Assembly: GCA_964019415.1 (NCBI GenBank) | Contig: OZ025871.1 | Span: forward strand, 3,514,129-3,578,128 | Length of the DNA: 64,000 bases | Origin: Ianthella basta | Taxonomy: Eukaryota; Porifera; Demospongiae; Verongiida; Ianthellidae | Direction of reading: 5' to 3' | Part shown: piece by piece, positions 1 through 64,000 of the stretch | Numbering within the stretch: position 1 is the stretch's first letter | Layout of the letters: every line of letters starts with the position of its first letter | Program-made: the position numbers and the translations under genes | Notes under the pieces: generated by a model | The model's database searches: none | Told to the model about the DNA's origin: nothing | The model's input: only the letters and a program-made list of their open reading frames with translations

Positions 1-2338
1 TACTGCCAATGAGTGTACTTGATTTGTGGCTTAGGTGTGTGCTAGTGCAGTCATGTACTGTAAAATGGTGTGCTTTCATCTCAACGAAGTAAGAGGAGAG
101 AGTAGCAGAAGTGTTCTGTGCACACTTGCTTCACAAGATGTGGCACTACCAAAATAGAACGTTATAACGAGCCTTTTGTTTTTGACCTATGTTAGCTTTG
201 TTGCAAGTAATGACTGGCGAATAAATGGCATCATGGTCAGCCAGGCAGCAATATGCAGTCATTGGTACTGACATGTCTAGCTAGTACATGTGTTCTCTGA
301 CACATTTGTAGAGGCCTGAGTGGCTAGGTAAACTGTCCATTGTAGCTTAGTTCATCAGCAAATGTGACTGCAATGTGACCAAAATGTCCGAACAATTGCT
401 AACTTTGGCTAGTGTTGTAATCGTGACTAGCAAGCTAACTCAGAGTCGGTGTGAGGGGTGCAACTCGGGCATGCAACTGGTCACATGTACTGCTCAGACA
501 ACGCAATTCAGAGAGAGCCAATACAGCTCAGTACAGATAACATATTATATAGTAGTAATAACACGTGTACATAACAAAGACAACAAAGCGGCACCTAGCG
601 GCCTGGTCTAAGGTAAGTATATTCATAGTAAAGGTAAATACATTCATACTAAAGTCTCAAGTGTGTCATGTGTATGTATACATAACTCAACAATAGAATA
701 GAAGTCACAAGCACAGGAAGTTAATAATGCACTGTGCTACAGTGTGAACTAAGCTACCATAGAACATACATTGGTGTACAACATTGTACTGATGGTTAAG
801 GTGCATTACAGCTGTCCAAACCTGCAGGTACTGCACATCCCTCAACTTCTTTACATGATTTTAGGAGAATGTAATAAGAAAGATGGGACTTATAGTCCAG
901 CATAATACAAACATGAGAATTACGAAGTCAAGAAATCATTCACTATCAATGAGCAAACATATTTGGACCATTGGAGCTGTATTAACGTATATATGCAACG
1001 TGCATTGTTTGGACTGTCTGCTGCTCTCATCACAGGCCTATCTATCCAGCCTTCCTTTCTCTTCACTTGTCTCATGGAAATGTTGCACATTTGGAAGGAC
1101 AATCAAACTTGTAGTCCATTCTTGGTAATCGAAACTTCCAATTCACTGAGTGTAGAGCATGAATTTTGGAAAATGCTCAGCTGTCTGCTGATGGAGAGTT
1201 TATTAGGTGAAATGCGCAGTATTTCATATTCACTTGCACATCGATTGAGTAGTGTATATCGAATACTCTACTCTGTTCACCCATCAAAGATGATGAATAC
1301 GATGGGCTTGCTCAGAAAACTCCCGTTTCTTCGAACAGGTTCAAGTGGCGTGACCGGCAAAGGAGACGTACACAACAAACAATGGGGTGATTCACAGAAG
1401 TGTTGTCAATAGTTTATTGTACCTTGTGTATTGCTTCGCTTCATATCATAATCCTACAAGTTGTCTGTATACATGTATGAATACTGTACTTTGAATAGTT
1501 GTGATGTGTGTTTCATTGAACATACTGATCATGCTGTTTGTATGTTGTACATGCTACTTTGTAGCTCTGCTTGCTTGTGTGACAGTGACATGTTACATAA
1601 TAGAGAGTGTCATGATGATGCTATAGAATTGTAAGCTACATGTGTAGTTTCCATTTACAGCTCTTGAGCTACATAGCTGGATCATGTACGTACATATATT
1701 TCAGCAATATTGTCTGCATGTGCTATGCTTGCATGAGTAGGTTCGCATCTTACCGTAGATTGATGTCCTGCACGTCCACATGTGCAGATGCTGTGGTAGG
1801 GCTTCTGTTTTGGGCAGTGTGGTCAAGAGGGACTTCTTGGTCTAGCCCATTTACGTAGAAGCCAATGCCCTTTATGGTTTGCTGGGGATTTCGTGGTGAG
1901 AATGAGGGGATGTGGGTACCAGGGATGGTTTGGGAAGGAGGGGCTCAAGGGCAGGGAATATGGTATGGAAAGAAGGGACAGGATGAGAGGGGCGGGGCAT
2001 AGTTCACCAGGGGAGAAATACGTAGACTGGTAGATGTGTCAGAGGTCTAAGGTGCTTTTACGTAGTGAGAAGTGCTCAGAGTCAACTAATTGTTGCAATT
2101 TTGTACCTTATGCCTAAGCATTAATGGATTATAATAGACCTGACACAGACATGCAGGTATATACACTCAGGTTATTTTACTGAGTCAGTGGGTTGGTCAC
2201 TGCACTTCAACTTGCATTCTAATGATGTGCCAGTTGCAAATCTGAGTCACACCATGCATCCTTTGTACAGTTGTGTGTGTTGTTAGCTAGTTCTTGCTGA
2301 TCTAGTGACCTTGTCACTCATCCTCCTCTTCACTTCAG
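1..2338. other. Upstream region of gene A, no gene supported
   Basis: I see no convincing coding exon here. The longest open frames (375-611, 883-1128, 963-1412) lack recognisable domains and mostly overlap one another. The 5' exons of gene A (start codon and signal peptide) should lie here or left of the window. I found no hydrophobic exon ending in phase 1 as the Ig exon requires. A diverged copy of a repeat found elsewhere in the window sits at about 1755-1935. Confidence 0.5.
1755..1935 (+). repeat. Diverged copy of the repeat at 16076 and 22628
   Basis: The stretch containing CCACATGTGCA, GGCTTCTGTTTTG and GTGTGGTCA followed by a GGGGATGTGGG block runs in the same order as in the two 328-bp copies at 16076-16403 and 22628-22956, with many substitutions. 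It lies about 0.4-0.6 kb upstream of the first Ig exon of gene A, as the 16076 copy does for gene B. It was therefore probably carried along by the gene duplication. Confidence 0.5.
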
Positions 2339-2602
2339 CAGCTACAGCTGACACTGCAGCCCTCCTGCACGGCAACCGACAGTCAATGTACCTCGACTGT
2401 GGTTTGCATAATGGGGAAGTGACCTGGTACCATAATAGCACAGAGTTAAGGGAAATTGACACACCTGGATCTACACAATACCTGGGTGTGAAACGGCACA
2501 AGCTTCGAATCACATTCCCAACTCCTCAGGCTGCCGGCTTGTACCAGTGCAAGGATAGCAATGGAAGGGTACTGAAAGAATACTCTGGAGTCACAGTCTA
2601 TG
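2339..2602 (+). other. Gene A exon: first Ig-like domain
   Basis: A phase-1 to phase-1 exon of 264 nt between a TTCAG acceptor and a GTGAGC donor. It encodes the Ig core: Cys in LDC, Trp in VTWYH and the AGLYQC motif of strand F. The gene B counterpart (16720-16983) is the same length, with four amino-acid changes and one silent change by my count. Near identity extends into the intron on both sides, so this segment was duplicated or converted recently. Confidence 0.85.
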
Positions 2603-5600
2603 GTGAGCCCTGTAGGCCATGGTCCCAATTAGTCAATCCCTCATGATGCATCAGGATACAGTATGTTCAGCATGTGTTTCTACAACTATTAATACAGCTG
2701 CAGTACCCATACCCATACTGACCCTGGCACTCTTCAACTAGCTAGTGTTGGCTTTTATTGTCCCAAGTATATAGCACTGGTTGAAATGGCCTGACTAGCT
2801 ACACTCTGCTGCCTCCAACCAGTTCCTCTTCAAGAGGTCTAGCTGACTAGGCTAGATTGAACCTTCTGATACTGTATACTGTATGTAGAGTTGTGAACAG
2901 CCTAGTACACAGATACCACAAGTTCATGAGAGAAGGAGCACACTGGTGTCAAGGTTCACTAGTGCAGCCATAGACTCCACAGAAGGTAGCCATAGAAGTG
3001 TTCACTAGTGCCTTGGGGCTATCCATACTGCTTCACTTGTAACATACGTAGCTAAGGTGAGAGTCTGGGCCTCTCCCATTTGTGACAGAAGGCACCCACG
3101 CACAGCTGAAACTGAAAGTGCTGTTTAGGGTTTCTGAACAGTGGGCAGTTTATACTGTTATTGGAAATTGCAGTTACTGCTTTTGACAACTTTCAAACTT
3201 TAGGCGTCAAGCAATGCCGCTTATTGCTAACGTACATATGTGCATATACTGTGCCTCTGTGAGCAGTTGGGCTTAATGTACTCATATGCAAGCATGGTCT
3301 GCATTGTCTGTACCATTCTCTGAGCTTGACAGCTGTATGTTATACACCAGTACTGGCCGGCAGTAGGACTAGTACGATATCAAGTACAGAATACTACGTA
3401 CAGTGCGACAGCTCTTTAGTGCAATGGAAACACGGTGGCACCTGGTCTGGTCTATACAAGCCTCTCTTGCTTTCAGCTAGCACAGGCCATCTGTTCCTGG
3501 CTATATGTATCACAACCTATGTACGTATGACTCATAAAGCACTCTGACCAGTTTTGCATTATAAAGAACACTAGTTCTATTATTGTGTAGCTGGGTTAGA
3601 TTACGTGTTGCACACCATTGCAGCACAATTGTACTTTTCTTTATTTATCCAATTTTGCCCTGTGTAGGTAATCTTTTGCCAGATAATTGCAGAGGTTCCT
3701 CCACACCGTGTATTGATGTTACTGAGGTGGTTGTGGTGGATCTTCCCCCTGAGCAGTGGCGGCGATACAGGATATCTCTCTCCTACCGCCACAGCCCAAC
3801 TGGGTACTACCCACTGGTGAGTGCAAACCCATGAGCTCCCTACCACTATTCACATTCACACAAACACATGCACCAGCATGCACACACAGCAATGAGCATA
3901 CACTGTGGTAACACTGTGAATTATAAGAGGACTACGTAGGATTGTAAAGATTCTAAGGATTTCAGAATTGCTTGTGTTAGTTTAAGTCTCATTCACCTTA
4001 ATAGACTTGTACTAACTTATGAGCTGAAGCTTTCCAGGAAGAATTCAATCAGTGGGTGCAGGACATTTTAATGAAAAGAGCCTTCATCAACTGATTACAA
4101 AGGCCCCTGCAGCAGAATGGCCTGTGCCATTGAGTGATTGTTTCTTGAAATGCTTCAACTCAAATGTTAGTACAGATGTGTTTGTGCATGTTGGTTGTTC
4201 ACACCAGGCCCTGGGTACTGGAGTCAAAGTGAGATGTTGTGTCTATTGTATGGCTGGTGGCAATGAACTGCAACAGCATCATCATTCTCTTTTCAGTTGT
4301 GTAACACTAGAAGCATATTTGTAGCTCTTCTTACTGTCTGTCCCAATGCTTCTTATGTATGTATGCTTGACAACAATATAACAGAATGCATGTGCGTATG
4401 TGTGTATGACCAATGCTGTACAGCAGACTGCATGTGTAATGTTTCCTACTTCACCTCTCTCCTCTCATTTTGTGCTTGCCAGGAGACTCCCCACTATCCT
4501 GTACACTGGATTGTTCAAGCAGATAATTTTGATAGTTATCTAGCTTGCAGTAGACGTTTCAATAACCCGTGTATCTTTGCCTTGTGTGATAAAGGTCGCT
4601 GTAGGACATCTAGCTATGTTGCAGCTGGGGCAGGTCTAAGTGTGACAGGAGAGTTTGGGCAAGAGGTGGAGGTTGACCTCACTAAGCTTGCTCCAGGCGA
4701 CACCAATGGTATGGTGGAGGTGCTGTATCAAGTGAACCTGCCATACAGGAGAGATGCTGTAGGCAAAAGGAATCTCGTTGTACTGAAGAAGTATCGATTC
4801 AACTTCCGAGATTTTGTCTATAACTGTAAGTATTTTTGCAAAGATAGTGTTTCCATTATTTACATGCACAACCTTTAACACATTACCCTGTATTCTTATT
4901 TGTAATGTTGTTTAAGTGAGGCTCTTGTAATCCTGTTCTTTTGCATGTGCTCTCTTTACAGTTAAGGTGTGCCCAGTGAACTGTAGCAGTGCCCCTTGTA
5001 ATGTGACGGTCAATGAAGGTGATAATGTCACTGTATGCAGTGAGATGGCCCCAAGCATTGCAGGGAGGCCCATGCCTATCCAGTCAACAAAATGGGTGTT
5101 CAGTGGAGCAGGGGTTAAAGAGGAGATGATGTCACAATGCAAGGGAGAATCAAAGTGCTGTGAAGAAACAGGGTCAGTGGCATTTTGTTGGCTACTCATG
5201 GTTAGGGTTAGGGTTTAGTAGATAATAGTAAACTTGTGTCACTGCTGTCAATGTAAGCCACTGTGAGGGTTACTTTATTGTACCTGGGACCACACCCCAT
5301 TAGTACTGCATGTTTGTACTAGTTTTTAGTAGATACACATGTTTATTTGGCAGAACACTGGTATGACAACAGTGGTCCCGTGCTTATTGTTTATTTTCTT
5401 GTTGGTGCACTTTACATCTTAACTGGTGAATAAAGGCAGCTGATCGAAATTGATCCTTTTGGCAACACCATGAACTCTATAACTGAACTGGCCATTCAAT
5501 AAGTTGAACATCACTACCATTACCGTTTCTCCTCTCAGGTGCTCCAACCGCAGTAGTGTCAGTGGAGAGTGGGGCAGGTGTTTCTCTCTTACCAATGTGT

Positions 5601-8600
5601 CCATGGCTGACAGTGGCCGTTTGCTTAGCTTCCAGGTGCGGTCCACCCGAGACAACAAGGTGACCACTGTCAACTATACTCTACACGTCACACCTGGCAA
5701 TTGGCATGTCACACCTGCCGTTTGGGGTGAGCCACTAACATGTTAATTGTGTTGTTTCATTGTTGTGCTTGATTGTGTTGTGTGTCTAATGTGCATATGT
5801 GCTTCCAATGCAATGGGTTTGCACGTGACTGGGTATGCCTGACATTGGCCACGACTGGGTGACATATTGCATCGCATTGTTAACCAAGGAGTGGCTAGGC
5901 ATAGCTAACAAATTTCATGACAGCTTCATCTGTCATGTAGAATTCTTATCATTGCATTCAGTCCTTTAATTTGCGTAGTTTTATTAATTATTGCTTGGTG
6001 GCATGTCATTATCATAATATACTTCATTTCTATGCTAGCAGATCATTGGTTATATCATGCAAGCATCACATTCACAGAGATCAATGTACTCTCTAGCTGA
6101 GCCTGCACCACACAGAAGTGCCGTCACATTCCCATTTGCCTTTTATGATAGATGTGATGTCTGTTCTACAGTATGTGTTTGGTTGTAAGTTGTAGCCTGT
6201 TCTTGTTCCCTTAAAACTGCAAATTTTAGCTGCAACTAAATTTAGTGCTTTGAAATGTTTAGGATTTAGTGGGTACTAATTTAGCAATTTTCAAGTTTTG
6301 TCGTATACATTTTTTGCATAAAACCTGTTCCTGTTAAAATTTGTAGTCTTAACATACGTATGTACAGTAGCTTTACTGTGCAGTTAAAAGGAATACTGTG
6401 TGCATGTTCAAAATAAATATGTCTTCTACATGGCATATTTCTGAGGGATGAGCATTGCTACTGACAAACAGTGCATGTGCCATCACGAGTCTCCATAGCA
6501 TGTATGTATGTGTATGAGGGTAGTACAGTAACTGTGCACAGCTCTTTGGCAGAGGATCTAGTTACTACAGAGTAGAGTGGCCGAGCTGTGTGGTGCAACA
6601 GACACATGAAATTGAAAGCCACAGCTCAAAGCAGCCTTGCAATGGGTGGCGTCATGCAGTGCACTGTCTCTCATTCAACCTTTGACTGTTCCATGTGTTA
6701 TTCCAGGCCATGTGCCATCCTTCTTCCTTGGACCATCTTCTGCTGTTAGCAGCAATGCCATCACTACAATTGGGGGCCGGTGCTGCATATTGCCTATACT
6801 GAAAGCCAATCTACGATACAAGGATATGTCTTCATGACTATACGTCCAATCTATGCATGGTGCCGAATCATCTTCATAGAGGTATGTGATCATAGCAAAT
6901 GTATGCTGGACTCCACCTGACACCAACCAAATCCAATCTGGACCTGAAGTTGCCTTGTGGATGAGTTGGTATGCTTGTGTTCTGCTTTCTGTATACTTCT
7001 ACATACAGAACCTCTCAATATGCACAAAGTCCTTGCTTACCAGATCAAGAGCATTCTGGGAAACAGCTCCATTCCAGCCCCTTTTGTTGTCACCATTCGT
7101 CTGGCATTTGACTTCTTGGTGTATCAGGGAGGCCTGGCAGACTCTGGCATGGTAGCCCAAGGGAGCAACAGTGGAGCTGGTTTCAAAGCCATTAGCTCAT
7201 ACAGTAGTTTAGAATGGCTTTTGGGGCAGTATTGGCAAGTGAGAATTGCACCCCATTGGAGGAAGGGAAGTGCTATTCAATTCTCGTATGTGCAGCGGGA
7301 ATCAGTCCGCTATCGTCTCACCCATCCTGAGACAATCAGGGAGTATCACCCTGGAGGAGCCACTGTTACAACTAATAGCAGCAGTGTTCTTGTGTTCCAG
7401 TTTAAAAAGATGGATGGTCATGGATTGGAACAGTGGGCAACGATTTTAAATATGTGATATTTAGAGTGACATAGGCAGTTAAGCTATTTAGAAGTAAAAT
7501 CAGGCAACGAAGTAGGCACAGATTGACTAATACTCTTCATCCACGGTTTGGCAGTTAAGGTTTTCATTACTCTACAATTGTTACTGTTAATGGTTTCAAC
7601 TGTGTATTAAAGGATCATCAGTGTTATGAAGTATATCATGTTTAAAGCATTGACAAGTTCTGTCTGTGTACGTACAGTACATGCTCACATACAGCGGTTG
7701 TGATGTAGGTAGTGGTGTCATTCACAATACATGTACATATATACAGTAGGTAGGTTGGAACATGTGATAGGCATGTCAGAACAGTACAACATAATAAATG
7801 CATTGCAGTGCACTTAGTCTTCAGGATGCGTACGTGTGTACGAATGTGGTGTTCATTATGGAAACCAATTTCATATGTTATACAGTTACGTAAGTGCAAT
7901 TTCACTAAAACTTTCAATGTGTTGGCCTCAATATGTAGCAGGAAGTCACGTAGTTAGTGGGCTGTTTGTCTTCAACTCCCCCACTTTGTGGTGCATGACC
8001 TGCATGTATTGTAGGTTGCACCATTTCAGCTGCTTCAACCGCAGTATTTCCTCCCTTCACCTCGGTGAACTCAATTTGAGCGAATTCTGAAAGCCACTAA
8101 GGGTCTTGGTTTACTTTTATTTGGGTTTCAAGTTTCAGTTCAGAGCTCAGTTATTGCAACACATATGCACATTTCCTTGCAAGGTGTTGTAGCCTAGGCA
8201 ACCTGTTGGTTGCAAGGGACTGACTTGAATAGCATGGTACACTAATTTACAGTTCTCTACTGTTTGAACAATGACATACCATGCAGGGGTTCTGTGGAAT
8301 TGCTGTAGAGTGTCATATTCTCCTCGAATTTAACAGTCCTCAAATGTAAAATTATTGAAATAAATTTGCATGCGTGAAATGCCTCCAGGATCTCCCCTAA
8401 TTTCAGTTCGATGTATGGATTGAGCTGAATACTGTGCCTGTCGAAAATAGTCCTTCAACAATCTGAAACTTGAAATCCGCTATTTTGCAGCATCTGCAAC
8501 TTACATATTATGTGTATTCCTGTCTATAGTAGCATGTTACTATGTACGTAGGTGGAAGTGAGTCTCAGGCTCATGTTGAGGTGATCAAGTGTATAGAGAG

Positions 8601-9761
8601 AAAGGGTGCTTTTTTGCATTATCATGAGCTATATGACAAGGACTGCACCACATGAGCCATGACAAAGACTGCAGCACATCATTGATCCCTTCCACTCTCT
8701 TACCCACTGATTTTCTCTTGCAGAAGACATTAAATTTGTGATGATTATTATTGCTGCTTCAGTCGGAGGAGGTATTTTGGTGCTATTTCTTGCAAATGTC
8801 TCAATCTTTCTCTGCTGTTGCTGCCGCAAATGCAGGTACATACTATACACCACCTTTGACAATGTTCCTTAGTAGTACAGTTTAGAGAAGGGTTTCATGT
8901 ACTCCTTGTAGTGTTTGTACTGTATGTGTAATGTTTAAATGTAGCCAGTACCATTTCATAGCAATTGCTTGCTGAAACTGCTATGACTTGAGTGAATGTG
9001 TGCTATATTTAATTCATAGTATTCCCCCTGGTATCATAATCTATAATTCTCATTACTACAGTATGTAGCTGAAGAAGTGCTAACAACTACAACCCCATAG
9101 GGCAGGAAAGCGAGGGAATATTTGCATGTAACCGTGACCTACTGTATGCTATTTGTTGAGTGGTTCAGTGGCTGAGATGGTAGCTGGCGTAGGCCCCAAG
9201 TTTGATTCCTGGCTATGTGGCATATTCCTCACTCTTTCCTGTCCTATGGAGCTGTACTTGACAACATCTCTTCAATATGTGCAGTCAGCTCAAGAAGCAA
9301 CCCTGCACAAATAGAATAATTATACTGTAGTTGTTCTGTAACTAAATTGATGCATGTGGATGCTGTGGTCACCTGTCATTGTGTTTCTGTCTCTTGTGAA
9401 CAGGAAAAGCGAGCACAATAGATGTGAGCCGATGCATCGTGAGCTACCTCCAGTTCCACCGCCAGTGCCACCACGCAGAGATTTTATGAGACAAACAATG
9501 TCACCATATGAATCTTCATACATTGCCATAACTGATCTTGAGCCCCATGAGGTTGCTGCCAACGACCAAACTGTGAGCCACAACCAGGTGCGAGTGAATG
9601 GAAGAGATGAAAGAAGTCAGTCCTTTTATGAAGAGCTGCCTCCACACACTGAAGCAAGCATGCTTTCAGTTCCTCCCCAAGCAGAAAGGTCGTCCAGCAC
9701 GCCTGTACTGTACTCCCCACCTGATGTAGGAGTAGACGGTTTGTCTCGTTCGGCAAGATAG
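2339..9761 (+). CDS. Gene A: Ig-type single-pass receptor, 5' end missing
   Basis: Exons: 2339-2602, 3668-3816, 4483-4825, 4962-5172, 5539-5726, 8724-8835, 9404-9761. Phases match at every junction and give 540 residues to the TAG at 9759-9761. Residues 1-88 are an Ig-like domain (LDC, VTWYH, AGLYQC). Residues 89-252 are an unrecognised Cys-containing domain. Residues 253-385 are a second Ig-like domain (VTVC, TKWVF, DSGRLLSF). About 390-415 is a membrane segment ending in CCCCRKCR. The tail has PPVPPPVPPRR, matching the SH3 ligand PxxPxR, plus ITIM-like SSYIAI and SFYEEL. No enzyme domain is present. The initiator and signal peptide were not found. The tandem paralogue is gene B; relative to B, the tail ends early at a TAG. 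Role as a surface recognition receptor is inferred. I do not recognise the family by name. Confidence 0.85.
5203..5218 (+). repeat. Short interstitial telomere-like repeat
   Basis: Two and a half TTAGGG units lie just after the donor of the 4962-5172 exon of gene A. Too short to mean much; possibly a chance match or an end-healing scar. Confidence 0.5.
6957..7457 (+). other. Unrecognised 166-codon open frame in gene A intron
   Basis: This open frame lies in the long intron (5727-8723) between the second Ig exon and the membrane exon of gene A. Upstream, 6700-6950 also reads as fragments of open sequence interrupted by stops. I recognise no domain. The matching intron of gene B lacks it. It may be an old insertion of coding origin (processed copy or transposon piece) or chance. 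It is not bounded by convincing splice sites in gene A phase. Confidence 0.25.
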
Positions 9762-9977
9762 TCAAACATATCACAATGCTTTGTGGCATCACATCTTCCA
9801 AACCCCTTGCGACCTCCTTCAAGCTTCTCCTCACCTTCAATAGAAGTCACTTCACACCAGTCCAACGTCTTGCCACCTTCTGATAATGTCAATCTGCATT
9901 CTTCAGCTGTAGTACCTCCACTTCCAACTATTCATCATCATGTTGGGTCGCCAGAGGGTAGTTACTGTACTGATTAA
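9762..9977 (+). pseudogene. Open extension past the gene A stop, homologous to gene B tail
   Basis: After the TAG at 9759-9761 the same frame stays open for 71 codons to a TAA at 9975-9977. The first half matches the gene B tail (SNISQ; then S-F/I-SSP, TS-QSN, LP--DN in the same order). Gene B has a Cys codon (TGT) where A has TAG. The later part (HSSAVVPPLP and onward) has no match in B. The final codons and the TAA fall inside the terminal repeat of the element at 9963-10904. It is either a lost C-terminus or a readthrough extension; I see no known readthrough context. Confidence 0.7.
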
Positions 9978-10904
9978 AAATAGCTAACCATAAAATCGCA
10001 TACAGCTCGCAGATACTGTGCGCGCACGGAATTCACTCGTACGAGTAAGAAATATACTCGTACGAGTGATGAATGTACTCGAAAGTTAACACATTTTAAG
10101 CATTAATTCTATATTCATTCGAACGTGCGAAATCGTCTTTACCTGTGAAATCGTGTCCAAAGAGAAGACGTTGTCTTGTATACCGAACGAAATGGCAGTG
10201 AAGTGGTAGGAATTGAAGGATGTACACAGTCACGCTGGGAAGACAAACCATGTGAACGTGAAGCAGGTTATTGGACAGCTCGCGGAGATCGCGGTCGGAG
10301 CAGAAGTTGTCGTGAGGTTTAGTGCCAGCGATACCTCGGCGCAGTGGCTGGTTTGCTAGACTGGGACCCTCCTAAGAGCCAACAAAGTGGAAGCAGCAGA
10401 GCAGGTTAGCTCGTATCCCCGTATAATCCCCGTTACGCAACGTGACAATATAATGTTTAATATAGCTAAAATGTCTTCCATACGATTCCTCACTTTCCTC
10501 TTCTGCTCTTGCCTCCTCAAGAGAAAGACACCTTGTGGCCGGTTCCCGATTTCTGCTGCCTCTCTCAGCGGGGAGAGTCCTGGCGATGCGTGAGATACCT
10601 TGCGTCCACGAACTAACATTTCACTGCCATGAATAACCGGATAAAGGGTGAGCATGTCTTCTTTCTTCTGTTAAAAGGCCCGTCGCTCTCTAAGATCACT
10701 CCCGACGTATGATTTTTGCTCAAAGAGCAGTCGTTCGTTAACGCCTATGGTTAACACGTCGGCCATTTTTACTCGTACGAGTGACATTTCACTCGTACGA
10801 GTGAGATTTTCACTCGCACGAGTAGGATTTCACTCGCACGAGTACGATTTCACGCTAGATTCACCTGCGTGTTGTCTGGCTAAGTATTTTTAATCGCTAC
10901 TGTA
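9963..10904. mobile_element. Non-autonomous Tc1/mariner-like element
   Basis: The ends match as inverted repeats: TACTGTACTGATTAAAAATA on the left, and TACAGTAGCGATTAAAAATA read from the right end. TA flanks and the CAGT start suggest Tc1/mariner. Subterminal 12-bp perfect palindromes ACTCGTACGAGT occur at 10035-10046, 10056-10067, 10771-10782 and 10791-10802, with ACTCGCACGAGT variants at 10812 and 10832. The interior (10150-10660) is unusually CpG-rich and partly open but shows no transposase. It abuts the 3' end of gene A. Confidence 0.7.
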
Positions 10905-12719
10905 TTCCCAGCCAGCTCTCTTCCCTACATAACCTGTTTCTACACTACCAGACCACATTGCTGAACTCGAGTCATCTAGACGACAGGAAACTGTGTTTGT
11001 GACGTAAGTATGGGAACGTGGACCCAATGTCAGCATGTTAGCAACACCTACATGGTAACCATGGTAACCCAGTTCAAGGAGTACTCTAGTAAATGCAAAA
11101 CTAATCTACCATGTAAAGTGTAGCCTTTGTGTTTTGCCTTTAAAATTCTCTGTGTTCTGTTATCAACAATATCCATTTCAATTTTAGTTTAAAATTGTGT
11201 ATATAGTTTGCGTGAATTTACTAGTGTTTCCCACTTTATCTGTGTAGTTTTTGAAAGTCAACTAACTTTTACAATGATCTGCCAGTGCTGTAGTAAGGTT
11301 GTTGAGTCATCACAGTTACAGATTTTCCTTTCAAAAAGGCTCATTTTGTTCCATTGATTGCTTAACACCAGAACACAGGTCATGCTTTCAGTAGTGCATA
11401 ATGAGTAAAAACTCTCCCGATGCTCTGTTATTGGTGGAATAACGTTAATAAAATAATAGCACTGCGCAGTCAAATGGAGCCTTGCGATGTATGAACCCTA
11501 TGAGGTGCAAAAATTTGATTATGTCTAAGAAAAGAGGCTGCAAGCATGTGCTGCAAGTAACTCCCAAAGTCAACACCCATATACCTTCATAAATACAGCT
11601 GGCTCTACCAAGGCTGATGCCTATGGGTGCTGGATCATATACAGTAATCCTGAAAATATTAGTGCTATAGTATGAACATATATACCTTTCCACCCTATGA
11701 AAGGTCTAGTGAAGACAACAGGGAATTTCAATGGATTTGTTTACTGTCTTACAAGTCCTAGAATATGTATGGGCATAGCTATAAGTAGAAGGGATGGAGA
11801 GAAAGATATAATAAAGTATACTGTCCTGAACATTTCTGCCTCAGGCACGTAGATATCACTGATGTTACCCTTATCTTGTTTTAGGTGTGGCTGTTATTTT
11901 CCTGTGCATGCTTCCTTAGAGTACTCCTGTACATAGGCTCACATATATCCACATGTAGATACTACACACCCACTCCTACACTCTACATGTATAGAGGCAC
12001 AAATACCATTCTCCCAAAAGAATGTGGGAGTCTACTGACTGGGGAACTATCATGCCATGTAGCCATAGGGTAGTGTGATTTACAGCTTTCAGAAATTGTG
12101 TAAATATGAACACAACAATGTTGTGATTTCATCATTGCTTGTTTGTACAATGGGGGGGGGGGGGGTGCCAATTGGCAGGATCCAGTAAACCCAGAAAGCA
12201 TGAAGGGAGCCAGTAAGGAAGAACAGTGAAAATGAAATGGGGAACAGTTCACTATGGTGCTACTAGTGTTGTGTATTCCAACATGCCAACAGTGAGGGCT
12301 TCTCAGCTGGCTCAGGCATCAGAAAGGGTTGGTTCTCTAATACCAGCTTCACAACAGGGTTGAAAACCTTGCCGACGTTTCGACGTCGGCAAGGTTGTCA
12401 ACCCTGTTGTGAAGCTAGTATTAGAGAACCACCCCTTTCTAACATGCCAACAAATTAATATATACTAGCTAACATGGTGCATGAATATAGACACTGTAAG
12501 CTTCAGTTGTAGCTAGATAGCTTGGATGGATATGTGGGTTTACAAATGGTATGACGCTGATCAGCAACTATTACTATGTTTGGGCCAGTGCAAATCACAG
12601 TGTAATATCAAATTCTTCCATATAAGGAGTACTACATATACAATACGTAGTTTTAGTGATTTCAAGCTTTTTGTGCACATTTTTGCCTGTAACAAAACAT
12701 TACTGGATACAATTACCAG
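10905..12719. other. Spacer between genes A and B
   Basis: Nothing coding is supported. It contains a 14-base G run at about 12152-12165 and a foldback palindrome at 12321-12441. Open frames at 11258-11473, 11445-11693, 11885-12073 and 11983-12252 carry no recognisable domain. Confidence 0.5.
12321..12441. repeat. 121-bp foldback palindrome
   Basis: The arms (AGAAAGGG...ACGTTT and its complement ending CCCTTTCT) pair over about 58 bp with few mismatches around a centre at GACGTTTCGACGTC. This looks like a foldback element or hairpin remnant. It contains the GTTTCG box seen in the other palindromes of the window but lacks CTGATGA. Confidence 0.75.
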
Positions 12720-13170
12720 CGATTTTCACGCGAAATTCGATAAAAGTAGCCGCGTGGAAAATATTGTGACGTACTTGGCTTGTAGTAATGACGTTGTGCA
12801 AATGGCGGATCCTTGCTCCACAGAACATGTCATGCACAGATTCACCCCATGACGGAGTCAGAGTCTATGAAGGACAGGAAATCGAAGGCCAACATTAGGT
12901 AAAAATGACTTGTATAGAAAATTGGCGGTTTTCTGATGTGCATTTTTAAACATGAGCTTTGGAAACTTTGAGAATGCTGGCTTACAAGCCACAATAACAT
13001 TTATAACGAATTCGACGCGCTTGGAAGGCTTTATCCGCGTCCTGAACACGTCCTATAAGATAAAGTGCATGCGTGCTCTTCATTTGTACGAGATCGAACG
13101 CATACCATTCCCGTTCCTTGGTACGTAGCTATCGCGACATTGAAGCGAACCTAGAAGCGACTCGTGCGCG
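12720..13170 (+). promoter_or_regulatory. CpG-rich candidate promoter of gene B
   Basis: CG dinucleotides are clearly denser from about 12720 to 13200 than in the surrounding DNA. The stretch ends at the ATG at 13171 that opens gene B. It includes TGACGTAC and AATGACGTTG, resembling ATF/CREB half-sites. No convincing TATA box is visible. A gene reading the other way could share it, but I could not identify one. Assignment rests on base composition and position only. Confidence 0.4.
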
Positions 13171-13592
13171 ATGGGCGCACTGGCGAAGTCACAAGGTGCG
13201 GTTCTGTGAGTGTGACTATCTCAGATAGTCTCACCATTGACGCTTTGTGGGGTTGGGGTTTTTCGCTATGCTCCTGCGCACGGTAGAGTGGTCGTGTCCT
13301 GTGATGATAGTGATCTAATATGTGCATCCCCTTATGCTGTGTGGCTGTGTGGGCTACAGCAAAACAATCACTGATCACTGTGTTGATTTGAAGCGGTTGC
13401 TCTGTGTGTGTCCCAGTTGGACCATTTTGGAGCAACACAACCCCACTCTGTACATACACATTAAATGGGGCAGTATCTGAACTTAGCTAATAAGGATCAC
13501 TTTGACGTCTTTTGCTTTCCATCCTCGTGTGTTATGTGCAGGTTTCTGCAAGTGGATTGCTGTTGCAGTGCTGGTTGTGTGTGCTGCAGCTG
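13171..13592 (+). other. Gene B leader exons encoding the signal peptide
   Basis: An ATG at 13171 gives 25 nt ending in phase 1 at a GTGCGG donor. A 51-nt exon (13542-13592) runs from a GTGCAG acceptor to a GTGAGT donor and encodes FCKWIAVAVLVVCAAA in phase 1-1. Joined to the Ig exon at 16720 this gives a typical signal peptide with an Ala-rich cleavage zone. The GTGCGG donor is not strong. A transcript read would settle the first 25 nt; the hydrophobic exon is better supported. Confidence 0.6.
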
Positions 13593-16500
13593 GTGAGTGA
13601 ACTGGCTTGTCTGTGCTTGTATTACCACTTGTTCATCAATACAAGCGCAATGTTGTAGTACAGCACACTGTTGTACAACGAAGCCTTGCTGGATACCGAG
13701 AAGGATAATGATCATTTTTGTGCAAGGACTGCTACAAGGAACTGAAATCCTTGTCAAAGCGAGAACTTGAGCTGATGCGAAGCAAAGAAGAGTTGAAAGA
13801 GAAAACGAGGAAGGCACAATGATGTATTCTTCACTAGAATGAAAAGATTCTGTCCCGTTGGATAGACGTGCAGCTTTAGTCCCCCTTCTGTCACTAATCT
13901 GTGACTCCATAAGGGAAATCAGAGGTGATATGATGAGCACCTTCAAGCTTCCCAGGCGTATGTTTCTTTGGCGATTGATTCAAAGCGGCGTCAGTTCAAT
14001 TATCAAACTCTTCCTGAATCCATTTGGGAGATTAATAAACATGTCACTGCTAGACAAATATGTAAGTGCGTTTCTTGTTGCCGAGGATGAAGACTGAAAC
14101 AATCCTAACCAAGGAACTGTAAAGCTGCACGGACAATGTCACTGAAGCTATTGGCACCTGCCGATAGCTTCAGTGTACCGTACACTATACTACAGTATAC
14201 AGTACACTAGTGTATAGTACACTAACCGCAAAGTCATTCTTTCTACCCCTATTCGGGGTAGTACAATTCTGTTGGTCAGATGTTGAGCAATGTCAACAAC
14301 TGGTGCTGGACCCTCCTTCCCTTCACTCCCTTTGGGCGCTTACAGATTTAACAGTTAGGAGGGTCCAGCTGGCTAGGCTATGTTGTATGCTGGCTGCAGC
14401 TGGTGACTGCAGCATGCCAGTGACTAAATCAGTTAGCATCTACTTGCAATTTCCCTTTGTTCATTCCACCTATCGTTAAGTCTTAGTGTGCTACTGCAAC
14501 TAGACAGTCTAAAGCAGATGCATGGTTTTTTCATTGCACATGTGCTCTTGACTCTGCTTATGCTCCTCAAGCTCGGTACTATGCCACAGTGAGGTTGTCA
14601 CTGAGTTGTGTTTTCTTTTTGAAAATAGAGTTGGTTAATGTCCTATCATCCCTAACTCTTCCTTCATATTGCAATGTGTGTATTACTCTCATTGATACAT
14701 CATACATACTGTACGCATATGAATTTTCTGTAATTGTGGACTACGTAGTGCTTTGGGTAGGTGTGGTGTGGATGTATTGGAGACAATGTCTGTGGACTTT
14801 ACCTCCAATGTTATACATGCTAGTTTTGCAACTCTGCATTCCGTGCATGCAATCTGATGTACCGTATTTGTCCGTATAGTAGCTGGGCTCAATTAGAGGC
14901 CCGGGCTCGATTGGAGGCCCAGGCTAAAATAGAAGCCAGGGATCTAAGCAGTGATTGCCGGATCTCAGGTAGAGGCCGGGTTCAAATTGACGCCCCAGGT
15001 CCGGAATCCACACACTGGCACTCTTCATTATCAGAGGTGCATGCTTTTAAGTGCGAATCAAATGCAGTGCAACAAGTGGTGACTGATTAGACTCTCCACT
15101 GCAGTAGTGATGTCCAAGAGAAAGTGCGCTGCGTGCATCTTACTGCAGCTAAAGGTATGAATCAAATGCAGAAGAGCCACAAAAGAATCCTCTGTGAGGC
15201 GACTTCTGGGAATGCACGCCTTCTACAAAGGACTCAGCGCTTGCAGATCTCAACAGCAGCCATGTGTTATCACAGATTTTATATAGGAAACATGGCTAGG
15301 TATCTGTTCATTTTGTACAGATTTTAATATAGGCCAGGCTCAACAGAGGCTGGGTCAAAACCTCTTGAAGTATAGTAAATAGAGACCTTTACCTCTATTC
15401 GGTCAAATATGGTATTATGCCCCAAACAGCCATGGGTGAATTTTGTAGACAGTATCAAAATTGCACTTTCCCTCGTTTCAGTTCCAGAGTTGGCTGGATG
15501 TACCATAAATCTTCTAAAAAATCATGAACTTTATATACTTTTCATTTCTAAAGTTTTGAAGTTTAGGAGGAAATATATTCATTTTCATTCAAGTCTTGTG
15601 AAAATTAGAGCCTCTTGCAAAATTGGAGGTGCTCTTCGCTGCCATTTCTGGAAAGCTTCATGAGTATAATGGCCACCACTGGTGCTTTCCTCCTCACTGT
15701 GCTGTGCATTATTCACAGGAATCATGTCTACAAGGAAGTTTTGAGCCACCATATTGCAGAGGATTTTGTATGGGTTCCTAAGGAATGGAACTTCCTAGAC
15801 AGGAAAGCCATAGCTGTCACCTGCACTGCTTGTAGCAGCTAGCCAGTCGGACATTTCCAAAGGCAACACTGCTTTGTTATGTAGGTACGTTTACCGCTGT
15901 TGGGCACCATTTCTCAAGGTGTATCATGCGGTACCCGAGTAACCATTGCTGAAAATTAGAGGTCTACATGAATTTTGGAGTCGCCAAGGATTCGAAACTT
16001 TAGAACGTTTCAAGGCAACACTGTGGAAAGTTTGCAAAAATTAGATTTTCAAATTTTTAGAAGGTTTACGATATTACAGAATTGTGTGTGCATGCAATAC
16101 CTACATGTATGGCTGCACTCACCTTCTGACTGGGATGTATGCACTGGGACCATCCACATGTGCATGTGCTATCGTAGTGGCTTCTGTTTTGAGTGGTGTG
16201 GTCATAAGGGATTGCTTGGCCTAGCCCTTCAGAAGCCACTGTACCTCTGTGGTTGCTGAGTTGACAGCAGTAAATTTTGAAAAGGAACTGGTGGGGAGGA
16301 GAGGATGTGGGGTGGTTTGAGCTAGCCTCATGTCTATAAGCCTGGCACATTGCCATGTATGGAATGGTTGCAATTGGATTACAGATATACTAACACATAG
16401 CAGCTCATCAGCCAACAAGATTGCAGATTGTCCTATATTCATTTATAACTTTCACTTGCTGCCCCGTGCACAACCTCAGTGGGTGATGTGCTCTGCTATG

Positions 16501-19500
16501 TGAAGTCATGTACATAAGATATCTGATTGGGTTGCACTGTGAACTGCAACCTGTTCAGTGTGCCAGACTAATTTTCCCCATAATTAGACCTGGGTATGTG
16601 AGGCTAGGTTTGGTAAATGGTATAACAGTAGGAACAAGATGAAAGGGGTTGGCATGTGCATTGTTAGCTAGTTCTTGCTGATCTAGTGACCTTGTCACTC
16701 CTCCTCCTCTTCTCTTCAGCAGCTACAGCTGACACTGCAGCCCTCCTGCACGGCAACCGACAGTCAATGTACCTCGACTGTGGTTTGCATAATGGGGAAG
16801 TGACCTGGTACCATAATAGCACAGAGTTGATGGAAATTGACACACCTGGATCTACACAATACCATGGTGTGAGACGGCACAAGCTTCGAATCACATTCCC
16901 AACTCCTCAGGCTGCCGGCTTGTACCAGTGCAAGGATAGCAGTGGAAGGGTACTGAAAGAATACTCTGGAGTCACAGTCTATGGTGAGCCCTGTAGGCCA
17001 TGGTCCCAATTAGTCAATCTTTGTGCATCAGCATTCAGTATGTTCAATGTGTCTCCCAACAACTGAATACAGCTGAAGAAAGGGTACAACATGAATGGGT
17101 GAAGCTAAGCACTTGCACAAGTTGCACTGATTACTGCAGCTACTCCAACCTGCATACACATATACCTGTGTTAATCCTGTCACTACCACTTGCTGTTGAT
17201 GCCTTTCTTGGTATCAAATAGTACTGATTAAAATGGACTAGCTAGCACTTTCCTCTGTGTCTAACCAGTGGTGAAGGGTTTAGCTAACTGGATTCTTCGA
17301 TGCATACCAGTGATCTGGTACTACAATGGGTGGTGACTCATCACCATTGTTATGCAGGCTTGTGTATGGTTTTCAAACAGAATGTAAAGTGTCAATGCAC
17401 TCCACAACCTCATGGTAGATGGGGAGGGGAAGGGAGGAGGGGAGAGAGGGCACCAAAGTGTCTAGGTTTGGTATGCAGCCATACAGTAGGGCAGTGCTTT
17501 GGGAACTACCTGTTCTGCTTCGCTGGTGGTTTTATATGATAGTTGGGGCCTATCCCATGATGGGGGGATTCTGGAGCTATAGTGTAAGGCTTTCATACAG
17601 AATATGCAGTGTCAAACCACAAAAGGGACTTTACCTTAGGTGTATGTGCATACACTTGCGTTAGCAGTTGGAATTACTTTACTTTACAGGTCATCTACAT
17701 ATTCCTGTGTTGGTTATGCTAATGTCCCCTGTCACATTGCGTCACATGGCTTATGACTCAGTGAGTGTCATTCCAAACTGGCCTACTGCAAGGCAGTTGG
17801 AACCAGTGTAACTGGTGACTCACAGGCCTCAACAGTCTTATGCAGGCTTGTTTTGAAGATTGTACCCAGCTCTTTTACAGGGCTCAGTTCGTGACAAAGG
17901 AAATGTTACCTGTTTCATTGTATCTTTCATGCTAACTATTCTTTCGATTCTGACTGAATATGATACATCTCACAATGTATCTCATCATCAAGTATTAGTG
18001 TTGGTGCACTGTGTTTACTGACTATTGCTGCAGCTCTTGTAAGTGCTACCAGTGGGTCTATATTGTGTATGACGTCTATTTTACCCTTTTGTAGGTAAAC
18101 AGTCTGTGTGTAATGATATTGTGACACATGTTATGTTCCTTTTTTCTCCCTTTTCCTGCTACACAGGTGTGCTTGTGCCAGACAATTGTACCGGTGAAAA
18201 AACTACACCCTGCATTGATGTTACTGAGGTGGTTGTGGTGGATCTTCCCCCTGAGCAGTGGCGGCGATACAGGATATCTCTCTCCTACCACCACAGCCCA
18301 ACTGGGTACTACCCACTGGTGAGTGCACAGCCATGAGGAAACTCTTACACACTAACATTGCACTCATAGACTTGTCTTGACTTGTCTTGAGTGAATTTGC
18401 AGAAATAATAGCCAGCTCACAACTGGATCAGATGTTTCCGCTAGTCTCTCATGCCAGACCCCCTGCAAAGGGTCTGGTATTACATTGCATACACCAACTT
18501 GTGTCCAGGATGAGATCCTGTCCTGGCCAATCAGATTCGCTGTTTGCTATATGACGTCATCCTAAAATTGGAGATTTGGCATTGACTCGCTTGAAGGATA
18601 TCATAGGACGCACTGCGACTTCACTCAAGTACGCTCTGAAAACAGAGCAAGAACAAACCATACAAGCAAAATAATGCAAATTCGTACGCTCCATACTTCA
18701 CTCGCCACACTACCGCACTGCGGACAACATTGTGCAAGAGATAAGCACATATATGCAATTACTACATTTGTTTGGCACAAGTCGGCTAATGCATACTACC
18801 AGACCCTTCCGCATGTGGAGGGGGTTCTGGCAAGCAAGACTACAGTTTAGCAGGCTTTGGCTGCCTTCATTAGTGACTAGTGGACACTTCACACAATGCA
18901 CAAGAATGGCTCTGATGTATGCATACAAATAGCATTCAAACGATGAGTTTGTCATGTGAGGCAAGGAAATTCAAACACTGTGAGTTAAAATTCAAAATGT
19001 AACATTAGAATGAACATTAACATTAAAATAGAAAGGTATGATCTGCGGCATCTAGCGTGCTAAATGGACGTCAACAAACATACATTGGACAGACAGGCAT
19101 ATCCCTTGACCACTGTTTACGTGAGCACTGCTGTGCTGGAGCAGGAGGAGATGTGGTAAATGTTTTCTCGTCCATCCACAAAGTTAATCTATCCCAGGCC
19201 TCAGTGATCGATGTACACCCTCACACTCAGATATGCTGCAAGCTAGAGTTGTGGCTTATTCAGCATTGTCAGGCCACCCTCAACAGAGGGAAGGGCACCA
19301 TGTCAGAACTCTACACTGCGCTATTGGGCTGTTGGACTGACCACCTTGACTGTTATAGGTACTCCTCCCTTCACCATTTTCTTGTTTGCATTCATTCTAT
19401 TGTTAAATCTCTCTGTGCTATAATATCCCACCATAATCCTGGTTTCCTGTACACTGAAACTGACACATGAACATGTCATTGTCTGGCCACCATTTTTGTT

Positions 19501-22500
19501 TATTCACCTGTGCTTGTGTCAATTATTTGCTGATGAAGGCAGTCAAAGTTGCTGAAACATCTGATCCAGTTGTGATTTGGCTGTATTTCTGCACATTTGT
19601 TTATGACATATTATCTTTCACTTCTCATCCTCTCTTTCTGTGCTTGCCAGGAGACTCCCCACTATCCTGTACACTGGATTGTTCAAGCAGATAATTTTGA
19701 TGATTATCAAGCTTGCGGTAGACGTTTCAATAACCCGTGTAAATTTGCCTGGTGTGATAAAGGTCGCTGTAGGACATCTAGCTTTGTTGCACATGAGGCA
19801 GGTCTAAATGTGACAGGAGAGTTTGGGCAAGAGGTGGAGGTTGACCTCACTAAGCTTGCTCCAGGCGACACCAATGGTATGGTGGAGGTGCTGTATCAAG
19901 TGAACCTGCCATACAGGAGAGATGCTGTAGGCAAAAGGAATCTCGTTGTACTGAAGAAGTATCGATTCAACTTTCAAGATTTTGTCTATAACTGTAAGTA
20001 TTTTCGCAAAGATAGTGTTTCCATTATTTACATGCACAACCTTTAACACATTACCCTGTATTCTTATTTGTGATGTTGTTTAAGTGAGGCTCTTGTAATC
20101 CTGTTCTTTTGCATGTGCTCTCTTTACAGTTGAGGTGTGGCCAATGAACTGTAGCAGTGACCCTTGTAATGTGACAGTCAATGAAGGTGATGATGTCACT
20201 GTATGCAGTGAGATGGCCCCAAGCATTGCAGGGAGGCCCATGCCTATCCAGTCAACAAAATGGATGTTCATGGAAGCAGGGGGAAATGAGGAGATGATGG
20301 CACAGTGCCAGGGAGAAGTGATGTGCTGTGAAGCAGAAGGGTCAGTAGTCTTCTACTACTCCACACACAACACTGCTTGAGCAGGCATTAATTGTTACAT
20401 ATCCAAACCACTGACAGCACAGACCAGTGCTATGTAGAATTACGTTATTATGTCAGGGGATTCATGGTTGTTGCATTGTGTTGATGCTGCACCCTGCTTG
20501 AAACCTAGTGGCAATGTTCCACTGGATAGATAAGTACTGTACCTTATTGCCCAATGGCACTGTACATCAGTGGAGCCACCACTTCGGTATTTTGATACTG
20601 GAGTGCAGTTTCACCAGTACCGTATACGCTTGAACTTTCGCAGACCATTCTAACAAGTGTATAGGCCTAGATGTTGTGGTACACAACAGATTGAGGGAGC
20701 CTTCTTTCTTTTGTACTTCTGTGTGATGCAAACCATTTCCCTTTGGAGAATGTCCTGTGGCACAGGATCATTCGGAAACAAGGCATTCTTTTCATCCTTC
20801 CACTTGTTGAACAGCCTTAAACACTTCTGAGTGTCGTCGGCCATATTCTCCCCTATAAAATCCCTGTTTGCACTGCTCAAAGACATCACCTTTATTGTCA
20901 AACTTAAAAGGGTTCTTCACAGAGGGCAGAGAATCCTTCACATTCAGTTGGAAGTGCTTGGCCATGATTCATGTATGTAATACCTGTCATTATCCTTGGT
21001 GCTATCTGTATATATCTGCAATGGACAAGCTCAGATGACTTTGGTAAAGTGAAGTTTCATTGTCGTGTACCATACATAGGTGACTGAGTGAAATTGATTT
21101 GTTTGTTGTGATGCATTACCACGATTCATTGGGATGGGCAAACGTAACCATGTTAAGGATCACTATCATTTTCCTCTCAGGTGCTCCAACCGTAGTAGTG
21201 TCAGTGGAGAGTGGGGCCGGTGTTTCTCACTTACCAATGTGTCCATGACTGACAGTGGCCGTTTGCTTAGCTTCCAGGTGCGGTCCACCCAAGACAACAA
21301 GGTGACCACTGTCAACTACACTCTGCACGTCACACCGGCTGTTGATGGTGAGCCACTAACATGTTGTGCTGTTGTGTTTAGTTGTGTAATGACAATTGTG
21401 TGCTAGGGTGTTTAGTGCAAGCACGTATATGTACATATGGGTGTACGTGTGTTTATATGTTATACTAGGCGACATTGAGGGTGAGCCTGAGTGAGAGTTA
21501 CATACATACATTAATTGTGCCTGACAGTTGGAAGATGGGTTGAGGTGAATAGAAGGGTTTGGAGGTGTAGATGGGCGTGATGGGATAAATGTATGTACAA
21601 TATTGTACATACAGTAGCTTCATGTGCATTTACTGTAAAAGCACATTGCTGTGCACACAGTGTAGCGCTTATAGACACCTCCCGCCAGAATGGACTTCCT
21701 GCCAGAACTAAATAACGGCCTACAAAGCAGAGTGCACAATAGACAATAGCATTTGCAGTCTATGCTTATACACGCACTTGCCCCTCAGGCGCTTTGCGAG
21801 GGGCAAGTGCATGTATAAGCCATAGTCGGTGAAATGCTATTATCTACTATTACATACATGGCTTCATGTGCACTCAAAAACACATTGCTGTGCACACAGT
21901 GTAGCGCTTCTAGACACAGGCATACGTACGTATATACAGTACAAACAGTGAAACACGCCGCAAGACTATGCAGGACAGCCGTACATAGACAAGTTGTGTG
22001 ACATTTTGTACAATCTGAGAAATACATTTGGTGAAGTTCAAGCATTTATGGGTATACACGGTTCCATACATATTGTCAAAGAGCCACCTGTGAGTGTGCA
22101 TGAGGATGGAGGATGATGAGAGCAAACATGCAGTGTGCAATGTCCCTCTCCAAGGGATGCCTTTGAACAGTGACCGATTGTCTTCATTGCTTTGAAATCT
22201 CAGGCAAACTAGAGTGAATGATGGAATCAATACATCATTGGAACAGTTTGCACTGTTAGAGGTTTACCTACTAGATGGAGACATGTTCACTAGACACCCT
22301 GTTCTGTTCTGTTCACTAGACCCAGCATGCCTACCATGTATCCATAGCTATGGTCTCTCTCTGTGCAAATTAGAAGAAGCTCCAGTTTTTTGTTGATGAA
22401 ACCGCTCGATTCTTGTGTTCTAATCAGTGTCACGTCTTCACATCAACATTTTCATCACACAACATCTGAACTGTGTTTTAGACCGTTGGCTAGTGCAACT

Positions 22501-25500
22501 TCTGAGAACTTATGCCTTCTACACGGGGCTCAGCGCTTGGATATCTCTACAGCAGCCATGTATTATCACAGATTTTATATAGTAAACATAGCTAGGTATC
22601 AGTTCATTTGTGTTGTACAGATGTATTGCAGAATTGTGTGTGCATGCAATACCTACATGTATGGCTGCACTCACCTTCTGACTGGGATGTATGCACTGGG
22701 ACCATCCACATGTGCATGTGCTATCGTAGTGGCTTCTGTTTTGAGCGGTGTGGTCATAAGGGATTGCTTCGCCTAGCCCTTCAGAAGCCACTGTACCTCT
22801 GTGGTTGCTGCGTTGGCAGCAGTAAATTTTGAAAAGGAACTGGTGGGGAGGAGAGGATGTGGGGTGGTTTGAGCTAGCCTCATGTCTATAAGCCTGGCAT
22901 GTTGCCATGTATGGAATGGTTGCAATTGGATTACAGATATACTAACACATAGCAGCAAAAATGCAGTGTGCAATGTCCATCTCCAAGTGATGCCTTTGAA
23001 CAGTGACCAATTGTCTTAACCATCTTTAAACCATTGGCTAGTGCATATGAAGCTGCAGTGACTTTCCTATCCACTCAGGCCTTTACAAACAGCATTACCT
23101 TTTTGACGTATGTATTATTTTTAACTTGAAATCCATTGTTTTGTACTGTAGTTGCTACATACTTACGTACACATGTGGCCTTGTCTATAGTAGTCTGTAA
23201 GCTGATGGATACGCCACTAAGACTCACCTTTAAGGTTATCAAGTGTGCATCTTTTATGTAATGTTTGTCGACTCAGCACTGAAGGCATTGCTTCCTCCAT
23301 TCCATCCTCTTGCACTATTACAGATTCCATTGACTCTGTGCTGATTATTGCTGCTTCAGTTGGAGGAGGTGCTTTAATGCTGTTTCTTGCAGCCTGTTTC
23401 ATCCTTGTCTGCTGTTGCTGCCGCAGATGCAGGTGCGCACTTTGAGAATGATTTCATGCACTCACATAAGTGTAATGTTTGAGTTTGCCAAGTACAATTT
23501 GCTAACATTACAACATTTCTATAATGCCTGAATATAATGTGGTAGAGGCCCATTGCTGCATTTGTGCAATACAGGCATGTCGCGAGCAGGTACAGTACAA
23601 AGCAGAAGCGATCGATCAAACAAATCATACACTCTTTCTGCCTCATATTAGGCCTTTGGCAGCTGCATGCAAAACTGAATCTTTGCTTGCAATCAATATG
23701 CCTTATACTCAAATAGTTTGATTTAGCGCTCTGTAAAGGAGTACTAGTAGTAGTTTCTGGTAATTGATGAATCCAATGAATCTTCTTTAAGAATGTGGCA
23801 CATGGTCACTGAATACGAGAAAACAAATTTGACTCCCAAACCACACCTTTTATAGCAACAATAAATGCCTTATGAAGTATTCAACCCAACTACACTCATC
23901 TGCATTTAGCTGAAAGAAGCAAAACATTATGTATAAGGTATAGGTATAGGTACGTATAATTATAATTATGTATAATTATAGGTATGCAAAAAGTTATGGC
24001 CAGAAGGTTACTGAACTTAGGCACAGAAGAAGCTAAGAAGAATTACAGCGAGGCAAAGATGGTGGTGAGAAGAGCTAAGAATGAGGCATGGGTTCAGTCT
24101 GGATAAGAGCTTGAGAAGGATGTGAGTGCCAACCCACGGAGATTTTAGGCCAGAGTCAATGGTAGAAGGACAGTATGAACTGCATTCATGATGAGAAAGC
24201 CAAGTGTTGGAAGATGAGGCAGATGTTATTGAGAGATGGAAGGAACATTTTAAAGGGCAGTTTGGGGACAAGGAAGGGTCTGGCCAGGACATGCTATATA
24301 GTGAGGTAGTGCAGATGATGACCGAGAGATAATGTTGGAGGTGGTGAGAAGAGGAGTAAAGAGTTAAAGTTGAGGAAGGCACCCGGTGTGTGGAGTGTAG
24401 CCAGAGGTGCTAAACGCTGGAGGAGAAGTGGCGGTGAAATGGTTGGTATTGTTGTTCAATATGGTATGGAGAGTAGGCATAGCGACTGGAGAAAAGCGCG
24501 GATCATCCCCATCTATAAGAAGGTAGCAGGTTAGAATGCTCGAATTACAGAGGGACAAGCCTACTGAGTGTGGTTGGTAAGGTGTATGCAAGAGTGCTAA
24601 ATGACAGGGTGAAGTTGATAACAGCAGAGAAAGTAATGAATGAGCAAGGGAGCTAGGGATTAGGGCAGGTAGGGGCTGTAATGATCATATCTTTGCAGTG
24701 AGGCAGATTGTGGAGAAGACCATTGCAAAAGACAAGTTGGTGTACTTGGTATTTGTGGATTTGGACATAATGGAGAGTGCTGGAAGAATATGGTGTTGAG
24801 GGAACATTATCAGACAGCACTGTAGTATTGGCTATGTAGGGATGGCAGTAGTTGTTTGTATGCTGTAATACAAACAAAGAGTAGCCCTATTGCAATTTAG
24901 GGCTGAGAACTGGCAAAGACGGCTACCCAAGAGGAAGCATCTGTTGCATACAACGTAGGACTAACCTTTGAAGTGAAAATGTGTGCTCCGGCAGAAAACG
25001 ACCTCGACATTTTCCCTGTTTCATCTTATTCTTATTCTTCTTATCAGACAGCACAGCAATGGTGTCTATATAAGGATGGTGTGGTTGTCTGTATTCTGTA
25101 TTACAAATGAAATGTGGCGTTATTACCATTTAGGGTTAAAAACTGTCGAAAAAGGCTACCCATGAGGAAGTTTCGGATGCATACTACTTACGTAGGACTA
25201 ACCTTACTTTCAATGTGAAGTGTGCGCAGAAAACGACTTCAACATTTTCTGTGTTTCGTCTAATTATTATTATCAGACAACACTGCGTGCTGTCTATGTA
25301 GGGATGGTGGTGGTTGTTTGTATGCTGTAATACAAACAAAAAGTAATGCTACTATCATATAAGACTGAAAACTGGCGATAAAGGCTATATACCCATGAGG
25401 AAGTGTTGATTGTACACTACGCAGGGCTAACCTTACTTCCAAGTGAACATGCGTGCTCCTGCAGAAAACGCCCTCAACATTTTCCGTGTTTCTTCTTCTT

Positions 25501-27598
25501 TTTCTTCTTCTTCTTTTGAAAAGACCTGAGAGGCTATGTAGATCAATCATATCCGTAATCGTGGACTGAACAAAAGATTTTCGACATTTCAGAAGCATAC
25601 AGCTACCTTCATCAGGGGATAATAACAAGTGGAGCACTCATGCATCTATAGATGATAGTGACAATGGATGATGTGACTACTGTACGTTTTTGACAGGAGA
25701 CATCAGATGATGTGTAATGAATAATGTCAACAATAACACATGCAGTTTCTAACGAGAGAATGAGTGAGTGTAAGTTGTTGAGTCAGTTTAGCAGTGCTGT
25801 GTACTCAGTAGACAGGTAGACAGTGACCCCTCTCACGGTTTATTGTGTTGGGGTGGCGCTGAATGTGCCAGCTCTCCAATAGACATCACGTGGTTACCAA
25901 GGGGTGTGTGTCAATCACTTCCGCCTTGGACAGGTCCACTAGGTGGACCACACGTGTTCAGCTAGAGCAGATGCAGCAACATCCCATTTCTGAGTGCATG
26001 TTGGTGTTCAGTCAAACGGTGCTTGAGGGTTCGGCCATACTGTCCAACATACACCTTGGGGCACTCAGAGCAGGGGACTTTGTAGACCACACCTGTGCGC
26101 TGGTCCCTGGGTACCAGGTCCTTTGGGTGTACTAGCTGGTGCCTGAGGGTGCTGTGTGGGCGAAAGGCTACCCTGATATCCAGAGGTCCAAGGATTCTTC
26201 TGATTGTTCAGATAGACTGTTGAGTGACTGAGTGTTGAGCGTGTGGCAGAGGAGAAGAGGATTGTCAATGCACTGAAGGAGAATGGGTAACCACTGAGCT
26301 TCATTACACATCCTTTGTTCATTTTGGCTAGTGTCCACGATTACGGATATGATCTTTTTCTTCTTCTTCTTCATCTTCTTTTTCTCTGACAGCAGTAGCG
26401 CACAAACCAAAGGGACCAGAAGAATACTTCTAGCATGATATTGCATCCATTTTTCCTGGCTGTGTTCCTATGTAGGTTTAGCTTATGCTGCGGTGACTCC
26501 CAACGTGGTGCATGGCCAAAGGGGGCAGACGCCATTTTCGGTTGATGTAATTAAACTGGATGAAACAGGCAGGACTTTGCTATTATGAGCAGCTCTCCGT
26601 GGACTCCTTCCCGTTGCCCTGTTAACTGGCGAAGTGGTGCTCTTCGCATTGCTCTACGCTAAGTCAAAGTAGTTGGCCAATAGTTCAATTGCTTAGCAAC
26701 GTCATCATGTGGTCGTTTGAAGTTATGTACATAGATAGCCTTGGCCAAAATTAGCTTGCGCACCATTTGAAGGACATTCATAGTCATGCATTTTCCCACC
26801 ATTTTTAATTTCTGCCAGTTGGCTTCCAGTCGCCGTTTCTGTGTTCTCTTCGGTGTCTTAGCGGGGAACCCAGGTACGTACTTAGCTAGCAGAAACCTTG
26901 AACCCCAGGGATACCAAATAAGGTCCGATAGCAGCATCAACGTCCATCCAAGGATGTGGGACTATAAGGTGCTATAATAAGCTAGATGTAGTCAATTTTG
27001 TACTAAGACTGTGTTTTGGGGCATGTGTATGCTGTACTTCACCTGTCATTGTGTGTTCTCTCTTGTTTGCAGGCACAGCAAGCATAAGAATGTTGAGTTG
27101 ATGCGTCCTGTACCACCTCCTTTAGTGCCACCACGTTCAAGGTTGATGGGACCACCTGTTGAGCCTATATACATTAGCATAGTGGATGTTGAGCCCCGTG
27201 AGGTTGCTAACAACGACCAAACTGTGAGCCACAACCAGGTGCGAGTGAATGGAAGAGATGAAAGAAGTCAGTCCTTTCATGAAGAGCTGCCTTCACACAC
27301 TGGAGCAAGCATGCTCTCAGTTCCTCCCCAAGCAGAAAGGTGGTCCAGCACGCCTGTACTGTACTCCCCACCAGATGTAGTAGTAGACGGTTTGTCTCGT
27401 TCGGCAAGATGTTCAAACATATCACAAGGCTTTTTAGGATTGCCCCCTTCAAGTGGGGCACATCTTGTAACCTGCGGTAGGGGCTACACCATGCTGCTTC
27501 CTTCCAGCATCTCCTCACCTCCAGTAGGAATCACTTCAGACCAGTCTAACATCCTCCCACTCCCTGATAATGCAACTACTCTGCCAGACCACAGATGA
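13171..27598 (+). CDS. Gene B: Ig-type single-pass receptor, tandem paralogue of A
   Basis: Exons: 13171-13195, 13542-13592, 16720-16983, 18167-18318, 19651-19993, 20130-20340, 21181-21347, 23324-23432, 27073-27598. Total 1848 nt, 615 residues plus TGA, all phases matching. Residues 1-25 form a signal peptide (core WIAVAVLVVCAAA). Then come Ig 1 (to 113), an unrecognised domain (114-278), a second Ig-like domain (279-404), a membrane segment with a CCCCRRCR end (405-441) and a 175-residue tail. The tail has PPPLVPPR (SH3 ligand PxxPxR) and IYISI. The second tyrosine site of gene A, SFYEEL, is SFHEEL here and so lacks its tyrosine. Introns hold Penelope-like, LINE and DNA-element remnants absent from A. 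The two leader exons are less certain than the rest. Function as a recognition receptor is inferred. Confidence 0.85.
14860..15414. mobile_element. MITE-like element, TA-flanked inverted repeats
   Basis: The left end TACCGTATTTGTCCGTATAG matches TACCATATTTGACCGAATAG read from the right end. Both carry nearby GGCCxGGCTC blocks. No transposase is visible. It lies in the second intron of gene B. An interior segment (15213-15325) recurs at 22495-22620 beside another repeat copy. Superfamily is likely Tc1/mariner from the TA ends; this is inference. Confidence 0.65.
16076..16403 (+). repeat. 328-bp repeat, copy 2
   Basis: Nearly identical to 22628-22956 from CAGAATTGTGTGTGCATGC to ACTAACACATAGCAGC, with only scattered differences. 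Both strands are open for 60-96 codons in both copies, but the few changes do not clearly respect either frame. It sits just upstream of the first Ig exon of gene B. Nature unknown: a dispersed repeat, or a block duplicated within the gene. Confidence 0.75.
18451..18834. mobile_element. MITE nested in the Penelope-like remnant
   Basis: The left end GCCAGACCCCC...AAGGGTCTGGTA matches the complement of the right end (CCAGACCCTT...GGGGGTTCTGGC), giving imperfect inverted repeats of about 35 bp with an internal hairpin in each end. No coding capacity. Confidence 0.65.
19057..19341 (+). pseudogene. GIY-YIG endonuclease piece of a Penelope-like element
   Basis: The frame reads TYIGQTGISLDHCLREH, then ASVIDVHPH and a stretch ending LNRGKG. 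This is the order seen in the GIY-YIG endonuclease of Penelope-like elements (YIGxTGRSLxxRxxEH, then the ASVIDxHPH region). The frame stays open to 19470 but the element lacks its reverse transcriptase, so this is a dead fragment. No host role is suggested. Confidence 0.75.
20618..20950 (-). mobile_element. DNA element remnant related to 53525-54306
   Basis: It begins TACCGTATACGCTTGAACTT, close to the terminal repeat of the element at 53525 (TACCGTATGCGCTTTAATTT). It lies in the gene B intron 20341-21180, which is 840 bp against 366 bp in gene A. The minus strand is open over 20901-20650 with a charged segment (LFNKWKDEKNALF) that I cannot assign firmly. The right end is not clear. Confidence 0.5.
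22628..22956 (+). repeat. 328-bp repeat, copy 3
   Basis: Matches 16076-16403 almost base for base. It lies in the intron before the membrane exon of gene B (23324). Directly upstream, 22495-22620 matches 15213-15325 from inside the MITE at 14860. The two repeat blocks are therefore adjacent here but about 750 bp apart upstream of the Ig exon. Confidence 0.75.
24000..24800 (+). pseudogene. Decayed LINE-type reverse transcriptase fragment
   Basis: Across shifting frames the plus strand reads as non-LTR reverse transcriptase sequence: WRKARIIPIYKK, then a YRGISLLSVVGKVYARVLN-like stretch, then a segment ending LVYLVFVDL, with stops and frame breaks between. It lies in the last intron of gene B (23433-27072). 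The element is dead. I cannot place the clade (CR1, RTE or jockey-like) by eye. Confidence 0.75.
24807..25500 (+). repeat. Three diverged tandem copies of a ~230-bp unit
   Basis: Units start at about 24807, 25041 and 25270 with TTATCAGACA-CAC. Each contains GGATGGT/C, TGTATxCTGTAxTACAAA, a TACCCA-GAGGAAG block, TAGGACTAACCTT and CAGAAAACG-C---ACATTTTC, ending in a T/C-rich run. They follow directly on the LINE fragment and may be its 3' end or a satellite seed. Confidence 0.7.
25545..26353 (-). mobile_element. Penelope-like retroelement remnant, minus strand
   Basis: Inverted ends share CATATCCGTAATCGTGGAC (25547-25565) and its complement (26333-26351). On the minus strand, about 26160-25970, the frame reads GVVYKVPCSECPKVYVG then RTLKHRLTEHQHALRNG, matching the cysteine-containing linker and GIY-YIG core of Penelope-like elements. 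Stops follow. Nearer the 3' end (25620-25580) the minus strand has CTGATGA...CTGAAA. Truncated, no reverse transcriptase core seen. It lies in the last intron of gene B. Confidence 0.75.
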
Positions 27599-30012
27599 AG
27601 CTACCCTGCATTTCTACTAGAACACAACCTATCTAAGCATCGGGCAACTTGTTTGTGGTATGTCGGGGGAGGAGTCTCCTTAGATCCTGTATCAGCCTGT
27701 TAGCAATACACACACACATTTGACATTGTCACTGTATACACAGCAAGCCAGAAATGGATGTTGTGCTAGGAAATGGAAACACCTCCTGTCAGGTGTGGTC
27801 TTTGGCTTCACTTTCACTGGTTTCTTGTTCTTATATATATCATTTCAATTTCAATTGTAGACCATGGTTGTATGCTTCATACTTAAACCAAGTATCTTTG
27901 TAATTTCATAAGAATCAGCTAATGTACGTACATGCAAACATTCGTAGTGTGCCCATGATGTATTGCAGCTCTCACTGATAGTCTGACAGCTGAGCTACTT
28001 TGCAATAGCAAATGTTGATGTAATGCAAGATGCATATGTGTAGGTATACTGTAGGCATGTGTGTGTGCATGCATGTTTTGATGTGAAGGCATGAGTGTGT
28101 GCTATGGTGCTCGTGAGTACAGTGCACTGTATGTGTGAACAGTGCATGCACTGTATGTGTGAAATAGGCATTCTGCTAGTGCCTGTTTCAGCACTGTGTA
28201 TGAGTGCAGCATGCATTCACAGTGCCAAAACAGCCACCAGCAGAGTGCCTGCTACCAAACATTGCGGTTGAGTGAGTAGGTGATCAAACAAGGATTGATC
28301 AGTACAGTAAAAGTGTTTAGCAACACTTAAGCAGTTCCTGCATTCACTTCATTACCTGCAGTGCAATTTGGGGTAAGGTTTATTGCATTGTACTGTATGA
28401 GGTATGAGGTATGCCCTGCCAGTCAATAGTGTACACAACACCACAAGTGCAGTAATATCATATGCATAGACTGTGTGGGTTTACTTAACTCAATGCAAGG
28501 TAGTGAAGTGTTTACGTACGTACATACATATGTCTTCAGCAATCAGAGCACAGCCTCAAGAAGGCTGCTACACTTGGCTGTATTCTTGTGCATAGACATG
28601 TGGCTGGCGTTCAGCCTCACAGACGTGACATACAGTAGCTCCACCCACTTTGTTCTGTCTTGCACCCTGTAACAGCTGCACTAGCACTGTACGTGGCTGC
28701 ATCTTCACATTATAAGGCAGGACCTGACCAGCTTAATGTACATATGTACATACGGTACATATACTGTATGTACATCCTTAAGGATGTGCATAGCTGTAAC
28801 TCATTGCCTTATACATATTGCACATCGAGTTACTATCCTGCATGTGAGCTGTTTGGGTGAGATGTCCTGTGCACCATGTATGTATATTGTACGTATGTGA
28901 ATAACTCTGTTTACAGGTGGTAGGCTGGGTCACTGCTGGTATTGGTGCTCATCCATTCTTGCTAAAGTTGGGTTAGTTACACCAAATACGTACATGCAAT
29001 TCATGTAGAATGAACCATGAGTGTGATCACAGCAGGAGTTAATCCAATGGACAGGACTATGGTCCTGAGACCAATAGTGATTATGCCTAATCAAATACAC
29101 AGTGCAGCAACCAGTACTAAGCAACAACCTCAAGGGACTTCATCAGTTGATCGCTAAACAGTTTTGTGACTGACGAACACTGTCGAGGACTAAATGTCTT
29201 CAGGCCAAAACGTCAATAACAATTTGTCTTTCCTTAATTTGCTTTGTGATGGCTCAACACAAACCCACTTTGTACGCTGTCATGCTCTGCCGCATCACCC
29301 GTGTAGTTTGCCTGGCTGCACTGTACGTATATGCGTACCTCAACCTTCACATTCTTACTTGTGCCAACTCTGGGGATGCATGCAGTGTCTTGCTGCGTAA
29401 GACTTTGTCCATTTCTATTATTGGAGGAATGAGGGGATCTAGCCATGTGTCGTATATGTACCTCTTTGAAGATAGTGTTCCCTAGGTGATCTCTGGTAAA
29501 AAAACAACTGGCTCTCGGTAGAATGCCTACAAGTTGTTTGTAGTCCTTGCTGTGTACATACACTGGTAATTGAAGTAATTATGGCGTAGGCCTGACATCA
29601 TTATGTCGCCATCCGTAGCATGCCTTGTAGTACGTTGCAGTTCAGGAAGTGAGCACCTCCTCCATCCAATTAGGTGCCGCAAAGGAGTAGGGGTTCTTGA
29701 GTTACATTGGCTTCCAAGTGTATTGGAAGTGGTCTCTAATGACTCCCACTGATGATGTCGTAGAGGCTCATTGCTACAGGGTATATTATGGTCTGTTCTT
29801 GAGTCAAACATGTATAGCTGAACAGATAGAATTGTTGGGCAATGTAGTCTGTAAGATGTTTTCACCACGAAGGTCTCCATTAGGTACGGCACTGTTTTGG
29901 AGCTGGTGAAGACCTTTGTAGTCAAAGCATCTGACAGTCTGCATTGTCAGACTGGCACTGTTTTGCAGTGAAGTGTTCATTCATGTGCATGTATACATTC
30001 ATCTAAAGTGGC

Positions 30013-30702
<690 letters not shown>

Positions 30703-31769
30703 ATTGGATGTATATACTGTATACAACTAAACTAATCCCACATGTGTGTTATCCTCTACTAGTGTTTAAATTTACTCTGCAATGTTCATCCTTCTCAGCA
30801 CACAAATGCACAGCTACTTTATTAGTTAGTATGATGTCATTGATAGGTTTAAACAAATTGCTTTATATATCACACCCCTTGCCAGTCATCTGATCCTGCT
30901 GCTCTTCCCCAGTACTTCCCTAGTCTCATCCACCAGTCTTCCCTGCTTACATTGTACCCAAGTATAGAACCCCTCAGTGCATGCACTTGGCTTCTTCACT
31001 ACTTTGTCCATAACCACTGTGTCATTCAAAGACTGCCTTGAACATTACATAACAACACGTCACTGGTGTGTCAGCCATATTTCTAACACTTGTATACAGG
31101 AATGATGGCCTACTGTAGATATAGATAGGCAGACTGTAGACTAGCCGTGCCATGTACTTCACTGTGGTTGTGTCAAGGCACTGTTTGATAACACACACTG
31201 TTATGTTCGTCTAAGGATCGATTATGTACAGTGTGTACATAGATTTCGTTACTGTACATACATAATATTATACATTTTGTGTATATGCATCAGTATTGTC
31301 TCCTGATAGTACATGGGTTACATCCCAGACCTTTCTGGGAACAAGACTAATGAGGAGGTGTGTTGTAGAATTCACAAGTACTTCATGTGCACTATTGCAG
31401 AGGCAGTAAGAACTGTACATGCATGAAATTGTGGGAATGAATGTTTATAGTTGCTATCTAGATTGAATGAGCACCGCAGGCACAATGCTTTACATAGCTG
31501 CACTACACCATGTCAACTCCAAGCCTCGTCCCATAGCTTGCCTTCAAAATGAGACAATTTGAAGACATGCATTCCCCTAGTGATAACACATGGTCCAGCT
31601 TCCTTGTTGACAGTTCTGTGGATTTGGTAAAGAGATCAATCAGATAGGCCGACTAGTGCGTGCATGTGCGTATCCCCTGCAATGCAGGGATGTTTGGGGG
31701 AGGTTGGTTATGCCCCTGTAATAGAGAATGGAATGTTCCATGTCATGTGTACGCCAGTGACAGGTCTCT

Positions 31770-31817
31770 CTAGCTGTGGGTGGCTCTCCTTGACTAGCTG
31801 TGGGTGGCTCTCCTTGA
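31770..31817 (+). repeat. 24-bp direct duplication
   Basis: CTAGCTGTGGGTGGCTCTCC followed by TTGA occurs twice in tandem, followed by a partial third start (CTAGCTGT). Confidence 0.85.
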
Positions 31818-34331
31818 CTAGCTGTCTCAGGACTGTGAAATGATCAAACCTGTGTAGATGTTGGCAGGTGAGTGCATGTGGTGTATCTTGTGTAGGATAA
31901 TTGTGCAGTATATGCACAAGTGCATGTCCCCCAAATTCAGGTGTTTATTGCTATTGTATGCTACAACATTTCATTGTGCCTGCGTATGTACATTTACATA
32001 CATACGTACGTATATACAGTATGAGACCAAAGTGATCAAGATGAGCCATACAGCAAACAGCATAGACTTATGTTAATAAAATTTTAGAAGCCTGCTTTCA
32101 CTTCCCCTTCCCCCCCGATCTCAACAGGACAGATACATAACACGTAAGCAGGTGAGCTAGTCCTTAATAAGAACATCATCTTGACTGACATTCTACTCTT
32201 GGCAGTACTGTAGTTGGTTAACCTTAAAGCGGTCCACCCCCAACTCGCTATTACACACTGTGCATACAGTTGTGTGCTGACATTTTAAAGTTGAGTATTG
32301 ATATTGTTACGTACATGACTGATAATGATATTAGCCTATGCATACATACAGTCAACCACCGCAATAATCATGTCATCATTTAAGGCTTATTAATGGCTAG
32401 GTCTTCTTCTAATGAAATTGTGAATGCTTATGCTTATGCTTGTGGTACTGTGGTCAATTCAAGGAGCCGGCCTGCCCAGCCACAATACCACTGTGTCCAC
32501 ACTGGGATGGCATAATGCACTGTGATGTCCTAAAGTAGGCGAGAACAATAATGCATTATTGGATGTAGAGTAAGCAGGAGTCATAATGAAGGGATGGATG
32601 TATACTTGAGCCACATGTATACTAATGTATATGCACATACTGCATGCATGTACAGTATTAATAATTGACCCTTAGTAATGTACCATACACTGTGGTGCTC
32701 CATGGTGCGTATACGTATATCTAGCTTGGTTGACTGGTAACCTGAGACCAATGTGACCATCATCCATTAATTCAAGCTGCTCAGTTGCTGATATTAATAT
32801 TACCAGCAGCCCATATATACGTATAATAATGTTGACTTCCTATTCACGTAACGTCCAGCTTGTGCCTCGTAATTAGTGCAATACAGCAAGGTGTACTGTA
32901 CGTATGGACCAGCAGTGCACGCAGTCGTGTTTGTATCCCACTGCCTGGCATCCCACTGACCTAATGGCATACCGGTACTGTACCTTCAGGGTAGCTCAAA
33001 TCTTCGTTGCTGAGCAGCTGTCAAAGAATTCCTCTGTTCTACCCGCGTGACCAGAAGGAGGTTGCACCAATTCCATTCTGTGTGATGTTGTTGACATTCC
33101 TGGGGGAGTTGTAGCTTGTTTCAATGCATGCTTGACATAACTATCAGCACTGTTGTGCTTCCTTGAGCATGCACCCACTTCTGCTTCCAGAAATAATCCC
33201 CCCTTGGCAGTTACAACCAGTTTGGAGTGACTGATGCGCTACCTTACCTGACACAGTACAATGTTATTGCATATACATATATATCCCCTTACAGTAACTC
33301 CCTCCTCTCAGCACCAAGTACATACCTATGTTGCCTGAGCTGTATTTGATGGCATGTTGTGAGTTGTGACTGTTGCAAGTGTGGCTTGTACTGTAAGTAG
33401 TAATCCTATGTATAAGTATCTCTCAGTTTGCTGATCCTGCAATGTGTGGCTGCCCTTGAGGAGGAGTGCGCTGTACTGAGTAGGTGGTAATCTGATTGAT
33501 TTGTTTGCAAGGACAACCCCTTTCCTTTGTAGTGGAAGGTACACCCACCCCCTTGTGATAAGGGGCCTAATTCATCAATGGGAGCACTTACCAAGGGAGG
33601 ATTAATAGATATTCACCTGCTAAAGGGATTAATTGATATCAACTAAGGTAATGATTGATTTCGTTCTTGATGAGGAAGATCTCTAAGGTCAGTTACACTT
33701 GTACGTGTTTCACTCCGATGATCAACCCCCTGTCCACAACCTACTGTATATCAACTAATGCACACCCTGAATTAGTATTGTCCATTTGCTATGCACTCCC
33801 AAATCCTTAAGCTCTACAAAGTGTCAGTATACCATACTCCATTCAGAGCTCCTAGATTGTTTGTGTAGCAGTGAATGTAAAGGGATGTACTGTATAGCAA
33901 ACCTTTCCTGTGTGAAATGTCCGGAACCAAAGTGACATGGAAGGTATAACAACATTGTCAAAAGCACAAAAGCACACACATGGCTGTTGTACGTGTACCT
34001 TCTATACTTATGTAAGCGAGATTTCTATTGCCCCTTGCCTCATTCTGGTGCAGTCATAAGGTCTGCACTAGTTGGGATTCTACGAGTATCCTATTTGAAA
34101 TGCTCACTTCCTGTTCACCATAAATACCTCCAATGCAGGTATGTGTGGTGCAGTATAGACAACAGAGGTAGTGGAGTGGTAACACTATAGGGTGCTGCAT
34201 GTAGGAGTATAGGAGCCACACAGTTACAGGAACTGGCTGCCACATCCACAGTGACTTGGAGCATCTACCATTCAGTGGCAGTCCTTATTGAGAGAGGGCT
34301 CTGTTCAGCAGTCTGATTGGTGAGGTCAGCA

Positions 34332-34425
34332 ATGACAGGTAGAAACACCCAGCCACAGTCTCTCGTGGTGCTGGTGGTAGCAGCACTGTTCCTGATGACA
34401 GTTCAGCTGGCTGCAAGTCAAAGAG
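34332..34425 (+). other. Gene C first coding exon, signal peptide
   Basis: An ATG at 34332 opens 31 codons with a hydrophobic core and an AAS-Q cleavage-like end, leaving in phase 1 at a GTGATC donor. Inverted CCAAT (ATTGG) sits about 17 bp upstream at 34315. The next coding exon is 2.35 kb away. Confidence 0.8.
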
Positions 34426-37400
34426 GTGATCTACTTGTTTTTTTTTTGTAAAATTATATAACATTTTCCCAGTTGCAATAGTATAATAGCAAAGTTGAGT
34501 TCTTACTGTCTCAGGGTGGCCTATAGTGTTATGGGGTGGTTACATTTGCACATTAGTCTAGACGCTAGCCTCTAATTGATGGTTGCTAAGTAGGCTATTG
34601 GCTAGACTGACGTTATGCCTGACAGACCCTTAGTATAGCTATCCCCTACTTTCGTCAATTTGTGGGAACACCTCTAGCCAGTCACAAAGGGAGGACTAGT
34701 GCGCAAGTCAGAGCAAACGTTTCAACCCCATTTCAGAGGTCCCCATCAGTAATTGGCTAGAGTTGCTCCCAGAAATTGACGATATCTCCTACTTTAATTA
34801 AGATGGTCTATGTACCATGTTGACACGAATGAAAGGCAACGTTTGGAACTACCCATGGTAAAGAATGAAGGGGGGTTTATTTTGGTATATAAGGAGAGAA
34901 TAGATCAGTGGCTCTTGGCGGTGACCAGTGACCCGGCTGCTAAAGGGTCGGCTAAAGATCTGGAGGTTGCCGGTGCTGGTCCAGTTCACTGCCATTTTTC
35001 CCTTCCCCCCTTCTTTCTTTACCATGTGTAGTTCCGAACGTTGTCTATCTCCTACTTTGTTAAGCCCCATCACCCTATATATACGTATATTACCAATCAT
35101 TATTATCAGTTTTGTGTTCACTCTGCATTGTAACACAGAGTTAGCTGCACAAGAGGATAGAAAGTGGGTTTAATGTACGTGTTGTAGTGTACAGCACGAA
35201 CCTTTTAGTGCTGCGTGTGTACTGTACTGACTTCAAGGGACACACTGACCTAGGACTGCATACTTATATAAACTGGTGAGCTTATGTGTATGTAGCTTAT
35301 GTGCACATCGAATTAGTCAGGGTGTACTGTAGCTAGCTCTCCACCTATGATGTGTGTTCTGAACTGGCAACATGGCTGCACCGCGAGCATTATGAGGTAT
35401 AGTGTTCATGAGAAAGACCTTGTACTAGTACAGTGGCCCTACAGCTGATGTTCCATTGCTCCTGCATGTGGGCTCACTGTGCACCTTGATCTCCACAGTA
35501 GGAATCCTACCATGTGTTGGGGAGTGTACTCTAAATGTAAGCATTGCTTAAGGTGTCCTACCTATATAAATTGGGCAGCCGCAGGAAGTATGGTTAACAG
35601 TTTGGGGATGTATTATGCAATTTCTTGTGTAGTCTACAATATTGTTCAGCAGCTGCTTACGTATCTTTGGTGTGGAGCCACAGTAGTATTACATATAGTG
35701 TCACAACCATTGGATAAGTCTAAGTAGAAATGTTAATGCTCTCTGCTATGGAGGGTTGTTTGTGTGTATTTTGTGCTATGAGGTAAATGGGTGATGATGA
35801 ACTTGATGATGAAGTGTTTCAGAGCTGTGATAATATGATGCTACTGGGACCAATGTTGCTCAGACTTGAAGAGGGAGGTACTCAGCTGTGTAGGCCTTGG
35901 CAACTTGGATTGTGTGTGATGCATTCCACCAGAAGGGGGAGTTAAAAGCCACTTGCTGCAGCTAGGAGAGCTTGACGTCTTCCTCTTAGGGCAGTTTAGT
36001 GAAGTGGGAGCAGGTAGGGTAATAAATTTGGCAGCATGTGTAATGCCAGTAATTGTCGGAATGTGTTTGAGGAAGGGTGTTTCAGGGGTGGGTAGGGCTC
36101 AAGCAAATATGCTGCAACTTGATACATAGTGGGTTTGTCAGGATGCCATAAATGGTGTGGCTTCACCATAGTAAGCATGAACTCCCTCTTAAATGCCATG
36201 CTGCGTCATGCTGATACATGTCACCATGTCCTGCATGTTCCTCGCATGTTTGTCAGTCCATTTTGAGTGTATGCATAGCAACATCTCATAGCCCACACAT
36301 CAAATCCTGCATGCAAATGAACAGTGACTTGTGTTCATAACTCAGGTACATTCTGTATGTACTGTAGTTGATGAAGATGGTCTATGTACCATGGTTACGC
36401 AAACAAAAGACAACATTGTGAGCTATACATGAGAGGGGGAGGGAAAAAATGGCTGTTGGCAATGACCAGTGGTTCAGTTGCCAAAGGGTTAGCTAAAGGT
36501 CTGGAGGTTACTGGCTCTTGTCTGGTTCACTGCCATCTTTCCCCTCCCCTCTCTTTCTCACCATGTGTAGTTCACAACATTGTCTTTCAACTGTATGTAG
36601 TTATTGTGTTATGATGAAGGGAAGGGGGGGGGCATCTCTCTCCATCTCTCCGTATGTGTCCAGTGCATGGAGGCTTATATGGATGTGCACAGCTATTGCC
36701 ACGTTACCTCTTACTATAGTGACTATGCTTGTCTACTTTGATTAGTGCTCCTCTCACCCTGGTCCTCTTACCACAGGTGCATACGATGGTGCTGTAAGAC
36801 TTATTGGAGGATTATCTCAAAATGAGGGGCATGTTGAAATTCACTTCCAAGGTGTATGGGGGGGCGTGTGTGACAATGCCTGGGACATAACTGATGGTAA
36901 TGTTGTCTGTCGACAGCTGGGATACCCAGGTGCTAAAGTGGCCACTCTGAACAGCTATTTCCCATTCAGCAATGAAGGATCTAGCGTGGTCACACTGAGT
37001 GACACCAACTGTACTGGAAATGAGCCGTCTCTTGCCCTCTGCCCCAACAGCTCCTGGGGAGCTACTGGATGCAACAGCAGCCACCACGCAGGAGTAATAT
37101 GTAAAGGTATGTCATTGCACCGATCTAGAGTTTCCTCCCTTGGCGCTTTATGGTGCACTGAAAGTGTTTCACATTGCATTCATAGTGTTAGTACCAGCAG
37201 CTAGGCTGTGCTATATATAGTCAGTATGACCATACCGATGAGTCCCTACATCTGCAGTGATTGAAAGGAGGAAAGTGATTATGCCTGTTGGATTGTCCTT
37301 CTTTATAGAATGGGTCTACTGTTGACATGTAAAACTTGTTACATTCATGATTATGCATTACTAGCTGATCAAACCTACAAAGAGAGGACAAGATACTTGA

Positions 37401-40400
37401 CAACAATCATCCCTACATTACATTTGCTATCAGACCAGTCTGGCAGCTCTTGTACAGTGCATACAGCATTGCTGGATGGGGCTGTGCTCTATAACAGCTG
37501 ACTGTTATACTTCATACACATTAATAGAATTATGGAACTGTAGAATCGGGATAGATAAAGTGAAAGTGAAGGCATTTTAATTCTGCAGTTTCAGCAGTCC
37601 CTTTGACTGGCATTGTGCAGTCACTGATTGCAGGGTAATCGCTAGTTACAGAATTACGCCAACCCACCAACTACACCAGAATAGGTGTCTCAGTTGGTAG
37701 GGAGCATGAGGCCGTATTGATGACTGGGGGCAGGCAATCACTGTTTGCCAATCAATAGGACATCGTACCCCCTACCCACTGAGACACTAGTATGGGTGTA
37801 GTTGGTAGATTGGCATTCAGTGATTACCTTTTGATCAATTTGCCTCTGCAATGATAACTGCGAGCAACCGCCCCTCCTGATCATGTGGTCATGACATGAT
37901 AGTTTAGGATAGTGTAGTAACTTCTGGTAGCCCACCCTCCTGATCCTGGGACTGAACTAGTGATTTGTATTCATAGCTCGCAAATGTATGTATGTAGCTG
38001 TGTTGCAAAGTGGGGTATACGTACAGTATATGGTGAACTGTATCTCCATCTCTCTGCATGTGTCCACTACACACCAGTTTGTATTGGTGTCTCTTGGGCA
38101 TGTGGCTACTTGTTTCCTCCTTTTATATAGCCCACATGGCTGAAATGGGATTGCCCAGTGAGTAGGTAGTCTAATGCAGTACTGTATGTGCAATGTTGTC
38201 CCTCTGTCCTTAGGTATAGTGTTAAGCCATTGGTATGATATCTGGGTAAGCTAAAGCTGGTAGGTTGCTGATGAACCCACCTAGGTGTAAGCCTGACCAT
38301 GTACAGGAGCATGGGTACATAGGTTATCACCAACCCCTAAGCCCATAGCTGACTGAACTGGTGGAAGTGGTAAGCCACCAGATTGATAAGGCTGCCTCAG
38401 CAAGCATTCAAGATTCTGTTGCATGCATTATCAGTAATCATACGTAGTGTGTCTATGGTGTGCTCCATTGTATCTCTTTGCAGATCCCTTGCAGTATTCT
38501 CTAAGGTTGAGTGTGACTGAGAGTGAGAACAGAGGATACCTGGAGGTGTCCCTGTCTGGAGACTGGTTACGGGTTTTGGCGGATGAAAGTTGGGATTTAC
38601 CTCAAGCTGACATTGTTTGTAGTGCACTTGGGTTTGACTATGCTACATCTGCCAAACCTGTGCTAGTGCTTGAAGGACAGGATGCCTACCCAGACATGAG
38701 GAATTTCACCTTTTTAAGGTGTTGGGAGGTTGAAGGGAATGGCAGGGTCTGCAACAGTACTGCCCCTTCTGGTAGTGGCAGCAATAATGGTACCTCAGAA
38801 CACACCAGCATGACCCCTTTGGAGATTCAGTGTAATGGTGAGTTCATTCAATTACATACATAAACACATAGCAACAGTTTATGTCCTGATGAGGTATGTA
38901 CATATACTGTACATACCATACATAGTATTATATACATGCACACACCTACATGCATGCATATGTAAGTATGTAACTTGTTATTAAGTTCATTTTGTTCCAT
39001 TCCCATTTGCTAATTTCAACCAGTGTTATCCTCCCTACAGCCTATCAATTGACACTGGAAGGGCACTCAAACCTCTTGATGAATACTGCTACCCTTATAA
39101 TACGCAACCATACCAATGTACGCAGGCCTACTCCCAGTGTCATTTGTGACAATAGATGGACGCTCACCGATGCCATGGTGGCTTGTCAGCAGCTGGGGTT
39201 TGCTGGAGCAGAAGAAGCATCATACCAGATGCACCCCCTGGCACTGAGCAATGACTACAAGCTACATTCACCGGCCTGTAGTGGAGAAGAAAGCAGCATG
39301 GAACAGTGTATAAGCAGTGGGTGGAGGAGTGGACCATGTCCAAACGGAGTATCTGCAGCTCTCCGGTGCACTAGTAAGGCACTCACACTATGTGCTGTAG
39401 TTATGTACGTATTATACAGTGACCAACAGTAGGGTTTCTGTATTGCTCAGCAATATAATTGCTAGATATTATACATAGCACCAACAATGTGCTCCAGTCA
39501 TCCGCATGACTGCAATAGTACGTAGTAGAGTGCAGTCACTGCACAGACTGCCAGGTGTCCACCCACCTCTCCAACGTGATTGTGCTCCAATCCATTGTGT
39601 ATTTGTATAGTGAATATATACAGTAGTAGCCTTAATTCAATTTGAGGAGGGGATCAATAATTCATTAATGCTAGCTGCCAGCCTTTGCTGAATCATTCTA
39701 AGTGTTGAACCCAGTCATTAGTGGTCAGGTCCTAGGCCATCCTACTGGCTCCAGTACACAGATGGCTGCATCATAGAGGTACGTAGGTATGTAAGATGCT
39801 AATAGTTTCTAGTCTAGCTCCATGTTGTTAGTTCTGTGAAACTTATTATGCAGTATGTATGTATACTACTGCTTAACATATTCAACAACACTCCACTCTG
39901 CTCTACAATTGCATTATATGTACTGTAATCCTATACTGCCACTGTATTGTATAACCCTTCCCTTCACTGCAGGTCCAGTTGTCACCATTGAATCCCTCGC
40001 ACCCATCAATGCATCATCCATCCATATACAGTGGACAGTTGATAATCTGCCTCAGGCACATACCATTACTGGCTACTCCTTGAAGTACTTTACGGCTACA
40101 ACTGACCCCACCTTTACGCTCCATCCAGCAAAGCAGACTAATCATGTTATACAGAGTGGCCTGATGCCCTATACTGAATACACAGTGATGATTAGAGTGG
40201 AAACTGTGCACGGAGAAGGGGAATGGAGCGATGGCAGACTTGTCACGACTTTGTCTGCAGGTCAGTGTCACTTTTGAAGCCTGGAATGCAATGTATCTGG
40301 TATAAGTATGCATAGCATGTACATATGTGCATTTAATTTCAAAACATGCTATATAGTATTGATATAAATGACTCACATTTAAAGTGGTGTGTTAACTATG

Positions 40401-43400
40401 CATATGATTTGGTTTCTTTGAAACTTGATGTAAATACCATCCAAGGTAACAGGTATGTAGGAGTAGAGGTGTGTTTAGGGTAGTTTTGTTTCCAGTGCAG
40501 AGCAACAGTGAATGTACAGTACCTCTTATATATATGGGAACTACGCCACTCTGCCCTGCTTGCTTCATTTGCTATGTCATCGGTTGATACATTCTTGTAA
40601 TCTCTCTATGCATCCTCACCCCCTGTTCAGCTCCTGGAGTGCAACCCATTGTTACTAACATCGGCTCACTCTCTCCAAGAAGTATTACCATCACTGTCAA
40701 ACCTGCAAGCCAGTATGAACAAGTGAATGGAGAGTTTCGAGGATATGTTGTGCAATACAGAGCAGCTGGCAGCCAGGTGAACATTCAACTGGGAAGGGTA
40801 GGCCACTATTAAGGCAAACAGTACAGAAGTGAATGTGCCATTGCCCAGACACTGAACATATGTACATGTGCCAATGATGTGTATTTCCAGTATAAAGAGT
40901 AACAATGTTGCTTCATTTCTTCCAGTCGTTTTTTGCATCAATTATATATAGCTAACTGCCGTTTATGTACTCTAATGATTTTGTCATAGGACCTTGTGTT
41001 GTTTCTATCCCTGTAGGAGTCCACACAGATATTTCACCTGCAAGCTACCCTTAGTGACACTGTCATTGTTGTTGATGGGCTGCGTGTTTTCACTGCCTAC
41101 ACAGTTAGACTGACTGTGTGGAATGCTGTAGGTGTTGGACCGTTCACCCCTCCCTTCATTGTGACCACACAACAAGATGGTCAGTTCTGGGACTAGCGTT
41201 TGCTGGGCTGTATATCTGCAATACTGCTTATTGTGAAATGCAGTGGGTATAGTATGACGTCAACCTTTGTGGTAGCTCTTATATACTTATACGTAATATG
41301 CCATTTGATAAAGATGTGGCCCTCACTTTTCTACATACAATTTCTTTTCTTCCACTGGCAGTCCCCTCCTCTGTACCAAGCTTTAACGTTACCGTTCAGA
41401 GCCCAACTTCAGTAAGTCTGAGCTGGGAGGAACCATATGCTCCGAATGGCATCATCACCAGCTTTGTGTGCCACTACACCTCTGTCACTGAGGGGATCAG
41501 CCATGAGGGAGAGAAGAACTTTAGTGGCACGGCTAGGAACGGCATACTCAATGAGTTGGAAGAATACGTTCAATACAGATTAACAATGTATGCCACAACA
41601 GTCAAAGGACGAGGAGAAGGGAGTAAAGCAGACTTTGTCAGGACCCTCCTTGCTGGTGAGCTAGATTGTTCACTTCTCCTTTGGATGCTACAGTATTCAT
41701 AAAAATGAATCTATGCATGGTGGTGGAGAAAGCATGTAATTACATAGGCACACATGCACACTGCCTCACATTGTTAAAATACAACTACAGTTGTCATGCA
41801 ATATCAATGGCCAAGTCATATACGTATATTGTTAAGGGATGTGTAATGGATGTATACATGTATGTGCCACACGATGTATACATGCATCATGTGGTAGGCA
41901 GGTGTACAGTCCCATACATATGTATCCCATATTTGTTCATAGGTTTGCAAACAGTAGTTTGGCAGTGTTGTGTACTGCATGTGATCTCATGTGATCCTTT
42001 TAAGAAGGTATTACATGGACCATTGAAGTACAGTACCATTCATTCTCACATCATATATACTGTATACTTCGACAGTACGTGTGCATAGATATGTATATGT
42101 CAATTCAGTCTATTGCGTGGTTTATGAATTTGTCAGTTTGCTAGACCAGAGCCATTGTTTATCCTCTATCCTCCCTGCATTGCCTACAGCTCCAACTGAA
42201 CCACTCATGCCGGTTGCAAGTACGCTAAACTCCACTGCTATCATGGTGTCCTGGAAGCCACCCCCATTAATTGGCAGAAATGGTCCTAACATTAGCTACA
42301 TTGTTGAGTATGGTTGGAGTGGTGGGATGAAAGCAGTCGCATACTCAGCTAACACTTCCAAACTCATTGGAGGACTATCACCGTACATACCATACCAGTT
42401 CAGAGTTGCAGCTGTCAGTGCGAACAACGAAACTGGTTCCTTTACCAGGTTATTTTCAGGCAATATTACAAGAAGTAAGATTCAGCTAGTGCTTGAGTTG
42501 CTGTTAGTATTAGAAGGGTTAAATACTGTAGCTAGTTATAACAATGTTCCACTGTTTCATAGACCACTGCAAGTTATACTGCGAGCATTTTCTATGGGTT
42601 TCCAAATGGAACCTTAATGCCTGTTATTTAAATGCCTGTAACTGTACCTCCTGTTGTCTCCATAGCCCCTAGCCCTGTGCTGAACTTGACTGTGTCCAGT
42701 GTTCAAGAGCGCTCCTGCCTGCTCACCTGGTCTGCCCCTCGGTGGATAAATGGAGACTTTGAATACTACAGCATCAGATTATTTGGCGCTGTTATACATC
42801 ACACCATTAATGACACTTCCACAGGCGTTCACTATAGCTGCATGGAGCTTGAGGAGGGCATACACTACAATGTGTCTGTTGTGGCAGTGAGTAAACATGG
42901 AGAGGGAAAGCCATCCTACACTGATTTCACAACTTCTATTTCTCGTAAGTGCCTTCTTCTGATTTCTTAAAACTGCAATTAGAGTTCTGATTAACATCGT
43001 TCAATAGAGATGTAATTGTTTGATGTTGTAGAGGCTCACAGCTGCATGCATTGAGCTTACTAGCTGCTGAGCCATGACACATCTGTTAATACGTAAACCA
43101 ACTGTGCAGGATATGTTGCCAGTGGGTCTTTGTCAACTGACTGATTCTATAGCATTTACAAGCAAATTTGGCTCAAACTACCTGCAGCTGATTTATTAAC
43201 AGTTGTGTCATTGCTCATTACAAACTGTAGAACCTTAATGTAGGGATTGTTAACTATTACTATGTTTGCAATGTCAATTGGACTCATGTACGTACATCAT
43301 ACCGGTATACCAAGAGCTAGAGAGGCCCAGGACAGTGTTAAAGAGATGCAAATGTACTTAATGGACAGTGTTAAAATTTGAAGAGATTCAAGTGTACTTA

Positions 43401-45373
43401 TATATGAATCAAATGCACTTACATACTTTGAACTGGTTTGAAGTACGTACATACGTACCATGGACACTGCACTGTTGCTACATTTGTGCAATGACATTAT
43501 TCAGCGTTATGTAGCTGTCTTTGCACTGCAATGCTGGTCATGATATTTGATGATATTGTACATGTTTATGAGGCGTTGATGAGCATTCATGTAGCTAAAA
43601 AGGAAAGTTCAAGTAAAACGTTTCGACCACGAGGGTCTTCATCAGTTACAAAACAGTTTCATCAGTTTTGTAACTGATGAAGACCCTCGTGGTTGAAACG
43701 TTTTACTTGAACTTTCCTTTTTAGCTACGTGAATGCTCATCAATGCCTCATAAACCTGCTAGACAACGTAGCATGAGCCTCTACCACATGATATTGTACA
43801 TTTACGAAATTGTGTACATAAATCTGGTGTTATATGAAATAGATTGTCCTTGTACCAATTGAAACTGATTGTCTTTGTGCGTATGTACCGTACCTACTGA
43901 TTGTGCTTTAGTCGTGGTGCAGTGGGTTATTCATGAGTAGACTATGAACAGATTTGTTGAAACGTACATCACTGCTTGTCATTTTGGGCAGGTCCAGGTG
44001 GTTCCCCTACTTTGGTGAAAGTGATCAGTGAGCAACCCAACTCACTGACTGTCTACTGGCAGCCACCTTCCATCCGGGATCAGAATGGACCGGTAACATC
44101 CTACAGGATTCGGTACCACAAAACTAGTAGCACTCGAATAAAGTACATTACTGAAATGCTTACTGTGGATCCAAATATATCACTAAATGAGTCATGGCAG
44201 TTTAACTACAAAGTAATGAAACTGTTGGCCGACACTGAGTATTCTGTGGCAGTTGCTGCAGAGAACGAACAAGGCGAGGGCCCTTACAGCCTAGAAGAGG
44301 TGACACAAGTTCAAAAAACTCCAACAACTGCAACAACGAGTAACACAGAATCAATGATAATTGCTGTCATTGTGGTAGTACTAATCCTTGCAATTGCACT
44401 GATTGCAGCAGCTGTATTGATTTATCTTTGTGCAAAGTGGAAACGGCTCAAATCTCAGTTTGAGCATCACTTCAAATGGAAAGATTGCAAAGGTAGGCAC
44501 ATTTATGAAGAGCCCAAGTGTCCATCAGCTGCCAGAGGTACTTCCATTGAGAATATTTATGATGTATGTGGCACGCCTGGGAGATTGTCAATACAAGAAG
44601 AAGACTTCCCAGAGATATGTGACACTGATGAATCAACCCAGAATGCCGGCAGCATACTCTTCACTGGGTACACTGGGCCTGTTGCAGGCACGGGTGATGG
44701 TGTGCACAGCTGGGCTTCCTTACCTGATGTCAGTATTCCTAACACCCCTGATTTCCTGGACAATCCCTTGTATCAGCCACGAGTCATTGAGTCTGCAGAT
44801 CAACCCCATGTCCTTCACAGTACTGCAGAAAGGTTGGCAGGGAGCCTGTCTCAAGGGGCATACACCAAGTGGGAAAGTTCCACGTTACCCCGACGGAACC
44901 TGCCTCGACAGTCAGCAGCAGTGGCAGTACTAGAACCAGTGACAATGTCTCACTTACAGCAGCAGGAGCAGCAGTATGACCGATTAGCTCCTTATAGCCG
45001 CTTATCACATCCAAGAGGACCACACAGTGCACCCAACTCTTTGTCATCTGGATTCTTTAGTTCTGAACTTTATGCCCACCCTCAGAATACAGTACTCTAT
45101 CAAAACATTGCAGATCTGGCTCTACTGCAGGAAGACAATGACGAAGACAGTCTGAAAGAATTTGATTATGTCCACATCTATGATGTCCCTAGAAAAGGGC
45201 GTGAAAACTATGCAGTTCCTCGCTCATGCATTGCTACCATTGACTGTGAAGACCAGAGGGCAGATTCTTTGGTTGAATCAGCTGCTGTGCTCGATCCAAA
45301 CTCAGACCAAGATCAATCTCTCTCTAGCGCTGCTGTCCTTGTACCTGGAGAGCCAGAAACTGAAACTCAATGA
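34332..45373 (+). CDS. Gene C: SRCR-FN3 single-pass receptor
   Basis: Exons: 34332-34425, 36777-37106, 38484-38837, 39041-39373, 39973-40260, 40631-40797, 41017-41179, 41362-41655, 42190-42474, 42666-42944, 43992-45373. Total 3969 nt, 1322 residues plus TGA, all junctions in phase. Residues 1-31 are the signal peptide (LVVLVVAALFLMTV). SRCR domains lie at 32-141, 142-259 and 260-370. FN3 domains are about 371-466, 467-576, 577-674, 675-769, 770-862 and 863-972. The membrane segment is about 984-1008. The 314-residue tail carries tyrosine motifs but no enzyme domain. The family is metazoan scavenger-receptor/FN3 surface proteins; likely ligand binding or adhesion. It converges on gene D. The second SRCR lacks two cysteines. 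Skipped alternative exons cannot be excluded because most exons are phase 1-1. Confidence 0.9.
34651..34783. repeat. Foldback remnant of Penelope-like type in gene C intron
   Basis: The arms TTCGTCAATTTGTGGG and its near-complement ending CCCAGAAATTGACGA flank the unit. On the minus strand the interior reads ACTGATGGGG...GGGGTTGAAACGTTTG, a diverged CTGATGA...GAAAC arrangement like the other palindromes. Confidence 0.6.
34800..35042 (+). repeat. Direct repeat, copy 1 (copy 2 at 36372-36600)
   Basis: AGATGGTCTATGTACCATG and, further on, ATGACCAGTG-like, GCTAAAG-TCTGGAGGTT and ACCATGTGTAGTTC blocks occur in the same order here and at 36372-36600, with about a quarter of positions changed. Both lie in the first intron of gene C. 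A dispersed repeat of unknown class. Confidence 0.65.
36372..36600 (+). repeat. Direct repeat, copy 2
   Basis: Second copy of the unit at 34800-35042, beginning AGATGGTCTATGTACCATG and ending near CACCATGTGTAGTTCACAAC. Confidence 0.65.
36777..39373 (+). other. Gene C SRCR block (three domain exons)
   Basis: Three phase 1-1 exons. The first (36777-37106) has all six group-A cysteines: GGVCDN, VVCRQLG, TNCTG, ALCPN, TGCNS, VICK. The third (39041-39373) also has six: VICDN, VACQQLG, PACSG, EQCIS, GPCPN, LRCT. The middle one (38484-38837) keeps IVCSALG, LRCWE, RVCNS and IQCN but has VLADES where VCDD is expected and no Cys before the last. Nothing else coding is visible in the intervening introns. 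Confidence 0.85.
37633..37830. repeat. Foldback MITE in gene C intron
   Basis: The left arm (GGTAATCGC...CCAACTACACC...GGTGTCTCAGTTGGTAGGG) pairs with the right arm (CCCTACCCACTGAGACAC...GGTGTAGTTGGTAGAT...GTGATTACC) over about 65 bp with mismatches. No coding. Confidence 0.75.
43564..43756. repeat. 193-bp near-perfect palindrome with CTGATGA/GAAAC boxes
   Basis: Arms of about 90 bp meet at a short centre (AGTTTCATCAG). Read on either strand each arm carries CTGATGAAGACC, then CTCGT, then GGTC or GGTT, then GAAACG. This resembles the conserved boxes at Penelope-like element ends. It lies in the gene C intron 42945-43991. Confidence 0.85.
43992..45373 (+). other. Gene C last exon: FN3 6, membrane segment and tyrosine-rich tail
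   Basis: One 1382-nt exon encodes the sixth FN3, a Thr/Ser linker, a hydrophobic stretch (IIAVIVVVLILAIALIAA), then CAKWKR. The tail has HIYEEP (44498-44515), NIYDVC (about 44552), VLYQNI (45092-45109, fits the ITIM form VxYxxI), HIYDVP (45173-45190) and ENYAVP (45203-45220). YxxP sites are typical SH2 ligands of Crk/Nck type adaptors. Phosphorylation is inferred. A GTAGGC inside at 44492 could act as a donor but the frame stays open, so no splice is assumed. Confidence 0.85.
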
Positions 45374-46244
45374 TAGCATTACATTTTCTCACCTGGGCAG
45401 ACCGAGAAATTAATGCAGCAACAATTGTATCAAACCTTTATGTATCCCTCTTAATTCAGTTTCTTGAGTATTCAGTTCACCTGCACCATTTCTTCCAATC
45501 ACAAATACACTACATATACCTCTGTGTGTGACCATAATATTATTATGTATGTACTGTGCTTGTATGTGTGTATAAATTATTATATTATATATAATTTGAT
45601 GTGTTTGCCATTATATCACTCAGAAATGGTTACTATAATTATAGATGTGAAGATTGCTTGTCCTAAAGTATAAGGCTAAGTTTGCAATTGGTTACTGGCT
45701 TCTCAAGCTCCCAACTCACATACACCTGTGGACAGTGCATGGCCCTAGCTATAGCTAGTCAGGCACACAATATACATATGGAGAGGGGGCGAAGAGGGTC
45801 ACAAGTATACATACATATACTCTAGCTTTCTATGGATTATAATATAGCTAGATTGAACATCACAATGCAAAGCATGGACGCATGCATTATACATGCCTGT
45901 ACTGTATGTATGCCATATTATACAGTTGCATGCTCCCTTCACATAATATCGATTTTCTTGACCAAGGTATCATACCATTATATTGACTTATGCGGATACA
46001 AAAGCAGCATAATATATGATTAATTGTATACAGTTCAAAAACGTCTTAAGTGCACGATTGTCTACAAGCAATAAGGTTGTATGTACATCTATGTACATAC
46101 GTAAATATCTGCTACATATCTAAATCTGCCTTGTGGATTGTATACATACTTTATGTATGAAGATTTATCAAAGTCTGCAAACTACCAGCTGCATAAGTCA
46201 TATTACATAGTGGTAACTGTGCACGCAGGATGTACGCATGTATC

Positions 46245-46979
46245 TTAATACAGGATTGGTGCTTCATCATCATCGACCACAAATGGGTCACCCATTCCCC
46301 GCAGGCGGTCCAGGGCATTGTCAAAAGCACTGAGGTCATCCTCGTATGCTTCATCTGCCTTGGAGTTGATGCGTCGCAAACCAGCCAAGGCACTCGAGAT
46401 ATTGCTACCCTTCACTTTAGTCTCCTTCTGTTTCCCGTCTGTAGCTGCATGCCCCTGAGGCCTGTGCTCCAGCTGATTCTCTTGTACCTGGAAGCCCTCC
46501 TTGCCCTCAAACACAGTTCTGTCTTCATAGTCATCGTAGAGGTTCCAGTCATCCTCTGCATAGCCCTTAGCACGGTTGTTAATCACCGTCTGGCGCCTAA
46601 TACAGGAATGACACAACAGATGTACACACTGTAGAGTGCACCTACGCATATGCCCATTCCCTGTACTTGTCACTGACATATGCTAGTCTTAGAACTGTCT
46701 AGAAATGCCCTACTATAGCCAGCTTCTAGTGCAATATAGCTATATACGTAAGTAGATAATCAATGCACCGACACAAATAGTGTATACAGAGTTACAACAT
46801 AAAGCTAAAAACATACATAAACTTGTGCATGCATGGCACAAGCACACACCTCCTGTATGCTACGACTCCCAGGAGAAATACAATAATCACGGCCAAGACA
46901 ACGATTGCAATCACACCTCCCAGACTGTAGTACACAACAGATGGTGCTCCTACTGCAGCTACAGGACGCACTGTAGGCA
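46245..46979 (-). other. Gene D membrane exon and cytoplasmic tail exon
   Basis: Exon 46979-46850 encodes the hydrophobic segment (GVIAIVVLAVIIVFLLG) and a YRR stop-transfer. Exon 46596-46245 encodes the tail. It has GYAEDD, NLYDDYED, EGFQVQEN and a later AYEDDLSAFDNALDRLRGMG, ending in an acidic VVDDDEAPILY. The GYA-D--LYDD----EG-QVQEN pattern recurs in gene E, so it is the conserved core of this tail family. I recognise no named domain. Confidence 0.85.
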
Positions 46980-49900
46980 CTGCAAGGAGAAGTACATACA
47001 TACATACATACATACAGTACATACATACGTACGTACAGATAAGTGGTGGTTCAGTAGCCGAAGGGTGAAGACTATAGTAACACTGTTACGTAGGCAGATA
47101 GCCACTATTGTATCATTAGACCGTTCACCTTACTACATGCATTTCAAAGCACTAAACTGAAATGCACTGTATTGCTTAAGGCCCATCCACACATTACTTC
47201 AAATATGATATGGAAGAGTCTACACTGTACATATATATTGCATGACATGCTACGTTGTGCAGCTTGAATGCCTCAACATGTGGTTGCAAATTGTATTTCA
47301 TGCACACACTTACAGTCAGCTGTTTGCACCTGCACTGATGTAGACTCTCCCTCTCCAGCTGCTGTTGTAGCTGCCACTCCCACTATATGCTGAACACGCG
47401 GTTCAAGGTTTGAGATAACCATGATGAGATCGTCTCTCACCTCGGCATACTTTTCACCATCAAAATACACCTTCACAAGGAAAGATAACAAATTATGAAC
47501 GAATCACAGACATGCAAAACCATCCAATAAGTGAAACACCTTTGTATTCAGGACACTTAAACCATTAAAAACTGCCCCAAACTGTCTAGAGTAGATAGGC
47601 AATACTGCATGCTGCTAATAGCAACCCAAAGTTGACAGTCATGTATACAAGACCGTTGCCATGACGCTAACTCACAATATACTCCAACAGTATTCCATTG
47701 TGAACCTCTGGGGGGTCCCATGTCAAGGTGATGTTGGTGTGCTCTACTTCCACTGTCAAATTCTCTACCGGACCAGGCACTGGGTGAAGCAAAAATACAG
47801 CATGACTGCATTCGTAGGCCACTTGGGAATGCTATGACTACAACAATTAGTCTAGCTACTCACTCTTATAGAAATGCATAATGTAATGTTATGAGGGTGC
47901 TGTATATCTACATTGTGTCCACATAAATCTATTGAGTCAAATCCAGAATAATTATGGCCAAATAATCAGTGGGAACTGCCAATTTTGTTGGTAGTGTTAT
48001 GTCTAACATTTGGACACGCAACCTTTGCTAACATGCTTAGCCTTCATTTCACAGCTTTGCTACTCATAGTACCATACTGTATTGAAGCAGTCAATGCCAT
48101 CTACTTTCAGATACGGAACAGGAGGCAATGAAATAAGAAATGAAAAAATAGAGTGAGCAAACACCTTCATCTGAAGAATGTGATGTTCAACACAACAGCA
48201 GAAAATCAAAAGTGGTGGCATAGAATAGGATGCTACACTCACCATCTTGAAGTGTTACTGTTCTCATCTCCTCAGTGTAAGGACCCTCCCCCACATCGTT
48301 AACTAGGACCATCATGAAGTAGTACTCAGTGAAGGGTACCAACTCATCAATTTCTATTGAGCCAATCATATCATCAGGGTCCACCATGTTCTCAATCGGG
48401 ATGACCCTCTCCTGTTCAGTAGAGTTGTCCTCGCCTTCACCATAGATAATGATGATCTCCGTCAGCGGTCCATTCCAGTCTGTTGTGTTTGGTGGAGTCC
48501 AAGACACTTCTATGGAGGTTGAGGTCACAGGCTCAAGTGCCATGGCCATTGCAGCAGTTGGAACTGTAAAAGGGAAAGTGAAGAATGACAACAGCAGTAG
48601 AAGTGATGATAACCAGCATGGTAACCAATGGTAACCAGCATTGCCACAGTGGATGAACAACAGTTACTGTACAGACATGTGGAAAGGACACTGTGACACT
48701 GACATGTGTCTGTGGATGACTTGTGCACATTAGGCTGTTGTCACACTACTATGATAATTGCCAATACTTTAGGGGTGCTATGGCTTTAGTGCACATATAA
48801 TACACCCTGTAGTAACACACACTATCTCACTACTGTACTACATACTTTTACTGATGATTATGATTATGTGTTTAAGCAGCTGTTGCAAATTACCTTCAGA
48901 CTGGGTGTACCCACTGCCTTGCTCCCAATCACTTATGTTGAAATCATTCCTAGCCAAGAGGTAAATGTTGTAGCTGGTGCCAGGATGGAGGTCCACTATC
49001 ACAAGGTAGGTTGCATCTGGACCAGGCAGCTCCTCCCCAGAGCTGTCAATGTCAGGAGGATAGGAGGCCTCATATCGCAGAGTGTAGCCAAGGAGGACAC
49101 CGTTGGGGTTAGCAGGTAGGGTCCATGTCACATTGAGTTGGGTGGACAGCGGGCTGCGCACGTCTACAATGGTGGGCTGCGGCGGTGCTGTAAATGAAAG
49201 TGTACAGAGATAAGTAACTATTGTAGTGAAGAAACACAGAACAGACCAACATCAGACTACTGGAGCCAAGCTCAGAGTGCTAGCTCAGACAGTACAAACA
49301 TTAGCTCTCCATCTACAGAAGGAAGGCTTAGTGTCTCACAAACAAGCTATTTCATGCTGCAATTTGATTAGTGCAACCAGTGAATCTTAAAGATACTCTG
49401 ATACAAAAGCATTGTATGATACCACATCTTTAAACGTGTGGGTAAGGTCTAGCATGCCAGACATTGTACCTCCCAGAAAAACTTCTGAAATGAAGCTGCC
49501 TGTGACTATGAGCACAGCACTAGCGCAAATTGTAGACTTCCTCTCACTGAAGTCCTCAGTTTCATTTGTAGTATACGTACAGTATGTATTGTATCAGTTC
49601 ACCCATGTACATGTCTCCCACATCACACTGACTTGTTTTGGGTGTTTCAATGGTCACTTCAAAACTGCGAGGACCAGTTCCAGCATCATTGAGAGCTGCT
49701 ACCTGAACGTCATAGAGTGTGTAAGGCTCCAGTTTAGAGATCACGGAGGTGAACACTGCTGAGTTTAGAATGGTGACTTGCGCTTCACCCCCAGGATCAG
49801 TAAGGTCAGAATAGTAGATGACGTACCCTGTGAGGGGGCTGTTGTGGTGAATGATGGGTGGGATCTCCCAGGACACACGGATTGCTGTAGCATTTATATC

Positions 49901-52900
49901 CTCAAGAGTAACATTCAGTGGTGGACTGCTGGGAACTATGACAAGGAAAATGAAATGGACATGGTGAAGTGTGAGATACTGTTGTAAAATTAGACATACA
50001 GTATGCACACAAGTACTTCCATAGAGTCATGGGTCAGCTGTAATACCAAATACAGTGGTGCAGCACTGCAAAGTCCACAGTGATGTCCCTGCACATGCAG
50101 GTCACTACATACTGCACTGCATGCTAGTGAACTTACCTGCTTCCAGTGTTGTCTCACTAACTACAGCATGTTCGCCAATCCCAGCAGAGGTCTTGGCCTG
50201 CAAGAAGAACTCATACTCCACATGTTCCTCCAAATCTTCTACCAAATACTCAGTCAGGGAGCTCGACAGCTGTATTTCATCGGTATCAGGGATTTGCTCA
50301 TGCAAAGATGTAAAGTTCAAAAGGTACATATAAGCACCATTGGATGGGTCAGGCGGCACCCAGGTGAGGTGAACTGAAGTTGGGGATGTCGCATTAGCCC
50401 TGAGCTGCCTAGGAATAGATGGGACTGACAAAGGGAAAGGCAAAACGAAAGCTCATGTATGACATTGTGCATACCTAAACCAAAGCCTCAACAAATTGTA
50501 TATCCCAACTTACGGTCATCTTTAGTGGTGACATATGCAAAGTCGCTGTATGGTCCTGAGCCGTTGACATTGTGGACTGAGACAGCAAACTGGTAGTTAC
50601 TAGCAGGAGTCAATCCAGGGAATTCGTGTGACTCCACATGACCAGCAACGGAGATTGTCTGCAGATCACCATTTTGCAGTCCATACCGGAAATTGTAGCC
50701 AATGACTACACCTCTTGCATCATCATCACTAATCTGGTTCCACACGAGTCTGACACTTGTGGATGTTATAAAAATCGAGGATGCAATTATAGTTGGTGCA
50801 ACAGGTGAGGCTGAAGGAGACAGAAAGAGTAAGAGACAGTCACAATGTACAGACAGAAAATACTCACTCAAGATATTCATGAGCCACTACCTACACATAA
50901 TCTATGTTCCCCACTGTGTATAAGGTTATTACAAAATCATTTCCTTGAAGTTCACTTAACAAAGCTTGTTTAAACTTTCATATTAGAAAGCCTGCTGACA
51001 TTACTATAGGCTAGTGATGAATGCAGCAAGGACCACTCAGACTCGCATACACTCACCAGCAGAAGCAGTCCTTGTTGTGTAAGGGGTACTGCCTGGACTG
51101 CGGTCAACCTCATTGACAGAGTACACAGTCATAATGTACTCTCTGTAAGGCTGCAGGTTTGTGATGTCATACTCATAGTTCTGGTCAGTGCTTGTACTTG
51201 CATCAATTTGAACCTCGGTGCGATTGGATGAGCCTGCTTGCTCATAGGCCACAATGTAATGCAGGATGTCCAGGTTTCCTGCAGGGCTGCGAGGTGCTGT
51301 CCACTCCAAGTGAATTGAATAGGCATCCAGGAGCCAGGCTCTCAAGTCAAAAGGTGCACTGTCCGGAGCTGAATAAAGAGTAACGTTGCAGATATGTGTA
51401 CCCCAGTCCTCTCTCTGGCACAGTGAATATGCGCATGTATACACTAACCTTGCCCACTGGTGATAGCTGTCTGCTCCAAGCTTCTAGGTCCAGGTCCATG
51501 TGCATTTTCAGCAGCAATTTCAATAGTGTATGCGACTCTCTGGTGCAACCCAGTAAGAGTGTAACGAGTCACAGTAGGTCCCACTACCACATTACCGGGA
51601 GGAGCCTCAGGGTCACTGGCAACATAGTAGATGACATACCCCGTCAGCTCAGCATGGTTGTAGAACTCGGTGGGCAGCGGAGTCCAGGTGATCTCAATGT
51701 TAGGTGCACTTGGATCTGGTGTAAGACTAACTCCAGTCACACGGGCTCCAGGAACTGCAAAGGAAAATGGACTGGTGTGCAATCAATGCTGAACATAGAA
51801 TGGCATGGTCATCATGCCTAGACCTGTTTGTTAGTGATGAGTCTTCAGCGTAAAGAAGGGTGAATGAGTAAACAGACACCAAATGCCAAACTAACATACA
51901 CACACTAACCATCAGAGAGGGTCTTCACATGTTGCTGTTGACTGAAGGGGCCTTCTCCAGCAGAGGTCTTTGCTGCCACGCTCACGTAGAAGTCAGTGAA
52001 GGGCCTGAGACTGGTCACTGTGTACTCCTGCCCAGTCACTTCTGCAGTCCCTATTGGAAGCCCATTGGACATCAGGCCATGCACCACAGTGTAAGCAATA
52101 ATGACACCATTTGCACCAGTCTCTGGGGGAGACCAGGTCACTTGGAAACTGGTGGATGTGATGTTGCCTACTGGGACCAATACATCCCGAGGTGGTGACG
52201 TAGGAGCTGCAGTTAAAGACGAAATAATATTATTAGCAATCAGTGCTCACTGTAGTCAATTCACTACTTACTCCTGCACACCACAGGATGTACATTACTG
52301 TAATACTGTAAGCAAGACTGAAGCCATGCCGCAGGCATCACAGCACAATTACTGATATGGAGTCTACATCAGCTCAGTATGCATACATAAATGAACCATA
52401 CGGTGCTATGGCAATGGCTGTAGCATGCTGTAAATCATCCATTAAATGAACATAATTACGACAAAATACTTTGGAAATTGACATATATATACACACAGTA
52501 CAGTGTTCTGCCCAGAAAATTAGTAAGACATAGGGGCAGGGTGTAAGGCTTAGGGTGAGGGTGTGGTCTTGAGGTGATATCAAAGGATTTAGCCACACCC
52601 ACCACCACATCAAAGAGATTTGCATAGAGAAGTCATAGGAGGGTCATTCTGAAAGGCCCTGGGGAGAACACTGCAGTAGGTGTTATACACATTCACTGCA
52701 CGTAGCTACCTGTTGCCACTATGTACATGCTCACTGCAAAGGAGGAGTGTGGCTGCTGACCATGTGTTTGATACACACAATCCAGGACTGCAGCAGAAAC
52801 TCTAATGTGCTGCATTAGCCACAACAATAGCCACTGACACGGAAAGTGTAACTGAACATGCAACAGCCCCAAACAAGGATGCTTTGAAACAAACCAACAA

Positions 52901-55900
52901 AGTGTACAGTATGACTTGTTTACAACAACAATCATGTCTCCATTAGTGAAAGGAATTTGGATCCACTCTGTAATGACGGCCCGAAAGAAAGGACACAAAT
53001 GTGTCCCCATTGAGGGCTCACCTGCCTCCAATGTCCTAGCAGACCCCCAATCGCTGAACGGGCCCCGCCCAATGGAGGTTGAGGCTGCGACACGAGCATA
53101 GTAGACAGTGTACGGTGTAGCCCCAGTGACACGATGAAACAGTCCAGAACCCGTGGGCACATCTACATCAGATGTCACCTGCGTGCTCTCTCCCCACTCC
53201 ACCGTGTATGTCAAGATGATACCATTCTGCTGACTGGTTGGTGGGGCACTGTATGAGACAATCAGGTGCTCAGATGTCAGTGCAGTGATTCGAACATTCT
53301 GTGGTGGACCAGTTGGCACTGCAGTAGGAAATTAGTGGATGCCAGTCAATCTCTGAAACATACTTATTGAATACACCAAAACAGCAATTGTTATGCAACT
53401 ACACAATGAGGGCTGTTCCATGAAAATCATGGATAGCTATTGTACACAAATATGACATTAGCTGAATGCATACTTATGTATTCACCCAAACTCTGTATAG
53501 TTTTACACATTTTAGCTCTGTAAGTACCGTATGCGCTTTAATTTTCGCGGTGTTTAATGTTTGCGGTTTTCGCGGATCAGCAGCCATCTGCGAATATTTC
53601 GTCCGCGAATATTTGGACATCACACTAAATGGACGTACACAGCTCGAGCCAATCAATGACGTCATGCGTAACAAATATGGCGATAATTGGCTAAGGGGAA
53701 ACTCGCTTCGCTAGTTCCTTTGTTCCCGACCCGTTGTTCTTGCTGCCGACAAACATGTCTATTCGTCCTTACTTGGTACCCAAGTGCGACATCATTCCAG
53801 AGTTGGAGAAGATTGTTCCTCTCTCAGTGGCGAAGGTTGTACAGAAAGAAGTCGAGATCACTATGCTCGTGCTGCTGTTGCAAAGCGGATCGGTGGCCAT
53901 GGGGTCGATGAAAAGGGTCCAATATGACAAGACCATCACAGAGACCCAGGCCAAGATCGCCAGGTATGCCGCTGAAAATGGCATTGCAGCAGCCTTGCGT
54001 CATTTAAAGACAGAGCAAGGCTTAGAGTTGAAGGAGAGCACAGTGAGAGGGTGGAAGAAGACATATTGCGCTGACCTGGCCAGCCGAAAAAGAAAAGGGG
54101 ATGATAAACCCGTGGAAAAACTGCCTGTGCAAGCATTGGGACACCCACTGGCACTAGGACAACATGTCGAAAGACATCCACGAATATTTCACCTGCGAAT
54201 ATTTCAACACCACTGTACCCAGCACCCGCAAATTTAAAAACGCGAAAACCACAAAAATTGCAAATCCGTGAAATATAAACCCCGCAAAAATTAAAACGCA
54301 TACGTACAGTACTACTCACACACACCACCTTCTGTAAATCCCAAGATGCTATGTGTAACCCCTTACCATTTTCAGCTGTCCTCTGTCTGATCTCAGTGCT
54401 GTACACTCCAGTACCAGCAGATGTCCTAGCAGCAACACTAATGTAGTAAGTAGTGTATGGGGTAAGGCCCTCCATGTGGTAGGTCGTCTCAGCCACATCT
54501 GCATGCATGTAGCTGCCTCCAAACACTCGATAGCGCGGTGTGTAGCCTGTGATCTCTCCATTCTGTTGGATCAATTGCGGTGGCTCCCAGAACACAGACA
54601 TTGTGTCTGAACTAGTGGTTCTGGCCTGGACTCCAGTTGGTGGACCACTTGGAGCTGCATGCAAAATGTTTATATTGGTATATACATAGAACAAACCAGT
54701 AGAAAAGCAGTTCACATAACATATTACATATGTACATAAGTACTTACAGCGTTACAGTACAATAGAAATGTTACAAAAATCAAGTATTCTAGAGGCACTT
54801 ACCGGCTTCCTGTGTTTTAGCTGTTTCCCTTGCATTTTCACTCTCTCCTGCTCCGTTCCTAACCCTCACAGCCACTGAGTATGTGGTGTGCTCCTGCAAT
54901 CCTGTTAGGGTTATGTAGCGCCTGCTGGATGGCACGGTAGTTGTAACATGGTGTTCAATTCCTGGAGTGATGCTCTCATATTCAACAATGTATGCTGAGA
55001 GGCGACCATTTATCTGTTCAGGAGTGTTCCAAGACACATAAATGGAGGTGGCTGAACGAACGTCAAGCATCAAACTCCGTACAGGCTGAGAAACTGTTAG
55101 TGGGATGTACAGGAAAGTGAAAAGAAGAAGATACAGAATACAAGTCTTGAAGATGCAAATACAGAACTACACAGAACAGATGTGAACCTGTCTTCTACCA
55201 CAGATACCAGAAGTGTAGCCATGTACAATGTTGAACAGTCTTGAGCACAGGCTACATCATAGTGTACTTTCAGTGATGCTATCAATGACTCACTTGCTTC
55301 AGCAGTTGTCACATACCGCGTGGTACTCCATGCGTCAGACGAAATGCCACTGATGACAACAGTTGCTTGTACATAGTATCTTGTGTATGGGTCAAGATTG
55401 CTGTAGGTACGGGTATAGGTGTGGGCGGATGTGGAGTAGGTATTAGTCACCCACGACGAGCCTGATCTCAAATAGCGAATCTTATAACCAGTAATTCTTG
55501 CAGAATAACGAAGCGCTTCAATCATTTCAATTGCTACACTGATGGAGGAGGACGAACTTGCTGTGAGAGTAACATCTGGGGTAGGCACTGTAATGGGAAA
55601 CAAAGACAGAGACCATGCAAGTAGTATTGGCTACAGTACTGTGTGCAATGGATGGGATGGTCATAAAAGACCACAAAGCTACTTACAGTATGATACGTAG
55701 GCAAAACAAATTACTGCAGTGTCCAGGTGGCTAGGCCATAATGTATAGCTCAAGATCACATTCATTTGAATGAGTTCACATGCACACACATGCACTGAAT
55801 GGATGATGATGTGAGGCTGAGTGCTACCAGAAAGGGACCCCAAAATGGAAGGTAGTTTTGTGTGACCAAATAGGAAACAAAAGATGAAACAGAAACTGCA

Positions 55901-58340
55901 CAGCAAAGAAACCAGCTAATAAAAGAACACAATACAACCCTCCTGCCCATATGCACATCGAGATTTTTAACTGATGCAAGTCATTGTAATCTGTTAACAG
56001 TTGTGGAGTGCAACAATTAAAAGAAACAATAAACTCGTGAAACCTCTTTCTTGAACCAGTAATGCCTACACACTTACTGTTGCACCTGACGCCTACATCC
56101 TCATAGCCATAGCACGATGGAGACCAGCCACCATTTCTACAGTGGTGTAGGAACAGTTCAGTTCCATCACACGCCAGCCTCCACAGCCAGTACGACCGGG
56201 AGTAGCTCCATCCAAATTGTCTCTGAGTTGCATAGTTATTGGCATCTGAATAATACGTGACCAAAGATCCAAAGCCCAGCTGGCGGCATATAACACGGGC
56301 ATCATTAGAGGTGAAGCCGTCATCACAGATTCTCCGCAGAGAGCTAGAGCGCCAGTAAAAGGCTCTGCCTTGCAGTGCATTGGAGCCACTTTGAAGCTGA
56401 ACCCTCACCTTGTCTGTAAAGAAGAACAGAAAGTGTAACTGCATCACCCACAAATACAGATAGGCAGGGGATAACTTCTACTTGACAGAGTTAAAGCGAG
56501 GACACCTGTTTAACACACAAAGTGCTACTGTCCCAGCTACACAGGGTGCTAAAGCTTTATCAGAGTCAAGGAGTACTGTACTCAAATAAAAAACAGGATT
56601 AAGCTACCCTGTTTGAAGGAGAATCAAAGGGAATTGGGTGCATGGCAGATTCTACATAGGCAAAGTACGTAACTATCCATGGAGTAACATTAGCTACATG
56701 CATATAAGTACAAAGATATCTCTTTGACTGAACTGCTAGAGAAGCTTTTGCAGCAGTTGAAGGGCATTAGTTCACCCATAATTGGCACTCTCACAAAAGA
56801 CGCCTACTTGTACAATAACATGTACTGTACGTAGCTACGTATGTGACCCCTAGGTCTAGCACCAATCTGTATCACTCAAACTCTGGTACAATACGCCTTG
56901 CTTGCAGTGCAACTTATTGGCTGCAGAGAGACCCAATTTATGGAAATGACACAATCACACACTGAAGGGCAGTATACTTGATGCAGCACATGCTCTAGAA
57001 AGGTTACTTGGTCTTACTTTCACAGTAGACTCCAACATCCTGGCTGTGACCGCATGTAGAGCCCCAGCTACTGAAACACTGAGTGATCCATTCATAGCTG
57101 CTTGAGCAGTACAGGTACTGAGCATGAACCGAACCAGTGCCCCCTGATATACTGTAGATGAGGCCCCTATAGTCCCTGCCAGCATAGCCCATTTGCTGGC
57201 AGACCACAGTGCCATCACTGCTGCTCCATCCACGGTTGCAAATGGTGCCCCAACTGCCAGAGTACCATATTTCTACTCGACCACGGACGTATCCACTGGA
57301 TGATATGAACTTGCTCCCCAGACGTAGAGCACCATCGGGCAAGGTAGCTGTGAGAGTACAAGGAGCACCAAGGGAGATATGTGAATTCACCTTATCATGC
57401 TCTATTATTGGGCCAAGCAGTATGTGGTTGATGAGAGCATGAAGTACAAGTTCACCCCATCTTCAACATCCTTTATTAGCAGATAACAAAACCAATAATA
57501 AGAGTACACACAGATCATGTGACATGCGCACTGTTCTGATACATGTATGCATTAGTACTATGTCCTTAGTCACTAGCTACATTAAGTCAATATTGATTCA
57601 TCTTCAACGTTTCAACTCACTTGGTGTCTTCTGGTACCTGCAGTAATACTCAGAGACCCGCCTTGAGTACCTTGTCCCCCAGCTGTTGAAGGTAAGAAGC
57701 ACATTGAAGGGTGAAGAGTAGGTACAGCAGTTCATACAGCACAGCTGTGAAACACTTATTTATCCAAGCAAGCACTCACGTTCCATAGCGATACCAGTAG
57801 TAGGTATAACTCCGATAGGTCCTCTGGCAGCTGCGTAGTAAACACACAGAAGCAAAATCAGACAGTAATTTGTCCTTGTCCAATAGCTACCCAATCTGTA
57901 GTTAGTAATCAAATACACTGTGCTCAGTAGACAATAACTAGTGTACAGAAGTAATTTGTGTGGCCAGTCCCTTCCTGGGTTCCACTATTGCACAATGCTC
58001 CATGCAGGTTGCATAACAGTGGAAGTAGAGGATGGAGGCTGGCAATATGAAAGTAGCCACAGACAGGCTCTCAGGTGTCTCCAGTCCTCCATATAGATGT
58101 AGAGTAGCTTCTAATTAGACCTTTGATACTTACTGGAAATAACTTAGACAAAACTTGTACAATTGCACTGTACATCACATTTCTTCATATGTACTACAAT
58201 CTACAACTCCCACGTACATATGTGTGTCTGTTGCAACACTTCTGTATGTGACACACTCACTTCTCCTGTGCCTGTATCACTGTAGCAAGGACTGCCAAGG
58301 TCAGCACTGCTCCAGTGAGAATCAGCCGAATGGACACCAT
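46245..58340 (-). CDS. Gene D: SRCR2-FN3x13 single-pass receptor
   Basis: Exons in transcript order: 58340-58261, 57830-57780, 57682-57621, 57347-57018, 56413-56078, 55587-55294, 55093-54803, 54654-54367, 53318-53022, 52206-51910, 51754-51449, 51368-51057, 50810-50514, 50424-50137, 49935-49633, 49187-48894, 48563-48243, 47779-47676, 47470-47314, 46979-46850, 46596-46245. Total 5190 nt, 1729 residues plus TAA, all phases matching. Residues 1-26 are the signal peptide and 27-64 a small Cys module. SRCR domains are at 65-174 and 175-286. Thirteen FN3 domains span 287-1569. The membrane segment is about 1585-1610, with a 117-residue acidic tail. No catalytic domain. Likely an adhesion or recognition receptor. 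Gene E is the upstream tandem paralogue and gene C converges from the left. Confidence 0.9.
53525..54306 (+). mobile_element. TA-flanked DNA transposon fragment carrying an HTH-like ORF
   Basis: The ends match as inverted repeats: TACCGTATGCGCTTTAATTT on the left, and TACGTATGCGTTTTAATTTT read from the right end. Further inward, TTCGCGG/TTTGCGG and GCGAATATTTC occur on both sides. It sits in a gene D intron on the opposite strand. It encodes one open frame (53755-54237) but no full transposase, so it is a shortened or non-autonomous copy. A relative is at 20618. Confidence 0.75.
53755..54237 (+). CDS. Transposon ORF with helix-turn-helix-like segment
   Basis: 160 codons from an ATG at 53755. 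The middle reads KRVQYDKTITETQAKIARYA, then AALRHL, STVRGWKKTY and a basic SRKRKG. This pattern (charged start, Ala-rich helix, STVRxWKKxY) is like the DNA-binding N-terminus of pogo/Tigger-type or related transposases. The last 40 codons run into the terminal repeat and are probably not native. No DDE catalytic part is present. Family assignment is tentative. Confidence 0.5.
   Translation: MSIRPYLVPKCDIIPELEKIVPLSVAKVVQKEVEITMLVLLLQSGSVAMGSMKRVQYDKTITETQAKIARYAAENGIAAALRHLKTEQGLELKESTVRGWKKTYCADLASRKRKGDDKPVEKLPVQALGHPLALGQHVERHPRIFHLRIFQHHCTQHPQI
56078..58340 (-). other. Gene D N-terminal part: signal peptide, Cys module, two SRCR domains
   Basis: Exon 58340-58261 encodes a signal peptide (LILTGAVLTLAVLATVIQA). 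Two small exons (51 and 62 nt) encode CQRTYRSYTYYWYRYG then RRVSEYYCRYQK, a Tyr/Arg-rich module with two cysteines that I do not recognise. SRCR 1 (57347-57018) and SRCR 2 (56413-56078) both keep six group-A cysteines (GTICNR, VVCQQMG, YLYCSS, TQCFS, STCGH, VYCE; and RRICDD, VICRQLG, LACDG, HHCRN, PSCYG, VRCN). Confidence 0.85.
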
Positions 58341-58499
58341 GACTGCTGCACTGCATGTGTGGATATTGCCAGAGTGGCACATACAGTACATAGTAATCAC
58401 AGACATGGAATATAAATGAGCAGAAACTGCATAAAACCTTAACACAACACACATGTACAGACCGGAGAAGCTTGTCCGGCTAGCTAGGTTGCATTACTG

Positions 58500-58646
58500 G
58501 TAGTTCTCCTGGAAGTCACAAGCCAAAGACTTGATTTCTTTACCAAACGTTTTGGCATATGATTGCAGCCAACCACCACGCACTCTGTAAGCCATTACCT
58601 CTGAGAAGGCTGCAGTGCTTTGGCTAGTGACTTCCAAGAGAACTAC
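58500..58646. repeat. Foldback element upstream of gene D
   Basis: GTAGTTCTCCTGGAAGTCAC at the left and the complement of GTGACTTCCAAGAGAACTAC at the right form inverted ends with CAAGCCAAAG / TAGCCAAAG continuing inward. The interior has AAACGTTTTGGCA, like the other palindromes. Confidence 0.7.
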
Positions 58647-59844
58647 ACACTTATGCACACATCCATTAGGCACTAGCTACATGCCAGAGTAACCTACATA
58701 TCATGAGAAGGTCATGAACATGATGTTCCTCTCCACTGCAATCCTACATAGTATATAACTGCCTAGCACCCACTCACACTTTGCAATATCAGTCAATGAA
58801 TACCCTTACCAAGGTATGATCAACTAATGGACTGTAGCCCCACCCAGGTGGCTGCACTGATGCAGCACCTAATAGCTATGAATACTGTTTTTCTCAAATG
58901 CCAAGGGGTCATGAATACCCTTAGTATACCAACTTTGGCATCCCCCACGAGTGAATGAATTTCATTATCAAACTGTACTTTGATGTTTGCCTTAAAACCA
59001 CAAAATCTCACATGAGAAAGCCCATAATTCAAAGAAGTTGGTTAAATATAAGTGCACTCACACTTCTTAGACAAAAAATCAAACCAAGCATTCACATTTT
59101 AAGAACACCCACTGTAAGTTGCAAGGTGAGCATTGTCAGCAGTTGTTTGCATAACTTAACTTGACTATGAATATCTTTTTTGACCACCCGCATAATATTA
59201 TATATCAGCATTTCAGTGACATGTGTACAAACATTGCATGCACACTAAAAGACCATGCAAACATGTTGCCTCTATGTGCTTTGGTTCCTCTTGTTTTCAA
59301 GATTAGATACGTATACAACACTTGCTCTAGGCACAGAAGACGAACTATGAATCAGCTGACCACAAACCAGGTACGTACAGTCATGGACACTTAAGACAAA
59401 GTGCAGAAAGTGATCTTTCTTCAAGGACTTGGTGGCAATGGGTACATGACCTAATCACCTTGTCTTGAAGTGACATTCGAAGCAAGTCATGGAGTTACCC
59501 GTTAGGGATGACAACGTGGTGACTGGAGAGTACTAGCTTGTGCAGCGGCTAAGCGGTTCTGTTGAAGTTTTAGCCTAGAACTTACAAGGCCTGCAACAAG
59601 TTATAGCCAGTACAACTCCATCAGAAGGCAAAGACGAGGCGACAGACGTAGTATCATAAGTACACACACGACACGTGGCGACCACCGTTCCGCGTGTCCT
59701 AGCTAGCTAAACCAGAAGCATGCTCTAACCACGTAATCGCAGGTGGCTTCAGAACCTTTCGGCCTGCTGCCCGATAAGTAAACTCGGGCAAGAGCAGAGT
59801 AAGGATATGCACACACTATATAATTATACTAGTGCTGCGCTTAC

Positions 59845-59935
59845 CGAGCTGTTCCGACAACTCGTAGTTGTGCACGGACGATCGAACAGCAACACTGAGC
59901 TCGGTACGTGTCGTTCTGCGGCCCCACCCAGCTAC
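59845..59935 (-). promoter_or_regulatory. Candidate untranslated first exon and promoter of gene D
   Basis: A CpG-rich island covers about 59490-59940. On the minus strand it contains ACAGCTCG followed by a GTAAGC donor at 59844. An acceptor (CACATGCAG) lies at 58351, ten bases before the gene D ATG. This fits a noncoding first exon spliced over 1.5 kb. The transcription start is not defined. Confidence 0.35.
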
Positions 59936-60045
59936 GTACGTCATATGACTCATCTATGCATCATAACCATTATGTCATTGCTACGTAAAATACAGCAGTA
60001 CACTGTTATACAAGCACTGTGCACTACAGTCCCTTGGGACAATCT

Positions 60046-60762
60046 CTAAACCAAGGGCTTCTTATCCGCGTTCTCTCCCGATTCGTAATAATCTCCACTC
60101 TGATAGTCTTCCAAGGCCTTTTCCAAGCTTGCAAGCTGCCCCTTAATGTCCCCTGCGCCCATGAACACTGGATTCAAACTACTTGCTCCAGGGTTCTCCT
60201 GAACCTGGTAGCCTTCCGTATCAGCAAACGGGTTGTCATCATAGAGGGTTAAACTGTCAATGGCATAGCCAGGACTCTTATCCTGTTTGGCAGTCTTAAC
60301 TCTGCATGGGCATGTGTGTGTGCATGCAGAAGGGGGGGGGGGGGGGAGGGGGCAGTAAGGACGCTTTCCGCATCATAATTGCTTGCACAGATCATCATCC
60401 ATGTATATCAGTGAACACGGACATATACAATTGTGCACAGCACCCAGCACTTCGCAATCAAGCCATATACATCTAATACTAGCTACTAGCAGGCAGTCAT
60501 AAACACTCATGTGCATGCACCAAACAGAAATGTACACAGACTTAGGATAAACACATGCACGAAACATCTGCACACTTCCACATAATTAAGTAGCTGGCCT
60601 CTGACAATGTTGCCTACCTCCTCCAGGCAAGTACTCCAAGGAGAAACACTATGGCAATCACAATGAGAACAATAACCACTCCTGCGCCAATCAGCGAATA
60701 CAGCAGGGGTGAGTTATTAGCGATGCTAGTTTGCCCACTGGCCACTCCAGTTGCTGGTGGAG
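60046..60762 (-). other. Gene E membrane exon and cytoplasmic tail
   Basis: Exon 60762-60618 carries a short Ser/Thr/Ala stalk and the membrane helix ending AWRR. Exon 60301-60046 gives the tail. It shares the gene D core but has NPF, the classic EH-domain ligand, within LYDDNPFAD, and a later GDYYESG. A run of 14 G lies just upstream of the acceptor on the plus strand (about 60332-60345). Confidence 0.85.
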
Positions 60763-63700
60763 CTGAGCATTAGTTGGAAAACAAACAACACAAGTCAACA
60801 TACTCACGTCATAAACACTTCTCTTGATAACAACCTTAATGAACAAGTTGAAACTGCCAACGTTTCAGCCAACTGCTCTGGCCTTCTTCAGGGCAAACAG
60901 TGAAGAAACTAGCTTCAGGGCAAATAGTGAAGAAACTAGTTTCAATCGTTTCTTCACTATTCACCCTAAAGAAGGCAAGAGCAGTTGGCCGAAACGTTGG
61001 CAATTTCAACTTGTTCATTAAAGTTGGTATCAAAAGAAGCATTTGTCCTGAAATCTATTACTTATAGGTGAAGGGGTGGGGTGTATGGGGGTGGGGTGTA
61101 TGGGGGTGGGGTGTATGGGGGTGGGGTGTATGGGAGTGGGGTGTATGGGGGTGGGGTGTATGGGAGTGGGGTGTATGGGGGTGGGGTGTATGGGGGTAGG
61201 GTGTATGGGGGTGGGGTGTATGGGAGTGGGGTGTATGGGGGTGGGGTGTATGGGAGTGGGGTGTATGGGGGTGGGGTGTATGGGAGTGGGGTGTATGGGG
61301 GTGGGGTGTACGGGGGTGGGGTGTACGGGGGTGGGGTGTATGGGGGTGGGGTGTATGGGGGTGGGGTGTATGGGGGTGGGGTGTACGGGGTGGGGTGTAT
61401 GGGAGTGGGGTGTATGGGGTGGGGTGTATGGGGTGGGGTGTATGGGAGTGGGGTGTATGGGGGTGGGGTGTACGGGGGTGTGGTTGGACACTATCATATT
61501 GTGAGAGAAACTTGGCTACATATTCACTGGAGTTACTACGTACACCTAACCAGCTTGCTGCAATGACGTAGTACACAGTGCTGCAGACTGAGGCAGTCGC
61601 TTTGGCCTAGTCAACCAGTGATATCCTTCCAAGTTATCCAAATCAAGATGGTTGGATAACAAAGCAGTCATCTTGCCTTCAGTATGCCGCACTAATGAGC
61701 CCTAATACAGTGAAACAGCTGTGTGTGGGGGTCTACCATCTTTATAGGATGACTGGGGCACCAATCAATGGTGGAGTGATCACTCCCCAGTCTCTTTGGC
61801 GCTGATGGTTGTGAGTCATTGCAGCAGGCTGGTTAGGTGCAACAACTCCAGTGATTACGTATGCACACACAACTGCAGTGTACTTATTCTTTCCTCATCA
61901 CTTCACACTGCATAGGCTCACCATCTCCTGTTTGGAAGGTGTACCTGCTCATTTCTCCTTCACCAGCCCCAGTCACTGCAGAGACCGAGGCAGTGTGCTG
62001 AGTTCTTGGCTTTAAGTTGTCAATGGTCAACTTGTAAGAACTGGAAGGCACTGTCTTCAGAAACACACCATTCAGGTAGACCTGTGAACAGACCACAGCA
62101 GAAGCAGGTGATACGTACAACACACAATGCAATATGCACTGTGAACAGAAGAGCACAGCCAAGAAAGAGCTAAATTCTGGCTGAGCAGGTTCTCTATTAT
62201 GTCACTACTGGTTAATATGGTACGTACATGGAAATTAGTTAACAGTTTGACCACAGATAAAAGTTTAACGCTCATTAAAATAGCCGTGTCAGATTCTTCT
62301 CTTAAACTAGATAACAAAATTAGAGTTTTCATGCAATTTCGTTGCAGACTATTTTCTCTGTGGGTCTGCATCAGTGGATCTGAGTACCAACCAACAACAT
62401 CTCAACTGCGTCACAAGCTAAGTAACAATTCCTCGCAACACACACCTGGCTGCACACATTGTCTTGCATGTACTCAAGATACACAGTCCAGTTAATAAAT
62501 GAACACAGTGCATTACTGAACTATTGATGTTCACATTTACTACAACACAACATGCATAATAACAGAAAAAATGAATAATTCTAGATCTTAATCAAACAAA
62601 GCCATGCATTTTGTCTATATCTACACAACTCCTTATCCAGTCTTCTTGCTCCCATTTACAGTTACCTTATAGTAGAGCAGTTCTCCATTAACATTCCTTG
62701 GCGTGGACCAAGTGGCTGTGACGTTGGTGTAGTTTACATGTACTGATAGGTCCCGGACAGCAGACGGCACTACGTAGACACAAACAATGAATAGCACACA
62801 CTTTAGCACAAGACCAACAAAATACATGTAACACGTGCAACTCACAGTCTTGCAAGGTCATTGCACTTGTGGCCTCAGAGTAGGGCCCTTCCCCTGCATT
62901 ATTCATCAGAGACATCCGCACATAGTACTCGGCAAAGGGCATCAAACCAGTAATATTCATTGATCCAGCGATATCATCAGGTTGTGCAAGAGGAGATATA
63001 GCAATTGTCAGTGTTTGTTCCATGGCATCCTCAGTCTCATTGTAGACCACCAGGCCATACTCAAGGTGCAGCTCTTGAATAGTCCCCATCCATGTGGTAG
63101 TGGTCGGAGGGTTCCACGCCACCCTCAGGACCATGGAGGACAAGGCAGACACTGACACTGATGGGGCAGCTGTTGGAACTGCACACATGGATAGGATTAC
63201 AGGAGCACAGTCATATTGTATGAGCTGGGTGTGTAGCTGCAGTCCTCATAAGGCAGTCAAACATGCAGTGCTTTGACACACCTTCTGGCATTGTGTATGC
63301 AGTTCCCTGCACTGTTTCACTCATGCCAATATCATTCCTGGCCAAGAGGTAAATGTTGTAGCTGGTGCCAGGATGGAGGTCCACTATCACAAGGTAGGTT
63401 GCATCTGGACCAGGCAGCTCCTCCCCAGAGCTGTCAATGTCAGGAGGATAGGAGGCCTCATATCGCAGAGTGTAGCCAAGGAGGACACCGTTGGGGTTAG
63501 CAGGTAGGGTCCATGTCACACGGAGTTCAGTGGATGATACAGCATTGACATTCATTCCTTGTGGCTGTGATGGCTCTGCATAGTGCCAGAAGTACCACGT
63601 ATTCAGCCAGAGTGATCAGATGAATACACAAAATACACACACAATTAAGAGCTATCTTGGGTGACATGCAGAAGCTAGGGCAAGTAGATACGTATAACTG

Positions 63701-64000
63701 CAAATCACCCCAACACTTCTCCAAGGGCATGGACCAGTAAAGCTGAAAGATATCTGACAATGAGGCGAAACATTAGCACTATACTAAAATATAAAGAATT
63801 AAACAATGCTGCCATGGATTTAACCACACCTCTCACCTGACTTCAAAGTCTCTGCAGAGACTTCCCTGCTGTACGGGCCAATACCAATGGCATTCACAGC
63901 AGCCACCTTGATGTAATACACCGTGTATGGAGTGAGTTCAACCACGGCAGTTTGGAGTTGCTGGGGACTTGATACATCCATCTGCATGCTTACACTGCCC
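60046..64000 (-). CDS. Gene E: FN3 receptor, paralogue of D, 5' part beyond the window
   Basis: Exons in transcript order: beyond 64000-63837 (partial FN3), 63575-63282, 63178-62846, 62769-62666, 62081-61922, 60762-60618, 60301-60046. Phases match throughout and end at TAG 60048-60046. Four FN3 domains are visible, the last split in phase 0 by a 104-nt exon exactly as in gene D. Then come a membrane segment (VVIVLIVIAIVFLLGVLAW) and an 84-residue tail with GYAID, LYDDNPFAD, EGYQVQEN and LNPVF. Exon sizes 294 and 104 equal those of D. The N-terminal domains are off the right edge; SRCR domains are expected by analogy with D. Likely the same kind of adhesion or recognition receptor. Confidence 0.88.
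60820..61036. repeat. 217-bp palindrome in gene E intron
   Basis: The left arm (ACCTTAATGAACAAGTTGAA...AACGTTTC) pairs with the right arm (GAAACGTTGGCAATTTCAAC...CATTAAAGTT). A short tandem duplication around AGTGAAGAAACTAG marks the centre. Each strand carries CTGAAGAAGG-C...TTGGC-GAAACG, matching CTGANGA...GAAAC. Confidence 0.8.
61071..61487. repeat. G-rich 15-bp minisatellite
   Basis: About 28 head-to-tail copies of GTATGGGGGTGGGGT with A/G and T/C variants; a few units are one base shorter. It lies in a gene E intron (60763-61921), with the G-rich strand being the template strand of gene E. Long open frames on both strands here are artefacts of the repeat. Confidence 0.95.

Follow-up and report, generated by a model that had tools for sequence, protein, structure and literature searches.

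Two neighbouring genes in a 64,000-nucleotide stretch of the Ianthella basta genome (assembly GCA_964019415.1, contig OZ025871.1, positions 3,514,129 to 3,578,128 of the forward strand; hereafter the window, numbered from its first letter) look like single-pass membrane receptors. With a probability of roughly 60%, we read them as an old receptor pair that has been homogenised piecemeal by gene conversion and in which a loop encoded by exon 3 is under diversifying selection for ligand contact. A and B would be Ig-type receptors from an old tandem duplication, each crossing the membrane once. Parts of their exons would have been kept alike, piece by piece, by short interlocus conversion tracts of ~130-700 bp, with drift separating the long introns, the membrane-proximal tail and the greater part of the transmembrane exon. 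The youngest tract would run from 4460 to about 5095-5149. Within it, four conserved cysteines frame a patch of exon 3 that would keep gaining amino-acid differences, both between A and B and among A-type sequences, under diversifying selection on a putative ligand-contact loop that would act through new replacements and through selection against homogenisation.

Genes A (2339-9761) and B (16722-27598) both lie on the plus strand, on one contig of the 209-Mb genome. GT-AG splicing connected seven modelled exons per copy, with a frame open through all of them in A and B alike, and yielded 540 codons in A (the longest of 4 models) and 589 codons in B (the longest of 2 models), in each case without the first exon; splice modelling did not place an upstream signal-peptide exon for either gene. 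The exons of A as modelled are exon 1 (2339-2602, with the splice model starting at 2341), exon 2 (3668-3816), exon 3 (4483-4825), exon 4 (4962-5172), exon 5 (5539-5726), the transmembrane exon (8724-8835) and the cytoplasmic exon 7 (9404-9761). Their counterparts in B, taken from the splice model and for exons 1 and 3 to 5 also from the codon comparison with A, are 16722-16983 (modelled in part), 18167-18318, 19651-19993, 20130-20340, 21181-21347, 23324-23432 (transmembrane) and 27073-27598 (cytoplasmic). The insertion of 21 nt in exon 5 of A is a diverged tandem duplication (5684-5704 and 5705-5725, identical at 17 of 21 positions) at the 3' end of the exon; it encodes HVTPGNW/HVTPAVW in the juxtamembrane stalk of A and is absent from B.

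Exon 1 appears to be Ig-like, and A and B would accordingly be Ig-type receptors. This exon matched Pfam Ig_3 at 7e-05 in A and 2e-04 in B, both below the curated cut-off. A structure of the A exon, predicted with low confidence (pLDDT 59), retrieved mostly named Ig-domain proteins among the 50 Foldseek matches listed, with a best E of 0.017 and none at 0.001. Exon 3 forms an ectodomain segment that had no Pfam match at E 0.01, and its predicted structure (mean pLDDT 41) was too poor to place sites on a surface. Two weak PDB sequence matches titled calcium-binding protein (E 0.014 and 0.072) were taken as chance. Searches of the sponge's own genome with A exon 3, A exons 4-5, the A tail, A exons 1-2, B exon 3, the related protein P0009 and the exon 3-4 DNA matched only A and B at the sensitivity of the tool, and thus returned no third paralogue as a conversion donor; two further matches, both to the tail query, were at chance level (E 1.3 and 2.7).

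Identity between A and B was bimodal, with short near-identical tracts set in a diverged background. Blastn and a two-state segmentation placed tracts of 95-98% identity at A 2280-2636, 3703-3835, 4460-5149, 5530-5694 and 9538-9782; the segmentation, which used hand-set parameters and an alignment anchored at exons (some anchors being the ends of blastn matches), added a weak 48-bp stretch at 87.5% identity. In exon 2, the 3' part from ~3703 was homogenised with B and the 5' part was not, with similarity dropping off in the alignment at the 5' end of the exon. Exon 7 switched from diverged to homogenised within the exon, from 94/130 identical positions before 9552 to 219/231 in 9552-9782 (p 6e-9). 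The transmembrane exon was mostly unhomogenised (pS 0.25 and pN 0.17 over 30 aligned codons). Exon 4 was homogenised in its 5' part, and its 3' end (5096-5172) stood at the level of the old divergence; segmentation put the end of the tract at 5149, whereas by rate 5096-5172 behaves as unconverted.

Intron 3 of A (4826-4961, plus strand) lies within the youngest tract and is identical to B at 134 of 136 positions, the two differences that had been counted there falling at 4837 and 4904. The other introns were far less alike. Once exon edges were removed, introns 1 and 5 were still homologous (z 9.8 and 5.0), their 65% identity being hardly higher than that of shuffled sequence (59% and 64%), and introns 2 and 4 had no clear homology (z 1.8 and 1.4); with the exon edges included, z was 13.0, 5.6, 2.7 and 6.3 for introns 1, 2, 4 and 5, respectively. 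A sensitive local search recovered short matches by exon edges in introns 1, 5 and 6, and one more in intron 6, and gave no match in introns 2 and 4.

Diverged introns combined with near-identical exon tracts indicate that the tandem duplication is an old one and make copying of exon parts between the loci the natural explanation. The copies are, within tracts, too alike for the age of the duplication, and tract boundaries are sharp; we infer gene conversion as the homogenising agent. Silent rates differed among tracts, with ~5/238 neutral sites changed in the exon 3 - exon 4 tract compared with 5/36 in exon 5 (p = 0.005), which points to separate conversion events. According to a review of Caenorhabditis paralogues (PMC3966223), faster intron divergence may impede conversion, and such an effect would fit the exon-centred tracts of A and B.

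A second, independent candidate conversion tract was observed elsewhere in the window, in a pair of fibronectin-III exons on the minus strand (48943-49146 and 63331-63534). These exons, 14 kb apart, are identical at 199 of 204 bp and have abruptly diverged flanks (33/59 and 27/47), with one boundary inside the exon. SRCR and fibronectin-III receptor ORFs occupy both strands (36746-45373, plus; 48187-63615, minus); four tested ORFs matched SRCR or fn3 in Pfam and the remaining ORFs were judged by eye. The exon at 43961-45370 had seven relatives in the protein database, 57-99% identical. Upstream of B, a 333-bp stretch (16072-16404) recurs at 22624-22956, in intron 5 of B, with 97.9% identity, and a diverged copy (~70%) sits upstream of A in the corresponding position (~1696-1884); this stretch may belong to the old duplication and have been copied later, or it may be a mobile element. 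Just past the last coding exon of A, palindromic ACTCGTACGAGT repeats, seen by eye, bracket ~0.8 kb (10030-10860) that resemble a small mobile element. The window also contains a long GT-rich repeat (30008-30701) and a minisatellite-like array (61067-61484), which are open in several frames.

The original prediction had concerned exons 3 and 4, where an excess of amino-acid changes between A and B was taken as the mark of diversifying selection. A codon-by-codon recount returned the same totals, 26 replaced and 3 silent codons, divided into 10 and 1 in exon 3 and 16 and 2 in exon 4. These exons have ~436 nonsynonymous and ~116 synonymous sites, that is, about four fifths are nonsynonymous, and an excess of replacements is therefore expected under neutrality. 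Expressed as dN/dS, 26:3 amounts to 1.6-2.1, not significantly greater than 1 (p 0.11-0.28): NG86 gave pN 0.072 and pS 0.048 (Fisher p = 0.28), and codon-model maximum likelihood gave an omega of 2.07 (p = 0.11). Per exon, omega was 4.0 in exon 3 and 1.50 in exon 4, and neutrality was not rejected in either (p 0.11 and 0.46). All formal selection tests compared two sequences, A and B.

Omega was 1.12 in exon 1 and 1.32 in the homogenised part of exon 7, so a high share of replacements is seen beyond exons 3 and 4 as well. Simulations under neutrality gave three or fewer silent codons with P 0.009-0.046 when hits were independent and P 0.275 when the clustering of changes was kept, and a scan-corrected test for a shortage of silent codons, taking the best window over exons 1-5, gave P = 0.41. 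Exons did differ from one another, with 26:3 in exons 3 and 4 against 2:5 in exon 5 (p 0.0026) and against 13:10 in exons 1, 2, 5 and 7 pooled (p 0.0095). The reversal in exon 5, 6 silent to 2 replaced, was borne out: its 51 aligned codons contain 2 replaced and 5 silent, the sixth silent change being CCT/CCG at the edge of the insertion in the alignment. This exon, in an older conversion tract (5530-5694), is under purifying selection (omega 0.13, p 0.011), and its contrast with exons 3 and 4 arises in part because its tract differs in age. The 3' end of exon 4 (5096-5172) holds 12 of the 29 changed codons, 11 of them replaced; here pN = pS = 0.22, and with the replacement rate equal to the silent rate there is no signal of selection. 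Gene conversion is the context missing from the original prediction, and of the diversifying selection that it proposed, the part that survives is a patch of exon 3 (4534-4641), not exons 3 and 4 jointly and not the 3' end of exon 4.

The patch comprises exon residues 18-53 and differs between A and B at 12 of 108 bp. It is the dense cluster recognised earlier, with nine replaced codons, three changed at two bases and none silent, although the span given then (4533-4634) stopped just short of the ninth codon (4639-4641). The 12/108 differing sites compare with 5/274 in the flanks (Fisher 2.6e-4, for a window picked after looking). When 24 differences were placed at random in 4460-5095, 12 fell within 108 bp with P 0.0056; windows of 60, 150 and 200 bp gave P 0.19, 0.075 and 0.079, and merging adjacent differences as one event gave P 0.078 at 108 bp. 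The clustering is therefore best described as suggestive. A codon-model likelihood ratio test on the patch, chosen post hoc, gave an uncorrected p of 0.015.

Were the patch as young as its tract, at least 11 replacements in 85 sites would have P 1.1e-6 at a rate of 2% and 0.0015 at 4.5%; were it an old relic, one silent change or fewer in 23 sites (0.5/23 observed) would have P 0.015. Replacements are too many for a young tract, and silent changes are too few for an old relic. Four cysteines (C22, C30, C35 and C40, numbered by exon residue) were invariant in 4/4 sequences. Multi-nucleotide mutation was rejected as the origin of the doublets at residues 18 and 20, for which sequential replacements suffice: Gly18 and Lys20 of P0008 join the codons of A and B in single-step paths (AGT-GGN-GAT and CTA-CAA-AAR, respectively), the codons of P0008 being deduced from its residues alone.

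Querying the protein database with exon 3 turned up two relatives, P0008 and P0009, among 15 candidates, and both were compared as protein residues. P0008 is flanked by A-type translated intron, with 17/17 residues matching on each side, and probably represents the A locus, either in a second individual or in a very close relative; the search gave no other outside A-type sequence. Three of its 114 residues depart from A (S18G, L20K and I31K), all of them at the ten of 114 sites that vary between A and B (P 5e-4), and a looser test, that the three lie within residues 18-53, gave P 0.03. P0009 is more distant (77% identical): A and B differ from each other at 10/114 residues and each differs from P0009 at 26/114. 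At the ten A/B-variable sites, P0009 agrees with A at 4, with B at 4 and with neither at 2. Used as an outgroup, it assigns changes to A at residues 18, 20, 34 and 53 and to B at 23, 31, 45 and 109, so both copies have changed; K31 is also present in P0008, meaning that site 31 either mutated on two occasions or was transferred. Within the patch, P0009 further differs at 8/27 sites where A and B agree, compared with 6/60 in the 3' half (p 0.03), an excess that would fit a tolerant loop as well. Scans of genome contigs and viral contigs showed no relative, and a full-length protein search at E <= 10 returned nothing, in part because exon-sized ORFs lie beyond its length limits.

Diversifying selection on a binding loop would be the best reading of the patch, and its main rival combines conversion with relaxed constraint: a tolerant loop would accumulate near-neutral replacements between homogenising events, with no selection for difference. 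This is a possible account, if clearly the less probable one. It would agree with an omega that is not significantly greater than 1 and lies near 1 in other tract exons, with the differences of P0009 at patch sites where A equals B, and with the relaxed constraint reported for converted Siglec-11/16 exons (PMC5701461). It accords poorly with the nine changed patch codons, among which the lack of any silent change has P 0.04-0.08 under neutrality, and with the nearby neutral rate in intron 3 (2/136), which is far under the replacement rate of the patch. The patch could instead be an island that past conversions skipped and that displays the old A/B divergence. Mosaic tracts make such islands likely, and old divergence is indeed seen in other unconverted pieces, namely exon 7 in its 5' part, exon 4 at its 3' end and the transmembrane exon; yet the silent rate of those old pieces is near 0.24 against 0.5/23 in the patch (P(<=1) 0.015), and P0008, A-type throughout its 17-residue flanks, still differs from A at patch sites. 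We consider a skipped island improbable.

Two further histories can be set aside. A recent duplication with diversifying selection on both exons and no conversion, as the original prediction implies, would suit the low silent divergence of exon 1, exon 3 and intron 3. Far too much divergence for it has, however, built up in introns 1, 2, 4 and 5, in the transmembrane exon and in exon 7 towards its 5' end, and identity switches within exons 2 and 7; the introns, the transmembrane exon and the exon-7 switch rule it out, and it is the least credible of the readings. Hardly more credible is neutral decay of one copy as a pseudogene, for which one might cite the frame of A, ending before that of B though in-frame similarity goes on. 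Both copies, however, splice through seven modelled exons with open frames and GT-AG sites, changes fall in both, and purifying selection acts on exon 5. Neither copy has the look of a pseudogene, and decay is ruled out by the exon-5 omega together with the open spliced frames.

The cytoplasmic tails of the two receptors differ. The tail of A carries two ITIM-like motifs, SSYIAI and SFYEEL (P 0.009 by shuffling), and the tail of B has none, with H replacing the tyrosine of the second motif; proline-rich PxxPxR motifs occur in both tails. The frame of A stops earlier in the tail than that of B, and in-frame similarity to B runs past the stop of A. Activating receptors follow a charged transmembrane residue rule. 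The transmembrane segment of B as modelled has no charged residue of activating type, and inspection of the modelled protein by eye found no activating feature in B. Ectodomain exons are 95-98% identical within tracts, the near-identity expected of paired receptors, with the ligand-binding part putative. An ITIM-bearing A beside an ITIM-less B hints at a paired-receptor arrangement. A fuller version is doubtful, though worth stating: a two-gene paired-receptor system in a presumably early-branching animal, ITIM-bearing A and ITIM-less B, whose ectodomains would be kept alike by conversion for the same class of ligand; the four-cysteine loop of exon 3 would be polymorphic and would diversify under selection for microbial or self/non-self ligands, and the exon-3 domain would be a new recognition module. 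Ligand contact of the patch, and any role in recognising self, non-self or pathogens, would be putative.

These results correct a common error, in that a striking replacement-to-silent count in tandem genes can be mostly a product of the surplus of nonsynonymous sites and of stretches that escaped conversion. They also single out one short patch as a candidate recognition surface, within a receptor family that yielded no named relatives in these searches. Should allele data bear out diversifying selection, this patch would be a convenient starting point for studying how receptors and ligands evolve in the lineage. Among the titles listed in a literature search on sponge receptors and gene conversion, none named the A/B receptor family; the kind of process is already known.

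Hydractinia Alr and Botryllus fuhc/fester are polymorphic recognition membrane proteins with variable ectodomains. In contrast to those systems, only two genes were found here, and they are known from sequence alone. The nearest receptor analogues are Siglec-11/16, TLR1/6 and CEACAM paralogues. Primate SIGLEC11 and SIGLEC16 are Ig-type receptors with an ectodomain homogenised by conversion and with differing signalling (PMC5701461), and A and B would resemble them in this. Their ligand binding has been measured and their signalling is opposed, whereas the modelled transmembrane segment of B lacks an activating-type charge, and part of the A/B tail is homogenised too. Mammalian TLR1 and TLR6 are likewise tandem receptors with conversion in part of the gene and the rest free to diverge, but their domains are unrelated to those of A and B, and their conversion takes in most of the TIR domain together with the transmembrane segment (PMC2077338). 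The GOT1 paralogues of Tigriopus californicus form a comparable mosaic of high and low divergence with apparently continuing conversion, although GOT1 is an enzyme rather than a receptor and was studied with population data (PMC3728101).

The nearest published pattern to the patch, by analogy, would be exon 5 of the human red and green opsins, where divergence between copies that undergo gene conversion reaches a peak (Teshima and Innan 2008, cited in the review PMC3924837); peak tests of this kind have also been applied to Drosophila duplicates (PMC2588116). The opsins are tandem genes that conversion keeps alike and whose divergence rises sharply over a short stretch with functionally different sites, a layout that A and B would share. 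The opsin peak stands against flanking introns of low divergence, whereas in A and B only intron 3 is homogenised, and the functional sites of the opsins are known, whereas the role of the A/B patch is putative.
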